Shown here in pieces: positions 1-64,000 of a stretch of DNA of 64,000 nucleotides. The notes under the pieces were generated by a model, which searched no databases, was not told the origin of the DNA, and saw only the letters and a program-made list of their open reading frames with translations. Both the position numbers and the translations under genes were made by a program. The stretch comes from a virus, in IMG/VR virus record IMGVR_UViG_3300050821_003463, positions 1 to 64,000 of that record; one strand, 5' to 3'. Within the stretch, counting starts at the first letter, position 1; each line of letters starts with the position of its first letter.

Positions 1-32
1 ACATGTACCGATAATCACGCATCAGAAGTGCA

Positions 33-73
33 AAGGCTCCTCTAGTTGGGAGCCGACAATTTGGAGGAGCCTT
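33..73 (+). promoter_or_regulatory. Inverted repeat covering a ribosome site
   Basis: AAGGCTCCT (33-41) and AGGAGCCTT (65-73) form a perfect 9-bp inverted repeat. The right arm contains most of the Shine-Dalgarno GGAGG (63-67) and the first bases of the TTG start codon (72) of the first gene. If it folds, it would hide that start. It could also end an upstream transcript, but no T-tract follows. Confidence 0.6.
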
Positions 74-776
74 GAGCACAAATCAAGAATATTTTGACCG
101 CTGGGAAGCGTCTGCACCGACAGCCGTCGCAGGCACGCTTACCCCTGAAGAGATTGCACGGCACCAGGGTACACGTAACGCGGAGATCGCTCCCTGGGAA
201 TCCTACGCACAAGATTTACAGCAGGACGACCCTGCGCTGCTCGAAGCCATCGCGGAGTACGCGGGGCGGGTGAGCGATGCGTCGCCGTCTAACGAGTCGT
301 TAGAGACTCTTGCAGAACGCAAAGAGTTTAACGACAAGACCGCGCAAGAGTATCAGTTCGTCACCCCTGATGAGTACGCCGACGCTGGCGCACGCGTGGG
401 GCAGGTCAAACATAGCTCTACCTTCATCCTCTCGCTTCAACGCGCGGGCGTGAAGTGCTGGTATCGTAGGCACCCTCAACCGGGGAAGATCACGCTGGTA
501 GTTCAGCGAGAAGATTTGCCCGCCGAAGTCGGATGCTGGGTACAGCATGGGTTTATGCCTGAGTTAACCGTGATGCGGTTTGATGAACACGGCGTGCCTA
601 CTACTGAGAAATATCGTGGGTGGCGCACCTGTCTCCTTCAGTTGATCCTCAAGGGAGTGATCACAGAGAAGAAGGCGAATGAAGTTTTCGGAAAGCCTGC
701 AACGACTGAGGCGTTCCACAGATACAATGCCACGTTGCAGAACTTTCGCAACCAGGGCAGCAGACTGGATGATTAG
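72..776 (+). CDS. Hypothetical phage protein, likely virion-associated
   Basis: I do not recognise this 234-residue protein. It starts at TTG; GGAGG lies four bases upstream and no better start follows. It is soluble and mostly acidic in its N-terminal third. A compact alpha/beta-looking middle (residues about 115-175) has aromatic and Cys residues, and the tail is basic. It has no signal peptide or membrane segment. It is followed after nine bases by a Zn-motif/coiled-coil gene and sits just before tail genes, so a head or tail assembly role is possible. The start lies inside a 9-bp inverted repeat, so its translation may be controlled by folding. Confidence 0.75.
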   Translation: MSTNQEYFDRWEASAPTAVAGTLTPEEIARHQGTRNAEIAPWESYAQDLQQDDPALLEAIAEYAGRVSDASPSNESLETLAERKEFNDKTAQEYQFVTPDEYADAGARVGQVKHSSTFILSLQRAGVKCWYRRHPQPGKITLVVQREDLPAEVGCWVQHGFMPELTVMRFDEHGVPTTEKYRGWRTCLLQLILKGVITEKKANEVFGKPATTEAFHRYNATLQNFRNQGSRLDD

Positions 777-785
777 GAGGAAGTC

Positions 786-1469
786 ATGAAGGAAACGAGC
801 ACAACTGCGATCCCGCCCGCAACGGCAGTACCGGTGGAAGATCAGATCAAACAGATTGAGTTGCAAGAGAGGATGTTGTCTCTCGAACTCAAGAAAGCGG
901 AACTCGAAGCGAAGCTGCTTGAAAAGCAGGAACGCGAATATCACATCAAGGACTTGAGGGCTCGACTAGCTGATCGAGATATCTCAGAGAAACAGACCCA
1001 AGAAGATCGCGAACAGCAAGGCAGGACCTTCGCCCAGCAAGACGCGACCGACGCGTATCGGTACAGAATCTGCACACACAAGAAGGGCGGGATTGTCACA
1101 CCTCGCGACATGCGAGTGCTGACCACGGGCGGCAACAACGTCCAATACGCCATCATGAAGCACCAGATGATTAACGGCGATATCTGGGTTCGTTGTCTTC
1201 GATGCGGCAAGACGTGGGCACCTCCGGTCGAGAAGAACTTCTTCTTTGACGCGAAGGGGCGTAACACGGCTCCGCAGGACGGACAGTTCGATAAGCCACG
1301 TTTCGACCGCGCAGTCGAAGAGTACACTCGCGCAACAATGTTCGAGACGAACAACTCCATGTCAGGCTCCGTACAGTGCCGCTTCTCCACGTTTGATGTG
1401 GAATCCGGACGTATGGTTGACGCCGCAGACAAGTATCGAGAGAGCATCGCCTCAACTACATTGAGGTAA
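786..1469 (+). CDS. Coiled-coil protein with Cys-rich module
   Basis: This is a 227-residue protein with start ATG and AGGAGGAA just upstream. Residues about 18-85 are rich in Glu, Lys, Gln and Leu in heptad-like spacing and should form a long coiled coil. Residues about 95-145 hold a Cys and His plus a CLRCGKTW knuckle, consistent with a small metal-binding domain. I do not recognise the family. An intrinsic terminator follows directly, so this gene closes a transcription unit that begins before the window. The role is inferred only from position: a scaffold-like or head-completion protein, or a DNA-binding structural protein. Confidence 0.75.
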   Translation: MKETSTTAIPPATAVPVEDQIKQIELQERMLSLELKKAELEAKLLEKQEREYHIKDLRARLADRDISEKQTQEDREQQGRTFAQQDATDAYRYRICTHKKGGIVTPRDMRVLTTGGNNVQYAIMKHQMINGDIWVRCLRCGKTWAPPVEKNFFFDAKGRNTAPQDGQFDKPRFDRAVEEYTRATMFETNNSMSGSVQCRFSTFDVESGRMVDAADKYRESIASTTLR

Positions 1470-1475
1470 AACATC

Positions 1476-1510
1476 AAGGGCAGACGGGCAACCGATCTGC
1501 CCTTTATTTT
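1476..1510 (+). terminator. Intrinsic terminator
   Basis: AAGGGCAGA (1476-1484) and TCTGCCCTT (1496-1504) form a perfect 9-bp stem with an 11-base loop, followed by TATTTT. This is a standard rho-independent terminator, placed between the coiled-coil gene and the first tail-like gene. Confidence 0.85.
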
Positions 1511-1523
1511 CATAGGGAGACTC

Positions 1524-2603
1524 ATGGGCAACTCATCGTACACGCTTCAAAATCTGGTAGATATCACCCGCTCGCTGGGTGATCTTGCGCCCACGCTACC
1601 CGTAGGTGGGTCGTACGAGATCGTAGCGACCTCTGCGATCAATGACTGCATGACCGCGATGCTGGCGGGAAGTTCCCACGGCTCTCCGTTCAACTGGAAG
1701 TTCAACCGGATCAACATCGTTCCGTTCTTCATCAACTCTTGGCAGCAAGACTACGCAGCGAACTACATCACGCTCGGCTGGCTCGAAAGTTGCGGCGCGT
1801 ATAACACGTCCTCTACTCAATTCCCCAAGCCCTTCTGCATCGTTGAAGTGAAGCGAGACATCCTGCTGACCAGCCCCAACGCGATCAGTACGAACTACGC
1901 GAAGATCGAGACACTCTCTAATGAGACGCTGACTTACGGTGTCTGGGGCCAGTCCACTATCGACAGTCTGTCTGGACTAGTAAACCCTGGTCCCGGCGCA
2001 GTGTACCTCAATCCGCTCGGAGCTATCTCGCTCCCTCCGAATCCCATCACCCAGGTCGTCGATTCATTCGGCAACTTCTGGATGTTAACGACATACGGCA
2101 CATGCGGATCGGTCAACCCATTTCTCACCAATCAAAACCCTAACAACGTCTATCCATCAGTCTCAAATCCATCCGCCGTTGCTGTCACAGTGCCAGATGG
2201 ATCAGTTGTGTGGACCGCTGTCAACCCGAAGGGACAGGGATTTCGTATCAATCCGATGCCGTGCCAAACAGGACCGGTGTGGCAGATCGCGCCTATCGGA
2301 CAGTTGAAACCTCGGAAGTTCTCGTCGCTATCGCAGTTCCTTGAGCCAATCCCAGACGATTACTTCACGTACATCCAGAACGGGTTCTTCGCTCAGTGCT
2401 ATCGGCGTTCGCCTGACTCGAAGCTGCGCGCAAAGTTTGAGGACGAGTACAAAATCTGGATGAACTCTCTCGACGCCGCAGTGCGCCAGGGGAGCAGAGA
2501 AGCAGACGACTACGGATTTGTGCCGACAAGCAATGTCATGGAAACAGGATGGGGCTGGAACCCAGTTAGCCCTGCCAATCCATACGGCGCGTGGTCGTGG
2601 TAA
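1524..2603 (+). CDS. Tail/adaptor-like structural protein A
   Basis: This 359-residue virion-type protein is not recognised by exact family. The N-terminus (1-110) is helical, with conserved Trp and Asn. Residues about 185-245 form an inserted beta module with the pattern GNFWMLTTYGTCG ... VPDGSVVWTAV; the same kind of module recurs in the 1377-residue tail protein. The C-terminal part (about 275-330), with PIPDDYFTYIQNGF and a Lys/Asp-rich helix, is clearly similar to the end of the protein at 3133-4104. The two therefore look like paralogues that have diverged by domain insertion. A tail-tube, adaptor or head-completion role is inferred from the neighbouring nozzle-like protein. The start is ATG with AGGGAG upstream. 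Confidence 0.75.
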   Translation: MGNSSYTLQNLVDITRSLGDLAPTLPVGGSYEIVATSAINDCMTAMLAGSSHGSPFNWKFNRINIVPFFINSWQQDYAANYITLGWLESCGAYNTSSTQFPKPFCIVEVKRDILLTSPNAISTNYAKIETLSNETLTYGVWGQSTIDSLSGLVNPGPGAVYLNPLGAISLPPNPITQVVDSFGNFWMLTTYGTCGSVNPFLTNQNPNNVYPSVSNPSAVAVTVPDGSVVWTAVNPKGQGFRINPMPCQTGPVWQIAPIGQLKPRKFSSLSQFLEPIPDDYFTYIQNGFFAQCYRRSPDSKLRAKFEDEYKIWMNSLDAAVRQGSREADDYGFVPTSNVMETGWGWNPVSPANPYGAWSW

Positions 2604-2621
2604 TAAACGTCGAGCAGAGGA

Positions 2622-2658
2622 ACGTCAATATAGTGTCATTATGGAACTATGTTGACGT
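2622..2658 (+). promoter_or_regulatory. Long intergenic hairpin
   Basis: ACGTCAATATAG (2622-2633) and CTATGTTGACGT (2647-2658) are complementary at 11 of 12 positions with one G-T wobble, around a 13-base loop. The hairpin lies between two structural genes. It is not followed by T residues, so a processing or stability role is as likely as termination. Confidence 0.55.
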
Positions 2659-2693
2659 ACGACGAAAATCGGATGCTCTGTTTAGGAAGCCTC

Positions 2694-3125
2694 ATGTTTC
2701 AATTTTTACGTAAGACCGCCCTCTGGATTTTACTTACGCCCGCCGCAATTTGGGGCGCTGGACTTCTCTCCAATCAAGCCGTACTTATCGCCAATCACGA
2801 TCAGTTTCCGGTGATGTGGAACAGTTACAAAGTCGCTAGCTACGTTCTGAAGATTGAAAAGACTATCGAGACATCCAAGGACAAGGATGCTGTTCTTCAA
2901 GCCCAGTTCGACTTAGAAGCTTTGAAAGACGGTGGATATCTCGACGATACTCACACGGTCATGTCATCAGAGACGCATTTGAATTTCCTCGGGGATTGGA
3001 TTGACTTACGCGAAGCCACTTATAGTCCCGGGGACGAACTTCTTTATCTCGGGGGATGGCTTGCGAACTTTGCACCTTTCGTTTGGGGATGGGAAGTCAT
3101 CGGGCGCTTGAGAAAGAAAGAATAG
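2694..3125 (+). CDS. Small membrane-anchored protein
   Basis: A 143-residue protein. I chose the ATG at 2694 because AGGAAG lies five bases upstream. Earlier in-frame ATGs (2649 and 2676) fall in or near the hairpin and lack a ribosome site. Residues about 5-28 form one hydrophobic N-terminal segment, followed by a conserved-looking ANHDQFPVMWN stretch, a soluble charged middle and a second weakly hydrophobic, Trp-rich patch near the C-terminus (about 115-135). It lies between two tail-like genes. It could be a holin-like or virion membrane-interacting protein; function unknown. Confidence 0.7.
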   Translation: MFQFLRKTALWILLTPAAIWGAGLLSNQAVLIANHDQFPVMWNSYKVASYVLKIEKTIETSKDKDAVLQAQFDLEALKDGGYLDDTHTVMSSETHLNFLGDWIDLREATYSPGDELLYLGGWLANFAPFVWGWEVIGRLRKKE

Positions 3126-3132
3126 GGCTATC

Positions 3133-4104
3133 ATGGCACTGACAACGAAAACAATTCGCGACACGATCAACTGGGCGAAGCGGTTCAGCTTTGAGCGCAA
3201 CCCTGTCATTGGGAATTCGCTAGAGCCTGCGTTGACCAGTGCCAACATGGTTCTTCAAACGCTGTTGAGTCCGCCTCTGAACTGGTGGTGGAACTCGCAG
3301 GAACTCGTCTTCACCTGTAACCCCACGCCGAACTCTGCTACGTCAACCGTAATCTCTATCAGCGGGGGAGTTCTGACGGTTACCGCAGCAAACACGTTTG
3401 CTGTTGGCAACCTTCTGTTACCATCAGCAGTCGCAACTTTGACTACTCTAAACGGACAGATTATCGAAGTCGCGTCACTGATCGGTTCAGCGCCCACGTT
3501 TTCTGGGTTCACTGCGAACGTCACCCTCGCGGATGGGAGTGATACGGTCGGTACATTTACCAATGTCACCACGCAGGACTATACGCTCGCTGTTCCGAAC
3601 TTCTCGCACATTGAGCACGCGTCTGTCCTTGACCTCACACCGACCCTTACTTCAGGAGTTTTCGTACCCGCTAAGTGGTGGGAGTTGACAGTAAAGAATA
3701 ACCTCTCGTTGGAGTCCAGCGCGAATCGCCCAAACTTTATCGGACCTCACGTCGAAGATGCGAACGGTAACATCACCTTCCGACTCGCCTCTGCGCCCGA
3801 TAAGCCGTACCCTGTCTCTCTTCACATTCAAAACGCAGCCCCGGCTATCGTCAGTATGAATCAAACCTGGGCACCGCTTCCGGATTTCATGGAGTATATC
3901 TATGAGTGGGGCTTCCTTGCGCTGATGTGGCAGTTTGCGGACGATCCGCGCGCCGCTGACGCAAATAACAAATTCAAAGCAGGCATCCTCGCCCGAGCGG
4001 AAGGTCTGACTGAGGAGGAACGAAACATATTCCTCAATAACTGGGAAGCTCTGTACATGAACCCACAGACGAAGCAGATGGGAACACAAGCGCGCGCAAT
4101 GTAA
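3133..4104 (+). CDS. Tail/adaptor-like structural protein B
   Basis: A 323-residue structural protein and probable paralogue of the one at 1524-2603. The N-terminus has NWWWNSQE (about residue 50). Residues about 60-135 are Thr/Ser/Val-rich beta repeats, probably an inserted Ig-like module. The C-terminus (about 240-310), with PLPDFMEYIYEWGFLALMW and KFKAGILARAEGL, aligns by eye with the end of the earlier protein. A tail or adaptor role is inferred. It is followed after ten bases by the first of two related decoration-like genes. Confidence 0.75.
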   Translation: MALTTKTIRDTINWAKRFSFERNPVIGNSLEPALTSANMVLQTLLSPPLNWWWNSQELVFTCNPTPNSATSTVISISGGVLTVTAANTFAVGNLLLPSAVATLTTLNGQIIEVASLIGSAPTFSGFTANVTLADGSDTVGTFTNVTTQDYTLAVPNFSHIEHASVLDLTPTLTSGVFVPAKWWELTVKNNLSLESSANRPNFIGPHVEDANGNITFRLASAPDKPYPVSLHIQNAAPAIVSMNQTWAPLPDFMEYIYEWGFLALMWQFADDPRAADANNKFKAGILARAEGLTEEERNIFLNNWEALYMNPQTKQMGTQARAM

Positions 4105-4114
4105 GGAGCTTTTG

Positions 4115-4420
4115 ATGCCAACCCAGACAGTACATCTCACCTTCCAGGACCCAAGCGGTAATCCGCTGGCGAATGGGTTGGCGACGTTTCGACTGAGTGC
4201 GGATGGCTCGCTTGGCACTTCGGGTGGACCCTCTGTTTTCGCGACTCTCACGAACGCGACACTAGACGGTGCGGGATCATGCACAGTTCATCTCTGGGCT
4301 ACGGACCAACTCTTGCCTGCGGGCTCTGTATATTTTGTAAACGCTTTCAGCTCACTCGGTGAGCCCGCCTGGAGCGGTCAGATGACCGTTATACACAGCG
4401 GTGGCGGGTCGAGTAGCTAG
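4115..4420 (+). CDS. Small beta-rich decoration or fibre-type protein
   Basis: A 101-residue protein. I prefer the ATG at 4115 over the TTG at 4112 because AAGGAG then sits six bases away. The pattern (VHLTFQDPSGNPLANG ... DQLLPAGSVYFV ... GEPAWSG) matches a one-domain beta sandwich often placed at the N-terminus of phage fibre or decoration proteins. The next gene begins with the same domain. The C-terminus is Gly/Ser-rich. The surface or fibre role is inferred. Confidence 0.7.
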   Translation: MPTQTVHLTFQDPSGNPLANGLATFRLSADGSLGTSGGPSVFATLTNATLDGAGSCTVHLWATDQLLPAGSVYFVNAFSSLGEPAWSGQMTVIHSGGGSSS

Positions 4421-4431
4421 GAAGGATTCCA

Positions 4432-5514
4432 ATGCCAGCAACCAAGGTACAACTAATCGGCGGTCACTTTCAGGATAGCGAAGGTAACGTACTTGTGAAC
4501 GGTTATCTGAAGATGCTTCTGAGCCAGGATGAGACGGTTCCTAGCGTTGGGAATATCTGTTCAGGAATTGAGATAACTATACAACTCGATGCGAGCGGAG
4601 ATGTCGTCACTTCCCCCGCGCAATCAGTTTGGGGCAATGACGTTCTTCTCCCCGTCAACAGCTATTACAAAGTCACTGGCTACTCTGCGGTGGGTCAGCC
4701 GTGCTGGGGTCCAAACATTCAGCAGGTAATCGGTGGACCGACCTTTGACGTAGGTACGTGGATTCCGAACCAAGTCATAAGTTGGGTGAATCCTAACTCT
4801 GGGGCAATCTCTTTACTCACTAACGGAACGCTGAACGCCAGTCAACAACGCCTCAACCTAGAGTCAACCGATTCGTCGATCACTATCACCGACTTGGGTG
4901 GGGGAAATGTCAACTTTGAATCGGCGTCTAGTGGAGCCGCCCTCGCGGATTACATGCTTGGTGCGGGGGGATTTCAGTTACCCGTTACCAACTCCTCGTT
5001 CAACGTTGGCACGCACACCGATCTGAACTCTAGGGTTTACTTCCACCGGTTCAATACGGCTATGGCATTGAGCTTCAGCAAGATGTCTTTCACTGGTGGC
5101 AGCAACTTGGGTGGCGGGGGAAACGTCAACGTCGCGCTGTATAGTGACGGTGGAAATTTGATGTTTCAGACGGGATCACAAAACATTCCGAACTCCAGTA
5201 GCACTGACGTAGACCTTACTCTCAGTCCGGTATGGGCAGCGAATCCTGGGACGTACATTTTAGCGTGGGCTCTATCCGATGCACACGTAGAACTTTGGGG
5301 TTGGGATTTATCACAGATAATGAACGACAGCGGTTCGTCCAATGCATGGAACGTTGTGAACCGAAACGGCGTTGTAAACTTTGGATACGCCGCGAACTTG
5401 GCGACGGGTGGAGGGGGAGTAGCAGCGATGCCCTCGACTCTAGGGGCGTTGACCGCAGCGACGGTAGCCGCAAACAACAATACGTACACGCCAGCAATCA
5501 TGTTACAGAAATAA
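4432..5514 (+). CDS. Minor tail/fibre-like protein
   Basis: A 360-residue protein. Residues 1-105 repeat the beta-sandwich seen in the preceding gene (VQLIGGHFQDSEGNVLVNG ... VLLPVNSYYKVTG ... GQPCWG). This is followed by a linker with NGTLNASQQRLNLE and a C-terminal lectin- or jelly-roll-like domain (about 190-355) rich in Gly, Asn, Trp and Ser. This architecture suits a receptor-facing or decoration protein. It has no signal peptide. It is probably co-transcribed with the large nozzle-like gene nine bases later. Confidence 0.7.
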   Translation: MPATKVQLIGGHFQDSEGNVLVNGYLKMLLSQDETVPSVGNICSGIEITIQLDASGDVVTSPAQSVWGNDVLLPVNSYYKVTGYSAVGQPCWGPNIQQVIGGPTFDVGTWIPNQVISWVNPNSGAISLLTNGTLNASQQRLNLESTDSSITITDLGGGNVNFESASSGAALADYMLGAGGFQLPVTNSSFNVGTHTDLNSRVYFHRFNTAMALSFSKMSFTGGSNLGGGGNVNVALYSDGGNLMFQTGSQNIPNSSSTDVDLTLSPVWAANPGTYILAWALSDAHVELWGWDLSQIMNDSGSSNAWNVVNRNGVVNFGYAANLATGGGGVAAMPSTLGALTAATVAANNNTYTPAIMLQK

Positions 5515-5523
5515 AGGAGCACT

Positions 5524-8500
5524 ATGAGTCAGATTGGCGCAGCAGGTGGACAGCCGCAGAAACAACCGAAGTACGCCCCGATCTACACGGGACGTTTCTT
5601 CAACGGTATTAACACAAACCGATCCCCGCTGCGCGCTGCGTCTTCCAGCCACATTGCTGAGAAATTTTATTCTGACTCATCGGGCGATGCGCTTATCGCG
5701 GGCTCGAATCTTGAAGTCACTAATCGGTTGACCTTGGCACGTCGTCCCGGTAATCCGATCTACGACACGGTACACACGCACGCGCTGTCCAACGGGTACA
5801 ATAATCCGGATGCGTTCAGTGATTTCCGAGTCAACAAATCTGCCAGTGACGTCTTTGGAACCACTCTCGAATCGATCTACACTATGATCGACGAGACAAC
5901 GACGCCGACCTATCAGGGGAATCTGTACTCCCTAACCGGAGGTGTAAACCCCTTCGCACCTGCGCTCACGCGCGGCGGCGACGCTGGCTACTTCACCGGA
6001 TTGAAGTTTCAAAAAGCGATAGGATCGGGCGAAGCCTTTACTCAACCTGTCGGCAACACGCTTTACTTCTCCGACGGAGTAGACAATAAGAAGTGGCTGA
6101 CTTCTCTCTTCACGCGTACAGCCGCAGGCGACAGCACCAATCTTCAAGGCGCAGATGGTCTAGCGGGAACATACCCGTTCGGCACGTACCTTATCGATCC
6201 AGCGACGGGCAACCCCCAGCAATTCATCGGAATCACCATCGGTAAGGTCGACACGGTCACAGTAGCTCAAAACACCTTGACTCTGGTTGTGACGCTTACG
6301 AATGACGTGAATGACTATGCAGTCGGCACGGCATTTCAGCTCTGGGGGATGCAGACGAACGCATTCTTGAACGGCGCGACGATCATTCTTGAAGACGCGT
6401 ACACCCACGCCTCTTCGACCACCTTTGTAGCCGCGTTTAATCATCCCGATATGGGACCTACGGCTGAGAGTGGACCCGGGTATATCATCCAGGCGGGAAC
6501 AACTCCCGTCATCGCCATCACCGGCGCGAGTGTTCCGACATGGGATACGACTGTACCTGTTGCGGGCAATGACTTCGCAGGTGGGCTCACCTTAGACGGC
6601 AACACCGTCTGGGTGAATCGAGGCACCCCTTCAACGGGTGGCGCGAGTGTGGAGAATTGGGGAATCAAAGCCCCAACTACCGCTCCGACTTTCTCTGTAG
6701 CGGGACAGGAAAATTCCTGGGCACCGAACACGTATTACTCTCCAGCGTCTATTTTCCTAGACCCGAACGGCAATCTGTGGCAGATAACAACCGCAGGTAA
6801 GACGGGGGCGACAGAGCCGACGTGGAACGCGACACCTACCCCTCAACAGAAGATCGTCATATCCTCGGTTGGGATTGTCTCTAACTTAGCAACCTTCGTT
6901 ACAGACGTGCAGTCTCCTGCGCTGGTCGCGGGCGATACGGTGGTTGTTCAAGACTTGGCAGTGGCTGACTTCCTTGATGGAAAGACACTTACGGTTCTCT
7001 CGTCAGGATTGTCGACGACAGGATTTCAGGCGACTTTCGCTCACACAGGAACCTACGCAACCGCCACGGATTATGGCGTTGCGGTAAAGACGGCTGGCAC
7101 TAACCCGCCCTCTATCGAGAATGACGGCGCGGCTGTCTGGACCTCTATTCAGCTCGCAGCGACCTTGACATGGAGCGCACACACGCACTATAACCAAGGC
7201 GACTTCATCGTCGCTACCGTTGGGGGCGTGAAACAGTTCTTTTTCTTAGGTCCTCCGACAGTTCCGTTCCTAATTAGCGGATCGATAGGTAGTCGAGGGT
7301 GGAATAAGAACCCCTCCTTCGCAGGACAGTTTGACAAATCATTCCCTGCACCCGCACAGGACTTCGCGATTTCCCCCACTTCTTTGAATTGGGGTAACGC
7401 GGTACTGCAGAACACTCAGTTCTTTCCGGTAAACGGAGCGGGAGAACTTCAGGGTTCATCTATTGATAGCGGTCACTACGAGAACTGGGAAGCGGGCGTC
7501 ACCTTCAACGTCTTCATCCCGGCAGCAGGCGTGTATACCTTCACCATCGTTCATGATGACGGCGCGTTCTTCTCGTTCGATACCTCAACAGGCGCAACGT
7601 TGGTATCCGGTACGGGGAACAATATCATCGGGAATAAGACCGCCATCCAGGGATACACCGGGGTGGTTGGAAATAACGTTTCGGGATTAAACACTGATTC
7701 CGCGACGTGGTCATTCCCAGCCGCAGGGTCTTATGGGTGTGAAGTCGATTGGTGCAACTTCGAGCACAAATCCACCTTGCAATTTCTTGTCCCGGGACCT
7801 TCGGCATCGCAGAATCTTCCTATCGGACGGGACGAGAGCGGCGCGACAATGCCGGTCTTCCCGACGTTCACTTCAACCGGCGCACATTACGATCCGATCA
7901 ATCAGGTCATCGTGTGGGGCGCGAGCGTAAAAGATAACTCCACGTCAAAAGTTTATACGTGGAATAACATTGGACCCGTGACTGATTTCTTGTGGCAAGC
8001 TTTTACAGATTACACCTTGCCGGGAACTCGGATCATTGACTCCAACTCGAACCAGGAAGCTGCGTACGAGACAGGCGTTTCAGGAAAGACCGCCCCCGTG
8101 TGGTCAACCGCACAGGATACGGGAATCACAGCAGACACTAATCCTCCGCTGACTTATCTCAACGAAGGCGCGGTACCCGCACTTACCCAGACGGGCAATA
8201 CGATAACGGCAACCAGCGTTCAGGGTTTCCTTTACTGGATTGCGTTGGTCAACACGCTTGACCAGACTGTCTCGAATCTAAGCCCAGTCAGTCAATCGAC
8301 AGGACCATTCGTTAAAGGGCAAGTCACCTTCGCCCCAGGCGCGGGATTGAACAAGGCGACTATCGACCCGCAGGCGGACTATGTGGCAATCTTCCGCTCG
8401 GTGGATGGGTTTTCGACTCCGCTTCTTATCCCGGGCTTTGTCAACTCACCGTATACGGTTCCGCTGACACAGTATCTCGAATACGGATTTGTCGACACAG

Positions 8501-9657
8501 TTCCGGATGTTCAACTGAACAACTTGGTTCAAGGTCCGCTCGGCTTGGAGAACACTCCTCCCGTAGCAGGCACAGTCAACCTCACGTATCACCTGAACCG
8601 CATTTGGTACAGCGTCGGCAACGTCGTTCACTGGACGACCGGACCCCTCGCGCCTATCGGTAACGGCGACGGAACCGCACCGGGGAACTTCGCAGCCTGC
8701 CCCTCAACAGTCAGGCGGCTAGTACCCACAGCCATCGGCATGATCGTACTCACCCAGTCGGACGTGTACATCATCGCAGGAAACGGCACGACAGGAAGCC
8801 CTATCCTTCCAGCCATCCCGTACCTAATCGGAGTAGGTCTGGGGAGTCACAACGCATTGGACATCAATGGCGGACTTATCGGGTTCTTCACGACCGACAA
8901 GCAGTTCGTTATCTTTGACCCAAGCGCTGGACTCAACTACGTCGGATTCAACATCGGTGACCAATTCCGTCTTAACAACGGAACTCCTGGTCAGTCATGG
9001 GATACCACGAAGGCTTACGTCGCGTGGTATGTCAACGGTGAAGATACCGGCTGGTATATCGCAGACGGAGTCAACGGATGGTATAGAATGATCTACACAC
9101 CCGCGCCCGAACAGGGTAGCGTGTCGTGGAGCCCCTTCGCTACGATCCAGGGAACCTGTGGCGCTATTGCCAGCATTGAGACTAGCCCGGGCGTTCATCA
9201 GTTGCTCATTGGACAGACGGTTACGGATGGAGACATCCTATCCCGAGATATCAATGCGACAACGGATGACGGCTTGAGCGGGTCAACCGGCACGAAGTAT
9301 AGCGCGTTTGCAGTGATCGGGTCTATCGTTCTCGCGAACCCTGGCCAGATCGCCAAGATCGCGCACATCACCACGGTCTGTGTGAGGACAGGATCACCGC
9401 TTATCATGGGTGTCATCTTGAATGAAGCTCTCCCGTACTTCCAGGGCAGCTTCGATATCCTTAAGCGGTCGGTGAGTGATCCACCTGGATTGCCTGAGAG
9501 CAAATCGTTCTACCGTCAAAGGTTTTATCTTGACCAGAACGAGGACGTCTCAGCTTATTGCATGGACCTGCAGATTTTGGTGCAGTTCCCCGCAGAAGCC
9601 GCCCAGAACGAACTTCAAGCACTGACAATCTTCGGTGCGTACGAAGTCGAACAGTAA
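5524..9657 (+). CDS. Large tail nozzle/stabilisation-like protein with PA14-like insert
   Basis: A 1377-residue protein. The N-terminus (GRFFNGINTNRSPLR, about 20-35) and the C-terminal third (about 1020-1377, with repeated aromatic blade-like motifs such as NRIWYSVGNVVHW and TDKQFVIFDPSAG) resemble podovirus beta-propeller nozzle proteins (T7 gp12 or P22 gp10 type). Two or three inserted modules of the form DPNGNLWQITTAGKTGATEP ... DGAAVWT lie at about 395-545 and 820-890. Residues about 640-760 look like a PA14 carbohydrate-binding domain: GVYTFTIVHDDGAFFSFD, then a late GSYGCEVDWCNFEHK. The protein probably forms the tail tip and may carry its own sugar-binding function. The family assignment is by pattern and not by alignment. 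Confidence 0.75.
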   Translation: MSQIGAAGGQPQKQPKYAPIYTGRFFNGINTNRSPLRAASSSHIAEKFYSDSSGDALIAGSNLEVTNRLTLARRPGNPIYDTVHTHALSNGYNNPDAFSDFRVNKSASDVFGTTLESIYTMIDETTTPTYQGNLYSLTGGVNPFAPALTRGGDAGYFTGLKFQKAIGSGEAFTQPVGNTLYFSDGVDNKKWLTSLFTRTAAGDSTNLQGADGLAGTYPFGTYLIDPATGNPQQFIGITIGKVDTVTVAQNTLTLVVTLTNDVNDYAVGTAFQLWGMQTNAFLNGATIILEDAYTHASSTTFVAAFNHPDMGPTAESGPGYIIQAGTTPVIAITGASVPTWDTTVPVAGNDFAGGLTLDGNTVWVNRGTPSTGGASVENWGIKAPTTAPTFSVAGQENSWAPNTYYSPASIFLDPNGNLWQITTAGKTGATEPTWNATPTPQQKIVISSVGIVSNLATFVTDVQSPALVAGDTVVVQDLAVADFLDGKTLTVLSSGLSTTGFQATFAHTGTYATATDYGVAVKTAGTNPPSIENDGAAVWTSIQLAATLTWSAHTHYNQGDFIVATVGGVKQFFFLGPPTVPFLISGSIGSRGWNKNPSFAGQFDKSFPAPAQDFAISPTSLNWGNAVLQNTQFFPVNGAGELQGSSIDSGHYENWEAGVTFNVFIPAAGVYTFTIVHDDGAFFSFDTSTGATLVSGTGNNIIGNKTAIQGYTGVVGNNVSGLNTDSATWSFPAAGSYGCEVDWCNFEHKSTLQFLVPGPSASQNLPIGRDESGATMPVFPTFTSTGAHYDPINQVIVWGASVKDNSTSKVYTWNNIGPVTDFLWQAFTDYTLPGTRIIDSNSNQEAAYETGVSGKTAPVWSTAQDTGITADTNPPLTYLNEGAVPALTQTGNTITATSVQGFLYWIALVNTLDQTVSNLSPVSQSTGPFVKGQVTFAPGAGLNKATIDPQADYVAIFRSVDGFSTPLLIPGFVNSPYTVPLTQYLEYGFVDTVPDVQLNNLVQGPLGLENTPPVAGTVNLTYHLNRIWYSVGNVVHWTTGPLAPIGNGDGTAPGNFAACPSTVRRLVPTAIGMIVLTQSDVYIIAGNGTTGSPILPAIPYLIGVGLGSHNALDINGGLIGFFTTDKQFVIFDPSAGLNYVGFNIGDQFRLNNGTPGQSWDTTKAYVAWYVNGEDTGWYIADGVNGWYRMIYTPAPEQGSVSWSPFATIQGTCGAIASIETSPGVHQLLIGQTVTDGDILSRDINATTDDGLSGSTGTKYSAFAVIGSIVLANPGQIAKIAHITTVCVRTGSPLIMGVILNEALPYFQGSFDILKRSVSDPPGLPESKSFYRQRFYLDQNEDVSAYCMDLQILVQFPAEAAQNELQALTIFGAYEVEQ

Positions 9658-9670
9658 TGTACAAAGTACA

Positions 9671-9734
9671 CCTCCGAGCGCGCTTTAGGACGAAACTTTT
9701 ATCCTTGCGCTCGGGGGCACGTACTGAGTATAAT
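9671..9734 (+). promoter_or_regulatory. Hairpin with overlapping promoter-like element
   Basis: CCTCCGAGCGC (9671-9681) and GCGCTCGGGGG (9707-9717) form an 11-bp stem with one wobble and an inner AGGA/TCCT pairing. Immediately downstream is a perfect -10 box TATAAT (9729-9734). A weak TTGCGC (9705-9710) lies 18 bases before it, inside the right arm. The hairpin could end the nozzle transcript while the promoter restarts the next unit. Confidence 0.5.
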
Positions 9735-9753
9735 AAAGAAAGGGAAGGTACAG

Positions 9754-10461
9754 ATGCCGCCTCTTAGTTCTATGCTAAGGACGCAGAGTCTTCCTGGCTT
9801 TGAGGGAATAGAAAATCCCCCGACTGCCCCAGCGTTGCCCGCGTCCGATATCGCGTCGGGTCTGAACCCCTACCTTCGCTGTCCGCTGCCGCCGTTCTCG
9901 ACAACAGTTGATACGATCCGCCAGTGGAATATGACTGGTAAAAACCCTGTGATGCGCGTCATCCCACTGCCCAATCAACAGGGTGCTGGCGGCGGCGCGA
10001 CTACCACAGTCAATAACACCACGACCACATCTTCGGGCGGCGGCACTGTAACGCCAGCCGCGCCGACAACTCTCTTGCCACTCACAGCTTTTTTTAACTT
10101 CCCCCCGCTGTCACCGGCAGGAACGTTTACGCTAACGTTGAAGTTGAGTGAATCATTCCAGCTACTCCAACTCAACAGCAGTCAGCCCGTCGAAGTTCGG
10201 ATGTACTCGAACCCGACGTCGCGAACTCAAGACATCGCGCGCCCGACCGACTTCGCAGTGAGCTTCGCTGCTATCGAGGGTTTCATAACAGACGTGACGT
10301 TTGACGTAGAGCCGTTCTCTTATGAGTGGCAAAATCGAATCGGGGCAAATGCAGATACCCCACAGACTGTCAACACATACTTCACGGTAGTAAACCCGTC
10401 GCCAACTACGGGCGTAGGCGGGGGAGTGGTCACTGTGATCTACGTACCGCTTGAGAGTTAG
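9754..10461 (+). CDS. Hypothetical structural protein with Thr/Gly linker
   Basis: A 235-residue protein of unknown family. The N-terminal 70 residues are Pro-rich. A low-complexity Thr/Ser/Gly linker (about 85-105) leads to a beta-rich domain (about 110-235) with alternating hydrophobic residues. AGGGAAGG precedes the ATG. A separate promoter-like element lies just upstream. The position after the nozzle gene and before small beta-rich proteins suggests a tail fibre or decoration protein. Confidence 0.7.
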   Translation: MPPLSSMLRTQSLPGFEGIENPPTAPALPASDIASGLNPYLRCPLPPFSTTVDTIRQWNMTGKNPVMRVIPLPNQQGAGGGATTTVNNTTTTSSGGGTVTPAAPTTLLPLTAFFNFPPLSPAGTFTLTLKLSESFQLLQLNSSQPVEVRMYSNPTSRTQDIARPTDFAVSFAAIEGFITDVTFDVEPFSYEWQNRIGANADTPQTVNTYFTVVNPSPTTGVGGGVVTVIYVPLES

Positions 10462-10469
10462 GAGCACGC

Positions 10470-10703
10470 ATGGAGTTCTACACATACCTTTGGCTGCGCG
10501 AAGACGGGACTAAGACAGTGCCCAGAAGCGTAGAGCATCGACGTCATCTGAGTCAAGCAAACACAGGTAAAAGGGCATCAGAAGAGACGCGACGGAAACA
10601 AAGCGAATCTGCTAAAAGAAGATTTCAATCACCTGAGCAGAGATTGAAAGCGTCTACCGCAGGTAAACTTGGTGCAGCCGCTCGGTGGGGTGCGCGTGAA
10701 TAG
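10470..10703 (+). CDS. Minimised GIY-YIG/NUMOD3 endonuclease remnant
   Basis: A 77-residue protein. It begins MEFYTYLWLREDGT, the usual first strand of a GIY-YIG homing endonuclease, but the catalytic YVGKG helix-strand region that should follow is absent. Residue 15 onward runs straight into the DNA-binding tail: EHRRHLSQANTGKRASEETR, then KQSESAKRRF and a basic end. The family is normally about 150-250 residues, so this looks like an internal deletion that removed the nuclease core. It may survive as a small DNA-binding protein or be decaying. The next gene's GTG start overlaps its end by eight bases. Confidence 0.65.
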   Translation: MEFYTYLWLREDGTKTVPRSVEHRRHLSQANTGKRASEETRRKQSESAKRRFQSPEQRLKASTAGKLGAAARWGARE

Positions 10704-11007
10704 AGAAACTTTTCCTGCTTCGCCGGTTAAGTTGACAACGTCCGTCACGTTCTTCAATCCAGATGGACCTGAAGATTCAACAGCGAGCAGCACTATCGCG
10801 GGGTTGAGTTGGATTAACCCCCAGAGCGTTATCGTAATGACTTTCGCCGGGGTCACTCCAGATCATGAGGACCCTGATGATGCGGTGGTCGAGGGCTTGA
10901 CCGTTTACGCGGGTAACATCGTCCCGGGCGTCGGGTTTGACGTTCTAGCATTTGCGCCATCGGGGACGTGGGGACAGTATCAAGTAACAGCCATTATTAT
11001 GGCATAG
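10696..11007 (+). CDS. Small beta-rich structural protein
   Basis: A 103-residue protein. I chose GTG at 10696, where GGTGGGG precedes it and translation couples to the stop of the endonuclease remnant. In-frame TTG/GTG codons from 10669 would only lengthen the overlap. The protein is rich in Thr, Val and Pro with no charge clusters (for example FNPDGPEDSTASSTIAGL, VGFDVLAFAPSGTWGQY), typical of an Ig-like virion decoration domain. I do not recognise the family. Confidence 0.6.
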   Translation: MNRETFPASPVKLTTSVTFFNPDGPEDSTASSTIAGLSWINPQSVIVMTFAGVTPDHEDPDDAVVEGLTVYAGNIVPGVGFDVLAFAPSGTWGQYQVTAIIMA

Positions 11008-11016
11008 GAGCTATCC

Positions 11017-11535
11017 ATGAGTATCATTTTGAGGGACGCGACTGTATCGTCTCAGCTAGCAGAGATTGACTCCAATGGCAACGTCCACGTAACCGAAGCA
11101 ACGGCATCGACAACTTCTGGGGCGACTGGCTCCGCAGTCCCGGCAGCATCAGTGCAAGTCGCGGGTAGTGACGGCACTGATCTTCGTACGATTAAGACGG
11201 ATGCGACCGGTCGACAGATCGTTCTGTTGAACGGCGCACGCACACAGCTAGGCGTCTTCTCGGTCCAGTCGACATCAGCATCACTGTCTTCCCTCATCGC
11301 AGCGGGCACCGGCTTTAACGATATCGTCACTCTCAATCTAACGAATGAGGGAACTGCGACGCTTGTCACAATCTCTGACGGCACGAACTCTTACGTGTTC
11401 GCGCTGGGCGCGGCAGAAGGACTGAACATCAACTTCTCGTCTACTCTCCCGGCAGCATCGAGCGCCGTAGCGTGGCAGATCAGCAACAGCGCAGCTCAAA
11501 CGGTGGACGCGAACGGCGTCTATGTGAAGAACTAA
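11017..11535 (+). CDS. Beta-rich virion surface protein
   Basis: A 172-residue protein rich in Ala, Ser, Thr and Val. A collagen-like or beta-repeat N-terminal half (about 1-70) precedes a second half (about 75-172) that looks like an Ig or jelly-roll fold: FNDIVTLNLTNEGTATLVTI, then SYVFALGAAEGL. AGGAG lies upstream of the ATG. It belongs to a run of small structural genes; fibre or head decoration is inferred. Confidence 0.65.
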   Translation: MSIILRDATVSSQLAEIDSNGNVHVTEATASTTSGATGSAVPAASVQVAGSDGTDLRTIKTDATGRQIVLLNGARTQLGVFSVQSTSASLSSLIAAGTGFNDIVTLNLTNEGTATLVTISDGTNSYVFALGAAEGLNINFSSTLPAASSAVAWQISNSAAQTVDANGVYVKN

Positions 11536-11536
11536 C

Positions 11537-11950
11537 ATGAAGACACGAGCCTTGATCGAGCAGGATCACCCTGCGTTGCAAGCGGCGATTGACTCGGACA
11601 CCTTTCATCCAGGAGAATGGTCGGTCGATGACTTTATCCAAGACTCGCTGAGCGAAAATCCCCAGCATAAAATCCCCAAGGTGTGCACGGTAGTAGAGGA
11701 CTCCCAAGGTCCGATTATCTTCGTTCGATTTACCAAGACGCTGCGTATCTGTTGTGTCTGGAATGATGAAGCAGACAATCATCGCAATGCTCGTGCGCTT
11801 GTCTTTGGCATGCGTGACGCGGTGAAGATGGCGCGAGCGAATGGGTTCACCGAGATCATCGTTCAATCAGACCACAAGAAATTGGCAACGTTCCTAACAG
11901 AAGTACTGAAGATGAAGCAGAGCGGCAGCGAGTTTTTACTCGCAGTGTAA
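11537..11950 (+). CDS. GNAT-like acyltransferase-fold protein
   Basis: A 137-residue protein with the length and outline of a small GNAT domain. An N-terminal ALIEQDHPALQAAIDSDTF helix is followed by a strand with IFVRF and CVWND, then NARALVFGMRDAVKMARANG and IIVQSD near the C-terminus. The acetyl-CoA pyrophosphate loop (R/QxxGxG/A) is not clearly present, so an enzyme activity is uncertain. Such GNAT-like proteins are common between phage virion genes. It starts two bases after the preceding stop. Confidence 0.6.
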   Translation: MKTRALIEQDHPALQAAIDSDTFHPGEWSVDDFIQDSLSENPQHKIPKVCTVVEDSQGPIIFVRFTKTLRICCVWNDEADNHRNARALVFGMRDAVKMARANGFTEIIVQSDHKKLATFLTEVLKMKQSGSEFLLAV

Positions 11951-11960
11951 AGGATATCAC

Positions 11961-12716
11961 ATGTGCGTCAGTAGCGGGCTTAAGGCTCTAAACAATACGG
12001 TCAAAGGTGCTCTGAGTTCCGCCCAGAGCGAAGCCTCATCAGTCTTCGGTGCAGCCAGCACTGTCTTCAATAACCTGATCAGCGGAATTCAACAGGTTGT
12101 AACGGGCGGACCTAGTCAGGCGGGCTTTGGCGCGGCTGAGCTTAATGCCAAGAACGCAGCGGCAGTCCAGGCGGGCGCGACGATGGCGCGTAACCTCGGC
12201 GGCGCAGCGGCGACGAGCGCGGCGGCACTTGGCGGCGGCAACGCGGTCGAACCGGCAGGCGGGACACAGGCGGCGATTCTCGCGGCTAAGACAGCAGCAG
12301 CAGAACAGACCGCGACGACTGAGAATCAGATTCAAACTGAGAATTTTGAGCAGGGCAATAAGAATTACGAAGCAGCGGTCGGGCAAGAGATGCAGTTGCC
12401 CAACGTGTTTAATCCTGCGACCTCATCCGAAGGACAGGTTAACGCGGCGGCAAATACCGCTACGAACGTCCAGAAAGAAATGGACACTCAATCGAATTGG
12501 TGGCAACCGATGGTCACGGCGGCAATCGGCGGCGCATCCAGCATGTTGACAGGCGGACTGACAAGTGGTATAGGTGGTGGAGGGCTTCCCGCGTCCGATT
12601 CAGGGACGTACGGCGCAGCCCCTTTCGTGGGCAGTGGTCAACCCACTCCGAGTGCAATGCCTGCCCCTAACATGACAGGACAATTCGGTAGTTCCCCGTT
12701 TCCAACAGGCATCTAA
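11961..12716 (+). CDS. Ala/Gly-rich ejection-type internal virion protein
   Basis: A 251-residue protein with very high Ala, Gly, Gln and Asn content and long helical stretches (about 20-150), then a Gly-rich tail with WWQPMVTAAIGGASSMLTGG, a possible membrane-active hairpin. This composition and the place just before two large Ala/Pro-rich proteins match podovirus internal or ejection proteins (T7 gp14 or P22 gp7 class). The assignment is by composition and gene order only. Confidence 0.6.
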   Translation: MCVSSGLKALNNTVKGALSSAQSEASSVFGAASTVFNNLISGIQQVVTGGPSQAGFGAAELNAKNAAAVQAGATMARNLGGAAATSAAALGGGNAVEPAGGTQAAILAAKTAAAEQTATTENQIQTENFEQGNKNYEAAVGQEMQLPNVFNPATSSEGQVNAAANTATNVQKEMDTQSNWWQPMVTAAIGGASSMLTGGLTSGIGGGGLPASDSGTYGAAPFVGSGQPTPSAMPAPNMTGQFGSSPFPTGI

Positions 12717-12729
12717 AAAAGGAGTTTTA

Positions 12730-15096
12730 ATGTCCGAACCTACAGTGACCACGAACGCACCGCAGAAGCCAAACGCTATGGGCGGCGCACCGACGACCAC
12801 GCAAGACGTGTCGGGACAGATTACTCCTAACCCTACTCCTACCCCTACGCCTAGCGCACAGCCGACGACTCCCGCGCAACCCACCGCGCCTGCTCAGCCA
12901 TCGACCCCGGCGCAACAGCCCCGCCCCGCACAGCCTGCGACACAGCAGCCCACACCTCGTGGTCTGCACGCGTCTATTTTTGAAGGCGTGTTGAAGACTC
13001 TCGGCGGCGGTACACAGTTCATCAACCGTACTGACCCAGTGACGGGCGCGACAACTCGCGAACCGGTCCAACAGTCGAAGGGTCAACTCGGCAAGAGCAT
13101 CCTGGCAGGAGCTATCGCCGGAATGTTCGGCGGCATGGGCGCAAGAGACGCAGAAGGTCGCCACGATCCTCTGAAGGCAGCGCAGGAAGGCTTTGTCGCA
13201 GGACAGAAGCCGGTGCAGGAACGTGTCGCACAGTTACAGGCGACCGCAGACGAAGACACCTCGCGCCGCCAGATGGTCATGAAGAATAACATGGACCTGA
13301 TGCATCAGCAGATTGCGATGACGCATATGCAGCACCAGGAACTCGCCTCGACCGCTGATAATAACAACAAAGGCATCCTCGCGGACGCTGGAGACTTTGA
13401 CAAGAATCTCACCGGCACTGATGTCAATGATCCGACCAAGAAAGCAATTCAGGGTCGCGGGTTGACTTATCAGGAAGCGCTGGCTAAGCTGAAGGGCAAC
13501 TGGTCGAACACACTCGCCATTGTCGATGGATATCAGGACGTCCGTGGTCCGAATGGCGAGATGGAGCCAGAGCCGACTTACGCCGTGCTCAACCCGAACG
13601 TCACGATCAAGATGAGCGAAGATCAGGCGGCTGCGATGGCGAAGTTCAAGCCCGCATACGCAAACGCTTATCAGGCTACCGGAGGGAATCTTAAGATTCC
13701 ATTGAACCGGTATGTCGCGGATACGCACCAGTTGAATTCTCTGAATCAGGTGGAAGCGTATTTTGAGAATATCAAAGATCAAATCCCCGGCATGAAGAAC
13801 GCCCCCGACCTCTCGGCGCTCGCACGCGACCCGAAGGGCGGTAAGCAAGTTCTCAACGCTGTGAATGACGTTGAGAATGCAATCGGTCAAGGCGGCGACC
13901 CAGTCGCAGCACTGCAGCGTCTCGCAGGCACAGGCGGCGGGGCACTGATCCTCAAAGACATGGGGATCACGAACGAACAAGTTCAGACGCTCGTGAACGA
14001 CAAGACTCGCAAGGAAGCACTCGCCAAGGAAGGCGGGATGGGTCCGAAGGCACCAATGCCGGATGACACAGTCGCGGCTCTGCTCACAGCCGCAGATGCA
14101 TCTAACATTCCACAGGAGACGAAGGACGCGATCCACGCGGGCGCAAAGAAAGACGCGCAGGGTCACTACAATCTGAACATGCAGCAAGGTGAAGACCTTC
14201 GCAATCGTGTTCTGACTGCGCAGAACCAGACCAACCAGATCAACGAACGGAACCTCCTGGCAAACGGCGATCCGTCGCAGATGCAGAAGACAGCCCAGAA
14301 CACGATTGAGGGCGACGTCAATGACATCACGAAGGTCGCTTCGATGCGCGGTAACGCCCGTAGCAACGCGGTCAACGCGATGCACGACGCAGCCGCCAAC
14401 CTCGGTTTGGATACGACGAACTACAGTGAGTCGGCTCTCGAATCGCAAGCCAACATGTGGAAGGATTATACGGGCGGGCAGAAGACCCCGACCGGCAAGC
14501 AGCTTGTCTCGTTTGACGGATTTATCGGTCACACAGGAGCGGCGCTGGCAGCACAGCAACGCGTAGCGGATAAGTTCATGGGTCTATACCATCAGCCCAT
14601 CCTCAACATGACCATGAAGGAAATCGGATCGAAATTGACGGATGACGCAGATTGGGCAGCGTATTCCGCATCTCTCGAACCAGTTAAGCATGAGATTGAG
14701 AACTTCCTCGCGGCTGGATTTGCAACTAAGTCTGAAGATGCTCAAGCGATGCGAGCCATCATAAACGACACCTTGCCAATCAACCGCATGAACGCTACCC
14801 TGAAGCAGTTGGCGGAAACGGCTGACGTCCGTCTCGCAGCGCTCGGTAAGGCGTACACGAATAACATGGGACGAAACTTCAACAACCTGCTGTCTCCTGA
14901 TTCACAGAAGACGTTGCAAAAGTTGGGAGTCCCGAGTCAATCAGCAGCGTATACCGCGAAACTTCCTCGCGGCTGGAATAACCACCAGTTGACGCAGTTG
15001 ACAGATAAGAACGTTGCGAAGCAGTTCCTTCAGGCATCAGGTGGAAATATTCCTGCCGCCCGCGAGCTGATGAAGCGCAACGGATGGTCCGAATAG
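12730..15096 (+). CDS. Large internal/ejection virion protein
   Basis: A 788-residue protein. Residues about 10-78 are a Pro/Thr/Ala/Gln low-complexity linker (TPTPTPTPSAQPTTP and similar). A Gly-rich patch (KSILAGAIAGMFGGMG, about 120-135) could insert in membrane. The rest is long helix rich in Ala, Gln, Asn and Lys with no transmembrane run. It fits the second ejection protein of a podovirus, expected to be packed in the head and injected with DNA. It is followed after nine bases by the 1740-residue ejection-type protein. Confidence 0.65.
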   Translation: MSEPTVTTNAPQKPNAMGGAPTTTQDVSGQITPNPTPTPTPSAQPTTPAQPTAPAQPSTPAQQPRPAQPATQQPTPRGLHASIFEGVLKTLGGGTQFINRTDPVTGATTREPVQQSKGQLGKSILAGAIAGMFGGMGARDAEGRHDPLKAAQEGFVAGQKPVQERVAQLQATADEDTSRRQMVMKNNMDLMHQQIAMTHMQHQELASTADNNNKGILADAGDFDKNLTGTDVNDPTKKAIQGRGLTYQEALAKLKGNWSNTLAIVDGYQDVRGPNGEMEPEPTYAVLNPNVTIKMSEDQAAAMAKFKPAYANAYQATGGNLKIPLNRYVADTHQLNSLNQVEAYFENIKDQIPGMKNAPDLSALARDPKGGKQVLNAVNDVENAIGQGGDPVAALQRLAGTGGGALILKDMGITNEQVQTLVNDKTRKEALAKEGGMGPKAPMPDDTVAALLTAADASNIPQETKDAIHAGAKKDAQGHYNLNMQQGEDLRNRVLTAQNQTNQINERNLLANGDPSQMQKTAQNTIEGDVNDITKVASMRGNARSNAVNAMHDAAANLGLDTTNYSESALESQANMWKDYTGGQKTPTGKQLVSFDGFIGHTGAALAAQQRVADKFMGLYHQPILNMTMKEIGSKLTDDADWAAYSASLEPVKHEIENFLAAGFATKSEDAQAMRAIINDTLPINRMNATLKQLAETADVRLAALGKAYTNNMGRNFNNLLSPDSQKTLQKLGVPSQSAAYTAKLPRGWNNHQLTQLTDKNVAKQFLQASGGNIPAARELMKRNGWSE

Positions 15097-15105
15097 GAGA
15101 ACACA

Positions 15106-18100
15106 ATGGGTATCCTCGACGACGCAGCTAAAGATCAATCGACTCCGCAGGCTACCCCTGCGACTCCAACCGCTGCGCCGACAGGTGCGACTCAGGGCGG
15201 AAGCATTCTCGAACAGGCAGCGGCTGAGCAACCCTCTACCGCTGCTTCCTCGACTGTGACTCCTCCCCCCGTGGAATCAACTTTAGACCGGTGGAAGCGC
15301 GAAGCGTACGAGACGCTCGGACAGGCTGTGCCGCAAGCAGCCGTCGCTCCGATGCAGGGGCTGAAGACTCACATACTCGATAAGTTCCAGCAGTCCGGTC
15401 GAGAACTCGGAAACATCGCGGAGAACAAAGTCAACAGCTTCATCGCCGCAGCAGACGACATGATGAACGAAGACCTGAACGATAAACGCACGGCTATTCC
15501 GGCGTACGCGAAGGGTCTTGAGAGCGAGTACCTGCGCCAGAAGTTCCAGACCGAAGCCCCCGTCACGGCGGGTGTCACCGGTGGCGTGGCTAACCTCGGA
15601 GGTCAGATTCTAGGCGACCCGACAAATTGGCCCTTCCTCGCGAAAGGGTTAGTTAGCCAAGCCAGCAAGGTATCTGCGAGCGCCTTTAAGCCCTGGGCAG
15701 AGAAGTTAATGTCCAAGGGATTCGGGCTCCAGATGTCTGCAGGCGTAGTGTCTCAACTCGACCAGTTGAAAGACAACTGGGACAAGATGTCGGATTACGA
15801 CAAGTCGCACGCGATCACTCAGGTTATCGCGGGCACGTACATGGCGCAGAGCGCCGTGCGTGAGGGATTCAAGGGCGAACCGAAAGCGAAAGTGGAAACT
15901 CCCGCGACGGTCGGTCCCGAAGCAGGCGGCGAGGGTCCGCGCACCTCTACTCAAACTGGTACGGTTGCGGGCGAAGCGAATGCCCTGCGACCTACGATCC
16001 GCACTACAGCGGGTGTAGAAGCCCCGATCACGGCGAAGTCAGCGGCGACTCTCGAAGGACAGAAGCCAAGCATCCTTCAGCGCGTAGCGGATACGTTCAC
16101 TACCCCAGGCGCAGAGACTACCTTCGGCAAAGAGCGAACTGCGCCCGCAGCAACTAGACAGGCAGTGTCAACTGTCGGTCAAGTCGCGGAGGACCGCATC
16201 GCTCAGCACGAGGCTATCGTCAACGGAGAGACTCCTGAAGAGGGGATCACCGGCACACAACAGACGTCTAAGTTCACGTCCCCCGATGAGGCGTGGCAGG
16301 AGATGCAGCGGACTGCGCAGAATACGACGTTCCGCAAGGCAGATGAAATCTCTCAGCGCGAGCAAGCGGCGTGGGAGGCGAAGCGTGATGAGGCACACCA
16401 GGATTACAAGGACCTCGTCGACCGTCACAATAAGAATATCGACGACTATAATGCGCAGGTTCCGAAAGATCAGCAGATGCCGCATGCGGTAGCTGATCTC
16501 AACGAAGTTGCCGTACCGGATCGTCCGCAGACGTACAACGAATTGCGCTCTGACGTTCAGACCGAACAGGCGAATGCGCGGAGCCAGGACGCAGCCGTGC
16601 GCGAGGAAGCGATCAAGACTGGTCTACCCAAAGCTGAGAAGGCAATGGATAACTGGTTCAAGCAGCACTCGGATGAAGTCTCCCCAGCGGAGTACGACTC
16701 GGTCAGGAAGCTGTGGGCGGACTCTGAGCGCATGAAAGAGATTGCGATGGGTCTGCGTGGTCCCCTGACAAAAGGGAACCTCACCGGCAATCAGATGCGC
16801 CAGATCGAAGTGTCGATGAACAATCGTCAGCTTCGACGCGGTCAATCCCCCGATGCGTTTCAGCGTCTACTTGGTACAGACGGATACAACAACTGGCAGA
16901 ACGTTGCCAAGCTGTTCGACACAGTCAAAGACCCGACGCTTCCCGAGCAATTCCAATCTTGGGGCAAGTACGCAGGCGAGTATCTCGTGTCAGCTCTTAT
17001 CCCGCATATCCTTGGCAGCGGTATCGCCGCTAAGTGGGGGATGGAGAAGCTACTCAACCATGTGATGTTCGATCCTGAGTTCGGCAGTACCTTCGGCAAG
17101 GTTGTCGATTGGCTTAAGTCGCAACACGGGCGAGTAGTCGACAGCATCAAGGAACTGCCTACGACTTTGCGCGACCAGATGACTAACATCATCAAGGCGT
17201 ACAAAGACGCAGGCGAGCAAGGCGCGGTCGGGCGCAACATCAAGAAGCCCGTAAAGCGTCTAGGCGGCGCGAAGCCCGCACCAGCGGTAGCGCCAGCTAC
17301 GCCCGAGGAAACTCAGGTCGCGGCGCACGAAGCGAACGGCGGGTCTACTTTCACACCAGAGGGTCAGAACCTAGCAGGACAGAATACATACTCGGTCGCG
17401 GCATATCCTGGTCGTACGCAACAATTGGATAACCTCACCCCTGATGCGCTTCAAGCGTTCAAGGACCAGAACAAAGATGTTCTGTCACAACCAAATCATG
17501 CGGTCGGCACCTGGAAAGATACCGACACAGGGAAGCACGTTCTCGATGTCGCCAAGCTATACGGTGACAGAGGCGAAGCGGTTAGCGCAGGGCAAGCCGC
17601 AAATCAAAAGGCGATCTATCATCTCGGACGGAACGAACTCATCCCTACTGGCGGAACGGGTGAAGTGCCCTCCGTTAACAACGTGGTGAATGATTACAAC
17701 GCGTCACAGGGAAAGCCCGAAGTGTCCTCCGTGAAGACGCCTGTCGACCCTCGAACCGCAGATAAGATCGCGGACGAATATGACAAGCTGAAGCATAGTC
17801 CGAACAATCCAAAGGTGAAGAAGGCTTACAGCGCTCTCATTAAGGAGACAAAGGACCAATGGCACGCTCTTGAGAAAGCAGGATACCGGTTACAAGTTGA
17901 GAGCCAAGACCCGTATGGGTTAGACTCCTCGAAACCTGCTTACCAGGAGATGTCTGAAGACGTAAAGAATAACAAGCGGATTAAAGTCTGGGACGGCGGA
18001 AAGCCGCCTGCCGATCATCCATTGTCAGGCATTGATCCCGAGACAGGGGTGTCTTACAACACTCTGTTCCGCGCAGTGCATGATGTTATGGGACACGTCG

Positions 18101-20328
18101 CGGGGGACAATGACTTCAGCCAGCAGGGTGAAGAAAATGCCTATCAGCGTCACGCCCAGTCCTATAGCAAGGATGCGATTCCCGCTCTCACGACTGAGAC
18201 TAGGGGACAGACGTCTCACTACTTCAACAACGAGAAGGTCCGCAACGGTGGCGAACATTCTTTTGTTGACCAGCGCGCGGCGCTCTTGCCTGAGAGGTTT
18301 TATGCTAAAGGCACTGAGTCACAGTCAACTCCGATCTCCGACTCGCTAGTCTCGAAGTACGGCACGACCGATGATGCCCGAAAAGCAGCCTTTGTGCTAC
18401 CCGATGGTCGCATGGTCGAACTCAGCGGTGAGCACGATCAGATGGTCACGAATGCGGCAAAAGCTGCAGGCGTGAAAGACCTTCCCAAACCTACCGACGC
18501 TAACGGACAGATCGGTCCACGCGAGCATATCATCGCTAGTGAGAACGCGATCCGGACGCGCTATCGCCAGACTAAGGGTGGTAAAGAGATCGTCTTCTCC
18601 ATTCCTGATAAAATCACTGACGCGCAGGCGCAGCAACTTCGCATGGCGACGGCAAAGATACCTAACGGTAGCGTTGTCATCGAGCAGGGTAAACCTGGAG
18701 GGAGCTACAAGCAGATCGATGCGACCCCCGGCAACGTCCAGGCTGCGCTCGAAGACCTCGGCGCACGTCCGAAGGGCGAAGCGGTAGCAGAGGCGCAAGC
18801 CAAGGCTGACGCAGAGCGGGCACGGCAAGCGGCAGCACCGGCACCTGAACCGATCCCACAACCTGTCTATGTCAACCGTCATAACGGGGTGCATGAGGTG
18901 GTCACGGGACCCGCAGACGACCGCACAGGGTATCTTCTAGCGATGGATGTACCTTCGGAGAAAGAAGGAGAACCTTCTACTGAGGTTCGCGTTACATCTC
19001 ACACAGTTGATCCTGAGAAGCAAGGCAAGGGAGTTGGTTCCTCCCAGATTGAAACCTTAGCGAAGGAACTGCCGTCTGACAAGACAGCAGTGCTTAGCGA
19101 TCTTCCGAATAAGATGACCGACGCTGCGAAGGGCTCGTGGAAACGCCTGATGCGGCAGTACCCCATCGCAGTAACGGAAGAAGCTGATGGCGGCTATCGT
19201 TTTGATCTCGAAAAGCTGAGATCGCCTGCCGTCGAACGCACAACAGTTAGTCCGAAGGGATCGACTGTCCAGTTGATGAGCAATCCGTTACCCGTCAAAA
19301 CTGTCGGGTCGGATACTCCTTCAACGTTGGACGTCGCTATGGCTCTGAACAAGTACACTAAGAGAAATCTCGGTGCGCTGCAACCAGGGTCTGAACCCGC
19401 AGAGATGGTCGAGCGCGCGAAGTCACTCGCAGAAGACGAGGCGCGGTATCAACTAGGCACCAGCAACTCTGGTACTACATGGTACACCGAACAGATGGAC
19501 GAGCACGACGCAGTCGCAAAAGAGATGCGTCCCGAACTGAAAGACGATACAAAGTTATCGATCTTTAAGTTCGCAGAGGCAGTCTTGAGTTCCGGTCAGA
19601 AACCGTACAGGAACTTCACCGCAACGATGGAAGCGTGGGATCACTACGCCAAGGACGGAAAATTTCCGAGCACTAATCCATCAACCGGTAAGTCGTGGGG
19701 TCCACGCGGAATCGCAGCATACGGCAACGCGTTCGAGTCTATAAACCGTCTCATCGAAGAGAAAGGTGAGAAGGGCGCGGTTGACTGGATGATGGGCGAT
19801 CATCCGACGACCGAACTCAAAGAGTACAACAAGAACGTCTCGGGCAAGAAGACCGACCTGCAACCTGGAGTCATGATCCTGGGAGCAAAGCGCGGACCCT
19901 TCGCCCAGAACTTGCACGGCATGGAGACAGCCTTCACCGCCGACATGTGGGTGAGCCGAACCTGGAACCGGTGGATGGGCACGATTGAAGTCGCGGACGA
20001 TGGCGAGATATCATCCGATGCCCCCCGCAACCAACAGGAACGCTCTCTGATGAAGCAGTCGTTCTCGGAAGTCGCTCAGAAATTGGGGCTGACAACCAGC
20101 TCACTGCAAGCCGTTCTCTGGTACTACGAACAAGCCCTGTACACCGCGCACGGAACGCCGAAAGAGAGCTGGTCTTTCTCGGACGCTGCCCGACGCGCAC
20201 AAGCCGAAGCGAAGGCAAAAGCCCCCGCAGCGGCTGAACCTGAGACTCCCGCGACCGGATTCGGACCACGCGAGAGAGCAGGACAGTACAAGGACAAAGA
20301 GACGGAGTTCAATCCAGACGAACTTTAA
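15106..20328 (+). CDS. 1740-residue multidomain ejection-type protein
   Basis: A 1740-residue mosaic protein. The N-terminus (1-60) is Thr/Ala/Pro-rich. Residues about 75-300 are helical with Ala/Gly membrane-active-looking stretches, and 380-560 are highly charged helix. At about 915-1070 lies a conserved-looking enzyme-like block: KAGYRLQVESQDPYG, HDVMGH, a Glu/Asn/Arg/His cluster, TETRGQ and FVDQRAALLPERFY, with His and Asp residues able to bind metal. Residues about 1285-1365 look like a GNAT domain (RVTSHTVDPEKQGKGVGSSQ). Residues about 1455-1690 form a further helical module starting at TWYTEQMDEHD, resembling DUF7178-type phage domains. The protein is probably packaged and delivered into the host, with activities acting early after entry. 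Domain names are from memory of patterns. Confidence 0.65.
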   Translation: MGILDDAAKDQSTPQATPATPTAAPTGATQGGSILEQAAAEQPSTAASSTVTPPPVESTLDRWKREAYETLGQAVPQAAVAPMQGLKTHILDKFQQSGRELGNIAENKVNSFIAAADDMMNEDLNDKRTAIPAYAKGLESEYLRQKFQTEAPVTAGVTGGVANLGGQILGDPTNWPFLAKGLVSQASKVSASAFKPWAEKLMSKGFGLQMSAGVVSQLDQLKDNWDKMSDYDKSHAITQVIAGTYMAQSAVREGFKGEPKAKVETPATVGPEAGGEGPRTSTQTGTVAGEANALRPTIRTTAGVEAPITAKSAATLEGQKPSILQRVADTFTTPGAETTFGKERTAPAATRQAVSTVGQVAEDRIAQHEAIVNGETPEEGITGTQQTSKFTSPDEAWQEMQRTAQNTTFRKADEISQREQAAWEAKRDEAHQDYKDLVDRHNKNIDDYNAQVPKDQQMPHAVADLNEVAVPDRPQTYNELRSDVQTEQANARSQDAAVREEAIKTGLPKAEKAMDNWFKQHSDEVSPAEYDSVRKLWADSERMKEIAMGLRGPLTKGNLTGNQMRQIEVSMNNRQLRRGQSPDAFQRLLGTDGYNNWQNVAKLFDTVKDPTLPEQFQSWGKYAGEYLVSALIPHILGSGIAAKWGMEKLLNHVMFDPEFGSTFGKVVDWLKSQHGRVVDSIKELPTTLRDQMTNIIKAYKDAGEQGAVGRNIKKPVKRLGGAKPAPAVAPATPEETQVAAHEANGGSTFTPEGQNLAGQNTYSVAAYPGRTQQLDNLTPDALQAFKDQNKDVLSQPNHAVGTWKDTDTGKHVLDVAKLYGDRGEAVSAGQAANQKAIYHLGRNELIPTGGTGEVPSVNNVVNDYNASQGKPEVSSVKTPVDPRTADKIADEYDKLKHSPNNPKVKKAYSALIKETKDQWHALEKAGYRLQVESQDPYGLDSSKPAYQEMSEDVKNNKRIKVWDGGKPPADHPLSGIDPETGVSYNTLFRAVHDVMGHVAGDNDFSQQGEENAYQRHAQSYSKDAIPALTTETRGQTSHYFNNEKVRNGGEHSFVDQRAALLPERFYAKGTESQSTPISDSLVSKYGTTDDARKAAFVLPDGRMVELSGEHDQMVTNAAKAAGVKDLPKPTDANGQIGPREHIIASENAIRTRYRQTKGGKEIVFSIPDKITDAQAQQLRMATAKIPNGSVVIEQGKPGGSYKQIDATPGNVQAALEDLGARPKGEAVAEAQAKADAERARQAAAPAPEPIPQPVYVNRHNGVHEVVTGPADDRTGYLLAMDVPSEKEGEPSTEVRVTSHTVDPEKQGKGVGSSQIETLAKELPSDKTAVLSDLPNKMTDAAKGSWKRLMRQYPIAVTEEADGGYRFDLEKLRSPAVERTTVSPKGSTVQLMSNPLPVKTVGSDTPSTLDVAMALNKYTKRNLGALQPGSEPAEMVERAKSLAEDEARYQLGTSNSGTTWYTEQMDEHDAVAKEMRPELKDDTKLSIFKFAEAVLSSGQKPYRNFTATMEAWDHYAKDGKFPSTNPSTGKSWGPRGIAAYGNAFESINRLIEEKGEKGAVDWMMGDHPTTELKEYNKNVSGKKTDLQPGVMILGAKRGPFAQNLHGMETAFTADMWVSRTWNRWMGTIEVADDGEISSDAPRNQQERSLMKQSFSEVAQKLGLTTSSLQAVLWYYEQALYTAHGTPKESWSFSDAARRAQAEAKAKAPAAAEPETPATGFGPRERAGQYKDKETEFNPDEL

Positions 20329-20329
20329 T

Positions 20330-20371
20330 GCACGCGGGGCACTTGACAAGCAGGTGCCCCCGTGCTACTCT
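20330..20371 (+). promoter_or_regulatory. Promoter embedded in a hairpin
   Basis: GCACGCGGGGCAC (20330-20342) pairs with GTGCCCCCGTGC (20354-20365), a 12-bp stem with one bulged C. The loop begins with a perfect -35 box TTGACA (20343-20348). Seventeen bases later is TACTCT (20366-20371), a moderate -10. The unit sits two bases after the stop of the long ejection-type gene, so it may combine termination and restart of transcription for the tRNA/lysis region. Confidence 0.7.
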
Positions 20372-20387
20372 GAAAGTAGGAGAGCAT

Positions 20388-20579
20388 ATGCCTAATAAAG
20401 TCGCAATGTCGGACATCCGTAAGGAAGCCCAGAAGCTGATCGAATCGGGCAAAATGCCGCCTCTGCACCAACTACTCGGCGCAGTCGCCCACACGCGCAA
20501 CCAGTACGCCGCGCGCATCAAGGCAGCACAGGCTAGCGGTCCAGACCCAGTAGATGAGGTCACCCCGCAGTCGGAGTAA
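20388..20579 (+). CDS. Small basic hypothetical protein
   Basis: A 63-residue protein. The ATG at 20388 has TAGGAGAG upstream and lies 17 bases after the promoter -10 box, so upstream in-frame codons are rejected. The protein is helical and basic (SDIRKEAQKLIESGKMPPLH, then TRNQYAARIKAAQ). I do not recognise it. It is the first gene after the promoter-bearing hairpin and five bases before tRNA-Tyr. Confidence 0.65.
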   Translation: MPNKVAMSDIRKEAQKLIESGKMPPLHQLLGAVAHTRNQYAARIKAAQASGPDPVDEVTPQSE

Positions 20580-20584
20580 GCCAC

Positions 20585-20672
20585 GGGCGTGACTCACAGG
20601 TGGAAGTGAACCAGACTGTAAATCTGGCGTCCCAAGCGGATATTGCAGGTTCGAGCCCTGCCGCGCCCACCA
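20585..20672 (+). tRNA. tRNA-Tyr (anticodon GTA)
   Basis: The cloverleaf is complete. The acceptor GGGCGTG pairs with CGCGCCC (20662-20668). The anticodon stem is CCAGA/TCTGG with loop CTGTAAA (anticodon GTA). There is a long class II variable arm as in bacterial tRNA-Tyr. The T-arm is GCAGG-TTCGAGC-CCTGC, the discriminator is A, and the CCA is encoded (20670-20672). Confidence 0.93.
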
Positions 20673-20674
20673 AA

Positions 20675-20688
20675 TATACAAAGTAAAC
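20675..20688 (+). repeat. Recurrent TATACAAAGTAMAC motif, copy 2
   Basis: TATACAAAGTAAAC lies directly after tRNA-Tyr. A near-identical copy occurs on the - strand at 51124-51138 and a partial copy at 9658-9671. The element might be a phage promoter or operator; no function is shown. Confidence 0.35.
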
Positions 20689-20714
20689 GCTCCCGTCGTT
20701 AAGCGGCTCAGGAC
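20689..20714 (+). other. tRNA 5'-half-like remnant
   Basis: The 26 bases begin with acceptor-like GCTCCCG, followed by a D-arm-like TCGTTAAGCGGCTCAGGAC resembling the 5' half of tRNA-Glu/Gln. No anticodon arm, T-loop or matching CGGGAGC end follows. Instead a NUMOD3-type coding remnant comes next. It looks like a tRNA gene broken by loss or insertion. Confidence 0.3.
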
Positions 20715-20843
20715 CGCCGTGAGCGCGTTGTCGCGCAGTAGGAGAGGAGGGTTTTTCCTGTATGGGACTTCAGGTCATCTTGTACCAGAGCGAGTACGGA
20801 TGAATGTGGCTGCGGCGAACAAAGACGCATCTGGACTCCTGAA

Positions 20844-20969
20844 ATGCGGCGACGTTTTGGACTGTTACGTGGTGGAATGAATCACCCAAATTTTGGTAAG
20901 TCTATGCCGCAGGCAACGAGAGATGCTATCAGTTTAGCAAAACGGAGGAAGCGTGCTCAAGCAGGATGA
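20844..20969 (+). pseudogene. NUMOD3-type endonuclease tail fragment
   Basis: A 41-codon open frame starting ATG, ending inside the next gene. It encodes LLRGGMNHPNFGKSMPQA and then TRDAISLAKRRKRAQAG, which matches the NUMOD3 DNA-binding repeat of homing endonucleases. The frame stays open further upstream to about 20738 without a good start, and reads a CxC-containing stretch there. No catalytic domain is present. It is probably the decayed 3' end of a mobile endonuclease inserted next to the tRNA remnant. Confidence 0.5.
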
Positions 20970-21390
20970 TTTTTTGAAAGCCCAATTAGTGGCTATGGCA
21001 TGGCGATTCGGGAAACCGTATGGCGGGTATAAAGCTGGTGTACTTATCATGCACACCTTGATGAATAGGGTGCGTGTTGGCTGGGGGAACCTTTCACAGG
21101 TTCTTGACGGAGTTCCGCGCTTCATGGCAGAGAATGAATTACCGCCGCTCGATCTTCCCCCTCTGTGGGAGCCTGCCTTTGTGAAACTCTTGCACGCAGT
21201 GGAAGGCGTATATGACGGCAGCATCCCCGATGAGTCCACAGGCGGGCTCTACTGGGGTGATCTCAATAACATTCAGCGGGCGTGGTTCAGAGAGAAGATC
21301 ATCGACTCGCGCCAGGACGACGGTAACGGCACGCCTCTACCGGCGCACCGCAGGGTACACGACATGGGCACGCTCTGTTTTTGGGCGTAG
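20953..21390 (+). CDS. Cell-wall hydrolase-like protein (SleB-like)
   Basis: A 145-residue protein starting at GTG with CGGAGGAA upstream. The pattern LIMHTLMNRVRVGWG, then LSQVLDGVPRF, then AVEGVYDGSIPDESTGGLYW resembles small SleB/hydrolase_2-type wall hydrolases, which carry an NR motif after a helix. There is no signal peptide, so a holin would be needed for export. It is followed by two small membrane-protein genes, making a plausible endolysin-holin cassette. It could instead be a virion wall hydrolase. The start overlaps the NUMOD3 remnant by 17 bases. Confidence 0.55.
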   Translation: MLKQDDFLKAQLVAMAWRFGKPYGGYKAGVLIMHTLMNRVRVGWGNLSQVLDGVPRFMAENELPPLDLPPLWEPAFVKLLHAVEGVYDGSIPDESTGGLYWGDLNNIQRAWFREKIIDSRQDDGNGTPLPAHRRVHDMGTLCFWA

Positions 21391-21400
21391 GGAGGAACGT

Positions 21401-21631
21401 ATGATATTCAGCTCTATTCTTAGCAAACTCAATAAAGATGGGCACGTCGGAATCGGGCTGTTCATCTTCGCAGTCGGCTCAGCGATTCATATTTTTCATG
21501 GTCTAGACGCTTCGTTCGTCGCATTCACTACTACTGTATTCGGCTTTCTGGGAGGGCATGCCTGGGTACAATCGAAAGGGACATCCAATGATGCACCAGC
21601 TCCTGATAGCTCTCCAGACAATACCAAATAA
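21401..21631 (+). CDS. Holin-like small membrane protein
   Basis: A 76-residue protein. GGGAGGAA precedes the ATG at 21401. One or two hydrophobic segments are visible: VGIGLFIFAVGSAIHIF (about 16-32) and SFVAFTTTVFGFLGGHAWV (about 38-56). A polar Ser/Asp-rich tail follows. The length, two close spans and the place between a wall hydrolase and another membrane protein fit a holin. Its end overlaps the next gene by 44 bases. Confidence 0.6.
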   Translation: MIFSSILSKLNKDGHVGIGLFIFAVGSAIHIFHGLDASFVAFTTTVFGFLGGHAWVQSKGTSNDAPAPDSSPDNTK

Positions 21632-21914
21632 TCTTCCTCCGTACGAGTGGTTCTTTCAACATCTCCAGGTCATCGGCTGGCCCACCCTCTGCTACGCAGT
21701 ATGGCGGGTAACAAGATTCTTCTCGCTCGTAGAGAACAGAGTTCTCGGAGCAGAAGCGCACATCGAAAAGATGGCTACGAATTGCTTCCCGACAATGCAG
21801 ACGAGTCTTCTAAATCAAGACGTGCTGCTCAAGTCAATGGACGGCAGTCTGAAGAGGTTGGCGGACGATATACCAGGAGTAAAACACACCAAGGCACGAC
21901 GAAAGACACGTTGA
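21588..21914 (+). CDS. Membrane-anchored protein of the lysis-like cassette
   Basis: A 108-residue protein, start ATG at 21588 (or 21591); AAAGGG lies seven bases upstream. An N-terminal hydrophobic stretch (MHQLLIALQ and VIGWPTLCYAVW, to about residue 45) is followed by a helical region with periodic Leu/Met and a basic tail (KHTKARRKTR). This layout suggests a spanin- or XhlA-like protein. It starts inside the holin-like gene, which suggests coupled translation. Confidence 0.5.
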   Translation: MMHQLLIALQTIPNNLPPYEWFFQHLQVIGWPTLCYAVWRVTRFFSLVENRVLGAEAHIEKMATNCFPTMQTSLLNQDVLLKSMDGSLKRLADDIPGVKHTKARRKTR

Positions 21915-21939
21915 CATCACATGAAACAGTTGGTAATCT
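21911..21939 (+). promoter_or_regulatory. Sigma70-like promoter
   Basis: TTGACA (21911-21916) and TAATCT (21934-21939) are separated by 17 bases, 20 bases upstream of the start of the metallophosphoesterase-like gene. The -35 box is perfect and the -10 box is moderate. Confidence 0.65.
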
Positions 21940-21958
21940 GTAGATAGGGAGAGAACTC

Positions 21959-23581
21959 ATGGGACAGACGAGCGATCTGCGGGACAAGATTATCGCCAGC
22001 TTCGGTAAGCATTCAGGGAACATCTCGGCAGTCAGCCGGGAGATCGGCTGCAGCCGAAGTTCGGTGAGACGCAACATCGCCAAGGTCGGCATCGGGCGCA
22101 AGCCCCTTGCGGGCGGCAAGCAGCGCGCAGCAGAGCAGAAGGCAGGTCTGCCGGTCGCGGGAAGCATCAAACGATTCATCCTCACCTCCGCTCAAAATAA
22201 TACGCACGTCCACAAGGACTTCTGGGAGAACTTGCAAGCGATGGTTGCACATTATGATGCAACTTTGCTGATTGGCACGTTTTCGTACAACCAGAACAAC
22301 TACGGGCAACTCGCCGTGAAGCGAGGCACGAAGAAACCCGCAGAGCAGACTCTGTGGTTTGACCCAATTCTCAAGCCGTACATCAGTGACAAGAAAATTG
22401 AACTCGCACCCGGGCTCGTGTGGTCTGGGACGATGAATATCCTCCCGACCGAGGACAATCCGATTTCGGGGTTGGAGACTTACGGCGGCGCAAGCAGCGT
22501 GATCTTTCCGCACGCAAAGGTGGAGATGCGGTCTATTGCTACCCCGCCCGATATGCCGGTCAAGATGATTTATACGACCGGTACTGTAACGCAGATGAAC
22601 TATCTGCAAAAGAAACTAGGCATCAAAGCAGAACATCATCACCGCTATTCGTTTCTCGTAGTTGAAGTCAATGATCGAGGCGAGTGGTGGGTACGCCAAG
22701 TCTCCGCTCGAAAGAGTGGCGACAGCATTCAAGATTTGAACGTCCTAGTCGAAGGCGGCAAAGTCATCTCGACGAAGCATCCAGTAGCAGCCATCGCATG
22801 GGGCGATTTGCACGGGACTATCGCGGACCCGCGCGTTGTAGAGTCCTCGCAAGATATGCTGGACACGTTGCGCCCTCCGGTGCAATATCTCCACGATATC
22901 ATGGAAGGCATCTCCGTGAATCCGCACATGCGGAAGTACAAGACCATTCATGAGAGTTACGCTCGCTGGCTTCGCGGGTTGCATAGGGTTGAAGAAGAAC
23001 TCAAGCAGACCCGTCCGGTTATTGAGAGATACCTTCGTCCGTGGGTTAAGACGATCTGTCCTGATGCGAATCATGATCGCTTCTGGCTACAGAGATGGTT
23101 GCGCGAGTACGACTATCGCGTCGACCCGCCAAACACTGAAATCTTTCTTCGCTTGCAACAGTTCATGTACGCAGAACTTAGCGCGGGGAAGATGCCGAAG
23201 AACGTGAACCTGATGGAGTACGCCTTCGTTAGAGAGGCGGGGCTCAAGAAAGGATCAGTCAAGTTCCTGTTGCCAGATGAGAAATCTCTGGTAGGTGACG
23301 TCGCTTATGATTTGCATGGACACCGGGGACCGAACGGCTCCTTTGGCGCGGCGAACAACCTGTCTAAGATTGGTCGGAAGGCGACTACCATGCACACTCA
23401 CTCCGCTGGAATCTACCACGGGCTGTTTGTAGGCGGAACGTCTTCGAAGTTGACCCAGGATTGGGATTACACGGCTGGTCCAAGCAGTTGGACTCACAGT
23501 CATGTGGCTCAGTATCCAAACGGGCAACGGACGATCATCACTATGAAAGTAGTTGACGGGATCGCAAAGTGGCGCGCATAA
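21959..23581 (+). CDS. Metallophosphoesterase-like protein with N-terminal HTH
   Basis: A 540-residue protein. Residues about 5-45 (GNISAVSREIGCSRSSVRR) form a helix-turn-helix. From about 280 the core carries GDLHG (D-x-H), a second cluster HGHRGPNGSFG (about 450), THSAGIYHGLF and WTHSHVAQYPNGQRTIIT near the end. Together these can make a two-metal phosphoesterase site. The same cluster occurs in phage proteins that I loosely associate with DNA-transfer or nuclease functions (T5 A1-like), but I am not certain of that link. It has its own promoter 20 bases upstream. Likely a DNA phosphoesterase or nuclease acting on host or phage DNA. Confidence 0.6.
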   Translation: MGQTSDLRDKIIASFGKHSGNISAVSREIGCSRSSVRRNIAKVGIGRKPLAGGKQRAAEQKAGLPVAGSIKRFILTSAQNNTHVHKDFWENLQAMVAHYDATLLIGTFSYNQNNYGQLAVKRGTKKPAEQTLWFDPILKPYISDKKIELAPGLVWSGTMNILPTEDNPISGLETYGGASSVIFPHAKVEMRSIATPPDMPVKMIYTTGTVTQMNYLQKKLGIKAEHHHRYSFLVVEVNDRGEWWVRQVSARKSGDSIQDLNVLVEGGKVISTKHPVAAIAWGDLHGTIADPRVVESSQDMLDTLRPPVQYLHDIMEGISVNPHMRKYKTIHESYARWLRGLHRVEEELKQTRPVIERYLRPWVKTICPDANHDRFWLQRWLREYDYRVDPPNTEIFLRLQQFMYAELSAGKMPKNVNLMEYAFVREAGLKKGSVKFLLPDEKSLVGDVAYDLHGHRGPNGSFGAANNLSKIGRKATTMHTHSAGIYHGLFVGGTSSKLTQDWDYTAGPSSWTHSHVAQYPNGQRTIITMKVVDGIAKWRA

Positions 23582-23592
23582 GTTAACAATAT

Positions 23593-23667
23593 CGCCCTGT
23601 GGTGTAAGTGCAGCACACCAGCCACCCGCAGGCTGGAAGGTCGGCGTTGCTTCCGACGGGGCGACCA
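23593..23667 (+). tRNA. Degenerate tRNA-like RNA, possibly Arg (CCG)
   Basis: The length is 75 bases with encoded 3' ACCA. The acceptor CGCCCTG pairs with CGGGGCG (23657-23663), and the D-stem GTGT/GCAC is good. The anticodon arm has six pairs (CCAGCC/GGCTGG) around ACCCGCA, placing C instead of U at position 33. The T-arm is one base short and its loop lacks TTCRA. It could be a divergent tRNA or a tRNA mimic. Confidence 0.45.
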
Positions 23668-23692
23668 AATTCACATCTTCAGAGGAGGGGAT

Positions 23693-23959
23693 ATGAACGA
23701 AGATCATAACGAGAACGAGAACCCAGACGTCCTGAGAATTAAGTTAGACGGGACGTACGGCGGGGGAGTGATGGCGAAGGTCACCATCTACACCCGCGTG
23801 TCCGCAGATTCAAACGATCTACGTGAGGAAGAGTTTGAATTTCCTTACGCCTTTGTCGACCAGACCCGATTGGTCGGCTACAACGCTGCTCACCTCATCG
23901 CCGGTTTTAGCATAATCAAACTGGAGAAGCCAAACGTGCTTCGGGAGCTGGGACTATGA
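23693..23959 (+). CDS. Hypothetical protein
   Basis: An 88-residue protein that I do not recognise. GAGGAGGGG precedes the ATG. It has an acidic N-terminus (NEDHNENENPD) and then alternating hydrophobic/charged segments such as MAKVTIYTRVSAD, suggesting a small beta-rich soluble domain. The stop overlaps the start of the deoxyribosyltransferase-like gene by four bases, so the two are translationally coupled. Confidence 0.65.
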   Translation: MNEDHNENENPDVLRIKLDGTYGGGVMAKVTIYTRVSADSNDLREEEFEFPYAFVDQTRLVGYNAAHLIAGFSIIKLEKPNVLRELGL

Positions 23960-24465
23960 AGGTGTACATCGCTTCGATGTTCTCCGACAAGGATCGCGTG
24001 AAAGCGCGTGCCGCTGAGCTGCAAACGCTCGGCATTGAATGCACCTCACGCTGGGCGGATGAGAAAGTTCCGCATAACGTCACCCTGCAAGAATGCACAG
24101 ATGAATATCTCCGCGAGACTGCCGTCGCAGACGTCGATGATATTCTCGCCGCAGATATCGTAGTGCTCACGGTACCGGAGCCTAAGATGCTCGTAGATGC
24201 AACAGTCGCATCGTCTTCGCGTGGCGGACGGCACTTCGAATCAGGGTTAGTCTACGGTCTATGCGTAGCCCAGGCACTGGAGTTCGGGCGACCTACTCGG
24301 GAACTCATCGTTCTCGGACCACGAGAGAATGTCTTCCATCACCTCACCGGTGAAGGGGTAGCGTCTCGGTATCCTGAGATTAAAGTGATCGCAACGTGGG
24401 AAGAAGTGAAGCGATACCTCTGGCTGAGGTCCCTGCGCGTCGTACCCAACACAGTCAAATTTTAG
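23956..24465 (+). CDS. Nucleoside 2-deoxyribosyltransferase-like protein
   Basis: A 169-residue protein. It begins MKVYIASMFSDKDRVKARA, the typical first strand and helix of the family. It continues with a SRW motif, a DVDDILAADIVVLTVPEP helix-strand and SSRGGRHFESGLVYGL, where the Glu matches the catalytic nucleophile region. Members move or hydrolyse deoxyribose on nucleosides or nucleotides. The role here is presumably in nucleotide recycling or modified nucleotide supply, next to the DUF5664-like enzyme. The C-terminal 25 residues extend beyond the core. Confidence 0.65.
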   Translation: MKVYIASMFSDKDRVKARAAELQTLGIECTSRWADEKVPHNVTLQECTDEYLRETAVADVDDILAADIVVLTVPEPKMLVDATVASSSRGGRHFESGLVYGLCVAQALEFGRPTRELIVLGPRENVFHHLTGEGVASRYPEIKVIATWEEVKRYLWLRSLRVVPNTVKF

Positions 24466-24474
24466 GAGGAGTAA

Positions 24475-24957
24475 ATGAGTGAGATCATCGCTCCGACATC
24501 GAAGGCTCTCGGAGCCAACCCCAAGGACCTTCTGGGTAGCAAGAAGGTCGACTCTACCAAGGTCCCTGCAGTCGCGATAGCGTGGGAATCCTTGGCAATG
24601 ATGGATGGAGCAGGCAAGTACGATCCGTATAACTGGCGGGCGAACAAGGTTGTTGCGTCGATCTATGTCGCCGCAGCTAAGCGTCATCTCGACGCGTGGT
24701 TCGAAGGAGAGGAAGAGGCAGAGGATTCGGGATGTCATCACCTCGGTCACTCTCGGGCGTGTATGGGCATCTTGCTCGATGCACAGGCGACCGGCAATCT
24801 CCTAGACGACCGTCCGGTTACAGAGAACTCAAAGGGCGTCTTAGCGCGCGTCATGGCGCTGATCGCGTCTAAGATACCTGCGATGCAAGAGCGGCATAAG
24901 AAATTCCGCACGGAGCAGGCGGCAAAAGCAGAGAACGCCCAGGGCGGCAAAGCCTAG
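24475..24957 (+). CDS. DUF5664 / dATP-dGTP diphosphohydrolase-like protein
   Basis: A 160-residue protein. The family pattern is clear: NPKDLLGSKKVDSTKVP, then MDGAGKYDPYNWRANKV, AAAKRHLDAWFEGEEEAEDS and CHHLGHSRACMGILLDA. The Glu/Asp and His clusters can bind metal as in MazG-type all-alpha NTP pyrophosphatases. Relatives act on (d)ATP/(d)GTP, and some serve in 2-aminoadenine DNA synthesis together with PurZ; no PurZ is seen in this window. The last 35 residues are an Ala/Lys-rich tail. Probably a housekeeping dNTP hydrolase of phage nucleotide metabolism. Confidence 0.75.
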   Translation: MSEIIAPTSKALGANPKDLLGSKKVDSTKVPAVAIAWESLAMMDGAGKYDPYNWRANKVVASIYVAAAKRHLDAWFEGEEEAEDSGCHHLGHSRACMGILLDAQATGNLLDDRPVTENSKGVLARVMALIASKIPAMQERHKKFRTEQAAKAENAQGGKA

Positions 24958-24981
24958 CATGACACTGTTGCTATCGTTCTG

Positions 24982-25014
24982 AGCCTCTGTCAACCTGGGA
25001 CGCAGAGGCTTTAT
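24982..25014 (+). terminator. Terminator-like hairpin
   Basis: AGCCTCTG (24982-24989) and CAGAGGCT (25003-25010) form a perfect 8-bp stem with a 13-base loop followed by TTAT. It ends the nucleotide-metabolism genes just before the next tRNA-like structure. The T-tract is short, so strength is uncertain. Confidence 0.6.
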
Positions 25015-25093
25015 GGGACTCGTAGCTCAAGGGTAGAGCAAGGGACGGTATAAAACCCGCCCCTGCGTCCCCGTTCAACTCGGGGCGAGTCCC
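25015..25093 (+). tRNA. tRNA-like RNA with extended anticodon arm
   Basis: The ends GGGACTCG (25015-25022) and CGAGTCCC (25086-25093) give eight pairs, as in a G-1:C73 acceptor. The D-arm is normal (GCTC/GAGC) and the T-arm is textbook (CCCCG-TTCAACT-CGGGG). The middle (25041-25064) folds as an 8-pair arm AGGGACGG/CCGCCCCT with one A-C mismatch and loop TATAAAAC, too long for a standard anticodon arm. No CCA follows. It is a tRNA mimic or a derived tRNA. Confidence 0.45.
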
Positions 25094-25110
25094 GCTTAAA
25101 AAAGGAACTT

Positions 25111-25209
25111 ATGTGGATGCGTCGCTGTGGTCAATGTGGACGTGAACTTCACAAGAGGACACTGAAGGAAATTCTTCACTGTCTCTGTGGGTGGGCTTGG
25201 GGAGAATAG
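25111..25209 (+). CDS. Tiny zinc-ribbon protein
   Basis: A 32-residue protein. AAAGGAAC precedes the ATG. The pattern CGQCG, then HKRTLKEILHCLCG, gives a CxxC...CxC metal knuckle. The stop is two bases before the next gene. It is too small to assign, but the spacing and ribosome site make it a likely real gene. Confidence 0.55.
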   Translation: MWMRRCGQCGRELHKRTLKEILHCLCGWAWGE

Positions 25210-25210
25210 T

Positions 25211-25426
25211 ATGAGACAGTCAGGACAGTTTCCAGCAGGCTTGCCCTCGGGCAAGGTCAACGTTGCGCTTCAGCGCCCCACCGTGAATCTAAAAGAGGCA
25301 GAGAACGTAGGCGCGGAGTTGGCGTCGGTCGCACAGAGATCAGCAGCCTCGGGCAACGTCTTCTCTAAGCACGCGACGTTTGGTCCGAAGAAGATCACAC
25401 ATCCAGGGATTGAAACGGAGGACTAA
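25211..25426 (+). CDS. Hypothetical small protein
   Basis: A 71-residue protein. The ATG at 25211 has GGGGAGAA upstream and is preferred to in-frame upstream codons. The N-terminus is Gly/Pro/Gln-rich (SGQFPAGLPSGKVNVALQ), followed by a helical middle and a TFGPKKITHPG tail. It may be a short structural or linker protein. Its stop overlaps the next start by one base. Confidence 0.6.
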   Translation: MRQSGQFPAGLPSGKVNVALQRPTVNLKEAENVGAELASVAQRSAASGNVFSKHATFGPKKITHPGIETED

Positions 25427-25557
25427 TGTCATTCCACACCTACTGGCGGCACTGGCATTTCGGAAAGACCTTCCGTATGAACGGGACGATGTGGGGCTAC
25501 AATCCCTACACGAGTTATCGCTTCGGTCCCTTCGAGTTAAGAAAGTATTCGTGGTAA
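25426..25557 (+). CDS. Tiny aromatic-rich protein
   Basis: A 43-residue protein. CGGAGG lies upstream of the ATG, which shares one base with the preceding stop. It is unusually rich in Tyr, Trp, Phe, His and Arg (FHTYWRHWHFGKTFRMN, then WGYNPYTSYRFG). No membrane span is visible. The family is unknown; spacing to both neighbours supports translation. Confidence 0.55.
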   Translation: MSFHTYWRHWHFGKTFRMNGTMWGYNPYTSYRFGPFELRKYSW

Positions 25558-25566
25558 GGGAGTCAC

Positions 25567-25917
25567 ATGAGCAAGCTACCCAACAGAGCAACACAGAGTC
25601 CAGCGGAAGACGCTAAGGACCAGCCGAAACCTCCGCAGGAGAATCCGTGCGGATACAGCCATACCTACGGCGCAGGCAAGACGGCAAACCCACAGGTCTA
25701 CGTGAAGGAACATCAGATGATTCCTTCGCGTCTCGGCGGCAAGTCGAGAGAAGTATCGTTCGGTCCTCTATCGAGCGGTTTAGTGCCTGCAAACCCCTTC
25801 GCATCTTTGGCACAGGCTGGCTACATGCACAGCCATCCAGAAATTCTTGGGAAGAAGGGCTTGGCTGAATGGGATTCCGCAACCAAAAGTAAGAAGTTGC
25901 CGAAGAAAGTGAAATAA
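25567..25917 (+). CDS. Hypothetical protein
   Basis: A 116-residue protein, not recognised. GGGAG precedes the ATG. The N-terminal 35 residues are disordered (QSPAEDAKDQPKPPQENP). The remainder, with YGAGKTANPQVYV, EHQMIPSRLGG and a Lys-rich tail, may be a small folded domain. It lies in the accessory + strand region between small genes and fibre-like genes. Confidence 0.6.
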   Translation: MSKLPNRATQSPAEDAKDQPKPPQENPCGYSHTYGAGKTANPQVYVKEHQMIPSRLGGKSREVSFGPLSSGLVPANPFASLAQAGYMHSHPEILGKKGLAEWDSATKSKKLPKKVK

Positions 25918-25919
25918 AC

Positions 25920-26489
25920 ATGCTGCCCTTTGAAGATTCACAAAACAATTTCGTGAAGTATACCGACCAGCAGGGGAATCTTCTCTCCGCTATCGTGCGC
26001 GACGGAACCATCCAGGTCCAGGGCGTCGAGTTTACTGACGGGACTACCCAGACAACCGCAGCTAGTGGCGGGTCGCAACCGGTATCCGTCGTTAACTTGA
26101 CCGCTGCACAGATTCTCGCGCTGTCGACGACTCCTGTAGTTTTAGTTCCGGCTCCTGGTGCGAACCAGTACATCGCGCCAACCGTGGTGATCTTTCAATT
26201 CATCTACGGTGGAACTCCCTTCACCGGAGTTGTTGGGGCGAATCTGCAGGTGGGCGATCCAACCTCCGTGGCAGGAAACGTCTCTTGGTTTTTCTTAACA
26301 CAGGTCGGGTTGTTAGATCAGACAACCAGTCAAGTCTCTCCAGCAATCGTGGAGAATGCTGTCATCCAGGTCGCGAACGCGACTAACGCACCTCTCGTAA
26401 TCAACTCTAGCGCTGCGAGTCCAACTGGAGGGGGCGACGGTAGCATCCTCCGCGTCATCACGTACTACAGCGTTCTGTCGGCAACATAG
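25920..26489 (+). CDS. Fibre/virion-type beta protein
   Basis: A 189-residue protein. The N-terminus (NFVKYTDQQGNLLSAIVRDG) resembles the start of phage fibre subunits. The rest is beta-rich with a Val/Ala/Thr bias (LTAAQILALSTTPVVLVPAP, then GANLQVGDPTSVAGN). The protein probably trimerises as a fibre or baseplate-associated domain. The start overlaps no gene and follows the previous stop by two bases. Confidence 0.6.
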   Translation: MLPFEDSQNNFVKYTDQQGNLLSAIVRDGTIQVQGVEFTDGTTQTTAASGGSQPVSVVNLTAAQILALSTTPVVLVPAPGANQYIAPTVVIFQFIYGGTPFTGVVGANLQVGDPTSVAGNVSWFFLTQVGLLDQTTSQVSPAIVENAVIQVANATNAPLVINSSAASPTGGGDGSILRVITYYSVLSAT

Positions 26490-26496
26490 GAGACTT

Positions 26497-26805
26497 ATGA
26501 CAGACCCCGTAATCGCATTAAGCACACCGCAGGAAGAGGCGCAAGAGTTACAGGCGTCGCAGGAAGGTTGGGCGCATCGAGTACTCGTTGCGCTCGATCA
26601 GTTTGGAAATGTCTTCCTGTTTCGCGGGCAACCGGGAGAGACGATATCCACGCACGCAGCTCGCGCTGATCGGCTTGGCAAGACGTGGGGACGCTGGATG
26701 TGCATCACGCTCAATCTCTTCCAGGCGGACCACGGGTCTAAGGCACGCGCAGGGGATATACAGCGGGCAAAGAATCTGCTCCGCATCGAGAACGCTTGGA
26801 AGTAG
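26497..26805 (+). CDS. Conserved phage hypothetical protein
   Basis: A 102-residue protein. The core VLVALDQFGNVFLFRGQPGE, then TISTHAARADRLGKTWGRWM and LNLFQADHG, is a recurring pattern in phage and prophage genomes near lysis or tail genes, with no function known to me. It has no signal or membrane span. It is followed by a likely membrane/coiled-coil protein. Confidence 0.65.
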   Translation: MTDPVIALSTPQEEAQELQASQEGWAHRVLVALDQFGNVFLFRGQPGETISTHAARADRLGKTWGRWMCITLNLFQADHGSKARAGDIQRAKNLLRIENAWK

Positions 26806-26813
26806 GAGGGGAT

Positions 26814-27518
26814 ATGCTGGATAGCTACATAAAATTTTTCGCGGCGCACGAGAAGGTGATACTAGCTCTCGTCGCAGCGGGCGCTCTCTTAGGGGGAGTC
26901 AGCAAGATCGACAGCCTAATCGTCAACCACGACAAGGCAAATCTGGCTGCGCAGGCACTCGTGGTCAACGCAGACCTCGCTAAGAACGCAGCGATTGCCC
27001 AGCAAGTTCTATCCGATAACGCTACGATGAAGCAGATGCAGGCGGCGAGTGACGCAAAGCAGGCGGCGCTCCAGGCGCAGGTCCTGTCACTAATCGCTAC
27101 GCTCGCCTCACAGCAAAAGAAAGATGCTACGATGACACCGACCGAACTGACGGCGCGTTGGAACACTCTAGTTCCGAACGCCAGCGCTTCGGTTACGCCA
27201 AGCGGCGTTACGCTACCCAGCGCCGGTGCGGTCGCGACCGTGCAACAGTTGGAGATCATCCCGGTACAGGCGAAAGAGTTGGACGCATCCAATCAGAGGC
27301 TTGTCATTGAAGACGGACTGCTCGTGCAGGCACAGAAGACGAACGGGGACCTCACCACGCAGGTCACGGGGCTGAAGGTCCTGAACGTAGACGCAGCAAA
27401 GAAGTGCGAAGACGAGAAGAGTGTAATCAAGGCTGAGGCGCGCAAGAGCAAATTGCGCTATATGCTCGGCGGGGTGATTGCAACAGTCATCACACTCGCA
27501 AAGTTTGGAGCACTGTAG
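26814..27518 (+). CDS. Membrane-anchored coiled-coil protein, spanin-like
   Basis: A 234-residue protein. GGAGGGG lies upstream of the ATG at 26814. Residues about 10-28 form a hydrophobic segment (VILALVAAGALLGGV). A long Ala/Gln/Lys-rich coiled coil follows (about 40-110), then a Pro/Thr/Ser stretch, a second helical region and a C-terminal hydrophobic segment (LRYMLGGVIATVITLAKFG). This two-ended anchoring differs from a classical i-spanin. It could be a holin/spanin-type or superinfection-exclusion protein. Confidence 0.55.
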   Translation: MLDSYIKFFAAHEKVILALVAAGALLGGVSKIDSLIVNHDKANLAAQALVVNADLAKNAAIAQQVLSDNATMKQMQAASDAKQAALQAQVLSLIATLASQQKKDATMTPTELTARWNTLVPNASASVTPSGVTLPSAGAVATVQQLEIIPVQAKELDASNQRLVIEDGLLVQAQKTNGDLTTQVTGLKVLNVDAAKKCEDEKSVIKAEARKSKLRYMLGGVIATVITLAKFGAL

Positions 27519-27524
27519 ATTTGA

Positions 27525-27599
27525 TGGCATGTGGGCTAACGGTAAGTTGTCACCCTGTTAAGGTGAAAGATGGAGGTTCGATTCCTCCCGTGCCAGCCA
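27525..27599 (+). tRNA. tRNA-Asn (anticodon GTT)
   Basis: The acceptor is TGGCATG/CGTGCCA, the D-arm GGCT/AGTT, and the anticodon arm TCACC-CTGTTAA-GGTGA (anticodon GTT). The T-arm is GGAGG-TTCGATT-CCTCC, the discriminator is G, and CCA is encoded (27597-27599). All pairings are intact. Confidence 0.93.
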
Positions 27600-27653
27600 T
27601 ATCGCCGTTACATCCGAGACGCTGGAACTCTCTTGCGGCAAAAACCAGTCTTT

Positions 27654-27727
27654 GGGCGGTTAGTTAAACGGGATAACCCCTGCCTTGCACGCAGGAATTG
27701 AGAGTTCGATTCTCTCACTGTCCACCA
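27654..27727 (+). tRNA. tRNA-Ala (anticodon TGC)
   Basis: The acceptor GGGCGGT pairs with ACTGTCC with two wobbles. The anticodon arm is CCTGC-CTTGCAC-GCAGG (anticodon TGC), the T-arm GAGAG-TTCGATT-CTCTC, the discriminator A, and CCA is encoded. The 54-base gap after tRNA-Asn holds nothing I recognise. Confidence 0.92.
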
Positions 27728-27743
27728 AATTTGAAAGGTCACC

Positions 27744-28922
27744 ATGCCAGAAGGCTTAGTTCGCTCGGGCGATTTCCGCAACGGAACGCCCATCATCCTC
27801 CCCCACCAGTTCGGCAATCCAGTTGGCGGTTCCAGCGAGCCCTTTGGGAGCCCGCAGCCTCAATCAAACATACGCATGGCGGGGAACCCTGTGCGCTGGC
27901 TCCCTAGCCCCGCGCACTTCGGCAATCAGGTGTCTTTCCTTACGCAAGTCGTCCCTCCCAGCGTAGTAATCGCCCCGGGCAAGACTGGCACAGTTAACAT
28001 CAACGTCACTAATCTCCTCGGCACTAACAGTGTTGAGTTGACCTCCTTCGGGGAACCGGCAGGCGTCACCGTTACCTTCGCTCCGAACCCTGATACCGGC
28101 ACCGCCGTCGCGACGATCACAGTAGCCTCATCTGTCCCAGGCGGGCGGTACACGATCACGGTCGTAGGCACAGTCACAAGCCCGAACATCGAGTACACAC
28201 AGCTCCACCTTGTAGTCGCTGCGGGCGGCTCTGCTCCACCTCCCCCGACTCCCCCGACGTTCATCGCCTCCATAGCGGCGTTCTCCACCGCTTTCGGCGG
28301 CACCAACTCAACTACCGGCGCGGCGGGCGGGGCAAGCTCAATCGACACGACGGGCGCAACTCTGTTTGTCGCTTTCATTCGCGCGCACGCGAACGACACA
28401 TCCGTAACTGTGACGGACAGCCAAAACAATACGTGGAGTCTAGGACCCATCTCGACGCCCAACTTTGTCCCCCAGGCACGACTGGCTTGGGTATCCAACC
28501 CGATCACCAGCACAGCGCACCAGTTCCATACGAACGGTTCTGATAATGAGAACGCAGTAGAGGTCTTTGCATTTAGTTCTTCCGCAGGAACCTGGGTTAT
28601 GGATACTCACGCGGAGAGTACTGGATCAGTTTCAGGCGCGGCGGTTACGACGGACAGTATCACGCCCTCCAGCGCAGGAGAGGTCATCGTAGCAGGAACA
28701 TCCTCTAATCAGGGCGCAGCGCCCGCCACGGTCAACAACGGATTCAATGGCGGGCAGGGTGTCCCCCCAGGGTCTGCGTTGTCTCAACTACAGAACGGGA
28801 ACTGTGAATCTGGATCATCCGCGTATCTGATCGATTCGTCGGCTGCGCCAATCAACGTCACTATCACATCTTCCGCAAATACCGATTGGAGTTGGGCTAT
28901 CGCATCCTTCTCTAAATCCTAA
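27744..28922 (+). CDS. Fibre or receptor-binding-like protein with Ig-type domains
   Basis: A 392-residue protein. AAAGG precedes the ATG. Residues about 60-150 look like an Ig or COG1470-like domain (VVIAPGKTGTVNINVTN ... GGRYTITVVGT). A Pro linker (PPPPTPPT, about 160-170) leads to a second beta domain (about 175-392) with a Trp/Asn-rich concanavalin-like pattern (VTVTDSQNNTWSLG). It is the last + strand gene before the convergent terminator, a typical place for a host-range or surface protein. Confidence 0.6.
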   Translation: MPEGLVRSGDFRNGTPIILPHQFGNPVGGSSEPFGSPQPQSNIRMAGNPVRWLPSPAHFGNQVSFLTQVVPPSVVIAPGKTGTVNINVTNLLGTNSVELTSFGEPAGVTVTFAPNPDTGTAVATITVASSVPGGRYTITVVGTVTSPNIEYTQLHLVVAAGGSAPPPPTPPTFIASIAAFSTAFGGTNSTTGAAGGASSIDTTGATLFVAFIRAHANDTSVTVTDSQNNTWSLGPISTPNFVPQARLAWVSNPITSTAHQFHTNGSDNENAVEVFAFSSSAGTWVMDTHAESTGSVSGAAVTTDSITPSSAGEVIVAGTSSNQGAAPATVNNGFNGGQGVPPGSALSQLQNGNCESGSSAYLIDSSAAPINVTITSSANTDWSWAIASFSKS

Positions 28923-28927
28923 ACACC

Positions 28928-28968
28928 AAGCCCCCACCACTCTCCGGAGTCGGCGGGGGCTTATTTTT
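28928..28968. terminator. Convergent (bidirectional) terminator
   Basis: AAGCCCCC (28928-28935) and GGGGGCTT (28955-28962) make an 8-bp GC-rich stem. It is followed on the + strand by ATTTTTATTT. The A-rich left flank gives a weaker T-tract on the - strand. It separates the rightward virion arm from the leftward arm. Confidence 0.85.
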
Positions 28969-29164
28969 ATTTAGAGTCTGATCGTTCCAACCGGATACAG
29001 TCGAGGCACTTGCCACAGCTCCCACACGGCAACGGCTCCGCTTCGGTACAAGCGTGTTTGCCTGTGGCGTCGTGATACCATCCGTGGTAATAACTGTTCT
29101 TCACGCCCTCGGTGTGAATTGGCTTGGAGCAATGACGACAGAAGCTACGTGCTAAGATTGCCAT
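28967..29164 (-). CDS. Small zinc-binding protein
   Basis: A 65-residue protein with CRHC (residues 9-12), HDATGKHAC and CGSCGKCLDC, enough Cys/His for two zinc knuckles. The family is unknown. It is the last gene of the leftward transcription unit and ends at the terminator. Single-domain zinc ribbons of this kind recur along this strand. Confidence 0.65.
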   Translation of the reverse strand: MAILARSFCRHCSKPIHTEGVKNSYYHGWYHDATGKHACTEAEPLPCGSCGKCLDCIRLERSDSK

Positions 29165-29167
29165 TGG

Positions 29168-29671
29168 TCAGTACCCCAGGTCAGTGAAGACAGGAACCTG
29201 CCAATCACTTCTCTTCTGTCGGATGTTGTCATCATGTATGTCACTCATCGTCACGCCCGCAAGTTTTGAGACGAGCGACTTGATGACCCTCCCCAGCAAC
29301 TCGACCTTCTTATTGGCGGGGATCGCAGGATAAAACTTCATGACTATGATGCCGTATTTCGCGTCATAGTAGTGAACGGTCGGAAGGTAGGGCTTAAGCA
29401 CGTCGATCTTCGCGAGCCGTGCCAGACGATTCATCTCACTCTTTGAATGTTGAATGCCTTGACTGTAGTCTAGTTTGGCTCCGCGCCCTTCGCTCAGGGG
29501 AGACTTCACCACAAGGTCAGTCCCGACAATGCGACATACTTCCCTGAAGACTCCTGCGCCGATAAAGCGAAACTTTAACCTCAAAGCTTTCCACTGTGCA
29601 GGAGTGACCGGCTTATGTTGACGGATGAGACGGAGCGCCTGCGCTGTGGTCATCGGACGGGTTTGTCGCAT
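29168..29671 (-). CDS. Miniature protein-kinase-fold protein
   Basis: A 167-residue protein. The order of motifs matches the kinase fold: a Gly-containing loop GAGVFREVCRIVG, VVKSPL with a possible ATP-binding Lys, a helix with Glu (KSEMNRLARLAKID), hinge-like IIVMKFYPA, then SDIHDDNIRQK (the HRDxxxxN loop) and FTDLGY (DFG). The protein ends right after DLGY, so the usual C-lobe helices and activation segment are missing; typical kinases are about 250 residues. It could be a pseudokinase or a minimal phosphotransferase. AAGGAG precedes the ATG. It overlaps the upstream gene by 59 bases. Confidence 0.6.
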   Translation of the reverse strand: MRQTRPMTTAQALRLIRQHKPVTPAQWKALRLKFRFIGAGVFREVCRIVGTDLVVKSPLSEGRGAKLDYSQGIQHSKSEMNRLARLAKIDVLKPYLPTVHYYDAKYGIIVMKFYPAIPANKKVELLGRVIKSLVSKLAGVTMSDIHDDNIRQKRSDWQVPVFTDLGY

Positions 29672-29963
29672 CTTCGTTCTCCTTTTTTAATTTCCGGAAG
29701 AGGTTATCCACGTCGCCGTCCACAACCCCCCGCAGCTTACTACCGTAGGTCGTCTGGGCCATGTAATCTGCGAGCAGGTTAATCCGCCCGTCGATCATCT
29801 CGACCGCATTCTCCAGTTTCTTCTGCTTGTCGCTATCATGACTGTTGCGGATGGTGAGGTGCTTGAGGATTTCAATTCCGATGGCGAACAGTTCGCGCAA
29901 CTCTGCGTAATGCTCCCATCTCGTACCCGTCTCTAGCAGGTCCAGCTTGTTCGGCTCCATCAT
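29613..29963 (-). CDS. Helical hypothetical protein
   Basis: A 116-residue protein, not recognised. It is helical and charged (EHYAELRELFAIGIEILKHL, then ENAVEMIDGRINLLADYMAQ), with a disordered Asp/Ser/Pro tail that is encoded in the region shared with the kinase-fold gene. AAGGAG lies upstream of tandem ATGs at 29963 and 29960. Confidence 0.6.
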   Translation of the reverse strand: MMEPNKLDLLETGTRWEHYAELRELFAIGIEILKHLTIRNSHDSDKQKKLENAVEMIDGRINLLADYMAQTTYGSKLRGVVDGDVDNLFRKLKKENEDATNPSDDHSAGAPSHPST

Positions 29964-29973
29964 CTCGGCTCCT

Positions 29974-30165
29974 TCACCACATGCTGTAGTCAGTGATATC
30001 TAGCTCCACTCCACACCTGCAGGTGACGACTGTGCGCGTTCCGATCCCGCCGCCCGAGCGATGCTCAATTTTCACGTCGCCTTGATTTCGACAGTCTCTC
30101 CAGTGGAACTCCCAGAGGTTTGCCAGCTTCGTCATCTCGCTCGGGTAGAGTCTAATTCCGGTCAT
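29974..30165 (-). CDS. Small hypothetical protein
   Basis: A 63-residue protein, not recognised. A CRCG knuckle near residue 50 and an upstream Cys/His (HWRDC) might bind a metal. It overlaps the endolysin gene by 14 bases and is followed ten bases later by the helical hypothetical gene. Confidence 0.55.
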   Translation of the reverse strand: MTGIRLYPSEMTKLANLWEFHWRDCRNQGDVKIEHRSGGGIGTRTVVTCRCGVELDITDYSMW

Positions 30166-30628
30166 ACGCCCTCGCGAGCCACCCGTTCAGGAACTTCTGC
30201 CGCTCCGGATTTGCCGCGACCAAGTCGCGATAGAACTTCGCTTGTGTATTTTGTAGACTCAGGATGACTTCAAGCGAGTTCCGAGTATTTAGCTCGTGCA
30301 GGGTAGCGGCACCAATGACACCGTCCTGGTCGACCTCAACAGCCTGCTGCACTAGCTTATGCGCGCGGGACGCTCCGAGGTTCACTGACATGTCCAGCAC
30401 CTTCGTAGCCACAGCCTGCGGGATAATCAATCCATATCCATACCGATCCCACCAGTCGCGCAGGTAGATCGCGCTAGCGCTAGCGATAGTCAGCCCCTTG
30501 ATGTCCACACTGGGATAGCTGCGCTTGGAGATGCCGAAGTTCGTTTCGCCGCCCGGGTCTGACGGATCGTTCACGTAGCCGCCCTCGTGCCGCAGGACGG
30601 TCGGAATTGCCAACTCAAACATTGCCAT
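30152..30628 (-). CDS. GH108-type endolysin (N-acetylmuramidase)
   Basis: A 158-residue protein, the usual length of the family. The signature LRHEGGYVNDPSDPGGETNF carries the catalytic Glu at residue 15, followed by the NFGISKR block. The C-terminal half (AVEVDQDGVIGAATLHEL, about 95-115) is the peptidoglycan-binding part of GH108 enzymes. It has no signal peptide, so release depends on a holin. GGAGG sits seven bases before the ATG. The neighbours upstream include a lipoprotein and membrane proteins, making a lysis cassette. It is distinct from the + strand hydrolase at 20953-21390. Confidence 0.85.
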   Translation of the reverse strand: MAMFELAIPTVLRHEGGYVNDPSDPGGETNFGISKRSYPSVDIKGLTIASASAIYLRDWWDRYGYGLIIPQAVATKVLDMSVNLGASRAHKLVQQAVEVDQDGVIGAATLHELNTRNSLEVILSLQNTQAKFYRDLVAANPERQKFLNGWLARAYDRN

Positions 30629-30789
30629 AGTAAAACCTCCAGGTCTTCGCTCTCCAACCCCACCCTTCGCGCATACCGCTGCTTCGACGCCATTTCCAGG
30701 GGATGACCACTGTCAGTGCCCACGAAGGAACAGGGTCCTGCAAACGCGAGCAGTGCTCGATCTCTATACCGATTCTCATACGCCCTCAT
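30571..30789 (-). CDS. Small hypothetical protein overlapping the endolysin
   Basis: A 72-residue reading from ATG 30789 (MRAYENRYRDRALLAFAG ... GLESEDLEVLLWQ). It overlaps the end of the preceding gene by 14 bases and the start of the endolysin gene by 58 bases in another frame. Protein-like composition and coupling to the upstream stop support it. The ribosome site is weak, so it could be an artefact of overlap. Confidence 0.4.
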   Translation of the reverse strand: MRAYENRYRDRALLAFAGPCSFVGTDSGHPLEMASKQRYARRVGLESEDLEVLLWQCLSWQFRPSCGTRAAT

Positions 30790-30988
30790 TCGTGAAACCG
30801 ACGGCGCTCCCGCGCACGGTGACGAGGTAAGTGTGCCATTGGATTCGCTCGTCGTACGCATAGGGTTTGACTTCAATATCCTCGACAGGCTCTTTGAGAT
30901 GAACAGCCAATGCGTGCTTCGTATCGTCGAGCCTGACCGCTTTACCCATCGCTTCAACTAACCCACCGCATGCCGGTCTGTATTTCAT
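30776..30988 (-). CDS. Small hypothetical protein
   Basis: A 70-residue protein, not recognised. It is soluble, with strand-like VEDIEVKPYAYDERIQWHTY and a central Lys/Asp-rich stretch. It overlaps the upstream gene by four bases and lies in the lysis-like operon. Confidence 0.55.
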   Translation of the reverse strand: MKYRPACGGLVEAMGKAVRLDDTKHALAVHLKEPVEDIEVKPYAYDERIQWHTYLVTVRGSAVGFTNEGV

Positions 30989-31407
30989 CGCATTCGCTCT
31001 TTCTTAAGGACTACTGTGTCCACCCGCACGAGATTGTGGCATCCGACACCCTGCACGTTGTGGTGCGAGACTCGCTCGTAAGTCAAGAGAAACGGCTCCT
31101 TGACTCCCTCGAACTTGTCGGTCGGATACCCACAGAACAGGATGGACTCATCATACAGCATGTAGGTCCCAACGGGTTTCAGTCTGAGGTTCAGATTGCC
31201 GTCGATCTCATCCACCGCGTTTCCGTTGGTCGAGAGACTGGCTGCGAGGTACATCAGCGGGTTCGACTTGTAGGAGATGGTGCCCAGGGAGTTCTCACGG
31301 CTGGACGTGGTTGAGCAGTGCCCGAACTGAGATAGAAGAAGGACTCCTGTGATCAGAGTGCCCCACACCAAAGCCTCAACCAGCGCGTTCAGAGTTTTAT
31401 TTGTCAT
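30985..31407 (-). CDS. Exported or membrane-anchored protein of lysis cassette
   Basis: A 140-residue protein. The ATG at 31407 is preferred because a hydrophobic N-terminal segment then begins at residue 9 (ALVEALVWGTLITGVLLLSQ); the upstream frame is Ser/Arg-rich and lies inside other genes. After the anchor comes a Ser/Thr/Asn-rich soluble domain with two Cys residues. It could be periplasmic and tied to the neighbouring lipoprotein. Confidence 0.55.
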   Translation of the reverse strand: MTNKTLNALVEALVWGTLITGVLLLSQFGHCSTTSSRENSLGTISYKSNPLMYLAASLSTNGNAVDEIDGNLNLRLKPVGTYMLYDESILFCGYPTDKFEGVKEPFLLTYERVSHHNVQGVGCHNLVRVDTVVLKKERMR

Positions 31408-31540
31408 GCCGCTTTGCCTCTTTCTGAGTGAGATCGAGCACTTCGTCCTCAATGCGATCTTCGCGCCAGAGGATGTAGAGGGAGAGGAAGAGTCCGAGGA
31501 TCGACGCCACGGACCCAACCGTACTAAGAACCGCTGTCAT
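31397..31540 (-). CDS. One-span membrane peptide
   Basis: A 47-residue protein from ATG 31540. One clear transmembrane segment (VGSVASILGLFLSLYILW, about 8-25) is followed by a charged tail EDRIEDEVLDLTQKEAKRHD. It starts 17 bases inside the lipoprotein gene, in another frame, typical of overlapping spanin or holin genes. The ribosome site is weak, suggesting coupled translation. Confidence 0.55.
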   Translation of the reverse strand: MTAVLSTVGSVASILGLFLSLYILWREDRIEDEVLDLTQKEAKRHDK

Positions 31541-31793
31541 CGCCAGAAACCACGAGATGCTCGACGCATCCCTTTCCGCAAGAGCGATCCCACGACGTCT
31601 GGATTTGCACCCCGCAGTGCGTGTAGTAGATGTTCTCGTCCGCATCTACGAATCGGTAGACGCGGCACCCTTCGTTCTCGAAGAGAAAGTCGACTTTGAA
31701 GTTCGAGTTGCTGGTTGGCACGGTCTTTAGCGGAGCGGAGTCACAACCCAGCAAGCCGGTCAGCAGAACTGGGATTAAAAATAGAGTTTTCAT
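31524..31793 (-). CDS. Lipoprotein, DUF4884-like, o-spanin candidate
   Basis: An 89-residue protein. The N-terminus MKTLFLIPVLLTGLLGC is a lipoprotein signal with lipobox LLGC (Cys17). The mature part has the DUF4884-like pattern VDFLFENEGCRVYRF, then IYYTHC, with three further Cys residues. It starts in a 4-base overlap with the upstream gene and overlaps the one-span peptide. The pairing of an outer-membrane lipoprotein and a one-span inner-membrane peptide in a lysis cassette suggests a spanin pair. The soluble part is not helical as in classical spanins, so it may instead be an exclusion or envelope factor. Confidence 0.65.
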   Translation of the reverse strand: MKTLFLIPVLLTGLLGCDSAPLKTVPTSNSNFKVDFLFENEGCRVYRFVDADENIYYTHCGVQIQTSWDRSCGKGCVEHLVVSGDDSGS

Positions 31794-32068
31794 CGCCCCT
31801 CCAGACTGGTTTCAAGGATGCGCAATTCTTCGCTGTTGCTGAGCACGGGTTCGAATTCACTGGTTGCTTCCAGCAGAGTCTCCCCGAACATCGGACCCAT
31901 GAGGTCATCAACAGCCCGTGCTGAGTCACGGTAGTAATTTCCCTTGATCTTCGGGTTGACATACTTCGCCTCGTACCTCTCGCGCAGCGCGCGGAGCGAC
32001 TTCAACCCATCGCTTTCTTCATCAACCTCGATCAGCCGTTCGAGCGGGAAATTACGAAGCTGGTTCAT
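31790..32068 (-). CDS. Helical hypothetical protein
   Basis: A 92-residue protein, not recognised. It is strongly charged and helical (IEVDEESDGLKSLRALRERY, then a second Glu/Leu-rich helix at the end). It overlaps its neighbours by 17 and 4 bases, so it is firmly inside the operon. Confidence 0.6.
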   Translation of the reverse strand: MNQLRNFPLERLIEVDEESDGLKSLRALRERYEAKYVNPKIKGNYYRDSARAVDDLMGPMFGETLLEATSEFEPVLSNSEELRILETSLEGR

Positions 32069-32315
32069 TGGTGACCTCCACGTTGCGGACGTTGCGCGTG
32101 CATTTGCACGACTTGGAACATCCAGAGCAGCGCCACGAGCCGAGTGAGCCCTCAGCCTCTGGATGCGCTCCCAGGTGAGCCTGGGTCAGTTTGTTCGCTG
32201 CGACGCAAGGCGTCTTCTTCGCTACCGTGTTGCAGCAAACCGAGAAGTACGCAAACTTGGCATCTGCCAAGGGATCGCGCACAGGAACAGGCTTCGACTT
32301 GAACGGCTTTTTCAT
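32052..32315 (-). CDS. Zinc-knuckle protein
   Basis: An 87-residue protein. GGAGAC lies upstream of the ATG. It has an N-terminal basic stretch (KKPFKSKPVPVRD), a central CC, and a C-terminal CSGCSKSCKC cluster. The family is unknown. It is the first gene of the lysis-like operon; no convincing promoter was found in the 300 bases upstream. Confidence 0.6.
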   Translation of the reverse strand: MKKPFKSKPVPVRDPLADAKFAYFSVCCNTVAKKTPCVAANKLTQAHLGAHPEAEGSLGSWRCSGCSKSCKCTRNVRNVEVTNEPAS

Positions 32316-32622
32316 AGTGTCTCCTCAAAAAATCTGGGTGTTAGAAACTGCTCTCTACCGCCCCTCCGCGACGAGGATTGGTGAAGGTGTTCGCGTTACC
32401 TCCGACCCTGCGTGAGAGCCGAGAGCAGTCACTAACGACCAGAAATTACATGCGTGTTATGTGGTTTCAACGCATGGAACAGGGTAAGTCAGAACTCGAA
32501 CCGCGTTTTTATTACGCGATTGCCTGCTTCTCAAACCCACCCCTGCTTCGAATTCTATTTACCCTTGGGCTCTTGATCCTTCTCAAAACCCCATAAAGTC
32601 GGTCATAGGTTCCTCCAAAGAT
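32316..32622. other. Gene-poor spacer upstream of the lysis-like operon
   Basis: About 300 bases with no convincing gene on either strand. The - strand has AT-rich runs (for example TAATAAAAACG near 32490-32510) but no well-spaced -35/-10 pair. It also holds a T-loop-like TTCGAGT at about 32490-32500 with flanking AGGGTAA/TTACCCT complementarity, which does not complete a cloverleaf. Likely the leader of the operon at 32315. Confidence 0.4.
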
Positions 32623-32811
32623 TTAGTGGGCGAGTGAGCCGTCCTCGCCCCAGGGCACAGCAGCATTATGACCGTGTTCGGCGGGGGCTACCCGCTTCTC
32701 CGTGTTCTGCGGTATCTGCCTATCAATTAGGTGCCCAAAATCAAACTTAACACCGGGAGATTCGAACTCCGGTTCGGAGGGATGACTGGGAGTGACGTCC
32801 CACTTTTGCAT
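32623..32811 (-). CDS. Hypothetical protein
   Basis: A 62-residue reading from ATG 32811 (MQKWDVTPSHPSEPEFES, then IDRQIPQNTEKRVAPAEHG). It is hydrophilic and Pro/Glu-rich, possibly unstructured. GGAG touches the start, closer than usual. A longer frame from 32913 is possible. The region also contains GGAGTTCGAATCTCC, an RNA-like inverted repeat, so coding is not certain. Confidence 0.4.
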   Translation of the reverse strand: MQKWDVTPSHPSEPEFESPGVKFDFGHLIDRQIPQNTEKRVAPAEHGHNAAVPWGEDGSLAH

Positions 32812-33013
32812 CTCCGAACTACGCTCACCTACGTTTAAGCCTCTCACGCACAGTGCCAAGATCAAGAAAGTACCGGGAGAGGTACGGCGAAAAGGTCGGG
32901 GGATCGTGCCCAAGTCGACCTTGGCTAATCCTCTCCCTTCAAGTGGCTGACGTAGGGTCTAGAATGCGCTTCGTCTCCACCGGATGTTAAGAGCAGAAAC
33001 TTCCTGCATTTCG

Positions 33014-34186
33014 CTAAATGGCTTCCAGGGCAGCGGCAACTTGTTCATCGTTCAACCTCTCCGTCGTTATCTTCTCGGCTTCTGATTTAATAGTATCGAA
33101 GAGAGGTTCCTGTGTCAAGTCCAATCTTCGATAATTTTCGTTCTTGAAACCGTACCAGCCTTTCGGAACTCCGTTGCCCGTTCCTGCCTTGACGTCTTCC
33201 TTCGTCTGGTCGCCTTCGATCACCGCGCCGATTTTGATCGCGTACGCAACGACATCGCTCTTGAGATCGAACCCAGTCTCGTACAGCAGGTTGACTATCG
33301 TCTCGCGGAACGGAGGACCCACTTTGTTCTTCACGTTTTTGATCCGCATCTTATGCCCGATGTGGACTGCCTGATCATCTCTGATCTCGCCCCCATCTGT
33401 CTTCGACAACCGACGCACTTCCAGTCGTACAGATGACCAGAACTTCAGCGCGCGCCCACCAGTAGTGACTTCCGGATTTCCGAACGTCACGCCGATCTTC
33501 TCGCGCACCTGATTGATGAAGATCACCAGGACTCCTGCCCTGTGCGCCTTCGCTACGATCTTACGCATCGCCTGGGACATTAGCCGCGCGTGCAGACCCA
33601 TGTGACTATCGCCCATGTCGCCTTCGAGTTCGGCTTTAGGAACGAGAGCCGAGACAGAGTCAACGACGATGATGCGAAACGCTCGCGTGTCGATCAAGCC
33701 ATCGAGAACTTCCAATGCCTGCTCGCCGTAATCCGGCTGGCTGATCAGCAAGTTGTCGACGTCAACACCCAGCTTCTTCGCATAGTTCGGATCGAGTGCG
33801 TGCTCTGCGTCAATGAATGCTGCGAAGCCGCCCGCGCGCTGCGCCATCGCGATGAAGTGCAGGCTGAGCGTGGTCTTACCGGATGATTCCGGTCCATAGA
33901 TTTCAACTACGCGACCATCCGGTAGACCGCCGCAAGACATTAAAATCTCGTCAAACGTTGGCATGCCTGAAGCAAGGCAAGGTAGACGGACTCCCGTCTT
34001 CTTGCCCAGCTTCTGGATGAGTTGCGTCTCGTACTCGGCGTTGAACGAGCGGATGACACCGTCAATCGCCTTTAGCTTATCAGCCTTCGAGAGTTCCGGC
34101 AGCTTGACTAACTTCTCCGCTTTCTTCGACGGGGGTGCCGTCACCGAGGACTCCTGGTTGGGACTGACCTTGACCTGTAGAGACAT
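33014..34186 (-). CDS. recA: RecA recombinase
   Basis: A 390-residue RecA/UvsX-class protein with strong resemblance to bacterial RecA. It has Walker A GPESSGKTT at 98-106, FIDAEHALDP with the catalytic Glu, LLISQPDYGEQALE, a Walker B-like strand IIVVDSVSALVPK, the L1-like EGDMGDSHMGLHARLMSQ, and INQVREKIGVTFGNPEVTTG in L2. A basic/Pro 35-residue N-terminal extension precedes the core. It binds ssDNA and promotes strand exchange for phage recombination-dependent replication or repair. AGGAGC precedes the ATG, and the start lies 107 bases inside the upstream gene. A promoter-like sequence lies inside its 3' end. Confidence 0.95.
   Translation of the reverse strand: MSLQVKVSPNQESSVTAPPSKKAEKLVKLPELSKADKLKAIDGVIRSFNAEYETQLIQKLGKKTGVRLPCLASGMPTFDEILMSCGGLPDGRVVEIYGPESSGKTTLSLHFIAMAQRAGGFAAFIDAEHALDPNYAKKLGVDVDNLLISQPDYGEQALEVLDGLIDTRAFRIIVVDSVSALVPKAELEGDMGDSHMGLHARLMSQAMRKIVAKAHRAGVLVIFINQVREKIGVTFGNPEVTTGGRALKFWSSVRLEVRRLSKTDGGEIRDDQAVHIGHKMRIKNVKNKVGPPFRETIVNLLYETGFDLKSDVVAYAIKIGAVIEGDQTKEDVKAGTGNGVPKGWYGFKNENYRRLDLTQEPLFDTIKSEAEKITTERLNDEQVAAALEAI
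33090..33118 (-). promoter_or_regulatory. Promoter-like element inside recA
   Basis: On the - strand TTGACA (33118-33113), 17 bases, then TACTAT (33095-33090). It points out of the 3' end of recA toward the region at 32.8-32.3 kb. The boxes are good, but the position within coding sequence means it could be chance. Confidence 0.45.
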
Positions 34187-34595
34187 TTGCCTGCTCCTGT
34201 GCTTTCAGTGCCGCCTCTTCCTTCGCCAGTCGAATGTAGGTCGACATGAAACGAAAGAACATAGTAGCGTACTTCTTCCCGCGCATCGCGATGAGCGGCT
34301 GCTTGCCCTGCGTGCGATAGAACTGGTCGGTCGTCTCGACCAACTGTGGGTGATGCAAGAACCACTGCCACCAGCAGTTCTCACAATTGGTTCGCGGCTC
34401 TGTGATCATATCGAGCCTATGCCCGCACTGTTCGAGCAGGACGTGCTTGACCGTGAAGTAGTGACCGCGCATCTGGCGCAGTAACTTCTCCGTCATTACG
34501 GGCGGTTTGCCGTCCGGTCCTGGACGAAGCTCGGGCGGGAGCCGCTGTAGTTCTTCGGCTGTGAGCCCCGGTTGTTCAGTTATTGGTTCTGACAT
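34080..34595 (-). CDS. Hypothetical protein upstream of recA
   Basis: A 171-residue protein, not recognised. The middle carries NCENCWWQWFLHHPQLV, a CxxC-Trp motif that could bind zinc or an iron-sulphur cluster, plus CGHR upstream. The N-terminus is Pro-rich and the C-terminus is Gln/Gly/Glu-rich and overlaps recA by 107 bases. Coupling to recA suggests a DNA-transaction role. Confidence 0.65.
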   Translation of the reverse strand: MSEPITEQPGLTAEELQRLPPELRPGPDGKPPVMTEKLLRQMRGHYFTVKHVLLEQCGHRLDMITEPRTNCENCWWQWFLHHPQLVETTDQFYRTQGKQPLIAMRGKKYATMFFRFMSTYIRLAKEEAALKAQEQANVSTGQGQSQPGVLGDGTPVEESGEVSQAAGTLEG

Positions 34596-35122
34596 TTAAT
34601 CCTCCTGAACCACGAAGTCATGTTATACCACTCGTCGTACGTGAAGTCCTCCCGCTTGCTTAGATTACACCTAGGACAGCAGGCAACACAGTTTTCGTAG
34701 GAATACCCGAGCGCTGAATTTTTGCGATCTAAGTTATACCGCTGTTTTGAACGAGTGCTTCCGCCATGTTGGTGCGGTTCCCACACAAGCTGTGCTAAGC
34801 AGTAGTGACATTGAGGGTGACGCGTGAAACGTAGAAACTCTTCGTAGGTCAAAGTATTCTCTCGTTTCAACCGTGTAGCCCAATAGCACAATGCCTTGTA
34901 TAGCCATTCATAAGGGCGAAGGGTACGTCGAGTGTGACAGGCGTCGCAGCCTTGATGCGCGTTGTCATTTGCAAGGCTGCGCTTGAGGTTTTCTCCTGTT
35001 CGCAAAAAGATATTTCCACAAGCGCATTTGCAATCCCACAAGCTGCGTCCTGCTTTGTTAGTACCGTTTCGTTGAAGGACGATGACTTGTCCTATCTGAC
35101 GTCCGATTAGATCGAGGGTCAT
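34580..35122 (-). CDS. HNH homing-type endonuclease
   Basis: A 180-residue protein. The N-terminus LIGRQIGQVIVLQRNG ... WDCKCACGN is the zinc-bearing recognition region typical of phage HNH endonucleases. A second Cys pair (CDACH) follows. The nuclease core is CHYCLAQLVWE, then YNLDRKNSALGYSYENCVAC and CPRCNLSK, with Asp/Asn in the beta-beta-alpha-metal position. It overlaps both neighbours (16 and 65 bases) and probably inserted between or into them. Likely a free-standing selfish element. Confidence 0.85.
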   Translation of the reverse strand: MTLDLIGRQIGQVIVLQRNGTNKAGRSLWDCKCACGNIFLRTGENLKRSLANDNAHQGCDACHTRRTLRPYEWLYKALCYWATRLKRENTLTYEEFLRFTRHPQCHYCLAQLVWEPHQHGGSTRSKQRYNLDRKNSALGYSYENCVACCPRCNLSKREDFTYDEWYNMTSWFRRIKCQNQ

Positions 35123-35501
35123 GTTGAGTCTTTCGTCGAAACTGATCTTTCGCGACCAGATTTTTTGTCGCTTGGTAGAATTCCGCTTTCAATGTCCGCC
35201 ATCTTCCCTCGGACATCCATCCCGGCTTCGTTACCGCGCGATCAATGCGAGCCGCCGCGACCCCGTACTTCTGGAGCACCTGGAACTTCTGCTCGCTCGT
35301 GGGCTCGCCGTTAGGTCCGAGTTCGTACGCGACCTGTCGTCGTACGGCTAGGTCTACCGTCGCCGCTGTTACTCTCTTGCGTTTGAACGTAGGACGCTCT
35401 CGCTTCTCCCGTTTCTGCGCCAGCTCCTCCGGACTGTGTGGACAGACCTTGCAGTCCAGCCAGCTTCCGTTGTGAATCCGTGTTCCCATCTGTTGCCTCA
35501 T
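35058..35501 (-). CDS. Hypothetical basic protein
   Basis: A 147-residue protein, not recognised. It has CKVCPHSPEELAQ near the N-terminus and a strongly basic middle and tail (RPTFKRKRV, KTQHDPRSNRTSDRTSHRP). It overlaps the metallopeptidase-like gene by 191 bases in another frame and the HNH gene by 65 bases. The tail after about residue 115 differs in character, which may reflect extension through the HNH insertion. Confidence 0.55.
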   Translation of the reverse strand: MRQQMGTRIHNGSWLDCKVCPHSPEELAQKREKRERPTFKRKRVTAATVDLAVRRQVAYELGPNGEPTSEQKFQVLQKYGVAAARIDRAVTKPGWMSEGRWRTLKAEFYQATKNLVAKDQFRRKTQHDPRSNRTSDRTSHRPSTKRY

Positions 35502-35883
35502 TCTTGCTGCTTTGATTTGACTCCAAAAACTCTATGTGACTCCTGAACGATGCGATGCGGTCTACCAGATAAGAGAGGTGATATGCAACCATCTCGTTAT
35601 CCAGCTCCGCGCCCGCCCACTCGAACATGCGGAACACCGCGTGCCACGCCTCGTGCGCTATGATGCCCTCGCTATTGTCCAGCTTGAAGAAGAGGTGACC
35701 GTGCCCGCCTACTGCTACAGAAGACAGCGCCGCCGCGCCCTCTGCCGCCCCCTCCGTTCCGTATCGCGCCTTACGCGAGCGGGCGATGCTGTCAGTAAAT
35801 ATGACGTGGACAAAGTAATTTGAGAGGACGGGGAACTTCACGATGTGCTCGTAATCTCCCCACTTCGTCAGTTTGATCTTCAT
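35311..35883 (-). CDS. Metallopeptidase-like protein (HEAWH motif)
   Basis: A 190-residue protein. IIAHEAWHAVFRMFEWAGAE contains HExxH-like HEAWH, and about 18 residues later NEMVAYHLSYLVDRI supplies Glu/Tyr/His that could complete a zinc site. This pattern is seen in small phage metallopeptidase-like proteins. The fold spans about 1-120; the last 65 residues (Gln/Gly/Thr/Arg-rich) are low complexity and overlap the next gene. Substrate unknown; it may process a phage or host protein. Confidence 0.6.
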   Translation of the reverse strand: MKIKLTKWGDYEHIVKFPVLSNYFVHVIFTDSIARSRKARYGTEGAAEGAAALSSVAVGGHGHLFFKLDNSEGIIAHEAWHAVFRMFEWAGAELDNEMVAYHLSYLVDRIASFRSHIEFLESNQSSKNEATDGNTDSQRKLAGLQGLSTQSGGAGAETGEARASYVQTQESNSGDGRPSRTTTGRVRTRT

Positions 35884-36284
35884 CAGACCCTCTTGTGCGA
35901 AAAGTATGCCGCTGGGGTGAACAGACCGACCTCTATGAACTTCCCGCCGAGTCGCTGCTCCCAGGAGTGCCGCCGATCTCCAACTAGTCGTTGGGCAAAC
36001 AGCTCGCGCTCAATTGCGTCGTCACTGTCGAACCAACTGTACGCTGCCCAGAACCACGGATGATATTTCTTGGCGACCAACTTCTCGACCGTGTTCTCAA
36101 CGTCAGCTCGGAATTCCGACATGTTAGGTTTCGCGGGGTCCTGCGCCGTCGCTCCCTTTGAGGCACTCCAGCTTGCTGCGCCGAGTCCGTTGCTGCTTCT
36201 CGACCTTCGGTACGCTGCGAGCACTTGATCGAACGCGCTTTTTTGTTTTGCGTAGTTTGGAGCCTTCTTCTTTTTTTGGTTCAT
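35883..36284 (-). CDS. Hypothetical protein
   Basis: A 133-residue protein, not recognised. The N-terminus is basic (NQKKKKAPNYAKQK). The C-terminal 70 residues hold a conserved-looking block KKYHPWFWAAYSWFDSDDAI, then RRHSWEQRLGGKFIEVGLF. It overlaps the endonuclease VII gene by 161 bases in another frame and shares one base with the metallopeptidase-like gene's start. Confidence 0.6.
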   Translation of the reverse strand: MNQKKKKAPNYAKQKSAFDQVLAAYRRSRSSNGLGAASWSASKGATAQDPAKPNMSEFRADVENTVEKLVAKKYHPWFWAAYSWFDSDDAIERELFAQRLVGDRRHSWEQRLGGKFIEVGLFTPAAYFSHKRV

Positions 36285-36639
36285 AGCCCCCTCGTGCTGC
36301 GATCTTCTCGTGCCACTCCTTCAGATAGATGAATGCCTTCTCTGCAGGGATGTTAACTTTTGCCATGAACTCCAGGGCACCTATCGCCCACTTGTTGCAT
36401 AAGTAGCAAAGCCAGCCTCGGTTGCACTTGCCGCAGAACACTGCGTTGTTGCCCTTCTTGCCTCGGGGTCGCTTGCAGCATGCGTGGTCGTGATCTTGGT
36501 TGAGAATGTACTGTGGGTACGGTCGCCCGCAGATCGCACAGCCGCCACCCTGGTCCGCGATCTCCTGCAGCTTATCCGCGAGGGTCTTCTTATAGACGCG
36601 CCGTAGGCGGGCATCCTGCGCCTTCTCCTTCGTAGTCAT
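36124..36639 (-). CDS. Recombination endonuclease VII-like protein
   Basis: A 171-residue protein. Zinc and catalytic motifs are clear: CAICGRPYPQYILNQDHDHA with the DHDH core, then CGKCNRGWLCYLCN, matching endonuclease VII/HNH Holliday junction resolvases (T4 gp49 type). The basic C-terminal tail (RKTKKRVRSSARSVPKVEKQ) lies in the region shared with the next gene. It probably resolves branched DNA before packaging and works with RecA and the nearby helicase. Confidence 0.85.
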   Translation of the reverse strand: MTTKEKAQDARLRRVYKKTLADKLQEIADQGGGCAICGRPYPQYILNQDHDHACCKRPRGKKGNNAVFCGKCNRGWLCYLCNKWAIGALEFMAKVNIPAEKAFIYLKEWHEKIAARGGYEPKKEEGSKLRKTKKRVRSSARSVPKVEKQQRTRRSKLECLKGSDGAGPRET

Positions 36640-37043
36640 TAGATGCAGCCGCCACTTGGACTGTCACCTTCAAACTCTGCCTTGCGATGTTTATTATAGA
36701 CCGCACAGGCTATCGAATGTCTGAAGTCGTTCGGCTTCGGGATACACAGGCATTCATACTGGTAACCGACGCGCTGTGTCTCGACGTCGGTGTCTATAGT
36801 GTACATGATCGCTTTCACGCACATCGCCGCGAGATGGATCAGCTCCTTACGCATGTGCGGGCGCGTATCCTTCCCCTTGCGGAGATTGAAGGCGAACACG
36901 TCATCCTCATACTCGATGTACTCCTCGCGTATGACACCTAGCGCCTCATGCACGCTGTGCATCGGGACCGGGAAGAGTTCCATCGTTCGGGCGACCTCAG
37001 CCGAAATTTCACTTGTGATCTTTGCTACGCGTGAATCGATCAT
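36639..37043 (-). CDS. MazG-like nucleotide pyrophosphohydrolase candidate
   Basis: A 134-residue protein. Helical, with HSVHEALGVIREEYIEYED and RKELIHLAAMCVKAIMYTID; the Glu-Glu-x-x-Glu spacing resembles the metal-binding helices of MazG-type enzymes. The C-terminus has extra Cys/His residues. The assignment is tentative. It is coupled to the neighbouring genes by one- and four-base overlaps. Confidence 0.5.
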   Translation of the reverse strand: MIDSRVAKITSEISAEVARTMELFPVPMHSVHEALGVIREEYIEYEDDVFAFNLRKGKDTRPHMRKELIHLAAMCVKAIMYTIDTDVETQRVGYQYECLCIPKPNDFRHSIACAVYNKHRKAEFEGDSPSGGCI

Positions 37044-37231
37044 CGGTCCCCCATTGCTTTCGAGATTGCCTTATCAGTGTGCGCCTTTAGCGCATGACGA
37101 AACATCTTCGCTACGAATCTTGCGTCTTCCTGATCTCTCTCAACTCCGAGATAGAAGGTCTGGTTATTCTGGGTGAGTCGCACTCGATAACTTCCGCGCT
37201 GTAACAGAGAAGGTTCGACAATGACTTTCAT
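37040..37231 (-). CDS. Small hypothetical protein
   Basis: A 63-residue protein (IVEPSLLQRGSYRVRLTQNN, then a Lys/Ala helix). The strands followed by a helix resemble a small AP2- or dsRBD-like DNA-binding domain, but I cannot confirm this. Four-base overlaps tie it to the helicase gene upstream and the MazG-like gene downstream. Confidence 0.55.
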   Translation of the reverse strand: MKVIVEPSLLQRGSYRVRLTQNNQTFYLGVERDQEDARFVAKMFRHALKAHTDKAISKAMGDR

Positions 37232-38892
37232 GCTTTCCTCGCTAGCCTTTCGCTTATGACTTTGCTCGCTTGTCCGCTGGTCATCAGATCAAACGCAAAT
37301 GCCTTGTGCGGGAATAACCGCTTGAGCATCGCCTTCTGTCCACCGGTGACCGGCTTGCCGTGCCAAGTCGCCTCGCGCAGTATCTTCGTGAGCGTCATCT
37401 TCGTTACGCGCTTGCGGACCTGCTCATCGCTCACCTTGAAGATTTCTTCTATGCTCGGGCGAGTGCCGTGGAACTCATCCTCGTTGATGCGCCCGACCAA
37501 CTCCCACTTACCGAGTGCGTTTTCGAAGACGCGCACAAAGCCAGCGCGCGAGTCTTCCTTCGGGATAAGCATCTTGTAGCCGCCGTCAACAGCGCGGAAC
37601 CACATCAACTCGCTATTTGATTCTACCTCAGCCGGGAAGCGTACCTGGAACAAGTCAACCTGCTCAATAAGCCACTTCGCTTTATCGAGCGATTCTAGTT
37701 TAGAGAAGTCAACGCTCGGATGTTCTTCCTTCAGCGCTTCCAACTCTTCGACGGCTTCCAGAAGACCGCGCCCCTGGAGATCGAGCGACGCCTGCATGCC
37801 CATCAGCGTTGGTAGCGTGAGCAGACTATGCTTGCTCGTGCCGTCAACGACGTCTATGACGATCAAGTCCTGCTTGCCCGCGAATAGTCGCGTGCCGCGT
37901 CCTACCATCTGGGTAAATAGGACACCAGACGTGGTAGGACGAGCAAGTACCACGCACGCAATACCCGGATCATCGTATCCTTCAGTGAGCACATTGCAAT
38001 TAGTAAGAACGTTAAGACTACCCGTACGGAAAGCATCGAGTTTCTCCTGTCTGAGAGGATCATCGCCCCACACCGCTTCGGCGGCAATACCGCGATCCTT
38101 AAACGCCTGCGCCTGATCCTTCGCGTGCTGGATGTCCACCGTGAAGACCAGCGTCCGCCGATCTTCGCCTAGCTTCTTCCAGACGTCTACGATCTGTCGG
38201 TTGCGCTTCTCCTGGTTAACAGCAGCGGAGAGTTCGCTCTTGACGAAGTCCCCATCGCTCTTGCTGACTTCGTCTAGCTTCGTGTCTGTGACGGTGCGAA
38301 ACCCACGGACGGGCACGAGCCACTGCTCTTTGATCGCCTGTCGGATGCTGTAGACGTATGCGACCTTCTCGAAGAGATCACTGAGTGGTGTCCCGTCGGG
38401 TCTGTTGGGAGTAGCGGTAACACCCAGTAGCAACTTGCGAGTATCATCGCGAAGAGAGCCAGCAGCATCAAGGATGCGACGGTAGCCGTCAGTAACGCCA
38501 TGATGAGCTTCATCGATAACGATCTTGTCGATCTTGTCCCAGTTGAATTTGTCAACACGTTTAGTATCCTTCCGACCGAGAGTCTGTACGCTGGTGCTGA
38601 CGACGTCATCAAAAAGAGGGTCGCACTGCGTTCCCGCCATCTCAATCCCGACGCTGAGCGCAGGGTTGACCGCTTGCATCTTATCCGCGTTCTGTTTGAC
38701 CAACTCTTCAGTATGCGCGATCACGAGCATCTGCCCGGGTAGGCGCGACTTCATAGCATCGTACAGCTTCGAGAACACGATAGTCTTGCCCGTGCCGGTC
38801 GCCATCACATGCATCATGCGACGTATGCCCTTATCGTACTCAGAGAGCGTCGCAGCGATAGCTTCAGTTTGATACGGTCGATCTTGCATCAT
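37228..38892 (-). CDS. SF2 DEAD/DEAH-box helicase
   Basis: A 554-residue protein. The motifs are Walker A ATGTGKT (31-37), IVIDEAHHG (about 135), GVTATPNRPDG (motif III region), TFTV/IQHAKDQ-type C-terminal RecA domain, and VGRGTRLFAGKQDLIVIDVVD (motif VI). This matches the UvsW/SSL2-like group of phage helicases, ATP-driven translocases that remodel branched DNA. The C-terminal 130 residues (KVSDEQVRKRVTKMTLTKIL) resemble the tail seen after such helicases. It probably pairs with RecA and endonuclease VII in recombination-dependent replication. Confidence 0.9.
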   Translation of the reverse strand: MMQDRPYQTEAIAATLSEYDKGIRRMMHVMATGTGKTIVFSKLYDAMKSRLPGQMLVIAHTEELVKQNADKMQAVNPALSVGIEMAGTQCDPLFDDVVSTSVQTLGRKDTKRVDKFNWDKIDKIVIDEAHHGVTDGYRRILDAAGSLRDDTRKLLLGVTATPNRPDGTPLSDLFEKVAYVYSIRQAIKEQWLVPVRGFRTVTDTKLDEVSKSDGDFVKSELSAAVNQEKRNRQIVDVWKKLGEDRRTLVFTVDIQHAKDQAQAFKDRGIAAEAVWGDDPLRQEKLDAFRTGSLNVLTNCNVLTEGYDDPGIACVVLARPTTSGVLFTQMVGRGTRLFAGKQDLIVIDVVDGTSKHSLLTLPTLMGMQASLDLQGRGLLEAVEELEALKEEHPSVDFSKLESLDKAKWLIEQVDLFQVRFPAEVESNSELMWFRAVDGGYKMLIPKEDSRAGFVRVFENALGKWELVGRINEDEFHGTRPSIEEIFKVSDEQVRKRVTKMTLTKILREATWHGKPVTGGQKAMLKRLFPHKAFAFDLMTSGQASKVISERLARKA

Positions 38893-39046
38893 TCGTCTCC
38901 TCGTACACCCACCACATCAGAACGGAATCTACACATTGCTCCAGATAAACGCGCCCTGCAGGAGTAGTCTTAAAGCGCATGGGAAAGTCTACGAGGGGGT
39001 CGTCATCAATTGCCGCCGACCAACGAAACTTCTGGATGCGAAGCAT
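38864..39046 (-). CDS. Small hypothetical protein
   Basis: A 60-residue protein, not recognised (MLRIQKFRWSAAIDDDPLVD, then a helix with CVDSVLMWWVYEETND). It starts right after the stop of the next gene upstream and overlaps the helicase gene by 29 bases. Protein-like composition supports it. Confidence 0.5.
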   Translation of the reverse strand: MLRIQKFRWSAAIDDDPLVDFPMRFKTTPAGRVYLEQCVDSVLMWWVYEETNDARSTVSN

Positions 39047-39424
39047 TTACGCTTTCTCAAAGAACAGCGTTGGCTCACGATCACCGTCCTGTAACCGAAT
39101 GATGGAGTGCCCTTCGCGCCGCCGATCACTGCCAAGGATAGCCTGCAGCGCGATGCGCTCCAAGGGAGTGATTTTGTTGTAGAGAATTACGACGATATGT
39201 TTCCCTTCAGGCTTCGAGCGAGAGGGCGTTGTAAAGACGTTCTGGATGCCTGCGAACCGGTCTACGATGTCGTAGTTTCGCACGAACTGGTCAAACTCCA
39301 GGCTGTTGTCGATGTCAATAAACAATTCGTTGTCGGCTGGGGTCCTGACGGTGAGCCCTTCCTTCGTCGCCCACTCGCGCGCTTCTGCTGAGGTGTTGCC
39401 GCCCGCTGTGATAAATTCGCTCAT
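39047..39424 (-). CDS. Conserved phage protein, possible primase-polymerase-type fold
   Basis: A 125-residue protein. The ATG at 39424 is preferred: GGAGGG lies nine bases upstream, whereas the ATG at 39433 touches it. The pattern NELFIDIDNSLEFDQFVRNY, then SRSKPEGKHIVVILY, then ERIALQAILGSDRRREG, then PTLFFE, is recurrent in phages. The paired acidic residues and the SK...H motif recall archaeo-eukaryotic primase cores, but this is my inference from motifs. Likely a DNA-replication accessory protein. Confidence 0.55.
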   Translation of the reverse strand: MSEFITAGGNTSAEAREWATKEGLTVRTPADNELFIDIDNSLEFDQFVRNYDIVDRFAGIQNVFTTPSRSKPEGKHIVVILYNKITPLERIALQAILGSDRRREGHSIIRLQDGDREPTLFFEKA

Positions 39425-39690
39425 GGTTTCCATCCCTCCAGGTGCCAGAATTTTACTTCCAGATCGCGAGCCGTGGTCCGGAGAACCTCGATTCGCAACT
39501 TCCCGCCGTGAACTCCATCGATATGACAGTGCCTGCAAAGCGTCAGGAGATTTGACATCTCATCAGAGCCGCCCGCGCTCCGGTAGATCACATGGTGCGG
39601 ATCGAGCGTCTGTCGGTTCCCGCAGTGTCGGCACTTCCAGCTATCCCGCTGATACACCGCGTTGCTGATCGCTCTTGGCAGGCTCGGCAT
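39421..39690 (-). CDS. HNH endonuclease
   Basis: An 89-residue protein. The ATG at 39690 has GGGAG upstream. The core is YQRDSWKCRHCGNRQTLDPH, then HHVIYRSAGGSDEMSNLLTL and CRHCHIDGVHG, a complete HNH fold with zinc Cys pairs. It is short and free-standing. The end overlaps the next gene by four bases and the start lies 50 bases inside the ClpB-like gene. It could be a homing nuclease or a packaging-type HNH. Confidence 0.85.
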   Translation of the reverse strand: MPSLPRAISNAVYQRDSWKCRHCGNRQTLDPHHVIYRSAGGSDEMSNLLTLCRHCHIDGVHGGKLRIEVLRTTARDLEVKFWHLEGWKP

Positions 39691-40693
39691 AATACTCCCA
39701 TATCCCGTTTGCGTAGTCAACGATAATCGTATCGCTCGGCAAGACTTGCCCAGTCGCAACGAGTCTGCCCAGGGGTGTTGCGACGTGCTGGTCAATCGTC
39801 CGTTTCAGGTTACGGGCGTTATATCTCCGGTCGTACCCTTCCTTCAAGATTTGCCGCAAGCCCGAAGGGGAGACTTGAAACTCAAACTGTACGGGTGAGT
39901 GCGATGCGATCCGGTCCCACAGTTTCTCCAGCTCCAGGCTAAGGATCGAGTCGAGGTCGCTCGGCGTCAAAGTCTTGAACATGATGACCTTGTCGAGCCG
40001 GTTCAAGAACTCAGGCTTGAACTTGCTGCGTGCCGCAGCCATAGCGATCTCTTTCATCTGTGATTCGCTACGTTCCTTGGTGCTGCCAGTAAAACCAATT
40101 GCACTTTCATCGGCTAACTCAGCGGAGCCGACGTTGCTGGTCATGATGATGACGGTAGAGGTCAAGTCGACGACCTCGTTCGCGCCCGTAGTCAGGGTAC
40201 CCTTATCGAGAATGCCCAGCAAGAGATTCCACAGAGAGTCGCTCGCCTTCTCGATCTCATCGAACATGATAATCGTGAAGGGCATTAGCTCGCTGTGGGC
40301 AGTCCCTGAGCGTGCCGCGAGGACGCTTGCGTTCGTGAAGAACGGGTGCGTCTCACGGTGTCCCAGGTAGCCTGGGGGAGAGCCGACCAACTTTGCGATC
40401 TCGTGGCTGTGTTGGAACTCCGCACAGTCCACCTTCAACATCTTCTTCGGGTCGCCAAATAGACCTTCAGCAAAAGCTTCCCCGACACCGGTCTTGCCGA
40501 CTCCGGTAGGTCCGAGAAACAGCAGACTCGCTATCGGCTTCGTCCGGTCGTAAAATCCGCTCTGGAACTTCTCCAGAACGGAGGAGAGGGCTGTGGTCGC
40601 TTCAGTCTGTCCCACTATACGGAGAGAGAACCGCGACGCGAGTGCCTGTGCCTTGTAGCTCTGTCGATTCAGGTCTAGCTGTCGAACTGTCAT
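39641..40693 (-). CDS. ClpB/ClpA D2-type AAA+ ATPase
   Basis: A 350-residue single-ring AAA+ protein from ATG 40693, with GAGGTG upstream; the frame upstream of that is Arg/Thr/Ser-rich and overlaps another gene. Walker A is GPTGVGKT (61-68). The pore loop SPPGYLGH (about 105-112) is the aromatic substrate-gripping loop of Clp/Hsp100 D2. Walker B is IIMFDEIEKA (about 141-150), sensor 1 is MTSNVGS, then FKPEFLNRLDKVIMF and a C-terminal small domain with sensor 2 (YNARNLKRTID). No N-domain, D1 ring or peptidase-docking loop is visible. It is probably an unfoldase or disassembly motor, with GroES nearby hinting at a proteostasis module. Confidence 0.88.
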   Translation of the reverse strand: MTVRQLDLNRQSYKAQALASRFSLRIVGQTEATTALSSVLEKFQSGFYDRTKPIASLLFLGPTGVGKTGVGEAFAEGLFGDPKKMLKVDCAEFQHSHEIAKLVGSPPGYLGHRETHPFFTNASVLAARSGTAHSELMPFTIIMFDEIEKASDSLWNLLLGILDKGTLTTGANEVVDLTSTVIIMTSNVGSAELADESAIGFTGSTKERSESQMKEIAMAAARSKFKPEFLNRLDKVIMFKTLTPSDLDSILSLELEKLWDRIASHSPVQFEFQVSPSGLRQILKEGYDRRYNARNLKRTIDQHVATPLGRLVATGQVLPSDTIIVDYANGIWEYYAEPAKSDQQRGVSAG

Positions 40694-40703
40694 GCAACGC
40701 ACC

Positions 40704-41459
40704 TCACTGGTCTTGAAGTTTTTGTTCGAGTTCTGCGATCTGTTGGTTGATGTCTTCAATCGGGTCGTCGTCGACGTCCGAAAGGTCAGGAGCGCCCATC
40801 TCTGCGGGTTCCGTGGGGTTGAAGTTCTCATCCGCCAGGAAGTTCGCACAGATCATCTCCAGCGCTGCGCCGTCGCTCGGATCGACGAAGTTTCCGTCAT
40901 CATCCTTCGTCTGGGACTCAGGCATGTGCTTCTTCGCCAGAGCCAGAGCGGGCTTAACGCAGTTCTCACGCGCGAGTTTCTTCAGGTGGATGTTGAGCCA
41001 CACCATTGATTCGTCTTCAGTAAGCCCAAGGATCGTTTCGACCTCAAACGTTACCTCTTCCAGGGACATACCGCTAGCTTTCTCGGTGAGTTCCTTGATG
41101 ATGAGCGGCATTGGAACGCCTTTAAACTCACCCTCTAAATTCAGCCGAGAGATCACACGCAGCTTGCCCATCCCAACGGGCTCATACACATCGCGCCCCA
41201 GACCGACGCCCTTCATAAGTTCGATGACCTTGACGTAGTAGTAGGCACGGCTGTACTTAATGCTCAAACTCTTTGCGAACTTTGAGAAAGACTCGAAGTC
41301 AGGTGAGTAGTAGTGATTCGACTTCGCCTCGTGCAGCAAGTCAGCGATGTCAAATTCACTGCTGTTAAGACCTTTGATCAGCTTGTTGATATCCCTGCGC
41401 ACCTTCGCGGCGCGCCCAGCTTCGATCTCTCCAACTACAGCAGGAATGTTTGGTTCCAT
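40704..41459 (-). CDS. Conserved phage protein, HTH-like
   Basis: A 251-residue protein, not firmly recognised. Residues about 35-85 (IADLLHEAKSNHYYSPDFES, then FAKSLSIKYSRAYYYVKVIE) look like the DUF3102/ParB-type helical region for DNA binding. The middle is helical, the C-terminal 50 residues are acidic (SDVDDDPIEDINQQIAELEQ). GAGGAAGT precedes the ATG. It is probably co-expressed with the ClpB-like ATPase and could be its client adaptor or a DNA-associated regulator. Confidence 0.6.
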   Translation of the reverse strand: MEPNIPAVVGEIEAGRAAKVRRDINKLIKGLNSSEFDIADLLHEAKSNHYYSPDFESFSKFAKSLSIKYSRAYYYVKVIELMKGVGLGRDVYEPVGMGKLRVISRLNLEGEFKGVPMPLIIKELTEKASGMSLEEVTFEVETILGLTEDESMVWLNIHLKKLARENCVKPALALAKKHMPESQTKDDDGNFVDPSDGAALEMICANFLADENFNPTEPAEMGAPDLSDVDDDPIEDINQQIAELEQKLQDQ

Positions 41460-41495
41460 TTACTTCCTCCCAAAGATGCGATTCAGATGACTCTC

Positions 41496-41630
41496 CTATT
41501 TCTTTGCTGGTTTTAGTCCGACATTCTCCATGCTGCATTCGAGAAACAAGTCAATGATCTTGACGTATGCAGCCGTAACATCACCCAACGCTTTGCGTAG
41601 CCGTCGATTTTCCTTAGCTAGGTCTTTCAT
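41496..41630 (-). CDS. Small coiled-coil peptide
   Basis: A 44-residue protein from ATG 41630 with GAAAGGG upstream (MKDLAKENRRLRKALGDVTA, then IIDLFLECSMEN). It is amphipathic and leucine-zipper-like. It follows the small membrane gene by two bases. Confidence 0.5.
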   Translation of the reverse strand: MKDLAKENRRLRKALGDVTAAYVKIIDLFLECSMENVGLKPAKK

Positions 41631-41632
41631 TT

Positions 41633-41779
41633 TCACCCTTTCAGATGCACTATCATGAATGCGATGACGTTGATGATCGAGAACAAGAACACGCCAGCGG
41701 CAACGCTGTGCAACGCGAACCCCAGAGAGATCGACGCAGCAAGCAGCCACGCCAGAGCCGATACCTGTGTGTTCGACAT
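41633..41779 (-). CDS. Two-span small membrane protein
   Basis: A 48-residue protein. Two hydrophobic segments: ALAWLLAASISLGFAL and VFLFSIINVIAFMIV. The start ATG overlaps the stop of the GroES-like gene (TAATG). It may be a holin-like or membrane-modifying peptide. Confidence 0.6.
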   Translation of the reverse strand: MSNTQVSALAWLLAASISLGFALHSVAAGVFLFSIINVIAFMIVHLKG

Positions 41780-42264
41780 TACGCCCGCCCAACGTAGCTA
41801 ACGAACCGGCTGGGGTCTGATAGCGGGTCATCTGCAGGACGTTCGTTCTCGACCGTGCCCTTGATATCTTCTTCGATAATGAGAAGAAGGATTTCACCGT
41901 TCAGCTTGAACTCGGTCCCGCTGTACTTTCCAAATACTACACGGTCGCCCGGGTTCACGTCAACAACTTTCGGTCCAATGGCGATCACGGTTCCTTCGGC
42001 GGGCTTCTCTTTCTCCATGTTCTCGGTGATCACGATGTTGGACAACTCTTCAAGGGTGACGCGACGCACGAGGATTGTCGTTCCACGCGGACGGAAGGTT
42101 TGTTTAACGACGGGGGCGTGCTCAACGACGATGTCCGTCTCGTCGCGGGTCCCTTCGGGTGCGACGTTGCGGAAGATATCAGTATTTGCGTCGGGCACTT
42201 CGGTACCGCCCACTGCGAACTTAGCGCTGCGCGCGCCTGCTGCGAGATAATCTTTACGTGACAT
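41779..42264 (-). CDS. GroES-like co-chaperonin
   Basis: A 161-residue protein; the GroES core is about 95 residues. Residues about 55-150 match GroES: FRPRGTTILVRRVTLEEL, a mobile-loop region SNIVITENMEKEKPAEGTVI with the family's EKPxEG motif, then AIGPKVVDVNPGDRVVFGKY and SGTEFKLNGEILLLIIEEDI. The 55-residue N-terminal extension is unique. It would cap host GroEL to fold phage proteins, as T4 Gp31 does. No phage GroEL is seen in this window. It overlaps a small membrane gene by one base. Confidence 0.85.
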   Translation of the reverse strand: MSRKDYLAAGARSAKFAVGGTEVPDANTDIFRNVAPEGTRDETDIVVEHAPVVKQTFRPRGTTILVRRVTLEELSNIVITENMEKEKPAEGTVIAIGPKVVDVNPGDRVVFGKYSGTEFKLNGEILLLIIEEDIKGTVENERPADDPLSDPSRFVSYVGRA

Positions 42265-42273
42265 GATCCCTCC

Positions 42274-42456
42274 CTAAATTCCTAACCAGTCTTTTCGAAA
42301 CTCAATCCCGGCTCGATTCGCCACCTCTACGATGCGGTCCCCCAGCTTCGGATCGATGCACGTCTCGGATGACATGCCCAGGGGCTCTTGACCAGAAGCA
42401 GCCAAGAAGTGCTCCATGAACACTCGCCCGTAATACGCCTTTGCGGAATCAAACAT
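42274..42456 (-). CDS. Small hypothetical protein
   Basis: A 60-residue protein, not recognised (AKAYYGRVFMEHFLAASGQE, then GDRIVEVANRAGIEFRKD). Mostly helical. It sits between the RNA-ligase block and the GroES-like gene with short intergenic gaps. Confidence 0.55.
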   Translation of the reverse strand: MFDSAKAYYGRVFMEHFLAASGQEPLGMSSETCIDPKLGDRIVEVANRAGIEFRKDWLGI

Positions 42457-42464
42457 GCGCCCTC

Positions 42465-42788
42465 CTAAAAAATGAGATTCTGCGGGATGTCGGCTGGTTC
42501 GTCCACGAAGATGAAGTCGAGCCGCCCACCGTTATCCGCACCAAACGTGTTGATCTGGATATTCTTACCCAGGCGCTTCGCAGTGCCGACGATAGCCAAC
42601 AGTTCGGGCGCTGAGATGGTGCTCGGTTTCAACTTGCCGTCGACCTTCTCATACCCAACGACTGAGAAAAACGACTGGGTTGCGGGGTTGCGCAGGGTGC
42701 GAATATACTGCAGCGCTGCGGTCTTATACGCCTCGAACTTCTGCTTCGCGCTGATGCGCGTGACTGTCTCTTTGACTTGCTTCGCCAT
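42465..42788 (-). CDS. Hypothetical protein
   Basis: A 107-residue protein, not recognised. The N-terminal helix has basic residues; the second half, SAPELLAIVGTAKRLGKNIQ, INTFGADNGGRLDFIFVD, has strand-helix alternation like a small alpha/beta domain. It follows the RNA-ligase gene by nine bases. Confidence 0.6.
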   Translation of the reverse strand: MAKQVKETVTRISAKQKFEAYKTAALQYIRTLRNPATQSFFSVVGYEKVDGKLKPSTISAPELLAIVGTAKRLGKNIQINTFGADNGGRLDFIFVDEPADIPQNLIF

Positions 42789-42797
42789 GACTTCCTC

Positions 42798-43964
42798 CTA
42801 TGTGTGCGCGTCGACCATCGGGTTCTTTCCCGAGGTCATCTGCTTGACCATCTTCCAGATGATAGCACGTTCGTCCTTGCCGTCCAACCTCGCGAACAGA
42901 ATACCTGAATACTTTACAAACTCTGGTCGCTTTATGATCAGCGCCCAGTCCTTGCGAACCGGAATGTTGCCCGATTCTTTCCACTGCTGATTGAGCACTC
43001 CTTGGATTACGCTGTAAGAGGCAGCGGCTCCGTGCTCGATCTCTTTGTACTCGGCGGTCAGCGCACGCATCCACTTCTGTACGAATGCGCTGAACCACGG
43101 AGTGCTTTGCTTGAGATATTCGTCCAACTCTGATGACTGATTGGTCGCCAGAACTTCCCAGATTCGTTTGGGTGACACGCCTGTGACCATGCGGTGCAGT
43201 CTCAGGTATTCGATGAACTTCAGTTTCAAGCGGAAGGGCGGTTTGCCCTTCTGATACCATGTGGTGACATATCCCTCTTCGTCGAGCCCGCAGTAGATCA
43301 TCGTCTCGTCGTGAACTGTCTTCAGAGTGGCGTTCTTCAGCTTTGGAGTCGCCAGCCCCCGCGAGTCTGCGAACGCGATCAGAGCCCCCGGTGAATACTC
43401 TTCGCCCGTCTCGTTATTGATCAGAGCTAGCAGGACCAGTTCCTTGCGCTCTTTGTAGTCTACGACGATACGTAGGTCGGGGTGTAGCCCTTCGAACACT
43501 GCAGTATAGCCAGGGAGCACTCCCAGAGATTCACCAAAACTCTTACGCAGCCATGCGGTCGCCCACTTCGCGTGAACGGAGTGAAACGAACCCTTGGACG
43601 CGAGGTAGTCAACTCCGTCCCAGGTGTATAACGTACACATGAACCCATCCATCTTCTCCCACACAACGGGAGCCTGGAACGCCTCAGTACCGAGAACCCC
43701 CAGAACGTCTGTCGCCATCGGGTTCCCGTAGTTGTGGAACTTCTCGAACGGGCGCGAGACGATGTCGCCGGTCAACCAGTTAATAACAATGCCACGGCAC
43801 TTGCTCGTGACCCCGTCCCACCTCTGCTCTTGCACAGTCTTGCGCGAGTAGGCGAAGATCGAAAGCGGGAACTCGCTATGGTTCTGCTGCGATACGTACC
43901 CCGTCTCGATATACTTCTCGCTGAACTCTGCGGGAGACATGCCGATATAGGTGAAGAAGTTCAT
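42798..43964 (-). CDS. T4 Rnl1-type RNA ligase
   Basis: A 388-residue protein, close to the family's usual size. The nucleotidyl-transfer Lys is K104 in VWEKMDGFM (motif I). Upstream lies CRGIVINWLTGDIVSRPFEK. Motif III/IIIa-like VFEGLHPDLRIVVDY and motif V-like FRLKLKFIEY follow. The C-terminal domain resembles the Rnl1 extension. It probably repairs tRNA anticodon cuts, as in T4 defence against anticodon nucleases, which fits the tRNA genes of this phage. Its start overlaps the small upstream gene by four bases. Confidence 0.88.
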   Translation of the reverse strand: MNFFTYIGMSPAEFSEKYIETGYVSQQNHSEFPLSIFAYSRKTVQEQRWDGVTSKCRGIVINWLTGDIVSRPFEKFHNYGNPMATDVLGVLGTEAFQAPVVWEKMDGFMCTLYTWDGVDYLASKGSFHSVHAKWATAWLRKSFGESLGVLPGYTAVFEGLHPDLRIVVDYKERKELVLLALINNETGEEYSPGALIAFADSRGLATPKLKNATLKTVHDETMIYCGLDEEGYVTTWYQKGKPPFRLKLKFIEYLRLHRMVTGVSPKRIWEVLATNQSSELDEYLKQSTPWFSAFVQKWMRALTAEYKEIEHGAAASYSVIQGVLNQQWKESGNIPVRKDWALIIKRPEFVKYSGILFARLDGKDERAIIWKMVKQMTSGKNPMVDAHT

Positions 43965-44167
43965 TTTCCATCCGTGAGCAGCACTGGCGTAGGCTGGGAC
44001 TCGATGTGCGCGAGTACGTTAGCCGCCAGCAGAAAGTTGATCTTGTTCGCAGCCGCATGCTCCATCGCGTTGCCGGGGCGGTTGCGCCGACTGAGTCCTT
44101 GCTGTGGGTAAGTCTTGCCACCAAGCCACGAAAGCCTGGGGACGTCGTGCCCAAATGGTTGCGCCAT
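43961..44167 (-). CDS. Small hypothetical protein upstream of RNA ligase
   Basis: A 68-residue protein, not recognised. It has a Gly/Pro/Arg-rich N-terminus, then a helix (AMEHAAANKINFLLAANVLA). GAGGAG lies upstream of the ATG and a promoter 20 bases further up. Its stop overlaps the RNA-ligase start by four bases. Confidence 0.6.
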   Translation of the reverse strand: MAQPFGHDVPRLSWLGGKTYPQQGLSRRNRPGNAMEHAAANKINFLLAANVLAHIESQPTPVLLTDGK

Positions 44168-44187
44168 GTGTGATCTCCTCTATGTAC

Positions 44188-44217
44188 AGAATAGACGATT
44201 CAGTTGATGCTTGTCAA
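44188..44217 (-). promoter_or_regulatory. Sigma70-like promoter for the RNA-ligase unit
   Basis: On the - strand TTGACA (44217-44212), 18 bases, then TATTCT (44193-44188), about 20 bases before the start of the 68-residue protein. The -35 overlaps the stop region of the nuclease gene. Confidence 0.6.
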
Positions 44218-45287
44218 GGTTTTTCCGGATGAACCTCGAAATATTTTTTCAGGCACGACAGACAGCCCGTGCCCGTGGGTCCGCACTTCGGAACCCTTAT
44301 CCCCTTGTACTTTTTCGAGCCCTCACACGCTAGCGCCAAGCGCTCGGCGCGCGCCGCCTCTGCCGCTGCCTTGCGCACCTCCCGCCGCGCGTCCCGTATG
44401 ACCCCGATGCGCCCGTCTATCGCCTTGAGCGACCGTGTCAACGCTAGCGCCTGCAGAAAGGCGTCGAAGTCCTGGGTGAACGCCTCGCGCCCCTCCGCGT
44501 GCCAGGGGTCGAAGTCGCCCGTCTCTTTGTCCAGTCGGAGGACCCAGCGATCCTCAACCTGCTCGCCCGTCTCGCACTCGTACGCTGCCTGATACGCAGC
44601 CACCTGCATGAGATAAGTCACGTACAGGTAGTTGCTCGTCTTCCAGTCGGAGATGGTCAGCCGATCCTTAAACTCACTGGGACAGCAGAGTCGATCACTG
44701 CATGAGTCGACGATACATAGACCGTCCATCGTGCCCGCATAAAGGTGCTCCCGGTGAAAGACCTTCCGCTCGGTACTGCGCCACCGGACGTTGTGCGCGA
44801 CCATCCACTCCACGGCTCCAATACAGCAGGAAGCGGCGCGCTCGTCCGTAGGTAGCTTCGCAAGTACTTCCAGTTCTCGATTGCGATTGTCCGAGAGGTT
44901 GCTCTTGATGAGTTCTTCGATCCACGAGTGCGCGTCATGCCCCGTCTCCCCCGCAGATTCGAGTTCCTCCCGATCTGCCTTCTTTGCCTCTGCGATGATT
45001 GCGTCTAGCTCAGCCTCGAACACCTGGATGCAGTCATCCGGTCCCAGGTGCCCCTCGACCAGCAGACGGCGCAACTTCTCCATTGCCTTTCGAACTGCCC
45101 ACGGCATCAGCGCTGCTGACTTGTCGATGATCTTGACAACGCCAGTGACGCCCGCGAGTTCCTGAAGCTTGCCTTCGACTTCGCGCACCCACAGCCACTT
45201 GCTCGGACTAAAGCGCAGCCGTTCCGTGTCGCCGTAGAAGAAGTGAATCGCGCTTAGGTCATTGTACTTCTTGATGATCAGACTCAC
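44214..45287 (-). CDS. PD-(D/E)XK nuclease, Cas4/RecB-like
   Basis: A 357-residue protein. Helical N-terminal 110 residues precede the nuclease core: GHDAHSWIEELI with the core His, then ERKVFHREHLYAGTMDGLCI with the metal-binding Glu/Asp, LTISDWKTSNYLYVTYLMQV (D-x-K) and QVAAYQAAYE, as in RecB/Cas4-like exonucleases. The C-terminus has three Cys residues (PKCGPTGTGCLSCLKKY), a possible iron-sulphur or zinc site. Likely a 5'- or dsDNA exonuclease for recombination or degradation of host DNA. Confidence 0.85.
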   Translation of the reverse strand: MSLIIKKYNDLSAIHFFYGDTERLRFSPSKWLWVREVEGKLQELAGVTGVVKIIDKSAALMPWAVRKAMEKLRRLLVEGHLGPDDCIQVFEAELDAIIAEAKKADREELESAGETGHDAHSWIEELIKSNLSDNRNRELEVLAKLPTDERAASCCIGAVEWMVAHNVRWRSTERKVFHREHLYAGTMDGLCIVDSCSDRLCCPSEFKDRLTISDWKTSNYLYVTYLMQVAAYQAAYECETGEQVEDRWVLRLDKETGDFDPWHAEGREAFTQDFDAFLQALALTRSLKAIDGRIGVIRDARREVRKAAAEAARAERLALACEGSKKYKGIRVPKCGPTGTGCLSCLKKYFEVHPEKP

Positions 45288-45562
45288 GCGATCCTCCGGA
45301 TGTTTCGTGCTGCGACCCAGAGCCTGCCTGTCAGAGCGTGGAGGATTCGCACCTCGCCGTATCTAGGCTCGTCCGCTGCTGGCAGCGTTTCAATCTTGCC
45401 GTACCGCCAGCCGTCGTGAAAGTACTGAACGGCTTCCCCCTCAGTGAGCAGGTCCGCTGCCGCCTCATTCTGCTTCTGGTACCCGTCGATGATATCTCGC
45501 CCGACCACCGCGTCAGTCTGTGCTACAGGTTCCGCCTTCGTGCGCCGAGTCATTCGACCCAT
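45284..45562 (-). CDS. Hypothetical protein
   Basis: A 92-residue protein, not recognised. The N-terminus is basic, then acidic, then strand-rich (FHDGWRYGKIETLPAADEPR, YGEVRILHALTGRLWVAARN), like a small Tudor- or KOW-like beta barrel. It overlaps the nuclease start by four bases. Confidence 0.55.
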   Translation of the reverse strand: MGRMTRRTKAEPVAQTDAVVGRDIIDGYQKQNEAAADLLTEGEAVQYFHDGWRYGKIETLPAADEPRYGEVRILHALTGRLWVAARNIRRIA

Positions 45563-45565
45563 GAT

Positions 45566-45778
45566 TCACCTGATCTCTCTATACGTCGGTTTTGCGATTG
45601 CCTTGTGACACGCTATGCGCCCTTCATTCTCGTAGCAGAGCCACCCATCAGCGAAGGCACCGATGACTACGACGTGATCCCTCACAATGAGCGTCATGCC
45701 CTGGTCACCTTTGACGTGCGTGTGGACGTGAAACGCTAACAGCATATTCAAAACTGCGAGCGCTGCTCTGCATGTCAT
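45566..45778 (-). CDS. Small hypothetical protein
   Basis: A 70-residue protein, not recognised. A hydrophobic N-terminus (CRAALAVLNMLLAF) could be a signal or weak anchor; then strands such as MTLIVRDHVVVIGAF. In the small-gene run between the nuclease and nucleotidyltransferase genes. Confidence 0.5.
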   Translation of the reverse strand: MTCRAALAVLNMLLAFHVHTHVKGDQGMTLIVRDHVVVIGAFADGWLCYENEGRIACHKAIAKPTYREIR

Positions 45779-45789
45779 CTGTTTTTCCC

Positions 45790-46044
45790 CTAGTTGGTGA
45801 ACTCGATGTTGCGCTGGATATCAGCGAAGATGCGCGCCCGGGCAGAGGCTTCGTCCACGGTGATGTAGAAGACGCCGCGCAGACCGTTAGACTCTTCGCG
45901 CGTGGCGATATCATCACTGTGAACGTGGTCGAGTAGAGATTTCACGGGCGGGCTAACTCGCGGAACGTACACGAACGGCTCCGTCACCGGCATGCGAAAT
46001 CCTGTATCTTCCGCAGGTGTGTTGTCTTGCGCGAGGAGTCTCAT
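45790..46044 (-). CDS. Hypothetical protein
   Basis: An 84-residue protein, not recognised. The second half (NGLRGVFYITVDEASARARI, then FADIQRNIEFTN) looks like a small alpha/beta fold. It overlaps the upstream gene by four bases. Confidence 0.55.
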   Translation of the reverse strand: MRLLAQDNTPAEDTGFRMPVTEPFVYVPRVSPPVKSLLDHVHSDDIATREESNGLRGVFYITVDEASARARIFADIQRNIEFTN

Positions 46045-46253
46045 CGAAGGTCCCCGTTATTGCGGCGCAACAGGTCCGCGAAGGATTTACTGGCTTGGTC
46101 GTACCCGATGTCCCACAGCTTGCGCTCGCCTTCAGTCTTGCGCGGGTTATTGCGCTTCTCGATTCCCATCTTGTATCCGAGTGCGCCCAGTGCGATGATT
46201 TCCTCGCGATTGGTGAACTTGATTCCAGCGACAGCTTCTTTCAGACCCTTCAT
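46041..46253 (-). CDS. Small hypothetical protein
   Basis: A 70-residue helical, basic protein (TNREEIIALGALGYKMGIEK, then YDQASKSFADLLRRN), not recognised. Four-base overlaps on both sides mark it as part of a tightly coupled run. Confidence 0.55.
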   Translation of the reverse strand: MKGLKEAVAGIKFTNREEIIALGALGYKMGIEKRNNPRKTEGERKLWDIGYDQASKSFADLLRRNNGDLR

Positions 46254-46588
46254 TGTGCGACCTCCGGTAAATTCTTGTAGCCGATCAACTTTGCAACCGC
46301 GAGTATGACCGCAGCGTCAGCCGTGCCCTGAAGGAACGAACCGATGTTGTAGCGATTCTTACTCGCCCACTGTGCTAGGGCTTGATCCGCCTGGGTGCCG
46401 AAGATATATCCCTTCCCTGACTTTGGCAACTTCCTAGCGTAGCGGTCAAGAGCTGTCTTTTGCCAGCCAGCCGCTCCGACAGGGAGAACTAGCCAGCTAC
46501 GCGACGTCTCTCCCACAACTTCGTATCCTGCGTAGGTCACTTGGTACTCGTTTCGGACGTAGATGACCTCGCCCACTTTTGGTTTCAT
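46250..46588 (-). CDS. Hypothetical protein
   Basis: A 112-residue protein, not recognised. The N-terminal 45 residues look like a small beta barrel (GEVIYVRNEYQVTYAGYEVV), followed by a Lys/Gly-rich stretch and a C-terminal helix (GTADAAVILAVAKLIG). It ends in a four-base overlap with the next gene. Confidence 0.55.
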   Translation of the reverse strand: MKPKVGEVIYVRNEYQVTYAGYEVVGETSRSWLVLPVGAAGWQKTALDRYARKLPKSGKGYIFGTQADQALAQWASKNRYNIGSFLQGTADAAVILAVAKLIGYKNLPEVAQ

Positions 46589-46597
46589 TCAATCCTC

Positions 46598-47422
46598 CTA
46601 GTTGTCGTTACACACTGCGTAATAGTGTTCTTCGTACATCTCCACCAGCAACTTGTCGACCTTAGCATAGTCGGGCTTCGACTGCAAGGGAGAACTTTTA
46701 TGCGCCTCTTCGAGCACCTTCAGACGCGCGCTCACGACGGAGCAAACCGTATCGAGTGACCACTTGCCCTGTCGAACTTCAAGCAACAGAGGCTTGTCGG
46801 GTCGAGGGTAGGTGATAGTGCCGGTCTGCAGTAGCTCAAAGCCTTCACTGCACAATCGGATCGCGTGCATCGCCGCCTTGGTGTCATACCCGTGCGTCTC
46901 CGTGAGTTCAGGGCGCTGTCCGTGCCTGCCCAGCCCCTTCTCTCCCAGGAGCCGCTTCATCTGCCCAGTTACGAAACCAGTGAAGTGCCCCGCCGCCGAC
47001 TTCGCGACGATAGCGCCGCGCAGCTCACTCGCGTACGAGCCCCAGAGGGAGATATCCTGCATATCCCAGTTAAGCGCTAGCGCGTTCTCTGCGAAGAGAA
47101 AACTTAACGCAGTCGGGTTCCCCTGACACGCAAGCCGCGCCCACCGACGCAGAGTGTACAATGTAATATCTGTATCCTCCGCGTTGTTGCGCCTGCTCAT
47201 GTCACTAGTGCTCGTGACGCAGTGCTCGAACGGATGGAGCCCGAAGACGTGTTCCTTCGGCTCGATGAAGATGCCGTAGATATCTAGATCAGACTTCTCG
47301 GTCAGCCGCGCGCCGTGCAACGCAGAGCCGCCCTCGAAGAGATGGAGCACATCTCTCGCCTCGCACGTTTGGCTAAACGCTGACTCGGTCACTGCATGCA
47401 GTAGCTGTTCTTTAGTTGCCAT
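46598..47422 (-). CDS. Pol-beta-type nucleotidyltransferase (YcgL-like)
   Basis: A 274-residue protein. LFEGGSALHGARLTEKSDLD is the GS...D-x-D active-site pattern of pol beta nucleotidyltransferases, followed by IYGIFIEPKEHVFG and a VTSTSD strand. The middle and C-terminus are helical with conserved-looking FAENAL and GHFTGFVTGQMKRL. Similar phage proteins are predicted nucleotidyltransferases of unknown substrate; candidates are tRNA ends, antibiotics or proteins. Its start lies 34 bases inside the exported hydrolase gene. Confidence 0.75.
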   Translation of the reverse strand: MATKEQLLHAVTESAFSQTCEARDVLHLFEGGSALHGARLTEKSDLDIYGIFIEPKEHVFGLHPFEHCVTSTSDMSRRNNAEDTDITLYTLRRWARLACQGNPTALSFLFAENALALNWDMQDISLWGSYASELRGAIVAKSAAGHFTGFVTGQMKRLLGEKGLGRHGQRPELTETHGYDTKAAMHAIRLCSEGFELLQTGTITYPRPDKPLLLEVRQGKWSLDTVCSVVSARLKVLEEAHKSSPLQSKPDYAKVDKLLVEMYEEHYYAVCNDN

Positions 47423-47880
47423 GCGATCCTCACTTTCGGTGCGAGTTCAAAGTACTCTTCCAGCGTTGTGCTCGGCGTGACGCCCAGATTGCGCGCGACG
47501 TTCTTCGCCCAGCGCTGCCAGTTGCCCGCATACCATTTTGCTACCTGATTCAGCGTCATGTCCTGGCGATAATAGCGAGACTCCCCTATTAGCGCCTTCG
47601 CAATTTGGTGATCGAGCGCAGCCCAGCCCGCCGCGTCACTCTTGAAGATCACATGGTTCGCCTTGCCGATTCCGATCTGTCCTGGGTAGCGCTCACCGCG
47701 TCGCACCTTCAGGTCGCCCGGGTTGTGGTAGCGGTTAGGGATCGATCTGTATGTGTAAAAGCCCTCCGCGCGAGCAATCGCGTGTGCGAATAGATCAACT
47801 CTGTCCTGCGCCCAGCACGTACCCACCATACAGAAGCCGACCAACTTCAGGATGACCAGCCGTAAGAGTGTGCGCGTCAT
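47389..47880 (-). CDS. Exported muramidase/wall-hydrolase-like protein
   Basis: A 163-residue protein from ATG 47880. Residues 1-24 (LLRLVILKLVGFCMVGTCWA) form a signal peptide or anchor. The mature part has IARAEGFYTYRSIPNRYHNP and GDLKVRRG, then AAGWAALDHQIAKALIGESR and YAGNWQRWAKNVARNLGV. This Glu-Gly-Phe ... Asn-Pro-Gly-Asp-Leu pattern occurs in phage lysozyme-like wall hydrolases. Being exported, it could act from the periplasm, separate from the GH108 enzyme. It overlaps the nucleotidyltransferase start by 34 bases. Confidence 0.6.
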   Translation of the reverse strand: MTRTLLRLVILKLVGFCMVGTCWAQDRVDLFAHAIARAEGFYTYRSIPNRYHNPGDLKVRRGERYPGQIGIGKANHVIFKSDAAGWAALDHQIAKALIGESRYYRQDMTLNQVAKWYAGNWQRWAKNVARNLGVTPSTTLEEYFELAPKVRIAWQLKNSYCMQ

Positions 47881-48272
47881 TCGCACCCCGCATTCTCCGG
47901 ATTCCCCCTGCTGAAGTCCCACATGGTTAGTTCTTTCGTTACCTGCTCGAACCTGTCGCACAAAAGATTCCCGGCGCTGCGTCGTGTCTTGAAGTCAATC
48001 GCACCTTCCAGGTATAGCTTCTCGATGAACCGAAACGCGTTGCCGAGATGCAGCAAGCCCTGCGCGCCTTGCGCGCCAGTTGTCGGTGGATTCTGAGCGC
48101 GCCGCGCCGCGTACGCGACTTCTAGATCGTACTCGCGCATCGCTTCGGAAAAGATCATCCTCGTGCCTGATGCCGTGCGCTCCGCAGTGAACCGGGGGAT
48201 CGGGCGCAACGTCTCGATGTCCAGAGTGATATTCTCAGGTTCAGTGATACCAGATGGTTCAGGGTTATGCAT
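47877..48272 (-). CDS. Hypothetical protein
   Basis: A 131-residue protein, not recognised. Acidic/Pro N-terminus, then helices (LLHLGNAFRFIEKLYLEGAI). A Cys occurs near the end. It overlaps the exported hydrolase gene by four bases. Confidence 0.55.
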   Translation of the reverse strand: MHNPEPSGITEPENITLDIETLRPIPRFTAERTASGTRMIFSEAMREYDLEVAYAARRAQNPPTTGAQGAQGLLHLGNAFRFIEKLYLEGAIDFKTRRSAGNLLCDRFEQVTKELTMWDFSRGNPENAGCE

Positions 48273-48281
48273 TGTATCCTC

Positions 48282-48764
48282 CTATTTGCCGACCGCTGCT
48301 GCGAATGCACTGCATGCTTCTGATTCGTCCGCTTCCATGTAGATCAGTGAGTTGCCCGGGTTCTTGTGTCCCAGGTACGCGACCAATTCCGCTACTCCCA
48401 TGCCGCCTTTGTAGCCCAGCCGCCCGCAGGTGTGTTTCAGAGAGTGCGGATGGAGCAGGTGCTTCGGGATTCCGACCTTCGCGCCGTAAGCCTGCATCCT
48501 GCGCCATACTGTCATGCGACACAGGGGGAAGAACTGTCCTTTCATCCCGACCAGCGCCAGCTCATCTGGCAGCAACTTCTGGGTCGTCTTCTTGCTACCC
48601 TTCAGCCGCTGCACTACGAGGTGCCCGTCTATCACGTTCGCATCCGTCAACGCAATTACTTCGCTGACGCGCAGACCGTGATTAAACATCACCGTGAACA
48701 TCAGCCGGTCACTGCCCGTGACATCGAGAAACCGTCCCAGTTCGTCCTTCGTGAGTGATTTCAT
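48282..48764 (-). CDS. Minimal tyrosine recombinase
   Basis: A 160-residue protein, only the catalytic domain; family members are usually 300-400 residues with an N-terminal core-binding domain. Motifs: HGLRVSEVIAL (Arg I), QRLKGSKKT (beta-hairpin Lys), HPHSLKHTCG (box II, with Lys in place of the second Arg), then YLGHKNPGNSLIYMEAD with the third His-like position and the nucleophile Tyr. It could be a dimer resolvase, a decayed integrase or a phage-specific recombinase. A sigma70-like promoter lies just upstream. Confidence 0.8.
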   Translation of the reverse strand: MKSLTKDELGRFLDVTGSDRLMFTVMFNHGLRVSEVIALTDANVIDGHLVVQRLKGSKKTTQKLLPDELALVGMKGQFFPLCRMTVWRRMQAYGAKVGIPKHLLHPHSLKHTCGRLGYKGGMGVAELVAYLGHKNPGNSLIYMEADESEACSAFAAAVGK

Positions 48765-48770
48765 GTTTCG

Positions 48771-48799
48771 ATACTACACGGTCGGGTCGACCTTGTCAA
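48771..48799 (-). promoter_or_regulatory. Sigma70 promoter for the recombinase
   Basis: On the - strand TTGACA (48799-48794), exactly 17 bases, then TAGTAT (48776-48771), seven bases upstream of the recombinase ATG (48764). The transcript would be leaderless or nearly so. The boxes are almost identical to those at 49672-49700. It overlaps the stop of the next gene. Confidence 0.75.
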
Positions 48800-48944
48800 C
48801 CCCCTTGAAGAGAATCGCTAGCCGCAGTACGTTCGCCTTTTGTTCGACCTCTGCTTTTGGCTTACGTTCGAGGACCACCTCGCCCTCAAGTAGCAGCGTC
48901 TGCGTGCCGTCCCACTCGTCTCGGATTGTGATTTCATTCGCCAT
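48774..48944 (-). CDS. Small hypothetical protein
   Basis: A 56-residue protein (MANEITIRDEWDGTQTLLLE, then GEVVLERKPKAEVEQKANVL), not recognised. The stop lies inside the recombinase promoter. It overlaps the upstream zinc-protein gene by 11 bases. Its composition is protein-like. Confidence 0.55.
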   Translation of the reverse strand: MANEITIRDEWDGTQTLLLEGEVVLERKPKAEVEQKANVLRLAILFKGVDKVDPTV

Positions 48945-49098
48945 CGCGCGTAGCCCTCTCCTGGCACTGTTTGCACAGATGCGTCTCAGTGACCTTGGGC
49001 GTGCCCTTGCCCACGCCGTACGTTAGCTTCGTACCGCAGGGCAGTGCGCCGCCGCTCACGACCTTGCCGTTATTGTCCAGCTTTCCGCATCCTGTCAT
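48934..49098 (-). CDS. Small zinc-ribbon protein
   Basis: A 54-residue protein with four Cys residues (TGCGKLD, LPCGTKL, LCKQCQE), suitable for one zinc. Its ATG overlaps the upstream stop by four bases. Family unknown. Confidence 0.6.
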   Translation of the reverse strand: MTGCGKLDNNGKVVSGGALPCGTKLTYGVGKGTPKVTETHLCKQCQERATRDGE

Positions 49099-49316
49099 GA
49101 TGTCCTCTGATTCGGATATGTCATCCGAGGAAAACGCATCTTCCCATATTGTCCCGGGCTTGTGCGGTTGTCGCTATCCTCATCTACCACTACCGCGCCA
49201 CAGTCGATGCACCAGCGCACGACGGCATCGCTCGCGGCACCGTGCCGTCGATAGATTTCAATGAGCATGTGATCATGCCCATCGCACTTATCTTTGACGG
49301 AGTCCATCCCCCTCAT
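49095..49316 (-). CDS. Small hypothetical protein with Cys pair
   Basis: A 73-residue protein (KCDGHDHMLIEIYRRHG, then VRWCIDCGAVVVDEDSDN); the CIDCG knuckle plus His/Cys at the N-terminus could form a zinc site. Not recognised. Four-base overlaps on both sides. Confidence 0.55.
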   Translation of the reverse strand: MRGMDSVKDKCDGHDHMLIEIYRRHGAASDAVVRWCIDCGAVVVDEDSDNRTSPGQYGKMRFPRMTYPNQRTS

Positions 49317-49513
49317 CGCTTGCCAGCCTTGCCCGACTCTGGGTCCATGACACTACTTGCGTACGCAGTCTTCACGGTCCAGACGCGCCGGTCGCCCTTG
49401 AACGCGATGACCATACCCGCCTTCGGCTTGAGCGATTCATCCACCCAGTCGACCTTGTTGATCTCGCCCTGAGACGCGGGCGTTGTGAGGTGGCACTGCA
49501 TCTGTAGACTCAT
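49313..49513 (-). CDS. Small hypothetical protein
   Basis: A 66-residue protein from ATG 49513, whose start overlaps the upstream stop (ATGA). It looks like a small SH3-type barrel (KPKAGMVIAFKGDRRVWTVK). Not recognised. Confidence 0.55.
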   Translation of the reverse strand: MSLQMQCHLTTPASQGEINKVDWVDESLKPKAGMVIAFKGDRRVWTVKTAYASSVMDPESGKAGKR

Positions 49514-49650
49514 CGCGCACCGCCACGTTGCGTGAACAGCCCGCTCTGGTGTCGGGGACCGATCTGCTGGATCGCCGCGCGCATACGCACGATAGTCCAG
49601 TCCTGCGACGGGTCCGACTTCTGAAGCAGCTTCTCGATTAGCTTTCGCAT
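49510..49650 (-). CDS. Small basic peptide, first gene of a promoter unit
   Basis: A 46-residue protein (MRKLIEKLLQKSDPSQDWTI, then a basic tail). AGGAG lies upstream and a strong promoter 22 bases before the start. Helical; function unknown. Confidence 0.55.
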   Translation of the reverse strand: MRKLIEKLLQKSDPSQDWTIVRMRAAIQQIGPRHQSGLFTQRGGAR

Positions 49651-49671
49651 GATGTTCTCCTATCCTCGAAA

Positions 49672-49700
49672 ATACTATCAGCACCCCAGGTCGCTGTCAA
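49672..49700 (-). promoter_or_regulatory. Strong sigma70 promoter
   Basis: On the - strand TTGACA (49700-49695), 17 bases, then TAGTAT (49677-49672). The boxes and spacing match the promoter at 48771-48799. It drives the small-gene run that ends with the recombinase. Confidence 0.8.
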
Positions 49701-49711
49701 GAGATAAAATC

Positions 49712-49924
49712 TCACCGGAAGTGCCTTCCTGTCTTCGGCGCGGAGGGGATTGGCTTCTTCGCCGTCAGACGATACGTAAGATAGTTAGACGGCTGAGGCA
49801 CGACGATTGAGAAAACTTCCCAACCATCCTGTGCCCACTCGTTGCACGCTTGCTGTATCTTGTCGGGTTGCGTCCAACTGTCGACATTGTTTACGACTAT
49901 GCGCGAACGGAATTCATATGTCAT
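49712..49924 (-). CDS. DUF4177-like protein ending in GRHFR tag
   Basis: A 70-residue protein. DKIQQACNEWAQDGWEVFSI, then a YRLTAKKP strand, fits the small DUF4177-type alpha/beta fold. It ends PKTGRHFR, the same C-terminal tag carried by the SWIM zinc-finger protein directly upstream and by two proteins at 56-58.8 kb. It starts in a four-base overlap with the SWIM gene, which couples their translation. Confidence 0.65.
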   Translation of the reverse strand: MTYEFRSRIVVNNVDSWTQPDKIQQACNEWAQDGWEVFSIVVPQPSNYLTYRLTAKKPIPSAPKTGRHFR

Positions 49925-50949
49925 CGAAATTTTCTCCCAGTGGTAAAAAGGGGCTTGCTCGCACCAGCCGGTAACGCTGGCGTGCCCGCCGCTGCCTGCT
50001 GTCGAAGGAACTTCTGGAACGCTTCCTGCTGATCTTCCGGCATCAGCGCGACCGGCGCAGCGCTCGGCTTGACGCCTTCTGATAGCATGACCTTCAGGAT
50101 GTGCTTACACTCTGTACGTGGGGAGTGCTGCGTAAAGTTAGGGCACGAGCAAGCCCAGCCCTCAGCCGTTGTCGAGCCCTTCGGATTCACAGTGCGACTG
50201 ACCACGTAGGGTGCCTTCGCCGTGCCTTGCACAGTCCACTGCGTTGTCCACATCGGGGAGTTCGACTTCGGCAGTTTTCGCACCTCACCGTTCTTCATCG
50301 GAGGTGTGACCTTCTTTACCTTCACGAAAGACGGCTTTACGTGATCTTCGATATTCACAGTTCCCTTTCCGCTGCAGGCAGGGCAATGCGTGCCCGACCA
50401 GTCTGCCTGATTGTGATACAGATTGCAACCGAGACAGCGCACGACAGCGTACTCTATCTTCGGTCCAAAGACTTGCGCCCAGCTTTTAATTTTCTGAGAA
50501 ACCTGCTCCACCGTAGTCGGCGCAGTGATCGTGTCGCCCCACTTCTCGTACTTCCACATCGGCTTGCCGTCTTCGAGCACTCCACCTGAAGTGTCATTGA
50601 GCGCGCGCCGATAGTAGCCCTTCAGGTTGCTGTGGATGGGAACTGTAGGTTTTTCTTCCATCGCGTCCGCGTTATCCCAGATACCGGTTATGTCTTTCTG
50701 GAACGGAGACGCATAGTGGATGGGGTGTTTCGACAGCGGTATCCTGGGCGTCTCGTTCGTTATGGTCTTGACCTTCTTGCCGCACTTCGTGCAAGTGAAA
50801 ACTATCTTGGTGCCCGCCCAGTCTGCTGCGCCCACCGTGTTGAAGTGCGCGCACTTTGCCTGCTCAACGCGACAGGATGAGCATAGCCCGTCCCCGTGGG
50901 GAAAGTCTTCCGTATGGGTCGCGCACTTCGAGCAGTTGACTTTTGCCAT
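49921..50949 (-). CDS. SWIM zinc-finger protein ending in GRKFR tag
   Basis: A 342-residue protein. I chose the ATG at 50949, which has GGAGG five bases upstream, over the preceding GTG. Zinc ribbons: CSKC...CSSC (residues about 6-27), CAH...CTKC (about 33-57), CLGC...CPAC (about 165-190). The SWIM motif is CSCPNFTQHSPRTECKHI (C-x-C ... C-x-H, about 265-285). SWIM domains bind DNA or proteins and, in bacterial operons, often sit beside MoxR-type AAA ATPases. This one ends FTTGRKFR, like the Ycf46-like AAA ATPase and its partner. It probably joins the same assembly. Confidence 0.75.
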   Translation of the reverse strand: MAKVNCSKCATHTEDFPHGDGLCSSCRVEQAKCAHFNTVGAADWAGTKIVFTCTKCGKKVKTITNETPRIPLSKHPIHYASPFQKDITGIWDNADAMEEKPTVPIHSNLKGYYRRALNDTSGGVLEDGKPMWKYEKWGDTITAPTTVEQVSQKIKSWAQVFGPKIEYAVVRCLGCNLYHNQADWSGTHCPACSGKGTVNIEDHVKPSFVKVKKVTPPMKNGEVRKLPKSNSPMWTTQWTVQGTAKAPYVVSRTVNPKGSTTAEGWACSCPNFTQHSPRTECKHILKVMLSEGVKPSAAPVALMPEDQQEAFQKFLRQQAAAGTPALPAGASKPLFTTGRKFR

Positions 50950-50961
50950 CACATCCTCCGG

Positions 50962-51000
50962 TTAAAAATGAGGCTGGCTACCCGACGGATCGGACCAGCC
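50962..51000 (-). terminator. Intrinsic terminator
   Basis: On the - strand GGCTGG (51000-50995) pairs with CCAGCC (50977-50972) and is followed by TCATTTTTAA (about 50971-50962). It lies just before the SWIM gene start, so transcripts from the small-gene run above could end here unless read through. Confidence 0.55.
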
Positions 51001-51019
51001 CCTGCCAACAACAAAAACT

Positions 51020-51112
51020 TTACGCCCGTACCCAGGCTTCCAGCTTCGCGACGATCCACATCACTTCAAGCAGGATAAACATGCCCAGCCCTTCGGTCAC
51101 CCATGCGCGCAT
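51020..51112 (-). CDS. Tiny membrane peptide
   Basis: A 30-residue peptide (WVTEGLGMFILLEVMWIVAK) with one hydrophobic helix. GGGAGGG lies upstream of the ATG. Too short for family assignment; ribosome site and composition support it. Confidence 0.5.
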   Translation of the reverse strand: MRAWVTEGLGMFILLEVMWIVAKLEAWVRA

Positions 51113-51123
51113 AGAACCCTCCC

Positions 51124-51138
51124 GTGTACTTTGTATAC
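51124..51138 (-). repeat. Recurrent TATACAAAGTAMAC motif, copy 3
   Basis: The - strand reads GTATACAAAGTACAC here, upstream of the tiny membrane peptide, and repeats the motif seen at 20675-20688 and, partly, at 9658-9671. Confidence 0.35.
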
Positions 51139-51141
51139 TGA

Positions 51142-51167
51142 TGCTCCAATCCCGTTAGACTGGAGCA
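51142..51167 (-). promoter_or_regulatory. Hairpin in a gene-free spacer
   Basis: TGCTCCA and TGGAGCA (7 bp) enclose a 12-base loop. No T-tract follows on either strand. It lies in the spacer between the zinc-ribbon gene and the tiny membrane peptide. Confidence 0.4.
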
Positions 51168-51208
51168 CCAATTTGGCGTCATGCCCGTTCTTTGCGTTTA
51201 CAGCCCGT

Positions 51209-51379
51209 TTAAGCGCCCCAGGTTTCGTGGGGTGCCTGAGACTCACCTTTGCCCTCCGACCCCCTGTTTTCGGGCGGGAAAGTGGGTACGTTTGCGGGTA
51301 CAGTGAGCCCGCAGCACCCACATCGCCAGGACACCCCGTACTTTTGGGGTCGGGGGAGTCCGCAGCGAGGACAGCTCAT
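51209..51379 (-). CDS. Small zinc-ribbon protein
   Basis: A 56-residue protein: CPRCGLPRPQKYG, then WRCGCCGLTV, a classical CxxC ... CxCC zinc ribbon, and a disordered tail. It overlaps the upstream gene by four bases (ATGA). It is one of three adjacent zinc-knuckle genes. Confidence 0.6.
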   Translation of the reverse strand: MSCPRCGLPRPQKYGVSWRCGCCGLTVPANVPTFPPENRGSEGKGESQAPHETWGA

Positions 51380-51561
51380 CGAGTCCTCCGCGCCTGCTCG
51401 CCCTCATCCTCCCACCCCGTGTACGGCTCAGGGGTAGGCTGCTGGCGACAGTCGGCGCATAGGAGTTCCGTCTCGCTCACGGTCACGCCACACGCACCGC
51501 ACAGGTTAACCCGTGGCTTGCGCTGTTGGTTGATGCGGGCTTCCTTCGCTCCGTACGACAT
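51376..51561 (-). CDS. Small zinc-ribbon protein
   Basis: A 61-residue protein: NLCGACGVTVSETELLCADC gives a full CxxC...CxxC knuckle. The N-terminus is basic and the tail acidic/Pro-rich. Coupled to the next gene by a four-base overlap. Confidence 0.6.
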   Translation of the reverse strand: MSYGAKEARINQQRKPRVNLCGACGVTVSETELLCADCRQQPTPEPYTGWEDEGEQARRTR

Positions 51562-51562
51562 G

Positions 51563-51982
51563 TCAATTTCCTCCTGCGGCTGCTGCCGCTGCTAGATTCA
51601 AGCTGATGATATGCGGAAAGCAGGCATCAGTATGGTACTGCTTCGCTGTGAAGTCAACATAAAAATACGATGTCTTGACGATGGCGTGCCAGGATGACTT
51701 GTTATAGGCAGCGCTGTCGTGCTTGCCGAGGGAGTAGAGCGTTGGATCGGGGTTATGCTGTCCAAAGGCGTAGTCGACTCCATGCGGATAGATGCTGAAG
51801 TCGTAGCGAGATAGTTCTCCCTGGTAGCCCTCTGTGCGTGCAAAGCGGATGAAGGCGTCGCTCGTGCTATCGCACATGCAGTACGCACCGTCGGGAGTGT
51901 CGAGCCCGTACAGCCCGGGCTCGCAGTTCTTGCTATGCCGAGACTCCGCGAACTTCTCGATGAGTTTCATGAGTTCATCCAT
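51563..51982 (-). CDS. Transglutaminase/papain-like Cys-His hydrolase candidate
   Basis: A 139-residue protein. YCMCDSTSDAFIRFARTEGY supplies a possible catalytic Cys, and SSWHAIVKTSYFYVDFTAKQ gives a His followed by VDFTAKQ, the Cys...His...Asp order and local pattern of small transglutaminase-like or papain-like proteins. The C-terminus is Ala-rich. It resembles in outline the proteins at 61211-61624 and 62580-63179. Activity is unproven; it might be a phage protease or amidase. Confidence 0.55.
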   Translation of the reverse strand: MDELMKLIEKFAESRHSKNCEPGLYGLDTPDGAYCMCDSTSDAFIRFARTEGYQGELSRYDFSIYPHGVDYAFGQHNPDPTLYSLGKHDSAAYNKSSWHAIVKTSYFYVDFTAKQYHTDACFPHIISLNLAAAAAAGGN

Positions 51983-51984
51983 CG

Positions 51985-52191
51985 CTAGTTGCCCTCGAAG
52001 AACAGATTGTTGTGTTCGTGTTCACGCTCCAATGCCACAATGAGCACACGTATCGCAGCCTTCCCTCGTTCCGTCAGAGGGTCGTTGATCATCCAGAACT
52101 TCAGGCGTCGTGCCACTTCGTCGAAGTTAAGCCTGTGGTCCCTGGTGTACAAGCGACCGTCACCGCTGTAGTAGATATCTTCCTGTGGCAT
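51985..52191 (-). CDS. Small hypothetical protein
   Basis: A 68-residue helical protein (NFDEVARRLKFWMINDPLTE, then KAAIRVLIVALEREHEHN), not recognised. GGAGGAA precedes the ATG. Confidence 0.55.
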   Translation of the reverse strand: MPQEDIYYSGDGRLYTRDHRLNFDEVARRLKFWMINDPLTERGKAAIRVLIVALEREHEHNNLFFEGN

Positions 52192-52213
52192 AGTTTCCTC
52201 CGAGTGAAATGAT

Positions 52214-52244
52214 CGAGCGGGTTGGTGGTCCCCGCCCGATTTTA
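52214..52244. terminator. GC-rich hairpin, terminator-like on + strand
   Basis: CGAGCGGG (52214-52221) and CCCGCCCG (52231-52238) pair with one wobble. On the + strand it is followed by ATTTTA. On the coding - strand no T-tract follows, so it may act as a stabilising stem in the 100-base gap before the next gene. Confidence 0.4.
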
Positions 52245-52297
52245 CTGAGACGACTTAGCGCGCCTCGTTGCTCCACGCCTCAGCGGGAATCGTTGCA

Positions 52298-52603
52298 TTA
52301 GCTTCCGGTGCATTTTATATGAGTGCCATCGTGCAACGTCCAGAGAGTCCGACAAAGCGACCCCCTGGGAAGAGGTTTGCCACATGAGGAGCAGCGATCC
52401 TCGCGTGCGATCTTGCCGATGGCGGACTGTATGACATCAGTGAGCGGGATTGACTTGCTGACCGGCGCGCGTAGCCCTTTGATGATCGATAGCGCGCCGC
52501 GTCTATCGCTCACATGCATGCCGCCCAGCTTCGAGCGTTTCAGCATGAGTTGTGCGAGCAGTATAACGGGGGAGTCCGGTACGCCGACGCCCCAGTTATC
52601 CAT
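52298..52603 (-). CDS. Hypothetical protein with Cys pairs
   Basis: A 101-residue protein, not recognised. The N-terminal half is helical (PVILLAQLMLKRSK); the second half has CSSCGKPLPRGSLC and a late Cys, a possible zinc site. AGGAGC lies upstream of the ATG, which overlaps the previous gene by eight bases. Confidence 0.55.
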   Translation of the reverse strand: MDNWGVGVPDSPVILLAQLMLKRSKLGGMHVSDRRGALSIIKGLRAPVSKSIPLTDVIQSAIGKIAREDRCSSCGKPLPRGSLCRTLWTLHDGTHIKCTGS

Positions 52604-52832
52604 TCTTAGCTCCTAACTGCTGCTGCTTGTGAGCGTCGAGCCGTTTTCCAACTGCGTCGCCCAGGTCATTTACATTTGATTTCACAGCCAGCGTACTGTT
52701 TGACGGTGCGTTGAAGAGGACGAGATCGTACACACAACCCTCGCACTCTTGGATGCCGACGTACTTCGCGCCAGCCTTCTCGACTTGCTGCTTGAGATAC
52801 TGCTCGTAGACATCATCCAGCATTCGCTTCAT
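52596..52832 (-). CDS. Small hypothetical protein
   Basis: A 78-residue protein, not recognised. It has CEGCVYDLVLFNAPSNS in the middle (a CxxC pair) and a helical, basic tail. Coupled to the upstream gene by a four-base overlap. Confidence 0.55.
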   Translation of the reverse strand: MKRMLDDVYEQYLKQQVEKAGAKYVGIQECEGCVYDLVLFNAPSNSTLAVKSNVNDLGDAVGKRLDAHKQQQLGAKNG

Positions 52833-52990
52833 TGATTCCTTCCGTAGATACAGCCTATGCCGTACATCGCAGCGTCGATTACCTTCTTCGCCGCCCGCAG
52901 CGTCATGCTACGGGGGCGAAGCACAAGGCGAGCGACGCGTCGCCAGTAGACGTCACGCTCCGCTGCTGTGTAGAGTAGCGCGTCCCTCAT
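52829..52990 (-). CDS. Small basic protein
   Basis: A 53-residue protein (MRDALLYTAAERDVYWRRVA, then RSMTLRAAKKVIDAAMYGIG), helical and basic, not recognised. It has four-base overlaps on both sides. Confidence 0.55.
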   Translation of the reverse strand: MRDALLYTAAERDVYWRRVARLVLRPRSMTLRAAKKVIDAAMYGIGCIYGRNQ

Positions 52991-53202
52991 CGTTTGCCTC
53001 GATTCAGTTCCGCGTTCAACCTCTGGAACGGAGTCTCGGCGCGGGGAGGTGGAGTCGCGAGGACGCAGAGTACAGGGAAGCCACAGATGGTCTGTTCAAC
53101 CAGCCGTGTCTTGAACCCGACAGAGCGCAGGCTGAGCGCTCTCGCGATAGCTTGATTCAACCCTGCGACTGTTAAAGGAAGCGTACAACTGATCTCTTCC
53201 AT
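52987..53202 (-). CDS. Small hypothetical protein
   Basis: A 71-residue protein from ATG 53202 with GAGGAG upstream (MEEISCTLPLTVAGLNQAIA, then CGFPVLCVLATPPP). Strand-rich second half. Not recognised; the upstream frame overlaps the next gene and is rejected. Confidence 0.55.
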   Translation of the reverse strand: MEEISCTLPLTVAGLNQAIARALSLRSVGFKTRLVEQTICGFPVLCVLATPPPRAETPFQRLNAELNRGKR

Positions 53203-53327
53203 AAGATTCTCCTCAAGAGTTTGGTTGCGACGTGGACAGCGACAGCGATAAAGTTGATGGTTGACAGAAGAATAGCATACCACATCAGCCATAGATCGGG
53301 GTGCGTGAAGTGCCCGTGATAGAACAT
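53172..53327 (-). CDS. One-span membrane peptide
   Basis: A 51-residue protein from ATG 53327 with GAGGTGAGC just upstream. One hydrophobic helix (WLMWYAILLSTINFIAVAV) and a basic tail (LLRRILWKRSVV). It overlaps the downstream gene by 31 bases. Confidence 0.55.
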   Translation of the reverse strand: MFYHGHFTHPDLWLMWYAILLSTINFIAVAVHVATKLLRRILWKRSVVRFL

Positions 53328-53329
53328 GC

Positions 53330-53839
53330 TCACCTCGTGCAGTAAAAACCCTGTTCGATGAGCAGCCACACGAACCCGATTCGATTGATAAATCCAGGTC
53401 GCTGCACCATCAGTGACTTGATTGGCGTAGGGAGTTCAAAAGGCGGCATCACGAAGGTCACACAGCCCTCGCAGCCTGTCTTGTTGGAGCGCGACGGTGC
53501 GACGTGGTAGCCCTCGCCCTCTTTGAGTTCTGCCCCACAGGTCAGCTTGCGGTACTGCTGGCGCACTGCGAAGTCCATCTCAGGGCACTGCGCTTCTAGG
53601 TGCAGGCTGGTCTGCGCTTCAGGAGTGCGCAGGTAGTCTATGAACCGGTCGAACTCTGCGACCTCTGAGTCGTGGGGAGAGAGCACAGTGAGGGAACGCG
53701 GGACGCGTGAAGCGGGGACAGGTTTCAGCGAGTTGGTCTTGACGGTGAACTCGTTGTCGTTATCATCCCGTATCTTTGAGAGGGTGCCGGATTGCTCCAG
53801 CACCTCCACAGTTGACTTGCGATAGATCATGAGTGACAT
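53330..53839 (-). CDS. Hypothetical protein
   Basis: A 169-residue protein, not recognised. The N-terminal 45 residues look like a small beta domain (KSTVEVLEQSGTLSKIRDDN, EFTVKT). The rest has paired Cys residues (LTCGAELKEG and TGCEGCVTFV) and a hydrophobic strand-rich end. Coupled to its neighbours. Confidence 0.55.
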   Translation of the reverse strand: MSLMIYRKSTVEVLEQSGTLSKIRDDNDNEFTVKTNSLKPVPASRVPRSLTVLSPHDSEVAEFDRFIDYLRTPEAQTSLHLEAQCPEMDFAVRQQYRKLTCGAELKEGEGYHVAPSRSNKTGCEGCVTFVMPPFELPTPIKSLMVQRPGFINRIGFVWLLIEQGFYCTR

Positions 53840-54018
53840 TATCGGCTCCCTACAGGCAGAACGCGAGCCGCGCCTGTGGCGGTATCAAATTCTACGGATA
53901 TGTATTCATCATATTCGATGAACTTATCTTTCAGCGCAACAGTAGCGCTCGCGGCATTCATATACTCGCCTTCTGTTGCGTAGTCGGGGTCCTTGAACGT
54001 GCAGATGAATTTTGCCAT
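53839..54018 (-). CDS. Small hypothetical protein
   Basis: A 59-residue protein from ATG 54018 with GGAGGTG upstream (MAKFICTFKDPDYATEGEYM, then VALKDKFIEYDEYISVEFDT). It looks like a small alpha/beta domain. It shares one base with both neighbouring genes. Confidence 0.6.
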   Translation of the reverse strand: MAKFICTFKDPDYATEGEYMNAASATVALKDKFIEYDEYISVEFDTATGAARVLPVGSR

Positions 54019-54449
54019 CACCGCACCTCCTGATCGAGCAGATGGTTGACGATGATTGCCTTGCCCTTCGCGATGCAGCCAGGGCACGTCACAACCCAGG
54101 TATCCAAGTAGCAGCGGGTCACTGCGCCAGCCTTAGCACAGAGCGTGCTGCCTTCCTGGATAACGTGGCTGTTGGTTTCGACATCGTACGCGCTGGTGTT
54201 CAGGATGTGAAAGTGATGCTCCCCTGCGACCAGCACCGTATTGAACGGCAGAAGCTTCTGCACGTCTCCGTCTGCGATGCTGCGTTTGAGTACCTCGCGC
54301 TCCAGCCGATCAAAGTCAAGTATGATTAGCGTTGCCGTGGGTGTGAGTAAGTCGACGCTTGGGTCGACAACGTCAAACGTGGTGGATGCCTTGGCGAGCG
54401 CTGCTCGAAGTTCAGACTGGCGCAAAGCTTGATATTGAAATTCGTTCAT
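54018..54449 (-). CDS. Hypothetical protein
   Basis: A 143-residue protein, not recognised. Helical N-terminus (NEFQYQALRQSELRAALAKA), then strands (TATLIILDFDRLEREVLKRS and TVLVAGEHHFHILNTSAYDV), with several Cys near the end (RCYLDTWVVTCPGC). Follows the HNH-like gene by a four-base overlap. Confidence 0.55.
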   Translation of the reverse strand: MNEFQYQALRQSELRAALAKASTTFDVVDPSVDLLTPTATLIILDFDRLEREVLKRSIADGDVQKLLPFNTVLVAGEHHFHILNTSAYDVETNSHVIQEGSTLCAKAGAVTRCYLDTWVVTCPGCIAKGKAIIVNHLLDQEVR

Positions 54450-54790
54450 AGGGTTACCTTTCGCTTGGCGAGTTCCGCCAAAAGTTCGAACGTTGAAAAA
54501 TTTTTCAGAGTCTTTCGTCCCTTCGGATGCCTCTGGTTTTTAATGCTCTGCCTGCGGGTTGCCCACCGTACGTTGCCTACAGCATAATGCCCATCGTTTT
54601 CAATTCGGTCAAGCATGCGACGTGAGGGGCGTTTGCCGAGTTCTGCGAAGAACTCCTCGAATGAGGTGAACAGGAATTTTATTCCCCGTCCACCATAATT
54701 CGGGAAGTCTGTGCAATTCGGATTCGTGCAACGATTACGAGCATCGTAGTAAGCCCGCCATTCGACGGGGTGTGTCTTGTAGGGTTTCAT
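54446..54790 (-). CDS. HNH-like/AP2-like endonuclease
   Basis: A 114-residue protein. The pattern WRAYYDARNRCTNPNC, YGGRGIKFLF, FEEFFAELGKRPSRRMLDRI, then ENDGHYAVGNVRWATRRQSI is the well-known small HNH-family endonuclease outline (LDRIDNDGxYxPGNxRWAT). It probably inserted as a mobile nuclease between the DUF2997 and DUF-like genes. Zinc Cys pairs are absent, as is usual for this subgroup. Confidence 0.85.
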   Translation of the reverse strand: MKPYKTHPVEWRAYYDARNRCTNPNCTDFPNYGGRGIKFLFTSFEEFFAELGKRPSRRMLDRIENDGHYAVGNVRWATRRQSIKNQRHPKGRKTLKNFSTFELLAELAKRKVTL

Positions 54791-54792
54791 GT

Positions 54793-54984
54793 TTACTGCT
54801 TCAGCGTGTTCTTGTGCTGAGCAGGCTTGTTGAATTCACCCTTGTGTGTGACCTTCACGGTTTGCCCGATTGCATTCCCGAAAGCCTGTGCGACTGCGTC
54901 GCAGCCTTTGCCCTGGTACCCATTCAGGTCTACCGTTTGGTCGCCGGTGGCGATGTCAATGTTGATGGTGATTATCTTAGCCAA
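54793..54984 (-). CDS. DUF2997-like protein
   Basis: A 63-residue protein starting at TTG 54984, with GAGGG upstream; a TTG at 55008 in the same frame lies inside the preceding gene. The pattern NGYQGKGCDAVAQAFGNAIG matches DUF2997 (G-x-G-x-x-C and helix). Family members often lie beside DUF1257, as here. Function unknown; it may act with the AAA ATPase. Confidence 0.75.
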   Translation of the reverse strand: MAKIITINIDIATGDQTVDLNGYQGKGCDAVAQAFGNAIGQTVKVTHKGEFNKPAQHKNTLKQ

Positions 54985-54991
54985 AGTGCCC

Positions 54992-55399
54992 TCACTTTCG
55001 GTTGTCAATGAATTGGAGTTGAACTTTCCCGTTGACGATCTTCTTGCCGAGGAACTGCAGACCGTTCTTGCGCGCGGTCTTCATGTCCACCTTCTCGGTA
55101 TACGCGACCTTCAGTTTCGTCATCCAGGTAGCGTCGTGCTTGTTGCTATCGTAGTCGCTGACGATTGCGCTGTAGGTCCCGTCCGCTGCTTTGACAAAGC
55201 CGAGATCGTTCGCTGCGCTACCTATGTGCTGGCGGCGCACGATGACGTTGGCTGTCTGTGCTCGCTTGTCGCCGTGATAGCCGAACAAGTTCTGTGCGAC
55301 TTCGTTCACTTCCACGTTCTTGTAGCCCATCTCACCAAGGGCTTCGACAAGACAGTCGCGATCTTTGTACTGTGTCTTCTGTGTGTGGTATGCGCTCAT
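54992..55399 (-). CDS. DUF1257 (Ycf35-type) protein
   Basis: A 135-residue protein. MSAYHTQKTQYKDRDCLVEA, then GYHGDKRAQTANVIVRRQHI, DLGFVKAADGTYSAIVSDYD and TEKVDMKTARKNGLQ are the family signature in order. DUF1257/Ycf35 is found in cyanobacteria, plastids and phages, frequently next to DUF2997 and an AAA ATPase of the Ycf46 type. It likely forms part of the module with the genes at 56.2-58.8 kb. Confidence 0.85.
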   Translation of the reverse strand: MSAYHTQKTQYKDRDCLVEALGEMGYKNVEVNEVAQNLFGYHGDKRAQTANVIVRRQHIGSAANDLGFVKAADGTYSAIVSDYDSNKHDATWMTKLKVAYTEKVDMKTARKNGLQFLGKKIVNGKVQLQFIDNRK

Positions 55400-55400
55400 G

Positions 55401-55562
55401 CTATTCGTTCTCCCTTCGAATTTGTTTGCCCGCGTTGACGAGAATGTCGATTACGTTAACGGCGTCTTGCTGTGAAAGTTTGCCCGCGTTCATCGACCAG
55501 CCGACATACAATAGCGCGTGGGATATCTTGAGATACCCGGGTGTGTGCCACGGTTGCTTCAT
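55401..55562 (-). CDS. Small hypothetical protein
   Basis: A 53-residue protein (MKQPWHTPGYLKISHALLYV, then QQDAVNVIDILVNAGKQIRR), helical, not recognised. GAGGGG precedes the ATG; coupled by a four-base overlap to the one-span peptide. Confidence 0.55.
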   Translation of the reverse strand: MKQPWHTPGYLKISHALLYVGWSMNAGKLSQQDAVNVIDILVNAGKQIRRENE

Positions 55563-55678
55563 CGTGTTCCCCTCTCATAATAGTTGGCGCGCGCTTCGAG
55601 TGCTGCGCGCTTTGCCTGTGATCCGCGCCGCCACATGTAGACCAGCGCGACGATTGCGAGACTGAAGATAACTTTCAT
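55559..55678 (-). CDS. Tiny one-span membrane peptide
   Basis: A 39-residue protein with a hydrophobic N-terminus (VIFSLAIVALVYMW) and a basic/Ala-rich tail. GAGGACACT precedes the ATG; four-base overlaps to both neighbours. Confidence 0.55.
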   Translation of the reverse strand: MKVIFSLAIVALVYMWRRGSQAKRAALEARANYYERGTR

Positions 55679-56133
55679 AGTGTCCTCTCAGCAAAGAATT
55701 TATTGAGGAAGGCGATCTCCGCACTGATAGCTGCTTGTCTGTCGTGCGTCGTGAACGTCCGGTGATCCATCCACGCAGCGACGGGCGACGGTGCGACATG
55801 CTCCCAGGTTAGAACAGGTCCGCCGACAGGGGACGTATCGACTCGCCACTCGCATGCCCACGTTCGTGTCCACGCTGCGACCTTGCTCGTGTCGCTGGAG
55901 AGTATACGAAGTAGATTGAAGGCGAGACGCAGTAGCCAGCCTGCGGGTTCTACGTGCGACGCGCGCTTCGTGATCACCTCTCCGAGTTCGAGGAAGCAAT
56001 CTGCGCTGTCGGTCTTCAGGAAGACTTGGTCACCATTCTCATCTATCGTGACGGTGATAATCTTGTGCGCTGGAATCGGGAACGTCTTGGGATATCGCGC
56101 GTCGTACCCTTCAGGTTTTGAGATGTGCTTCAC
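55675..56133 (-). CDS. Hypothetical protein
   Basis: A 152-residue protein starting at GTG with GGAGAAC upstream, not recognised. The first half has strands (PIPAHKIITVTIDENGDQVF); the second is Trp/Thr-rich with RTFTTHDRQAAISAEIAFLN. It could be a small SH3- or DUF-type domain. Intergenic hairpin upstream. Confidence 0.55.
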   Translation of the reverse strand: MKHISKPEGYDARYPKTFPIPAHKIITVTIDENGDQVFLKTDSADCFLELGEVITKRASHVEPAGWLLRLAFNLLRILSSDTSKVAAWTRTWACEWRVDTSPVGGPVLTWEHVAPSPVAAWMDHRTFTTHDRQAAISAEIAFLNKFFAERTL

Positions 56134-56160
56134 AGATGTTCTCCAGTGTTATAGAGGTGA

Positions 56161-56184
56161 GGGGCGGCTGTGTGAGCCCGCCCC
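56161..56184 (-). promoter_or_regulatory. GC-rich intergenic hairpin
   Basis: GGGGCGG (56161-56167) and CCGCCCC (56178-56184) pair over a 10-base loop, in the 59-base gap after the GRKFR-tagged gene. No T-run follows on the - strand; a weak terminator or mRNA-stabilising stem. Confidence 0.45.
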
Positions 56185-56192
56185 TGTTGAGT

Positions 56193-57104
56193 CTAGCGAA
56201 ACTTTCTGCCAGAGGTGATAACCATCGTCTTCAGTTCAGCGCGTACGCCTTCGAGTTGAGAGATGACGTACTGTTGAAGGTTGCCCGACTCTTTCAGGCG
56301 TTCGACCGTGACACCCTGCATCGCGTTCTTCACGACTTGCATGTTCTTCATGAAGTCCACGTCGTTCGCGAGATCACGATCAGGCAGCGTGTCGAGGAAC
56401 TCTTGCAGGTGCTCGACGTGACAGCCGTACATCTTCTTCGTCTTGCCCGCTTCAGGCTTGAGCATCGCGAAGAGTGCGTCGACCATCTCAGCACCAGCCA
56501 AGCGCATCGCATCGCGCCACTCGATAACAGCCTGCATGCGGATGCTGCGTTCCTTCTCCTGCTCACGGGCGATAATGATATCGCTCATGCCGGTGAGGTT
56601 CACGCTGCCGACGTTGCGGTAGTTGAACTCCAGAACGAAGCCAGCCTCTACTGTGTCGCTCGCTGGATAGTCGCTCCGGTCAAAGTTCTCAGCAAGAACC
56701 TCGCGCAGCGGTTGAAAGTCTACCGCTTCGAGTTCCCTGTACTTCGTCATGAACGCCTCGACTAACTTGGGGCGTCGAATCGTCTGGTATGCGACGATGG
56801 CGCGGTCCACTTCGTTCAGCCACTTGCGCGGAAGGAAGCGCGTTGCCTCGCGATACCAGCATGACTTGGACTCGACGTAGCGCTTCAGGAAGCCGTCCTG
56901 TGAGCGAATCTCTTCGAGTTCGGGTGAGTCCATCAGGCGTTTCTGGTGACGCAGTTCACTCGCCTGTGTAGCGGTTTCGACTTTCAGATTCTTGATCTGG
57001 CGCATGCGACCGATGCCCATGCGGAAGTTGATGGTGATTGAGACGCAGCTTTCAGTCTTGCTCAGGTCAACGTTCGCGACGGGTGCCACTGCGGGTGATG
57101 CCAT
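56193..57104 (-). CDS. GRKFR-tagged helical protein, DUF3150-like candidate
   Basis: A 303-residue protein from ATG 57104 with GGGAG eight bases upstream; the ATG at 57119 overlaps that site. It is mostly helical: QIKNLKVETATQASELRHQK, then LKRYVESKSCWYREATRFLP, a middle beta stretch and a long charged C-terminal half. The early GFLKRYVESKSCWYREAT region recalls DUF3150-type partners of phage CobS/MoxR ATPases; this is a loose resemblance. It ends MVITSGRKFR. Downstream of the AAA gene with a 140-base gap, so it probably forms a complex with that ATPase. Confidence 0.6.
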   Translation of the reverse strand: MASPAVAPVANVDLSKTESCVSITINFRMGIGRMRQIKNLKVETATQASELRHQKRLMDSPELEEIRSQDGFLKRYVESKSCWYREATRFLPRKWLNEVDRAIVAYQTIRRPKLVEAFMTKYRELEAVDFQPLREVLAENFDRSDYPASDTVEAGFVLEFNYRNVGSVNLTGMSDIIIAREQEKERSIRMQAVIEWRDAMRLAGAEMVDALFAMLKPEAGKTKKMYGCHVEHLQEFLDTLPDRDLANDVDFMKNMQVVKNAMQGVTVERLKESGNLQQYVISQLEGVRAELKTMVITSGRKFR

Positions 57105-57130
57105 TTTATTTTCTCCCATAAGAAGTTTGT

Positions 57131-57161
57131 GGCGCGATTTATTTTGTGACTACGTCGCGCC
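57131..57161 (-). promoter_or_regulatory. Inverted repeat between AAA gene and its partner
   Basis: GGCGCGA (57131-57137) and TCGCGCC (57155-57161) form a perfect 7-bp stem with a 17-base loop, upstream of the GRKFR-tagged partner gene. Function unknown. Confidence 0.45.
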
Positions 57162-57246
57162 GTCGGTCAGCCTGAGCCGCCGTGCTTACTGCGACTTCAG
57201 TTCACTACAGTTTAACGTCATGGAGTGAGCGTATGGACGGTTGCTA

Positions 57247-58797
57247 CTACCGCATCTTGCGTCCTTCCGTTATCTTCACGGTCGGCGCGTGCTTGGTTGC
57301 GGGTGGAGTGTACTTGTAGACGCCCTGGTTAGATGCCGACAGGAAGCGGTCGGTAGCTCCAGCGCGTAGCACCTCCATCTCTTCTTTATGACTGGTCATC
57401 AGAGGGATGATGTATTGACCAGCATCTTCCAGCGTGACGCGCATCTTCCGCGCCTTGTTAGCGCAGTTCTTGATGTCGCGCCCAGTCCAGCCCGTCATGT
57501 CGGGGTAGGTCTGTGCGGGGAGTTTGTTCGCTGTAACTTTCAGGTCCATGATGCCCTTCTTCTCTTCGTCGTTCGGCGCATCAAAGAAGAAGATGTCAGC
57601 GAAGCGGGAGAGCAGTTCGGGCGGTAGACCGTCCAGTTTGTTTGCGGTTGCGATGAGCCACACGCGACCGTCGCTAATGGATTGCACGGTGTGATTCGCG
57701 CTCACCATGTTTTTGTTCGAGTTGCCAACCAGTGAGTCTTGCATTTTTGAGATGCTGTAGTCGATGACTGGCTTGTCGAACTCACCAGCGATGCAGTCGA
57801 TGCTGTGCGACTTAGACGAGCCCGGTACACCCAGGAACAACGAGCAGTAGATGTCGTTATCGTTCACCCAGGTCAGCCACTCGCCAAGTAGGTCACCCTT
57901 GACGCCGCTGCTGTCGGTGTCGTTCCCTGAGAACTGGCGTTGTATCTCATCCATCCTCAGAATCACGGTGGGTGATTGCTCACCAGTCATCAGCTTGCGA
58001 CCGTATGCCTTGATCGATTCAACCCCGTACAGGTCCTTCAACTTCAGACCACCTGCGCGGTAGGTCAAACCTTTCTGCTGGGAGACGATAGTCTTCTTGC
58101 GAAGCCACAGCGTCTCGATATCCAAAATGCCCTTCGCTTTGTCCAAGCACATCGCAGTCGCCTGCTCTGCTGGGAAGAGAGGGATTCCGATGAGTGCGTC
58201 AACAGCGTTCAAGACTACCGCTTCACTCGGTCCAGCCTTGCACGCTGCGTACTTCACTTTGTCACTCGCGTATGCGTACGCGTATGTCTCGCGGACGATT
58301 GCTGCGAGTTCAGCGCGCGTCGGCAGTGGATGCTCTAGCACCAGCGTGTCTTGCTGCAACACGACTGGGATGCTGTCACCGATTCCGAGGAGTAGCACGC
58401 ACATGTTACCGCGCGCCTTGTAATCGTTGCGCAGATTGGCAACACCCTGGATGACTTTCTTGTCATCGTCCCAGGTGAGCTGCGGATTGAGGATGAATGC
58501 GAGGACATCTTCCTGCGCTGCTTCGAGGATGCCAAGCGCGATGGGCAGGTCAACCGATGCGCCGACTTCCATGCCGCTCTCGCTCGCCATCTTCTGTAGA
58601 GCGCTCGTGCCAGCGTCTGTAAGCCCGCGTAGCCCGTGGATGCTGTCCCAGGCTATGAAGGGGGTGACCTCTGCGAGTTCAGCGCCCAGCGAAGCCTGTA
58701 TCGTCGTAATGGTCGACGTAGGATCGAAGGTGCGGATAGCGACGGTCGGGGTCGATACCGCGCGTGCGTCAGTGAACATCTCAATGAATGACTTCAT
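57247..58797 (-). CDS. Ycf46-like AAA ATPase with Walker B before Walker A, GRKMR-tagged
   Basis: A 516-residue protein; GGAGGAG precedes the ATG. The N-terminal region (1-260), with FIAWDSIHGLRGLTD, VLLLGIGDSIPVVLQQD and LVLEHPLPTRAELAAIVRE, resembles the N-terminal domain of Ycf46. A Walker-B-like VILRMDEIQRQFSG (about 278-291) comes before Walker A GVPGSSKS (about 323-330, Ser instead of Gly in the loop). Then VGNSNKNM, sensor 1 LIATANKLDGLPPELLSRFA and DIFFFDAPNDEEKKGIM, and a C-terminal small domain. The order B-then-A differs from normal AAA proteins but keeps all needed elements. It ends KITEGRKMR. Likely a remodelling ATPase acting with DUF1257/DUF2997. Confidence 0.85.
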   Translation of the reverse strand: MKSFIEMFTDARAVSTPTVAIRTFDPTSTITTIQASLGAELAEVTPFIAWDSIHGLRGLTDAGTSALQKMASESGMEVGASVDLPIALGILEAAQEDVLAFILNPQLTWDDDKKVIQGVANLRNDYKARGNMCVLLLGIGDSIPVVLQQDTLVLEHPLPTRAELAAIVRETYAYAYASDKVKYAACKAGPSEAVVLNAVDALIGIPLFPAEQATAMCLDKAKGILDIETLWLRKKTIVSQQKGLTYRAGGLKLKDLYGVESIKAYGRKLMTGEQSPTVILRMDEIQRQFSGNDTDSSGVKGDLLGEWLTWVNDNDIYCSLFLGVPGSSKSHSIDCIAGEFDKPVIDYSISKMQDSLVGNSNKNMVSANHTVQSISDGRVWLIATANKLDGLPPELLSRFADIFFFDAPNDEEKKGIMDLKVTANKLPAQTYPDMTGWTGRDIKNCANKARKMRVTLEDAGQYIIPLMTSHKEEMEVLRAGATDRFLSASNQGVYKYTPPATKHAPTVKITEGRKMR

Positions 58798-58798
58798 G

Positions 58799-58894
58799 TT
58801 ATTTTCTCCTCCGAGTAGGCCAGTAGTGATCCGCGAGTCCGTTCAAGGAACTCACCGTGAGATACAGTACCGCCAGAAATCCTATCGTGTGCAT
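58799..58894 (-). CDS. Tiny hydrophobic peptide upstream of the AAA gene
   Basis: A 31-residue peptide (MHTIGFLAVLYLTVSSLNGL, then a basic tail) with GGAGCACACC upstream of the ATG. Its 3' end encodes the ribosome site of the AAA gene, so it may be a translated leader peptide. It ends one base before the AAA start. Confidence 0.5.
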   Translation of the reverse strand: MHTIGFLAVLYLTVSSLNGLADHYWPTRRRK

Positions 58895-58975
58895 GGTGTG
58901 CTCCTGTTGACGTAGTCGCTTCGCGCAACACTCGGCTCAGGATTTTCGCAGGAGCAATAATTGCACGAGTGCTGC

Positions 58976-58993
58976 GCGAGGCAACTGCCTCGC
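58976..58993. promoter_or_regulatory. Perfect palindromic site
   Basis: GCGAGGCA-AC-TGCCTCGC is an 18-base perfect inverted repeat. It lies 80 bases upstream of the tiny peptide and AAA gene, in a 100-base gap, and could be an operator or an RNA hairpin. Confidence 0.55.
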
Positions 58994-58999
58994 TGTCGG

Positions 59000-59248
59000 T
59001 TAGAGTTCTTCGAGTCGAGGTGCGGTGCGATACACCAGACCGGGGGTGAGCCGTTCTTTGAACGCGGCATCATCCAGCGCACTCTGCCAGCGCGACCAGT
59101 CATCAGGCCACGCGCCCCACAGTGTCCAGCGCGTGACTGCGTTCTTGCAAGCGGTGAGCACTGCGCCGTAGCCTTTTTTCTCGGCGCGGGTGAGTGCTGC
59201 CTTTAATTTCGGTCCCTCTTGTTTCGCGAGTGCGTAGTCGATTGGCAT
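59000..59248 (-). CDS. Hypothetical protein
   Basis: An 82-residue protein with AGGAGA upstream, not recognised. Helical and Trp-rich (LKAALTRAEKKGYGAVLTAC, then WTLWGAWPDDWSRWQSALDD). Confidence 0.55.
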   Translation of the reverse strand: MPIDYALAKQEGPKLKAALTRAEKKGYGAVLTACKNAVTRWTLWGAWPDDWSRWQSALDDAAFKERLTPGLVYRTAPRLEEL

Positions 59249-59256
59249 GTTGTCTC

Positions 59257-59523
59257 CTAGATGAAGCGGGTTCTAATCTTAGCGCCCAACGTCCAGCATG
59301 GACGCGGCGCGCCAAGGTTCTGTGAGCTGAAGGGGTAGTTCACGAAGGGGTCGTGTATATTCAGTGCCTGCTCGAAGCTTATCGAGCGCTCACGAGTAGT
59401 GCGGAACGCGCGTCCACTCTCGTGTACCGTGATTGATATTTTCATGATGCCCTCTCTACGTTGCTGCTCACAGTGCCGCAGCGCATTCAGAAGCCGCTTG
59501 GTGCGGCGCGTACTTCGTTGCAT
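59257..59523 (-). CDS. Hypothetical protein with internal start
   Basis: An 88-residue protein from ATG 59523 (AGGAGGG four bases upstream). A second ATG at 59445 with GAGAGGG would give a 62-residue form (MKISITVHESGRAFRTTRER). Both sites are good, so two proteins from one frame are possible. The short form resembles a small beta-hairpin domain. Function unknown. Confidence 0.5.
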   Translation of the reverse strand: MQRSTRRTKRLLNALRHCEQQRREGIMKISITVHESGRAFRTTRERSISFEQALNIHDPFVNYPFSSQNLGAPRPCWTLGAKIRTRFI

Positions 59524-59531
59524 AGACCCTC

Positions 59532-60068
59532 CTACTGATGGCACAAGCCTGATTGGATGAGCGATACTGCAGTGCGCCCGTAGCTGCCCTGCAGCGACCA
59601 CGCCATGCCGTTGTCGATGAGGTGCTGGAAGAGGATCACCAAGTCATCCTGTTCGAGTTCACCGTTTTCAAACGCGATGATGTTGCCAGTGATATCATAC
59701 TGCGCTCGCACGTTCTTCTGTGCGAAGTTCGTAATGATATACGCGATGCCCTGCTCGAAGGTGCCGTCACTGTTCTTGCTACCCAACCCGCCGAATGACT
59801 TCGAGCCGGTGGGCAGTGAGACGTGGATGCTAGCAGAGCCAAAGCACTCGCCGTTCGATGCGTGTGAGACGCCGTACTTGATATTGAAACCACCAGGGAG
59901 AGTCGGTTTAGCGAACGCCTGCTCCCTGTAGCAGAGCGAAGCGTATGAGTAAGCGGTGCCTTTCACGTAAGCGACCGATACGCCAGCGCGTTCAAGCTGT
60001 GCTTGGATTGACTTCAAGCGACTGTAGATGCGTGAGGTGATCTGCTTACTGCTCAGTCCTGCGCCCAT
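59532..60068 (-). CDS. Hypothetical protein
   Basis: A 178-residue protein, not recognised. GGAGCAC precedes the ATG. Helical basic N-terminus (SSKQITSRIYSRLKSIQAQL), then beta-rich centre (GSASIHVSLPTGSKSFGGLG) and a mixed C-terminal domain (ENGELEQDDLVILFQHLIDN). Possibly a small RNA-binding or enzyme domain. Confidence 0.55.
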   Translation of the reverse strand: MGAGLSSKQITSRIYSRLKSIQAQLERAGVSVAYVKGTAYSYASLCYREQAFAKPTLPGGFNIKYGVSHASNGECFGSASIHVSLPTGSKSFGGLGSKNSDGTFEQGIAYIITNFAQKNVRAQYDITGNIIAFENGELEQDDLVILFQHLIDNGMAWSLQGSYGRTAVSLIQSGLCHQ

Positions 60069-60192
60069 GATGTGCTCCTAAAAGAGAGATTGAATAGCCT
60101 GCACAGCACCTCGCTCGCCCTTCTGTCATCTAGCGGACAGTCCAAGGCAACCACGGGGCACTGTGCAGAGCACTCAGCCCTGTTCGCGCGGC

Positions 60193-60414
60193 CTATATAC
60201 TCTTGTGCGCGATTGTGAAGTCGAGCAGGTTGAAGTCATGCTTGACGCGTTTGAATGCTTGGTGAAGGATGTCCGCTGTATCGAGCAGCGCCTGTCCCTC
60301 TGCAGTCTTCCACGTCGTAGTGCTGTAGGCTTCGCGCAAATACAAGTACGCGTTGCCCAGGGTATCGAGCGCCAGGACAGTCTGAAGGCCCTTGTTGTTT
60401 CGCTTGTAGCTCAC
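60193..60414 (-). CDS. Small hypothetical protein
   Basis: A 73-residue helical protein (GLQTVLALDTLGNAYLYLRE, then ALLDTADILHQAFKRVKHDF), starting at GTG (60414) with AAGGAG eight bases upstream and a four-base overlap with the gene before it. The 120 bases downstream, before 60068, hold no recognisable gene. Confidence 0.55.
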   Translation of the reverse strand: MSYKRNNKGLQTVLALDTLGNAYLYLREAYSTTTWKTAEGQALLDTADILHQAFKRVKHDFNLLDFTIAHKSI

Positions 60415-60557
60415 TGTTTGATCTCCTTTGCCGTGTGCTTAGGACACGGTGTGTAATCGCCCTTCGTACGCCAGAGGCAATTCGGAACCGGACAGAACTG
60501 CTCAGGATGTTTTTCTTTCGAGAGACGAACTGCTTTTGCAACGCTACCGTGTGTCAT
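60411..60557 (-). CDS. Small zinc-binding protein
   Basis: A 48-residue protein from ATG 60557 with AGGAGCACC upstream. CPVPNCLWRTKGDYTPCPKH gives Cys/Cys...Cys/His for one zinc. It is preceded directly by an intrinsic terminator on the same strand, so its expression may depend on read-through or attenuation. Confidence 0.6.
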   Translation of the reverse strand: MTHGSVAKAVRLSKEKHPEQFCPVPNCLWRTKGDYTPCPKHTAKEIKQ

Positions 60558-60584
60558 GGTGCTCCTAGTGATAAAGTCGAGGTG

Positions 60585-60621
60585 AAAAAGGTGGGGACCG
60601 AGTTCACTAGGCTCAGTCCCC
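60585..60621 (-). terminator. Intrinsic terminator (possible attenuator)
   Basis: On the - strand GGGGAC-t-GAG (60621-60612 region) pairs with CTC-g-GTCCCC (60602-60593), followed by ACCTTTTT (60592-60585). It stands between the candidate leader RNA and the 48-residue gene. Confidence 0.75.
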
Positions 60622-61134
60622 GATGCGTAAAGTGGGGGAGTATCTTGTGTTCGATTCAACGAACTCGCACAGCATGCCGGTCGACCCTGCGAGCGCACTC
60701 TCAGATTGTGAAGGCCCGCATGCTGTACACGTTTTTGAATCGGCTGTCGTTCTTTGCGCCGTGCCCGTCAGGAGCACCGCTTGGTAGTCAGGATATTTAC
60801 CAGCGAGGCGATTGTGTCTCAATCGTATAGGGAGTCTTTACCGTGCATCGTCGCCTGTCCGCTTGTGTGGACTCAGGTCTGATTACCTTCGCTGTCGCAT
60901 CCTCGTTTGCGTCGGCTGTATTACTCTGCTGTGGCGATTAGTGCGGCATCACAGCGCGACTGGATTAGTGCGACGGGCTAGGCAACGATGGTTTGGAACC
61001 CTTACTCGTCTTCTATTCGGCTACTACCCGCTAGTCTCAGGGGCTTTTGCTTTGCCTCTCCCCTGTGGGCGGTTGCTCTAACTTTTCACGCCTGCTTTGT
61101 TTCGGTTCGGGTGAGTGTCTTGCACTTCCGAACT
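60585..61134 (-). ncRNA. Candidate structured leader or stand-alone ncRNA (~550 nt)
   Basis: A promoter at 61141-61169 and a terminator at 60585-60621 bracket about 550 bases with no convincing gene. Stems: TTTCGGTTCGG/CCGAACTGAAA (61100-61110 / 61128-61138), CAGGGG/CCCCTG (61038-61043 / 61060-61065), and ACAGCATGC/GCATGCTGT (60669-60677 / 60718-60726). A small frame at 60613-60822 (Thr/Ser/Cys-rich) lacks support. Probably a noncoding RNA or a long attenuating leader. Confidence 0.5.
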
Positions 61135-61140
61135 GAAACA

Positions 61141-61169
61141 ATCTTAGCTGGTGGTCTAGAACCTGTCAA
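61141..61169 (-). promoter_or_regulatory. Sigma70-like promoter
   Basis: On the - strand TTGACA (61169-61164), 17 bases, then TAAGAT (61146-61141). It directs transcription into the structured region at 60.6-61.1 kb. It lies in an AT-rich stretch below the gene at 61211. Confidence 0.7.
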
Positions 61170-61210
61170 CAACAAAATAAAATTATTTTCAAGCCTTTGT
61201 TATCAAACGT

Positions 61211-61624
61211 TTACGGGCGATAGTCTGCAAGCACTGCCGGATCATAGCCCACGCGTCGCATGATCTCCTGCGCAGCGTTAGAAGGCGTTTCGCCTGTTAG
61301 GAACCCGCAACCCTTCGCGAGTCTATAAGGTATACGGACGCGCCCGAACTGTGCCGCTGTGATATCGAGCACCTCACCCTGGTATTGCCCCAGCCAATCA
61401 CGCCGCAGAAACCAGTGGCTATAGCGCACGCCATTGCCGGTATGCACGTACATCTGCGCAGGCTTGAAACCTCGCACGCTCGCCCACAGGTGATACAGCG
61501 CTTCAGACGCGACATAACAATAGCCGTTCAAAGGTTTTTCTCGCGCCTGATCCTGCCAGGATCGATCAATTAGATCGGGCGATAGTGAGTCTTGAATGCG
61601 CTGGATTAGTTTGTCGCGATTCAT
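61211..61624 (-). CDS. Cys-His hydrolase-like protein
   Basis: A 137-residue protein. NGYCYVASEALYHLWASVRG holds a possible catalytic Cys, and RYSHWFLRRDWLGQYQGEVL, DITAAQFGRVRIPYRLAKGC supply the His and Asp of a Cys-His-Asp triad. This pattern (CYVASEALYH ... HWF ... DITAAQF) is frequent in phages. Fold is papain/transglutaminase-like by pattern; substrate unknown. Stop lies above the promoter; start overlaps the next gene by four bases. Confidence 0.6.
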   Translation of the reverse strand: MNRDKLIQRIQDSLSPDLIDRSWQDQAREKPLNGYCYVASEALYHLWASVRGFKPAQMYVHTGNGVRYSHWFLRRDWLGQYQGEVLDITAAQFGRVRIPYRLAKGCGFLTGETPSNAAQEIMRRVGYDPAVLADYRP

Positions 61625-61731
61625 AGGTCAGCCGTGCCTCTCTTGAGCCATTGATACGTGACATACGCCAGGGGCACGAGATCAGCCGGTTGCCACGCGT
61701 ACCAGATGACATAGCGCAGCGCGTGCATCAT
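61621..61731 (-). CDS. Tiny hydrophobic peptide
   Basis: A 36-residue peptide (MMHALRYVIWYAWQPADLVP, then AYVTYQWLK) with GGGAGGGG upstream and four-base overlaps to both neighbours. Aromatic-rich; possibly membrane-associated. Confidence 0.5.
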   Translation of the reverse strand: MMHALRYVIWYAWQPADLVPLAYVTYQWLKRGTADL

Positions 61732-61907
61732 CGCCCCTCCCTGTGCCCCATTGGTTCGTTCGCAGGACCGACCACAATGCACGATGCGCCTGTGTACCGG
61801 TTGCGCCCGCAGTGCGCGCAGACAGAGACGCGTTCACACGCACGCTCAAGTACGGGAATGATACGAGACAAGATCATCTCAGCGAATTGCATCAGTTGAA
61901 TTCTCAC
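61728..61907 (-). CDS. Small zinc-knuckle protein
   Basis: A 59-residue protein starting at GTG 61907, where GGAGG lies five bases upstream (overlapping the upstream stop). MRIQLMQFAEMILSRIIPVL helix, then CAHCGRNRYTGASC, a CxxC...C knuckle. Not recognised. Confidence 0.55.
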   Translation of the reverse strand: MRIQLMQFAEMILSRIIPVLERACERVSVCAHCGRNRYTGASCIVVGPANEPMGHREGR

Positions 61908-62101
61908 TGCATCCTCCTCACGCGATGCAACAGCTCTGCGTCGCGACATGCCCTGCTAACGTGGTCGTAAGCCGCCTCTGCCTGCTCGCGCGTTGTCGTG
62001 ATACCCTCGCGCGCCTGCGATGCGATGATGCAGCGCACGAGCAGCGCGCGCCGTTTGATTGGATCACGCAGTATCGCGCGGATGTCGACTCGCTTAGTCA
62101 A
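61904..62101 (-). CDS. Small basic helical protein
   Basis: A 65-residue protein from TTG 62101 with GGGAGGGG just upstream; ATG 62119 lacks a ribosome site. Basic and helical (LRDPIKRRALLVRCIIASQA, then EQAEAAYDHVSRACRDAELL). Possibly nucleic-acid binding; overlaps both neighbours. Confidence 0.55.
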   Translation of the reverse strand: MTKRVDIRAILRDPIKRRALLVRCIIASQAREGITTTREQAEAAYDHVSRACRDAELLHRVRRMQ

Positions 62102-62309
62102 GTTCCCCTCCCTTGGCATTATCCCACGCCATCTGAATCACCTGCTCTGTCTCTGCGATGCGCCGCTTGATGATGACGCGAGCCGCAGCGCGCGCCTTAT
62201 AGCAGCCATCGTGAACTCGATACCGTGGCTGCTTGCCTTGTTCTTCTTCGCTGAGATGATGCAACACGCGTCCCAGCGCGTAGATCGTGACTGCAAGGTT
62301 AGTTGACAT
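62094..62309 (-). CDS. Small helical protein
   Basis: A 71-residue protein from ATG 62309, with GAGGTGG upstream. Helical and basic (TIYALGRVLHHLSEEEQGKQ, then ARAAARVIIKRRIAETEQVI). Not recognised. Overlaps its neighbours by a few bases. Confidence 0.5.
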   Translation of the reverse strand: MSTNLAVTIYALGRVLHHLSEEEQGKQPRYRVHDGCYKARAAARVIIKRRIAETEQVIQMAWDNAKGGELD

Positions 62310-62580
62310 ATGCCACCACCTCATAGCGACCAGAGTCATACTTATGCCACGACAGGGAGAGATAGGTATACGTGCCGACGCGCATGGGAGAGCAGTTGCC
62401 ATCGCGCCCGCAGTAGATCGCGGGCTCAGTCTCCTCGAAGCCATTCGCTGCAAGTGCAGCATCTATCTCAGCGATAGGCAGCGAGTCATGCCGCAATAGC
62501 CCCAGCGCATGCAGCGCATTGTTGACGCGTCTGCGTGCGACGCGTTCCTGCTGTGCTGTCATCTGCGTTAGCTTATCCAT
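62299..62580 (-). CDS. Hypothetical protein
   Basis: A 93-residue protein with AAAGGGG upstream of the ATG. N-terminal helix (MTAQQERVARRRVNNALHAL), then strands (PAIYCGRDGNCSPMRVGTYT, SLSWHKYDSGRYEVVAYVN). Resembles a small Cys-rich domain. It starts one base inside the Cys-His hydrolase-like gene. Confidence 0.55.
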   Translation of the reverse strand: MDKLTQMTAQQERVARRRVNNALHALGLLRHDSLPIAEIDAALAANGFEETEPAIYCGRDGNCSPMRVGTYTYLSLSWHKYDSGRYEVVAYVN

Positions 62581-63179
62581 TAGAAACCCCTTTGATTGAC
62601 TGTGAGGTGCGCCACTGCCGCCGACGCCTTCTCCTGTGCCTCGACTTCACTGGAAGCGATGATCCGATTGACGCCAGTCACCTGCGTGCGCGCGCCAGCC
62701 GCACCGTTATCATACACAACACCGTCAACCATAGCAAACGCGTGATTGTTCGACCAGAGCAGCCAACGGCCCGTGCGATGTGTCCTGACGAATTCTGCGA
62801 GCGTCGCATAGCGTGCGCGAGTGTAGCGCGTGCGCTGTCCGTATGAGTTCACAGAGACGCGCGACGTTGTGCCCACCTGCGACGCGGGCTGAACGAAGGC
62901 GCGGAAGCCGAAGATGCACTCGCCTGTCGTGGCGATATCGCGCATGATTAAATTGACACTCATCGTCGCCTTTTTCGGCTTGCGACCGAAGCGCTTGGCA
63001 ACGTAGGTATGCGCGTCCCTGTATGGCACGCCTGTCACTGCCTGCACTGCCTTGACAAAGCAGTCGTTCGTCTCATACTCGAAGCCCTCGTCTCTGGTCT
63101 TCATCGCGACGGCCTTGACGCCCGACCTGCTCAGCTTCGTGTGCTCTGTCTTGATCCGTTCGTACTCTGCGTTTGGCAT
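62580..63179 (-). CDS. Papain-like Cys-His peptidase candidate
   Basis: A 199-residue protein. ETNDCFVKAVQAVTGVPYRD carries a Cys at the start of a helix, and WLLWSNNHAFAMVDGVVYDN the matching His, then VDG...DN as in papain-like phage peptidases. The Cys-to-His spacing of about 120 residues is normal for the fold. Third member of this kind within 12 kb (with 51563-51982 and 61211-61624). Possibly a protease or deubiquitinase-like enzyme; activity unproven. Confidence 0.6.
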   Translation of the reverse strand: MPNAEYERIKTEHTKLSRSGVKAVAMKTRDEGFEYETNDCFVKAVQAVTGVPYRDAHTYVAKRFGRKPKKATMSVNLIMRDIATTGECIFGFRAFVQPASQVGTTSRVSVNSYGQRTRYTRARYATLAEFVRTHRTGRWLLWSNNHAFAMVDGVVYDNGAAGARTQVTGVNRIIASSEVEAQEKASAAVAHLTVNQRGF

Positions 63180-63227
63180 GTACCCAGGATAGGTGAGCGC
63201 GCGAGATAGCGCAAGAGCACTAAGGTG

Positions 63228-63527
63228 CTATGCCTTTCGTTCTAGTAGCGGATGGCAATTTAGGCAGACCCACAACAGGTTGTTAAGTCCATTGAAATCA
63301 TCAACATCTAAGCGACGGTGATGTACGTGCCCTGGTCCTTCGATTATCTTGAAACACGATTGACACATGCCGTCCGCGCGTCCGACCACTTTTGCATACA
63401 CTAACGGCTGTGGCTTAATCAACTGTTGAGCGCGTTGACGTGATATACCGAGTTGCTCTCCAATCTGCGTGTATGTAAAACCGGTCTTTTTCAACCTTAC
63501 TGCTCGCTGCCTTTGCGTTTCGTCCAT
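63228..63527 (-). CDS. HTH-HNH endonuclease-like protein
   Basis: A 99-residue protein from ATG 63527; GGGAGG lies upstream. The N-terminal half is a homeodomain-like HTH (FTYTQIGEQLGISRQRAQQL). The C-terminal half is an HNH fold: CQSCFKIIEGPGHVHH, RRLDVDDFNGLNNLLWVCLN, CH. A sigma70-like promoter lies just upstream (63546-63574), so the transcript is nearly leaderless. Small, self-contained; could be a homing nuclease or an early regulator. Confidence 0.75.
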   Translation of the reverse strand: MDETQRQRAVRLKKTGFTYTQIGEQLGISRQRAQQLIKPQPLVYAKVVGRADGMCQSCFKIIEGPGHVHHRRLDVDDFNGLNNLLWVCLNCHPLLERKA

Positions 63528-63545
63528 GATATCCTCCCAACTATT

Positions 63546-63574
63546 ACAATAGCACAACTGTGCCATAGAGTCAA
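63546..63574 (-). promoter_or_regulatory. Sigma70-like promoter
   Basis: On the - strand TTGACT (63574-63569), 17 bases, then TATTGT (63551-63546), 19 bases upstream of the HTH-HNH gene. Confidence 0.6.
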
Positions 63575-63589
63575 CCGATAGGCTGTGAC

Positions 63590-63964
63590 CTATCGCGCAC
63601 GGCGCGCACGATAGACTGTGACCTTTCGGTGCCATTTACATTGTACACGGGCTGTGAACCAATTCGGGCGTTCACTACCTGCGCCTCCATGATGCATGAA
63701 CAAGGGGTACTCACAGTGAGCACAGGCGTACAGATTGAGCACAGCGTCGTGGCCTGGATAACTATCATGGACACGACTAGCGCAGCGAATACAAGGCGAA
63801 AGCCAGTCACCACGCGTAGCACAGTCGGTGACATGGCACAGCGAATCAAAGGCGAAAGTGTCACCGTACGCAGTACACTGCAATCCCAGGGTCGGGACGT
63901 TAAGGCGAATGCGGGGCAATTCGGGCAAACCGTGCCTGAGCCAGTGAGCATGATAGGGAGACAC
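63590..63964 (-). CDS. Cys/His-rich hypothetical protein
   Basis: A 124-residue reading from a GTG at 63964. Several Cys/His clusters (LCHVTDCATRGDWLSPCIRC, then YACAHCEYPLFMHHGG) could bind zinc. The frame crosses a direct repeat at 63785-63857 and no clear ribosome site was seen. Also uncertain because it lies near the window edge and the promoter of the next gene. Confidence 0.4.
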   Translation of the reverse strand: MSPYHAHWLRHGLPELPRIRLNVPTLGLQCTAYGDTFAFDSLCHVTDCATRGDWLSPCIRCASRVHDSYPGHDAVLNLYACAHCEYPLFMHHGGAGSERPNWFTARVQCKWHRKVTVYRARRAR

Positions 63965-64000
63965 TCAAGAGAGAATAGGAAGCGAAGGACAGCGAAGGAC
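63785..64000 (+). repeat. GCGAA iteron-like repeats
   Basis: GCGAA recurs at 63785, 63796, 63841, 63852, 63905, 63982 and 63992. Two 19-base copies of AGCGAAT-x-CAA-x-GGCGAAAG occur 56 bases apart, not a multiple of three, so they repeat at DNA level. The last 20 bases are a perfect tandem AGCGAAGGAC x2. May be part of an origin, terminal repeat or regulator site that continues past the window. Confidence 0.45.

Follow-up and report, generated by a model that had tools for sequence, protein, structure and literature searches.

Why does a phage carry an AAA+ ATPase beside DUF1257 and DUF2997 genes, and why do this ATPase and proteins of other families end in the same short tail? Few protein machines have been studied as thoroughly as AAA+ motors, whose motif order is taken to be fixed; the function of the DUF1257/DUF2997 module is, to our knowledge, not known even in cyanobacteria and plastids. 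We addressed these questions in a window of viral DNA, the whole stretch of 64,000 nucleotides analysed, whose relevant features are collected in Table 1.

Table 1. Features of the ATPase locus and related genes in the window
Feature	Position	Strand	Size or residues	Basis and remarks
AAA+ ATPase	57247–58797	minus	516 aa	ORF; Pfam AAA; ends in GRKMR
Walker B + alpha-3 block	57853–57966	minus	residues 278–315	upstream of Walker A; block HMM E = 2e-6
Walker A to alpha-2 block	57676–57837	minus	residues 321–374	GVPGSSKS; block HMM E = 2e-8
Sensor-1/arginine-finger block	57541–57663	minus	residues 379–419	block HMM E = 7e-12
ATPase tail	57250–57264	minus	GRKMR	last 15 residues pLDDT <50
Helical partner	56193–57119	minus	308 aa	ORF; ends in GRKFR; recurs with permuted ATPase
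Small module protein (‘HVEP’ protein)	55675–56133	minus	152 aa	conserved across relatives
ORF within cluster	55401–55562	minus	53 aa	ORF list
DUF1257 (Ycf35-type) protein	54992–55399	minus	135 aa	Pfam; without tail
DUF2997 protein	54793–55008	minus	up to 71 aa	TTG start; overlaps DUF1257 gene
SWIM-type zinc protein	49921–50952	minus	343 aa	tail carrier (ends in GRKFR); probable partner or client
Small tail carrier	49712–49924	minus	70 aa	ends in GRHFR; overlaps end of SWIM gene
ClpX-like AAA protein	39641–40849

Results

A five-gene module in the phage, conserved among relatives

As judged from its sequence, the locus is a five-gene phage module centred on an AAA+ ATPase that has two domains and belongs to the Cdc48/Ycf46-like group. 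A first-pass annotation had described a Ycf46-like ATPase, a helical partner, DUF1257 and DUF2997 on one strand as a complete set within 4 kb; all four were found at those sites, on the minus strand, but the conserved gene of the HVEP protein had been overlooked. A single-sequence search of viral contigs yielded no relatives and alignment queries were needed; the set of relatives comprised 85 loci with a permuted ATPase (this phage, Tunturi_3 and 83 contigs). One scan of genome contigs produced a single hit, L011, which is 8 kb long, lies in a Bacteroidetes MAG and is probably phage. The helical partner was present in 83 of the 85 loci, at most 9 kb away and on the same strand, DUF1257 was close by in 79, and HVEP homologues occurred in 48 as well as in the canonical-module phages HJ05, RHph_I4, SM1 and RcDurkin. 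ATPase–DUF1257–DUF2997 clusters were also found in bacteria and other phages, as the annotation had stated for bacteria. Since the module recurs in the 85 loci, in bacteria and in other phages, the families are not scattered separately and at random, and the view of a conserved module rather than a chance grouping holds, with ATPase, DUF1257 and helical protein co-occurring in most of the 85 loci.

The family assignments differed in strength. DUF1257 exceeded its Pfam cut-off (PF06868, E = 3.9e-9, 37.1 bits against 22.2), and its AF2 model was of high confidence (pLDDT 94), but the fold had no match in the PDB (best E = 0.44) that might have hinted at peptide binding. The DUF2997 protein scored below its cut-off (PF11211, 16 bits against 24.1); the assignment stands because a phage-derived profile matched annotated bacterial DUF2997 proteins (E = 4.7e-13 and 1.5e-12). 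No Pfam, PHROG or NCBIfam family matched the helical protein, and the 53-aa ORF had no homologue among the relatives in hand at the time of the search. The SWIM protein, which had been counted as part of the set, lies outside the 4-kb cluster and matched Pfam SWIM weakly (PF04434, E = 0.29, 11.2 bits against a cut-off of 19.6), with a CxC...CxH pattern present; it is tied to the module indirectly, by the shared tail and by recurrence in sister phages, L013 and L014, which have tagged homologues. A tagged SWIM-like relative in L033 came just under the Pfam cut-off (E = 0.0015).

Gene neighbourhoods elsewhere hint at a redox or Fe-S/metal-related role: Synechocystis cluster g groups ycf35, DUF2997 and fed7 (PMC4284462), a radical-SAM/4Fe-4S neighbour lies beside the module in Paenibacillus, and in Treponema a neighbouring gene is annotated as 4Fe-4S. 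We regard such a role as highly doubtful here, as neither a ferredoxin nor a radical-SAM gene was seen in the module of this phage.

Exchanged Walker A and Walker B blocks in the ATPase

The ATPase consists of a degenerate first AAA domain followed by a second AAA domain in the block order B-A-C, and its Pfam AAA match (E = 1.1e-7, above the cut-off) was broken into two stretches. Block HMMs built solely from canonical, normal-order relatives recovered the three blocks (Table 1), and the order was B-A-C in 85/85 permuted proteins compared with A-B-C in 89/89 normal relatives (9/9 and 80/80 controls). The permuted ATPases thus depart from the order Walker A–Walker B–sensor 1 that is usual for AAA+ proteins of the AAA/Cdc48 group. 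Walker A, Walker B, the sensor-1 Asn and the arginine finger are nonetheless all present, and conservation is nearly complete (Walker A Lys 85/85, Walker B D 84/85 and E 85/85, N386 and R398 85/85). The second domain therefore retains its catalytic residues, with the Walker B strand and the next helix placed ahead of the Walker A strand. A P-loop pattern was found in the first AAA domain of only 2 of the 85 proteins; this domain has lost its P-loop.

The AF2 model of the ATPase had a mean pLDDT of 79, with the AAA core blocks mostly at 84–94, and the moved block was modelled as a strand (278–282) and a helix (299–313). An assembly or frame artefact as the source of the odd order was ruled out, because the order is shared by 85 proteins encoded on numerous contigs and in the genome of the isolate Tunturi_3. 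Nor is it a circular permutation: the first domain and the sensor-1/C-terminal part are in place and only the two inner blocks are exchanged. The permuted ATPases formed one clade (support 1.0), also when only the unpermuted parts were used; as all retrieved permuted members fall in this clade, a single rearrangement suffices.

The label ‘Ycf46-like’ is apt at the superfamily level, but the protein departs from Ycf46 proper: its Walker B block is transposed, its family is a separate clade, and its blocks are not collinear over the full length with bacterial Ycf46-like ATPases. Foldseek placed the model near Cdc48/p97 by a two-tier AAA likeness (E = 3.3e-11), the TM-scores to p97 being low (about 0.3–0.5), and the canonical relatives matched VAT/Cdc48 at E = 1.6e-91. 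Our literature search, with subscription journals outside its reach, found no account of a permuted AAA or of the tail described below.

A shared C-terminal tail on unrelated proteins

The short tags noted earlier were confirmed at the exact C-termini of the ATPase, helical and SWIM proteins (GRKMR, GRKFR and GRKFR); the general form, common to the ATPase and the helical protein, is R-x-hydrophobic-x-hydrophobic. Together with two more proteins, these three make up the tail carriers of this phage: the whole-genome census gave 5 GR-x-hydrophobic-R tails in 163 ORFs against 0.24 expected, and one further, sixth match to the pattern appears fortuitous. When any form of tail within the last 12 aa was scored, frequencies were 85% for the helical protein, 58% for the permuted ATPase, 82% for the canonical partner and 37% for the canonical ATPase; DUF1257 gave 2–4%, DUF2997 and HVEP 0%, and internal controls about 1–6%. 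The partners in normal-order relatives are thus also tailed, although unrelated. Tails are variable, and the pattern misses about 40% of the permuted ATPases and 60% of the canonical ones, but within a genome the variants change together (p = 0.0002, label shuffling). In the ATPase the tail is probably flexible, because the last 15 residues have low pLDDT. Recent gene duplication was ruled out as its origin, since the carriers come from unrelated families; a by-product of the ribosome-binding site (Shine-Dalgarno) of the next gene was excluded because different codons are used for arginine (81% CGN) and the next gene often starts >100 bases away.

The tail could instead be a degradation signal of the kind recognised by ClpX, timing the removal of early proteins; the basic C-terminus of Mu transposase is the comparison case. 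A ClpX-like AAA protein is encoded by the phage itself and has homologues in G003 and G004, but none was found in G001 and G005, which are tailed all the same. Many tails end in acidic residues (FEDDE), and the ATPase itself would be degraded, so that we consider this reading very improbable.

In this phage and its sisters, the tail recurs on proteins of DNA/RNA type, and the recognisable carriers are mostly of such types (SWIM, WGR, zinc-finger, YqaJ exonuclease and DUF3820 proteins); in addition, canonical modules adjoin helicase and DNA polymerase genes. This would suit a scaffold rather than a remodeller, in which the tail brings replication and recombination proteins together at a shared hub, much as clamp- or SSB-binding peptides do, and the ATPase is one subunit whose ATP turnover merely switches assembly. 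With the active site of the ATPase complete and protein unfoldases being the solved proteins closest to its normal homologues, we consider the scaffold rather unlikely.

Alternatively, the module might help build the virion as an assembly chaperone, the tail marking proteins for incorporation or handling. Phage AAA chaperones have already been proposed for virion assembly, as for the MoxR–vWA pairs of jumbo phages (PMC7824862), and Hsp70/GrpE genes adjoin a Pseudanabaena module. The tagged genes of this phage, however, lie on the minus strand with DNA-metabolism genes, and no structural protein occurs among the tail carriers with a recognised domain, making a role in virion building improbable.

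Discussion

The reading that we favour, at not quite even chances, is a Cdc48-like, ATP-driven protein-remodelling ring whose clients or subunits dock via the C-terminal tail. The first-pass annotation had left protein and nucleic-acid remodelling side by side; the former has a small edge in support, as the solved structures nearest to the normal homologues are those of Cdc48/p97/VAT. On this reading the moved strand would take its usual position in the sheet, so that the protein would form a working ATPase ring like Cdc48. The tail would serve for docking and be recognised by a single shared reader; the likeliest candidates are an untagged module protein (DUF1257, DUF2997 or HVEP) or a site on the ring, a guess drawn from which proteins lack the tail. 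The ring may spend ATP to remodel, load or release tail-bearing proteins in phage DNA metabolism. More tentatively, the AAA+ clade with exchanged Walker A/B blocks might be the engine of a peptide-addressed system, in which a genome-specific tail, co-evolving with its reader, recruits several unrelated phage proteins that handle DNA or RNA to a single ATP-driven machine.

With its internal block swap and intact active-site residues, this naturally occurring clade offers a direct test of the limits to which the AAA fold can be rewired. The shared tail also gives a handle on DUF1257/DUF2997 modules, as a defined short peptide that is open to synthesis and with which both reader and clients could be sought, and the permuted ATPase with its partners is available in a cultured phage, Tunturi_3.

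Among known systems, the bacterial and cyanobacterial clusters of Ycf46-like AAA, DUF1257 (Ycf35) and DUF2997 likewise have the three families adjoining, with homologous DUF1257 and DUF2997, but their ATPases are in normal A-B-C order and no helical partner was found among them. Canonical phage modules (Aeromonas HJ05, Rhizobium RHph_I4, Rhodobacter RcDurkin and Pseudomonas SM1) share the gene order ATPase–partner–DUF1257–DUF2997–small protein and, in several cases, C-terminal tails on the ATPase and/or partner, whereas their AAA block order is normal and their partner is an unrelated protein of ~210 aa from another family. Tunturiibacter phage Tunturi_3 (PP885686; gp103 and neighbours) encodes the permuted ATPase (37% identity), DUF1257, DUF2997, HVEP and helical protein; its helical gene lies further downstream, annotated as ‘HNH endonuclease’, and its ATPase tail is GRIIR. 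The Cdc48/p97/VAT unfoldases, the closest solved relatives, have the same tandem pair of AAA domains, but in the phage family the first domain lacks the P-loop and the Walker B block of the second is transposed. Circularly permuted P-loop proteins such as the RsgA/YjeQ GTPases also show an altered motif order, with the fold presumed kept; the phage ATPase differs from these in swapping two inner blocks while both flanks stay fixed.

Organization of the module

The full virus record comprises 94,543 bases, of which the window is a part. The first-pass annotation had proposed a one-strand cluster of a AAA ATPase, a helical partner, DUF1257 and DUF2997, and this was confirmed by the open reading frames and Pfam matches together with profile matches to bacterial proteins (phage-locus DUF2997 profile against annotated DUF2997 proteins, E = 4.7e-13 and 1.5e-12; DUF1257 profile against Pseudanabaena DUF1257, E = 2.6e-18). 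A SWIM protein had been counted in the same set; a SWIM-type protein is indeed present, but lies outside 54793-58797. The window also contains four tRNA genes.

Positions of module genes, tail-bearing genes and other genes (window coordinates unless stated)
Feature	Position	Strand	Remarks
AAA ATPase	57247-58797	-	516 aa; first in transcription order; Pfam AAA E = 1.1e-7, two stretches
Helical protein	56193-57119	-	308 aa; second
HVEP	55675-56133	-	small protein; third
53-aa ORF	between HVEP and DUF1257	-	fourth
DUF1257	54992-55399	-	fifth; Pfam E = 3.9e-9
DUF2997	54793-55008	-	last; Pfam E = 0.011, under cut-off
HNH endonuclease	54446-54790	-	directly downstream of module; PHROG 3377, E = 1.7e-22; possibly a homing endonuclease
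SWIM-type protein	49921-50952		
Further tagged protein	49712-49924		tail GRHFR
Further tagged protein	70018-70368 (genome)		tail GRRFR
RlaP-type RNA-repair nucleotidyltransferase	46598-47422	-	possible RNA-repair pair with the ligase
T4 Rnl1-like RNA ligase	42798-43964	-	
ClpX-like AAA protein	39641-40849	-	AAA_2 and ClpB_D2-small; close homologues in two sister phages
1740-aa protein	15106-20328	+	matches only to families of unknown function

Block order and conservation of the ATPase

In every canonical ATPase checked, Walker B stands exactly 55 residues after Walker A; in the permuted family it stands about 44 residues ahead of Walker A, and in most members the distance from Walker A on to sensor 1 is 60 residues. 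Profiles of three blocks (A, from Walker A through helix 2; B, Walker B with helix 3; C, starting at sensor 1) were built from nine canonical ATPases only (phages; cyanobacterial and other plasmids), avoiding circularity. They gave the order B-A-C in 85/85 permuted-family proteins, and A-B-C in the nine canonical ATPases and in all eighty further canonical viral relatives. In the window ATPase, blocks B, A and C fall at residues 278-315 (E = 2e-6), 321-374 (E = 2e-8) and 379-419 (E = 7e-12). Since both sets were gathered with collinear queries, intermediate orders may be missing. In one relative (L086:10001-11959), sensor 1 is set apart from the Walker A block by an additional stretch of about 160 residues; an intein-splicing match under the Pfam cut-off (E = 5.4e-6) marks it as a probable intein in the motor core.

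The only cultured phage matching the permuted ATPase along its length, and the best match in a further search, was Tunturiibacter phage Tunturi_3, a podovirus of an Acidobacteriota host with a described lytic infection cycle (PMC11924767); the ATPase of Aeromonas phage HJ05 is distantly related and keeps the normal order of blocks. Alignment-based scans added about 80 IMG/VR loci and one contig in a Bacteroidetes MAG. Within 9 kb and on the same strand as the permuted ATPase, the helical partner was found at 83, DUF1257 at 79, DUF2997 at 52 and HVEP at 48 of the 85 loci (window and Tunturi_3 included), counts that are lower bounds because of contig ends and small gene size; three gene orders covered 62 loci. 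Tunturi_3 gp96 (L003:15690-16649), a homologue of the helical partner, is annotated 'HNH endonuclease', probably wrongly.

A tree of 153 sequences split permuted from canonical ATPases with support 1.0, as did a tree restricted to regions outside the swap, which fits a single origin of the swap. Judged by motif order and phylogeny, the ATPase is not a member of Ycf46 in the strict sense. All 85 permuted proteins retain the catalytic Lys, Walker B Glu, sensor-1 Asn and arginine finger; the third P-loop glycine is replaced by Ala or Ser in 51, and the first AAA domain has no P-loop pattern in 83. It is rather unlikely that the module is a pure scaffold.

AlphaFold2 (seven sequences) modelled the moved segment as strand 278-282 and helix 299-313, with pLDDT 84-91 for the ten-residue blocks spanning them except loop 291-300 (50); the moved Walker B strand would take its usual place in the sheet. 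The top PDB matches were tandem AAA proteins (Cdc48/p97, E = 3.3e-11), with low TM-scores. The AAA fold could survive the swap because just three connections would need rewiring; a duplication to A-B-A-B-C would yield the observed order once the first A and the last B had been lost.

A shared C-terminal tail

The ATPase ends in GRKMR and the helical and SWIM proteins in GRKFR, and two further proteins of this genome are tagged, where 0.24 pattern matches are expected by chance (163 ORFs); a sixth match (34580-35122) looks like chance. Counted across families as R-x-hydrophobic-x-hydrophobic or the G-R-x-hydrophobic-polar variant, the tail is present on 85% of helical proteins and on 82% of the partner proteins, unrelated to these, of canonical phage modules. 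Among ATPases it is found on 58% of permuted and 37% of canonical members, while 2-4% of DUF1257 proteins and no DUF2997 or HVEP protein carry it (internal control windows, about 1-6%). Sister-phage carriers include SWIM, WGR, zinc-binding, YqaJ exonuclease and DUF3820 proteins. Two more of about 230-240 aa (L013:15906-16586, L014:17776-18498) appear clamp-like by eye and match no Pfam family.

Tail codons are variable, and tails of unrelated proteins are more alike within a genome than expected (p = 0.0002, label shuffling of hand-listed tails, genome relatedness only partly removed); one phage, for instance, has RKIR on several of its proteins, and its sisters have RKFR or RRFR. That the tail is a ClpX-type degron seems the least probable reading. 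Two predicted membrane proteins beside a Paenibacillus module (L094:7868-9208) end in SRVIHF and KRVIRL, so the tail may also occur in bacterial modules.

Proposed mechanism

Sequence comparison establishes a conserved module, a block swap confined to a single clade, intact active-site residues and a shared, co-varying tail. We tentatively propose, at a little under even confidence for the whole, that the swapped ATPase would form a Cdc48-like ring, that the tail would be a docking peptide read by one untagged protein (DUF1257, DUF2997 or HVEP) or by the ring, and that ATP use would power loading, remodelling or release of tail-bearing proteins in phage DNA metabolism. A part in virion assembly, which together with the scaffold, redox and degron readings makes up the main rivals, is improbable.

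Comparison with known systems

A cluster of DUF2997, ycf35 and fed7 has been described in cyanobacteria (PMC4284462), and AAA-DUF1257-DUF2997 clusters also occur in several bacteria and phages, with no experimentally assigned function found in the literature searched. We consider a redox role a long shot. In the literature searched, with subscription journals outside it, no report was found of the R-x-hydrophobic-x-hydrophobic C-terminal tail or of AAA+ proteins whose Walker B block is transposed; on the latter ground, the swapped ATPase is thus a new AAA+ variant.
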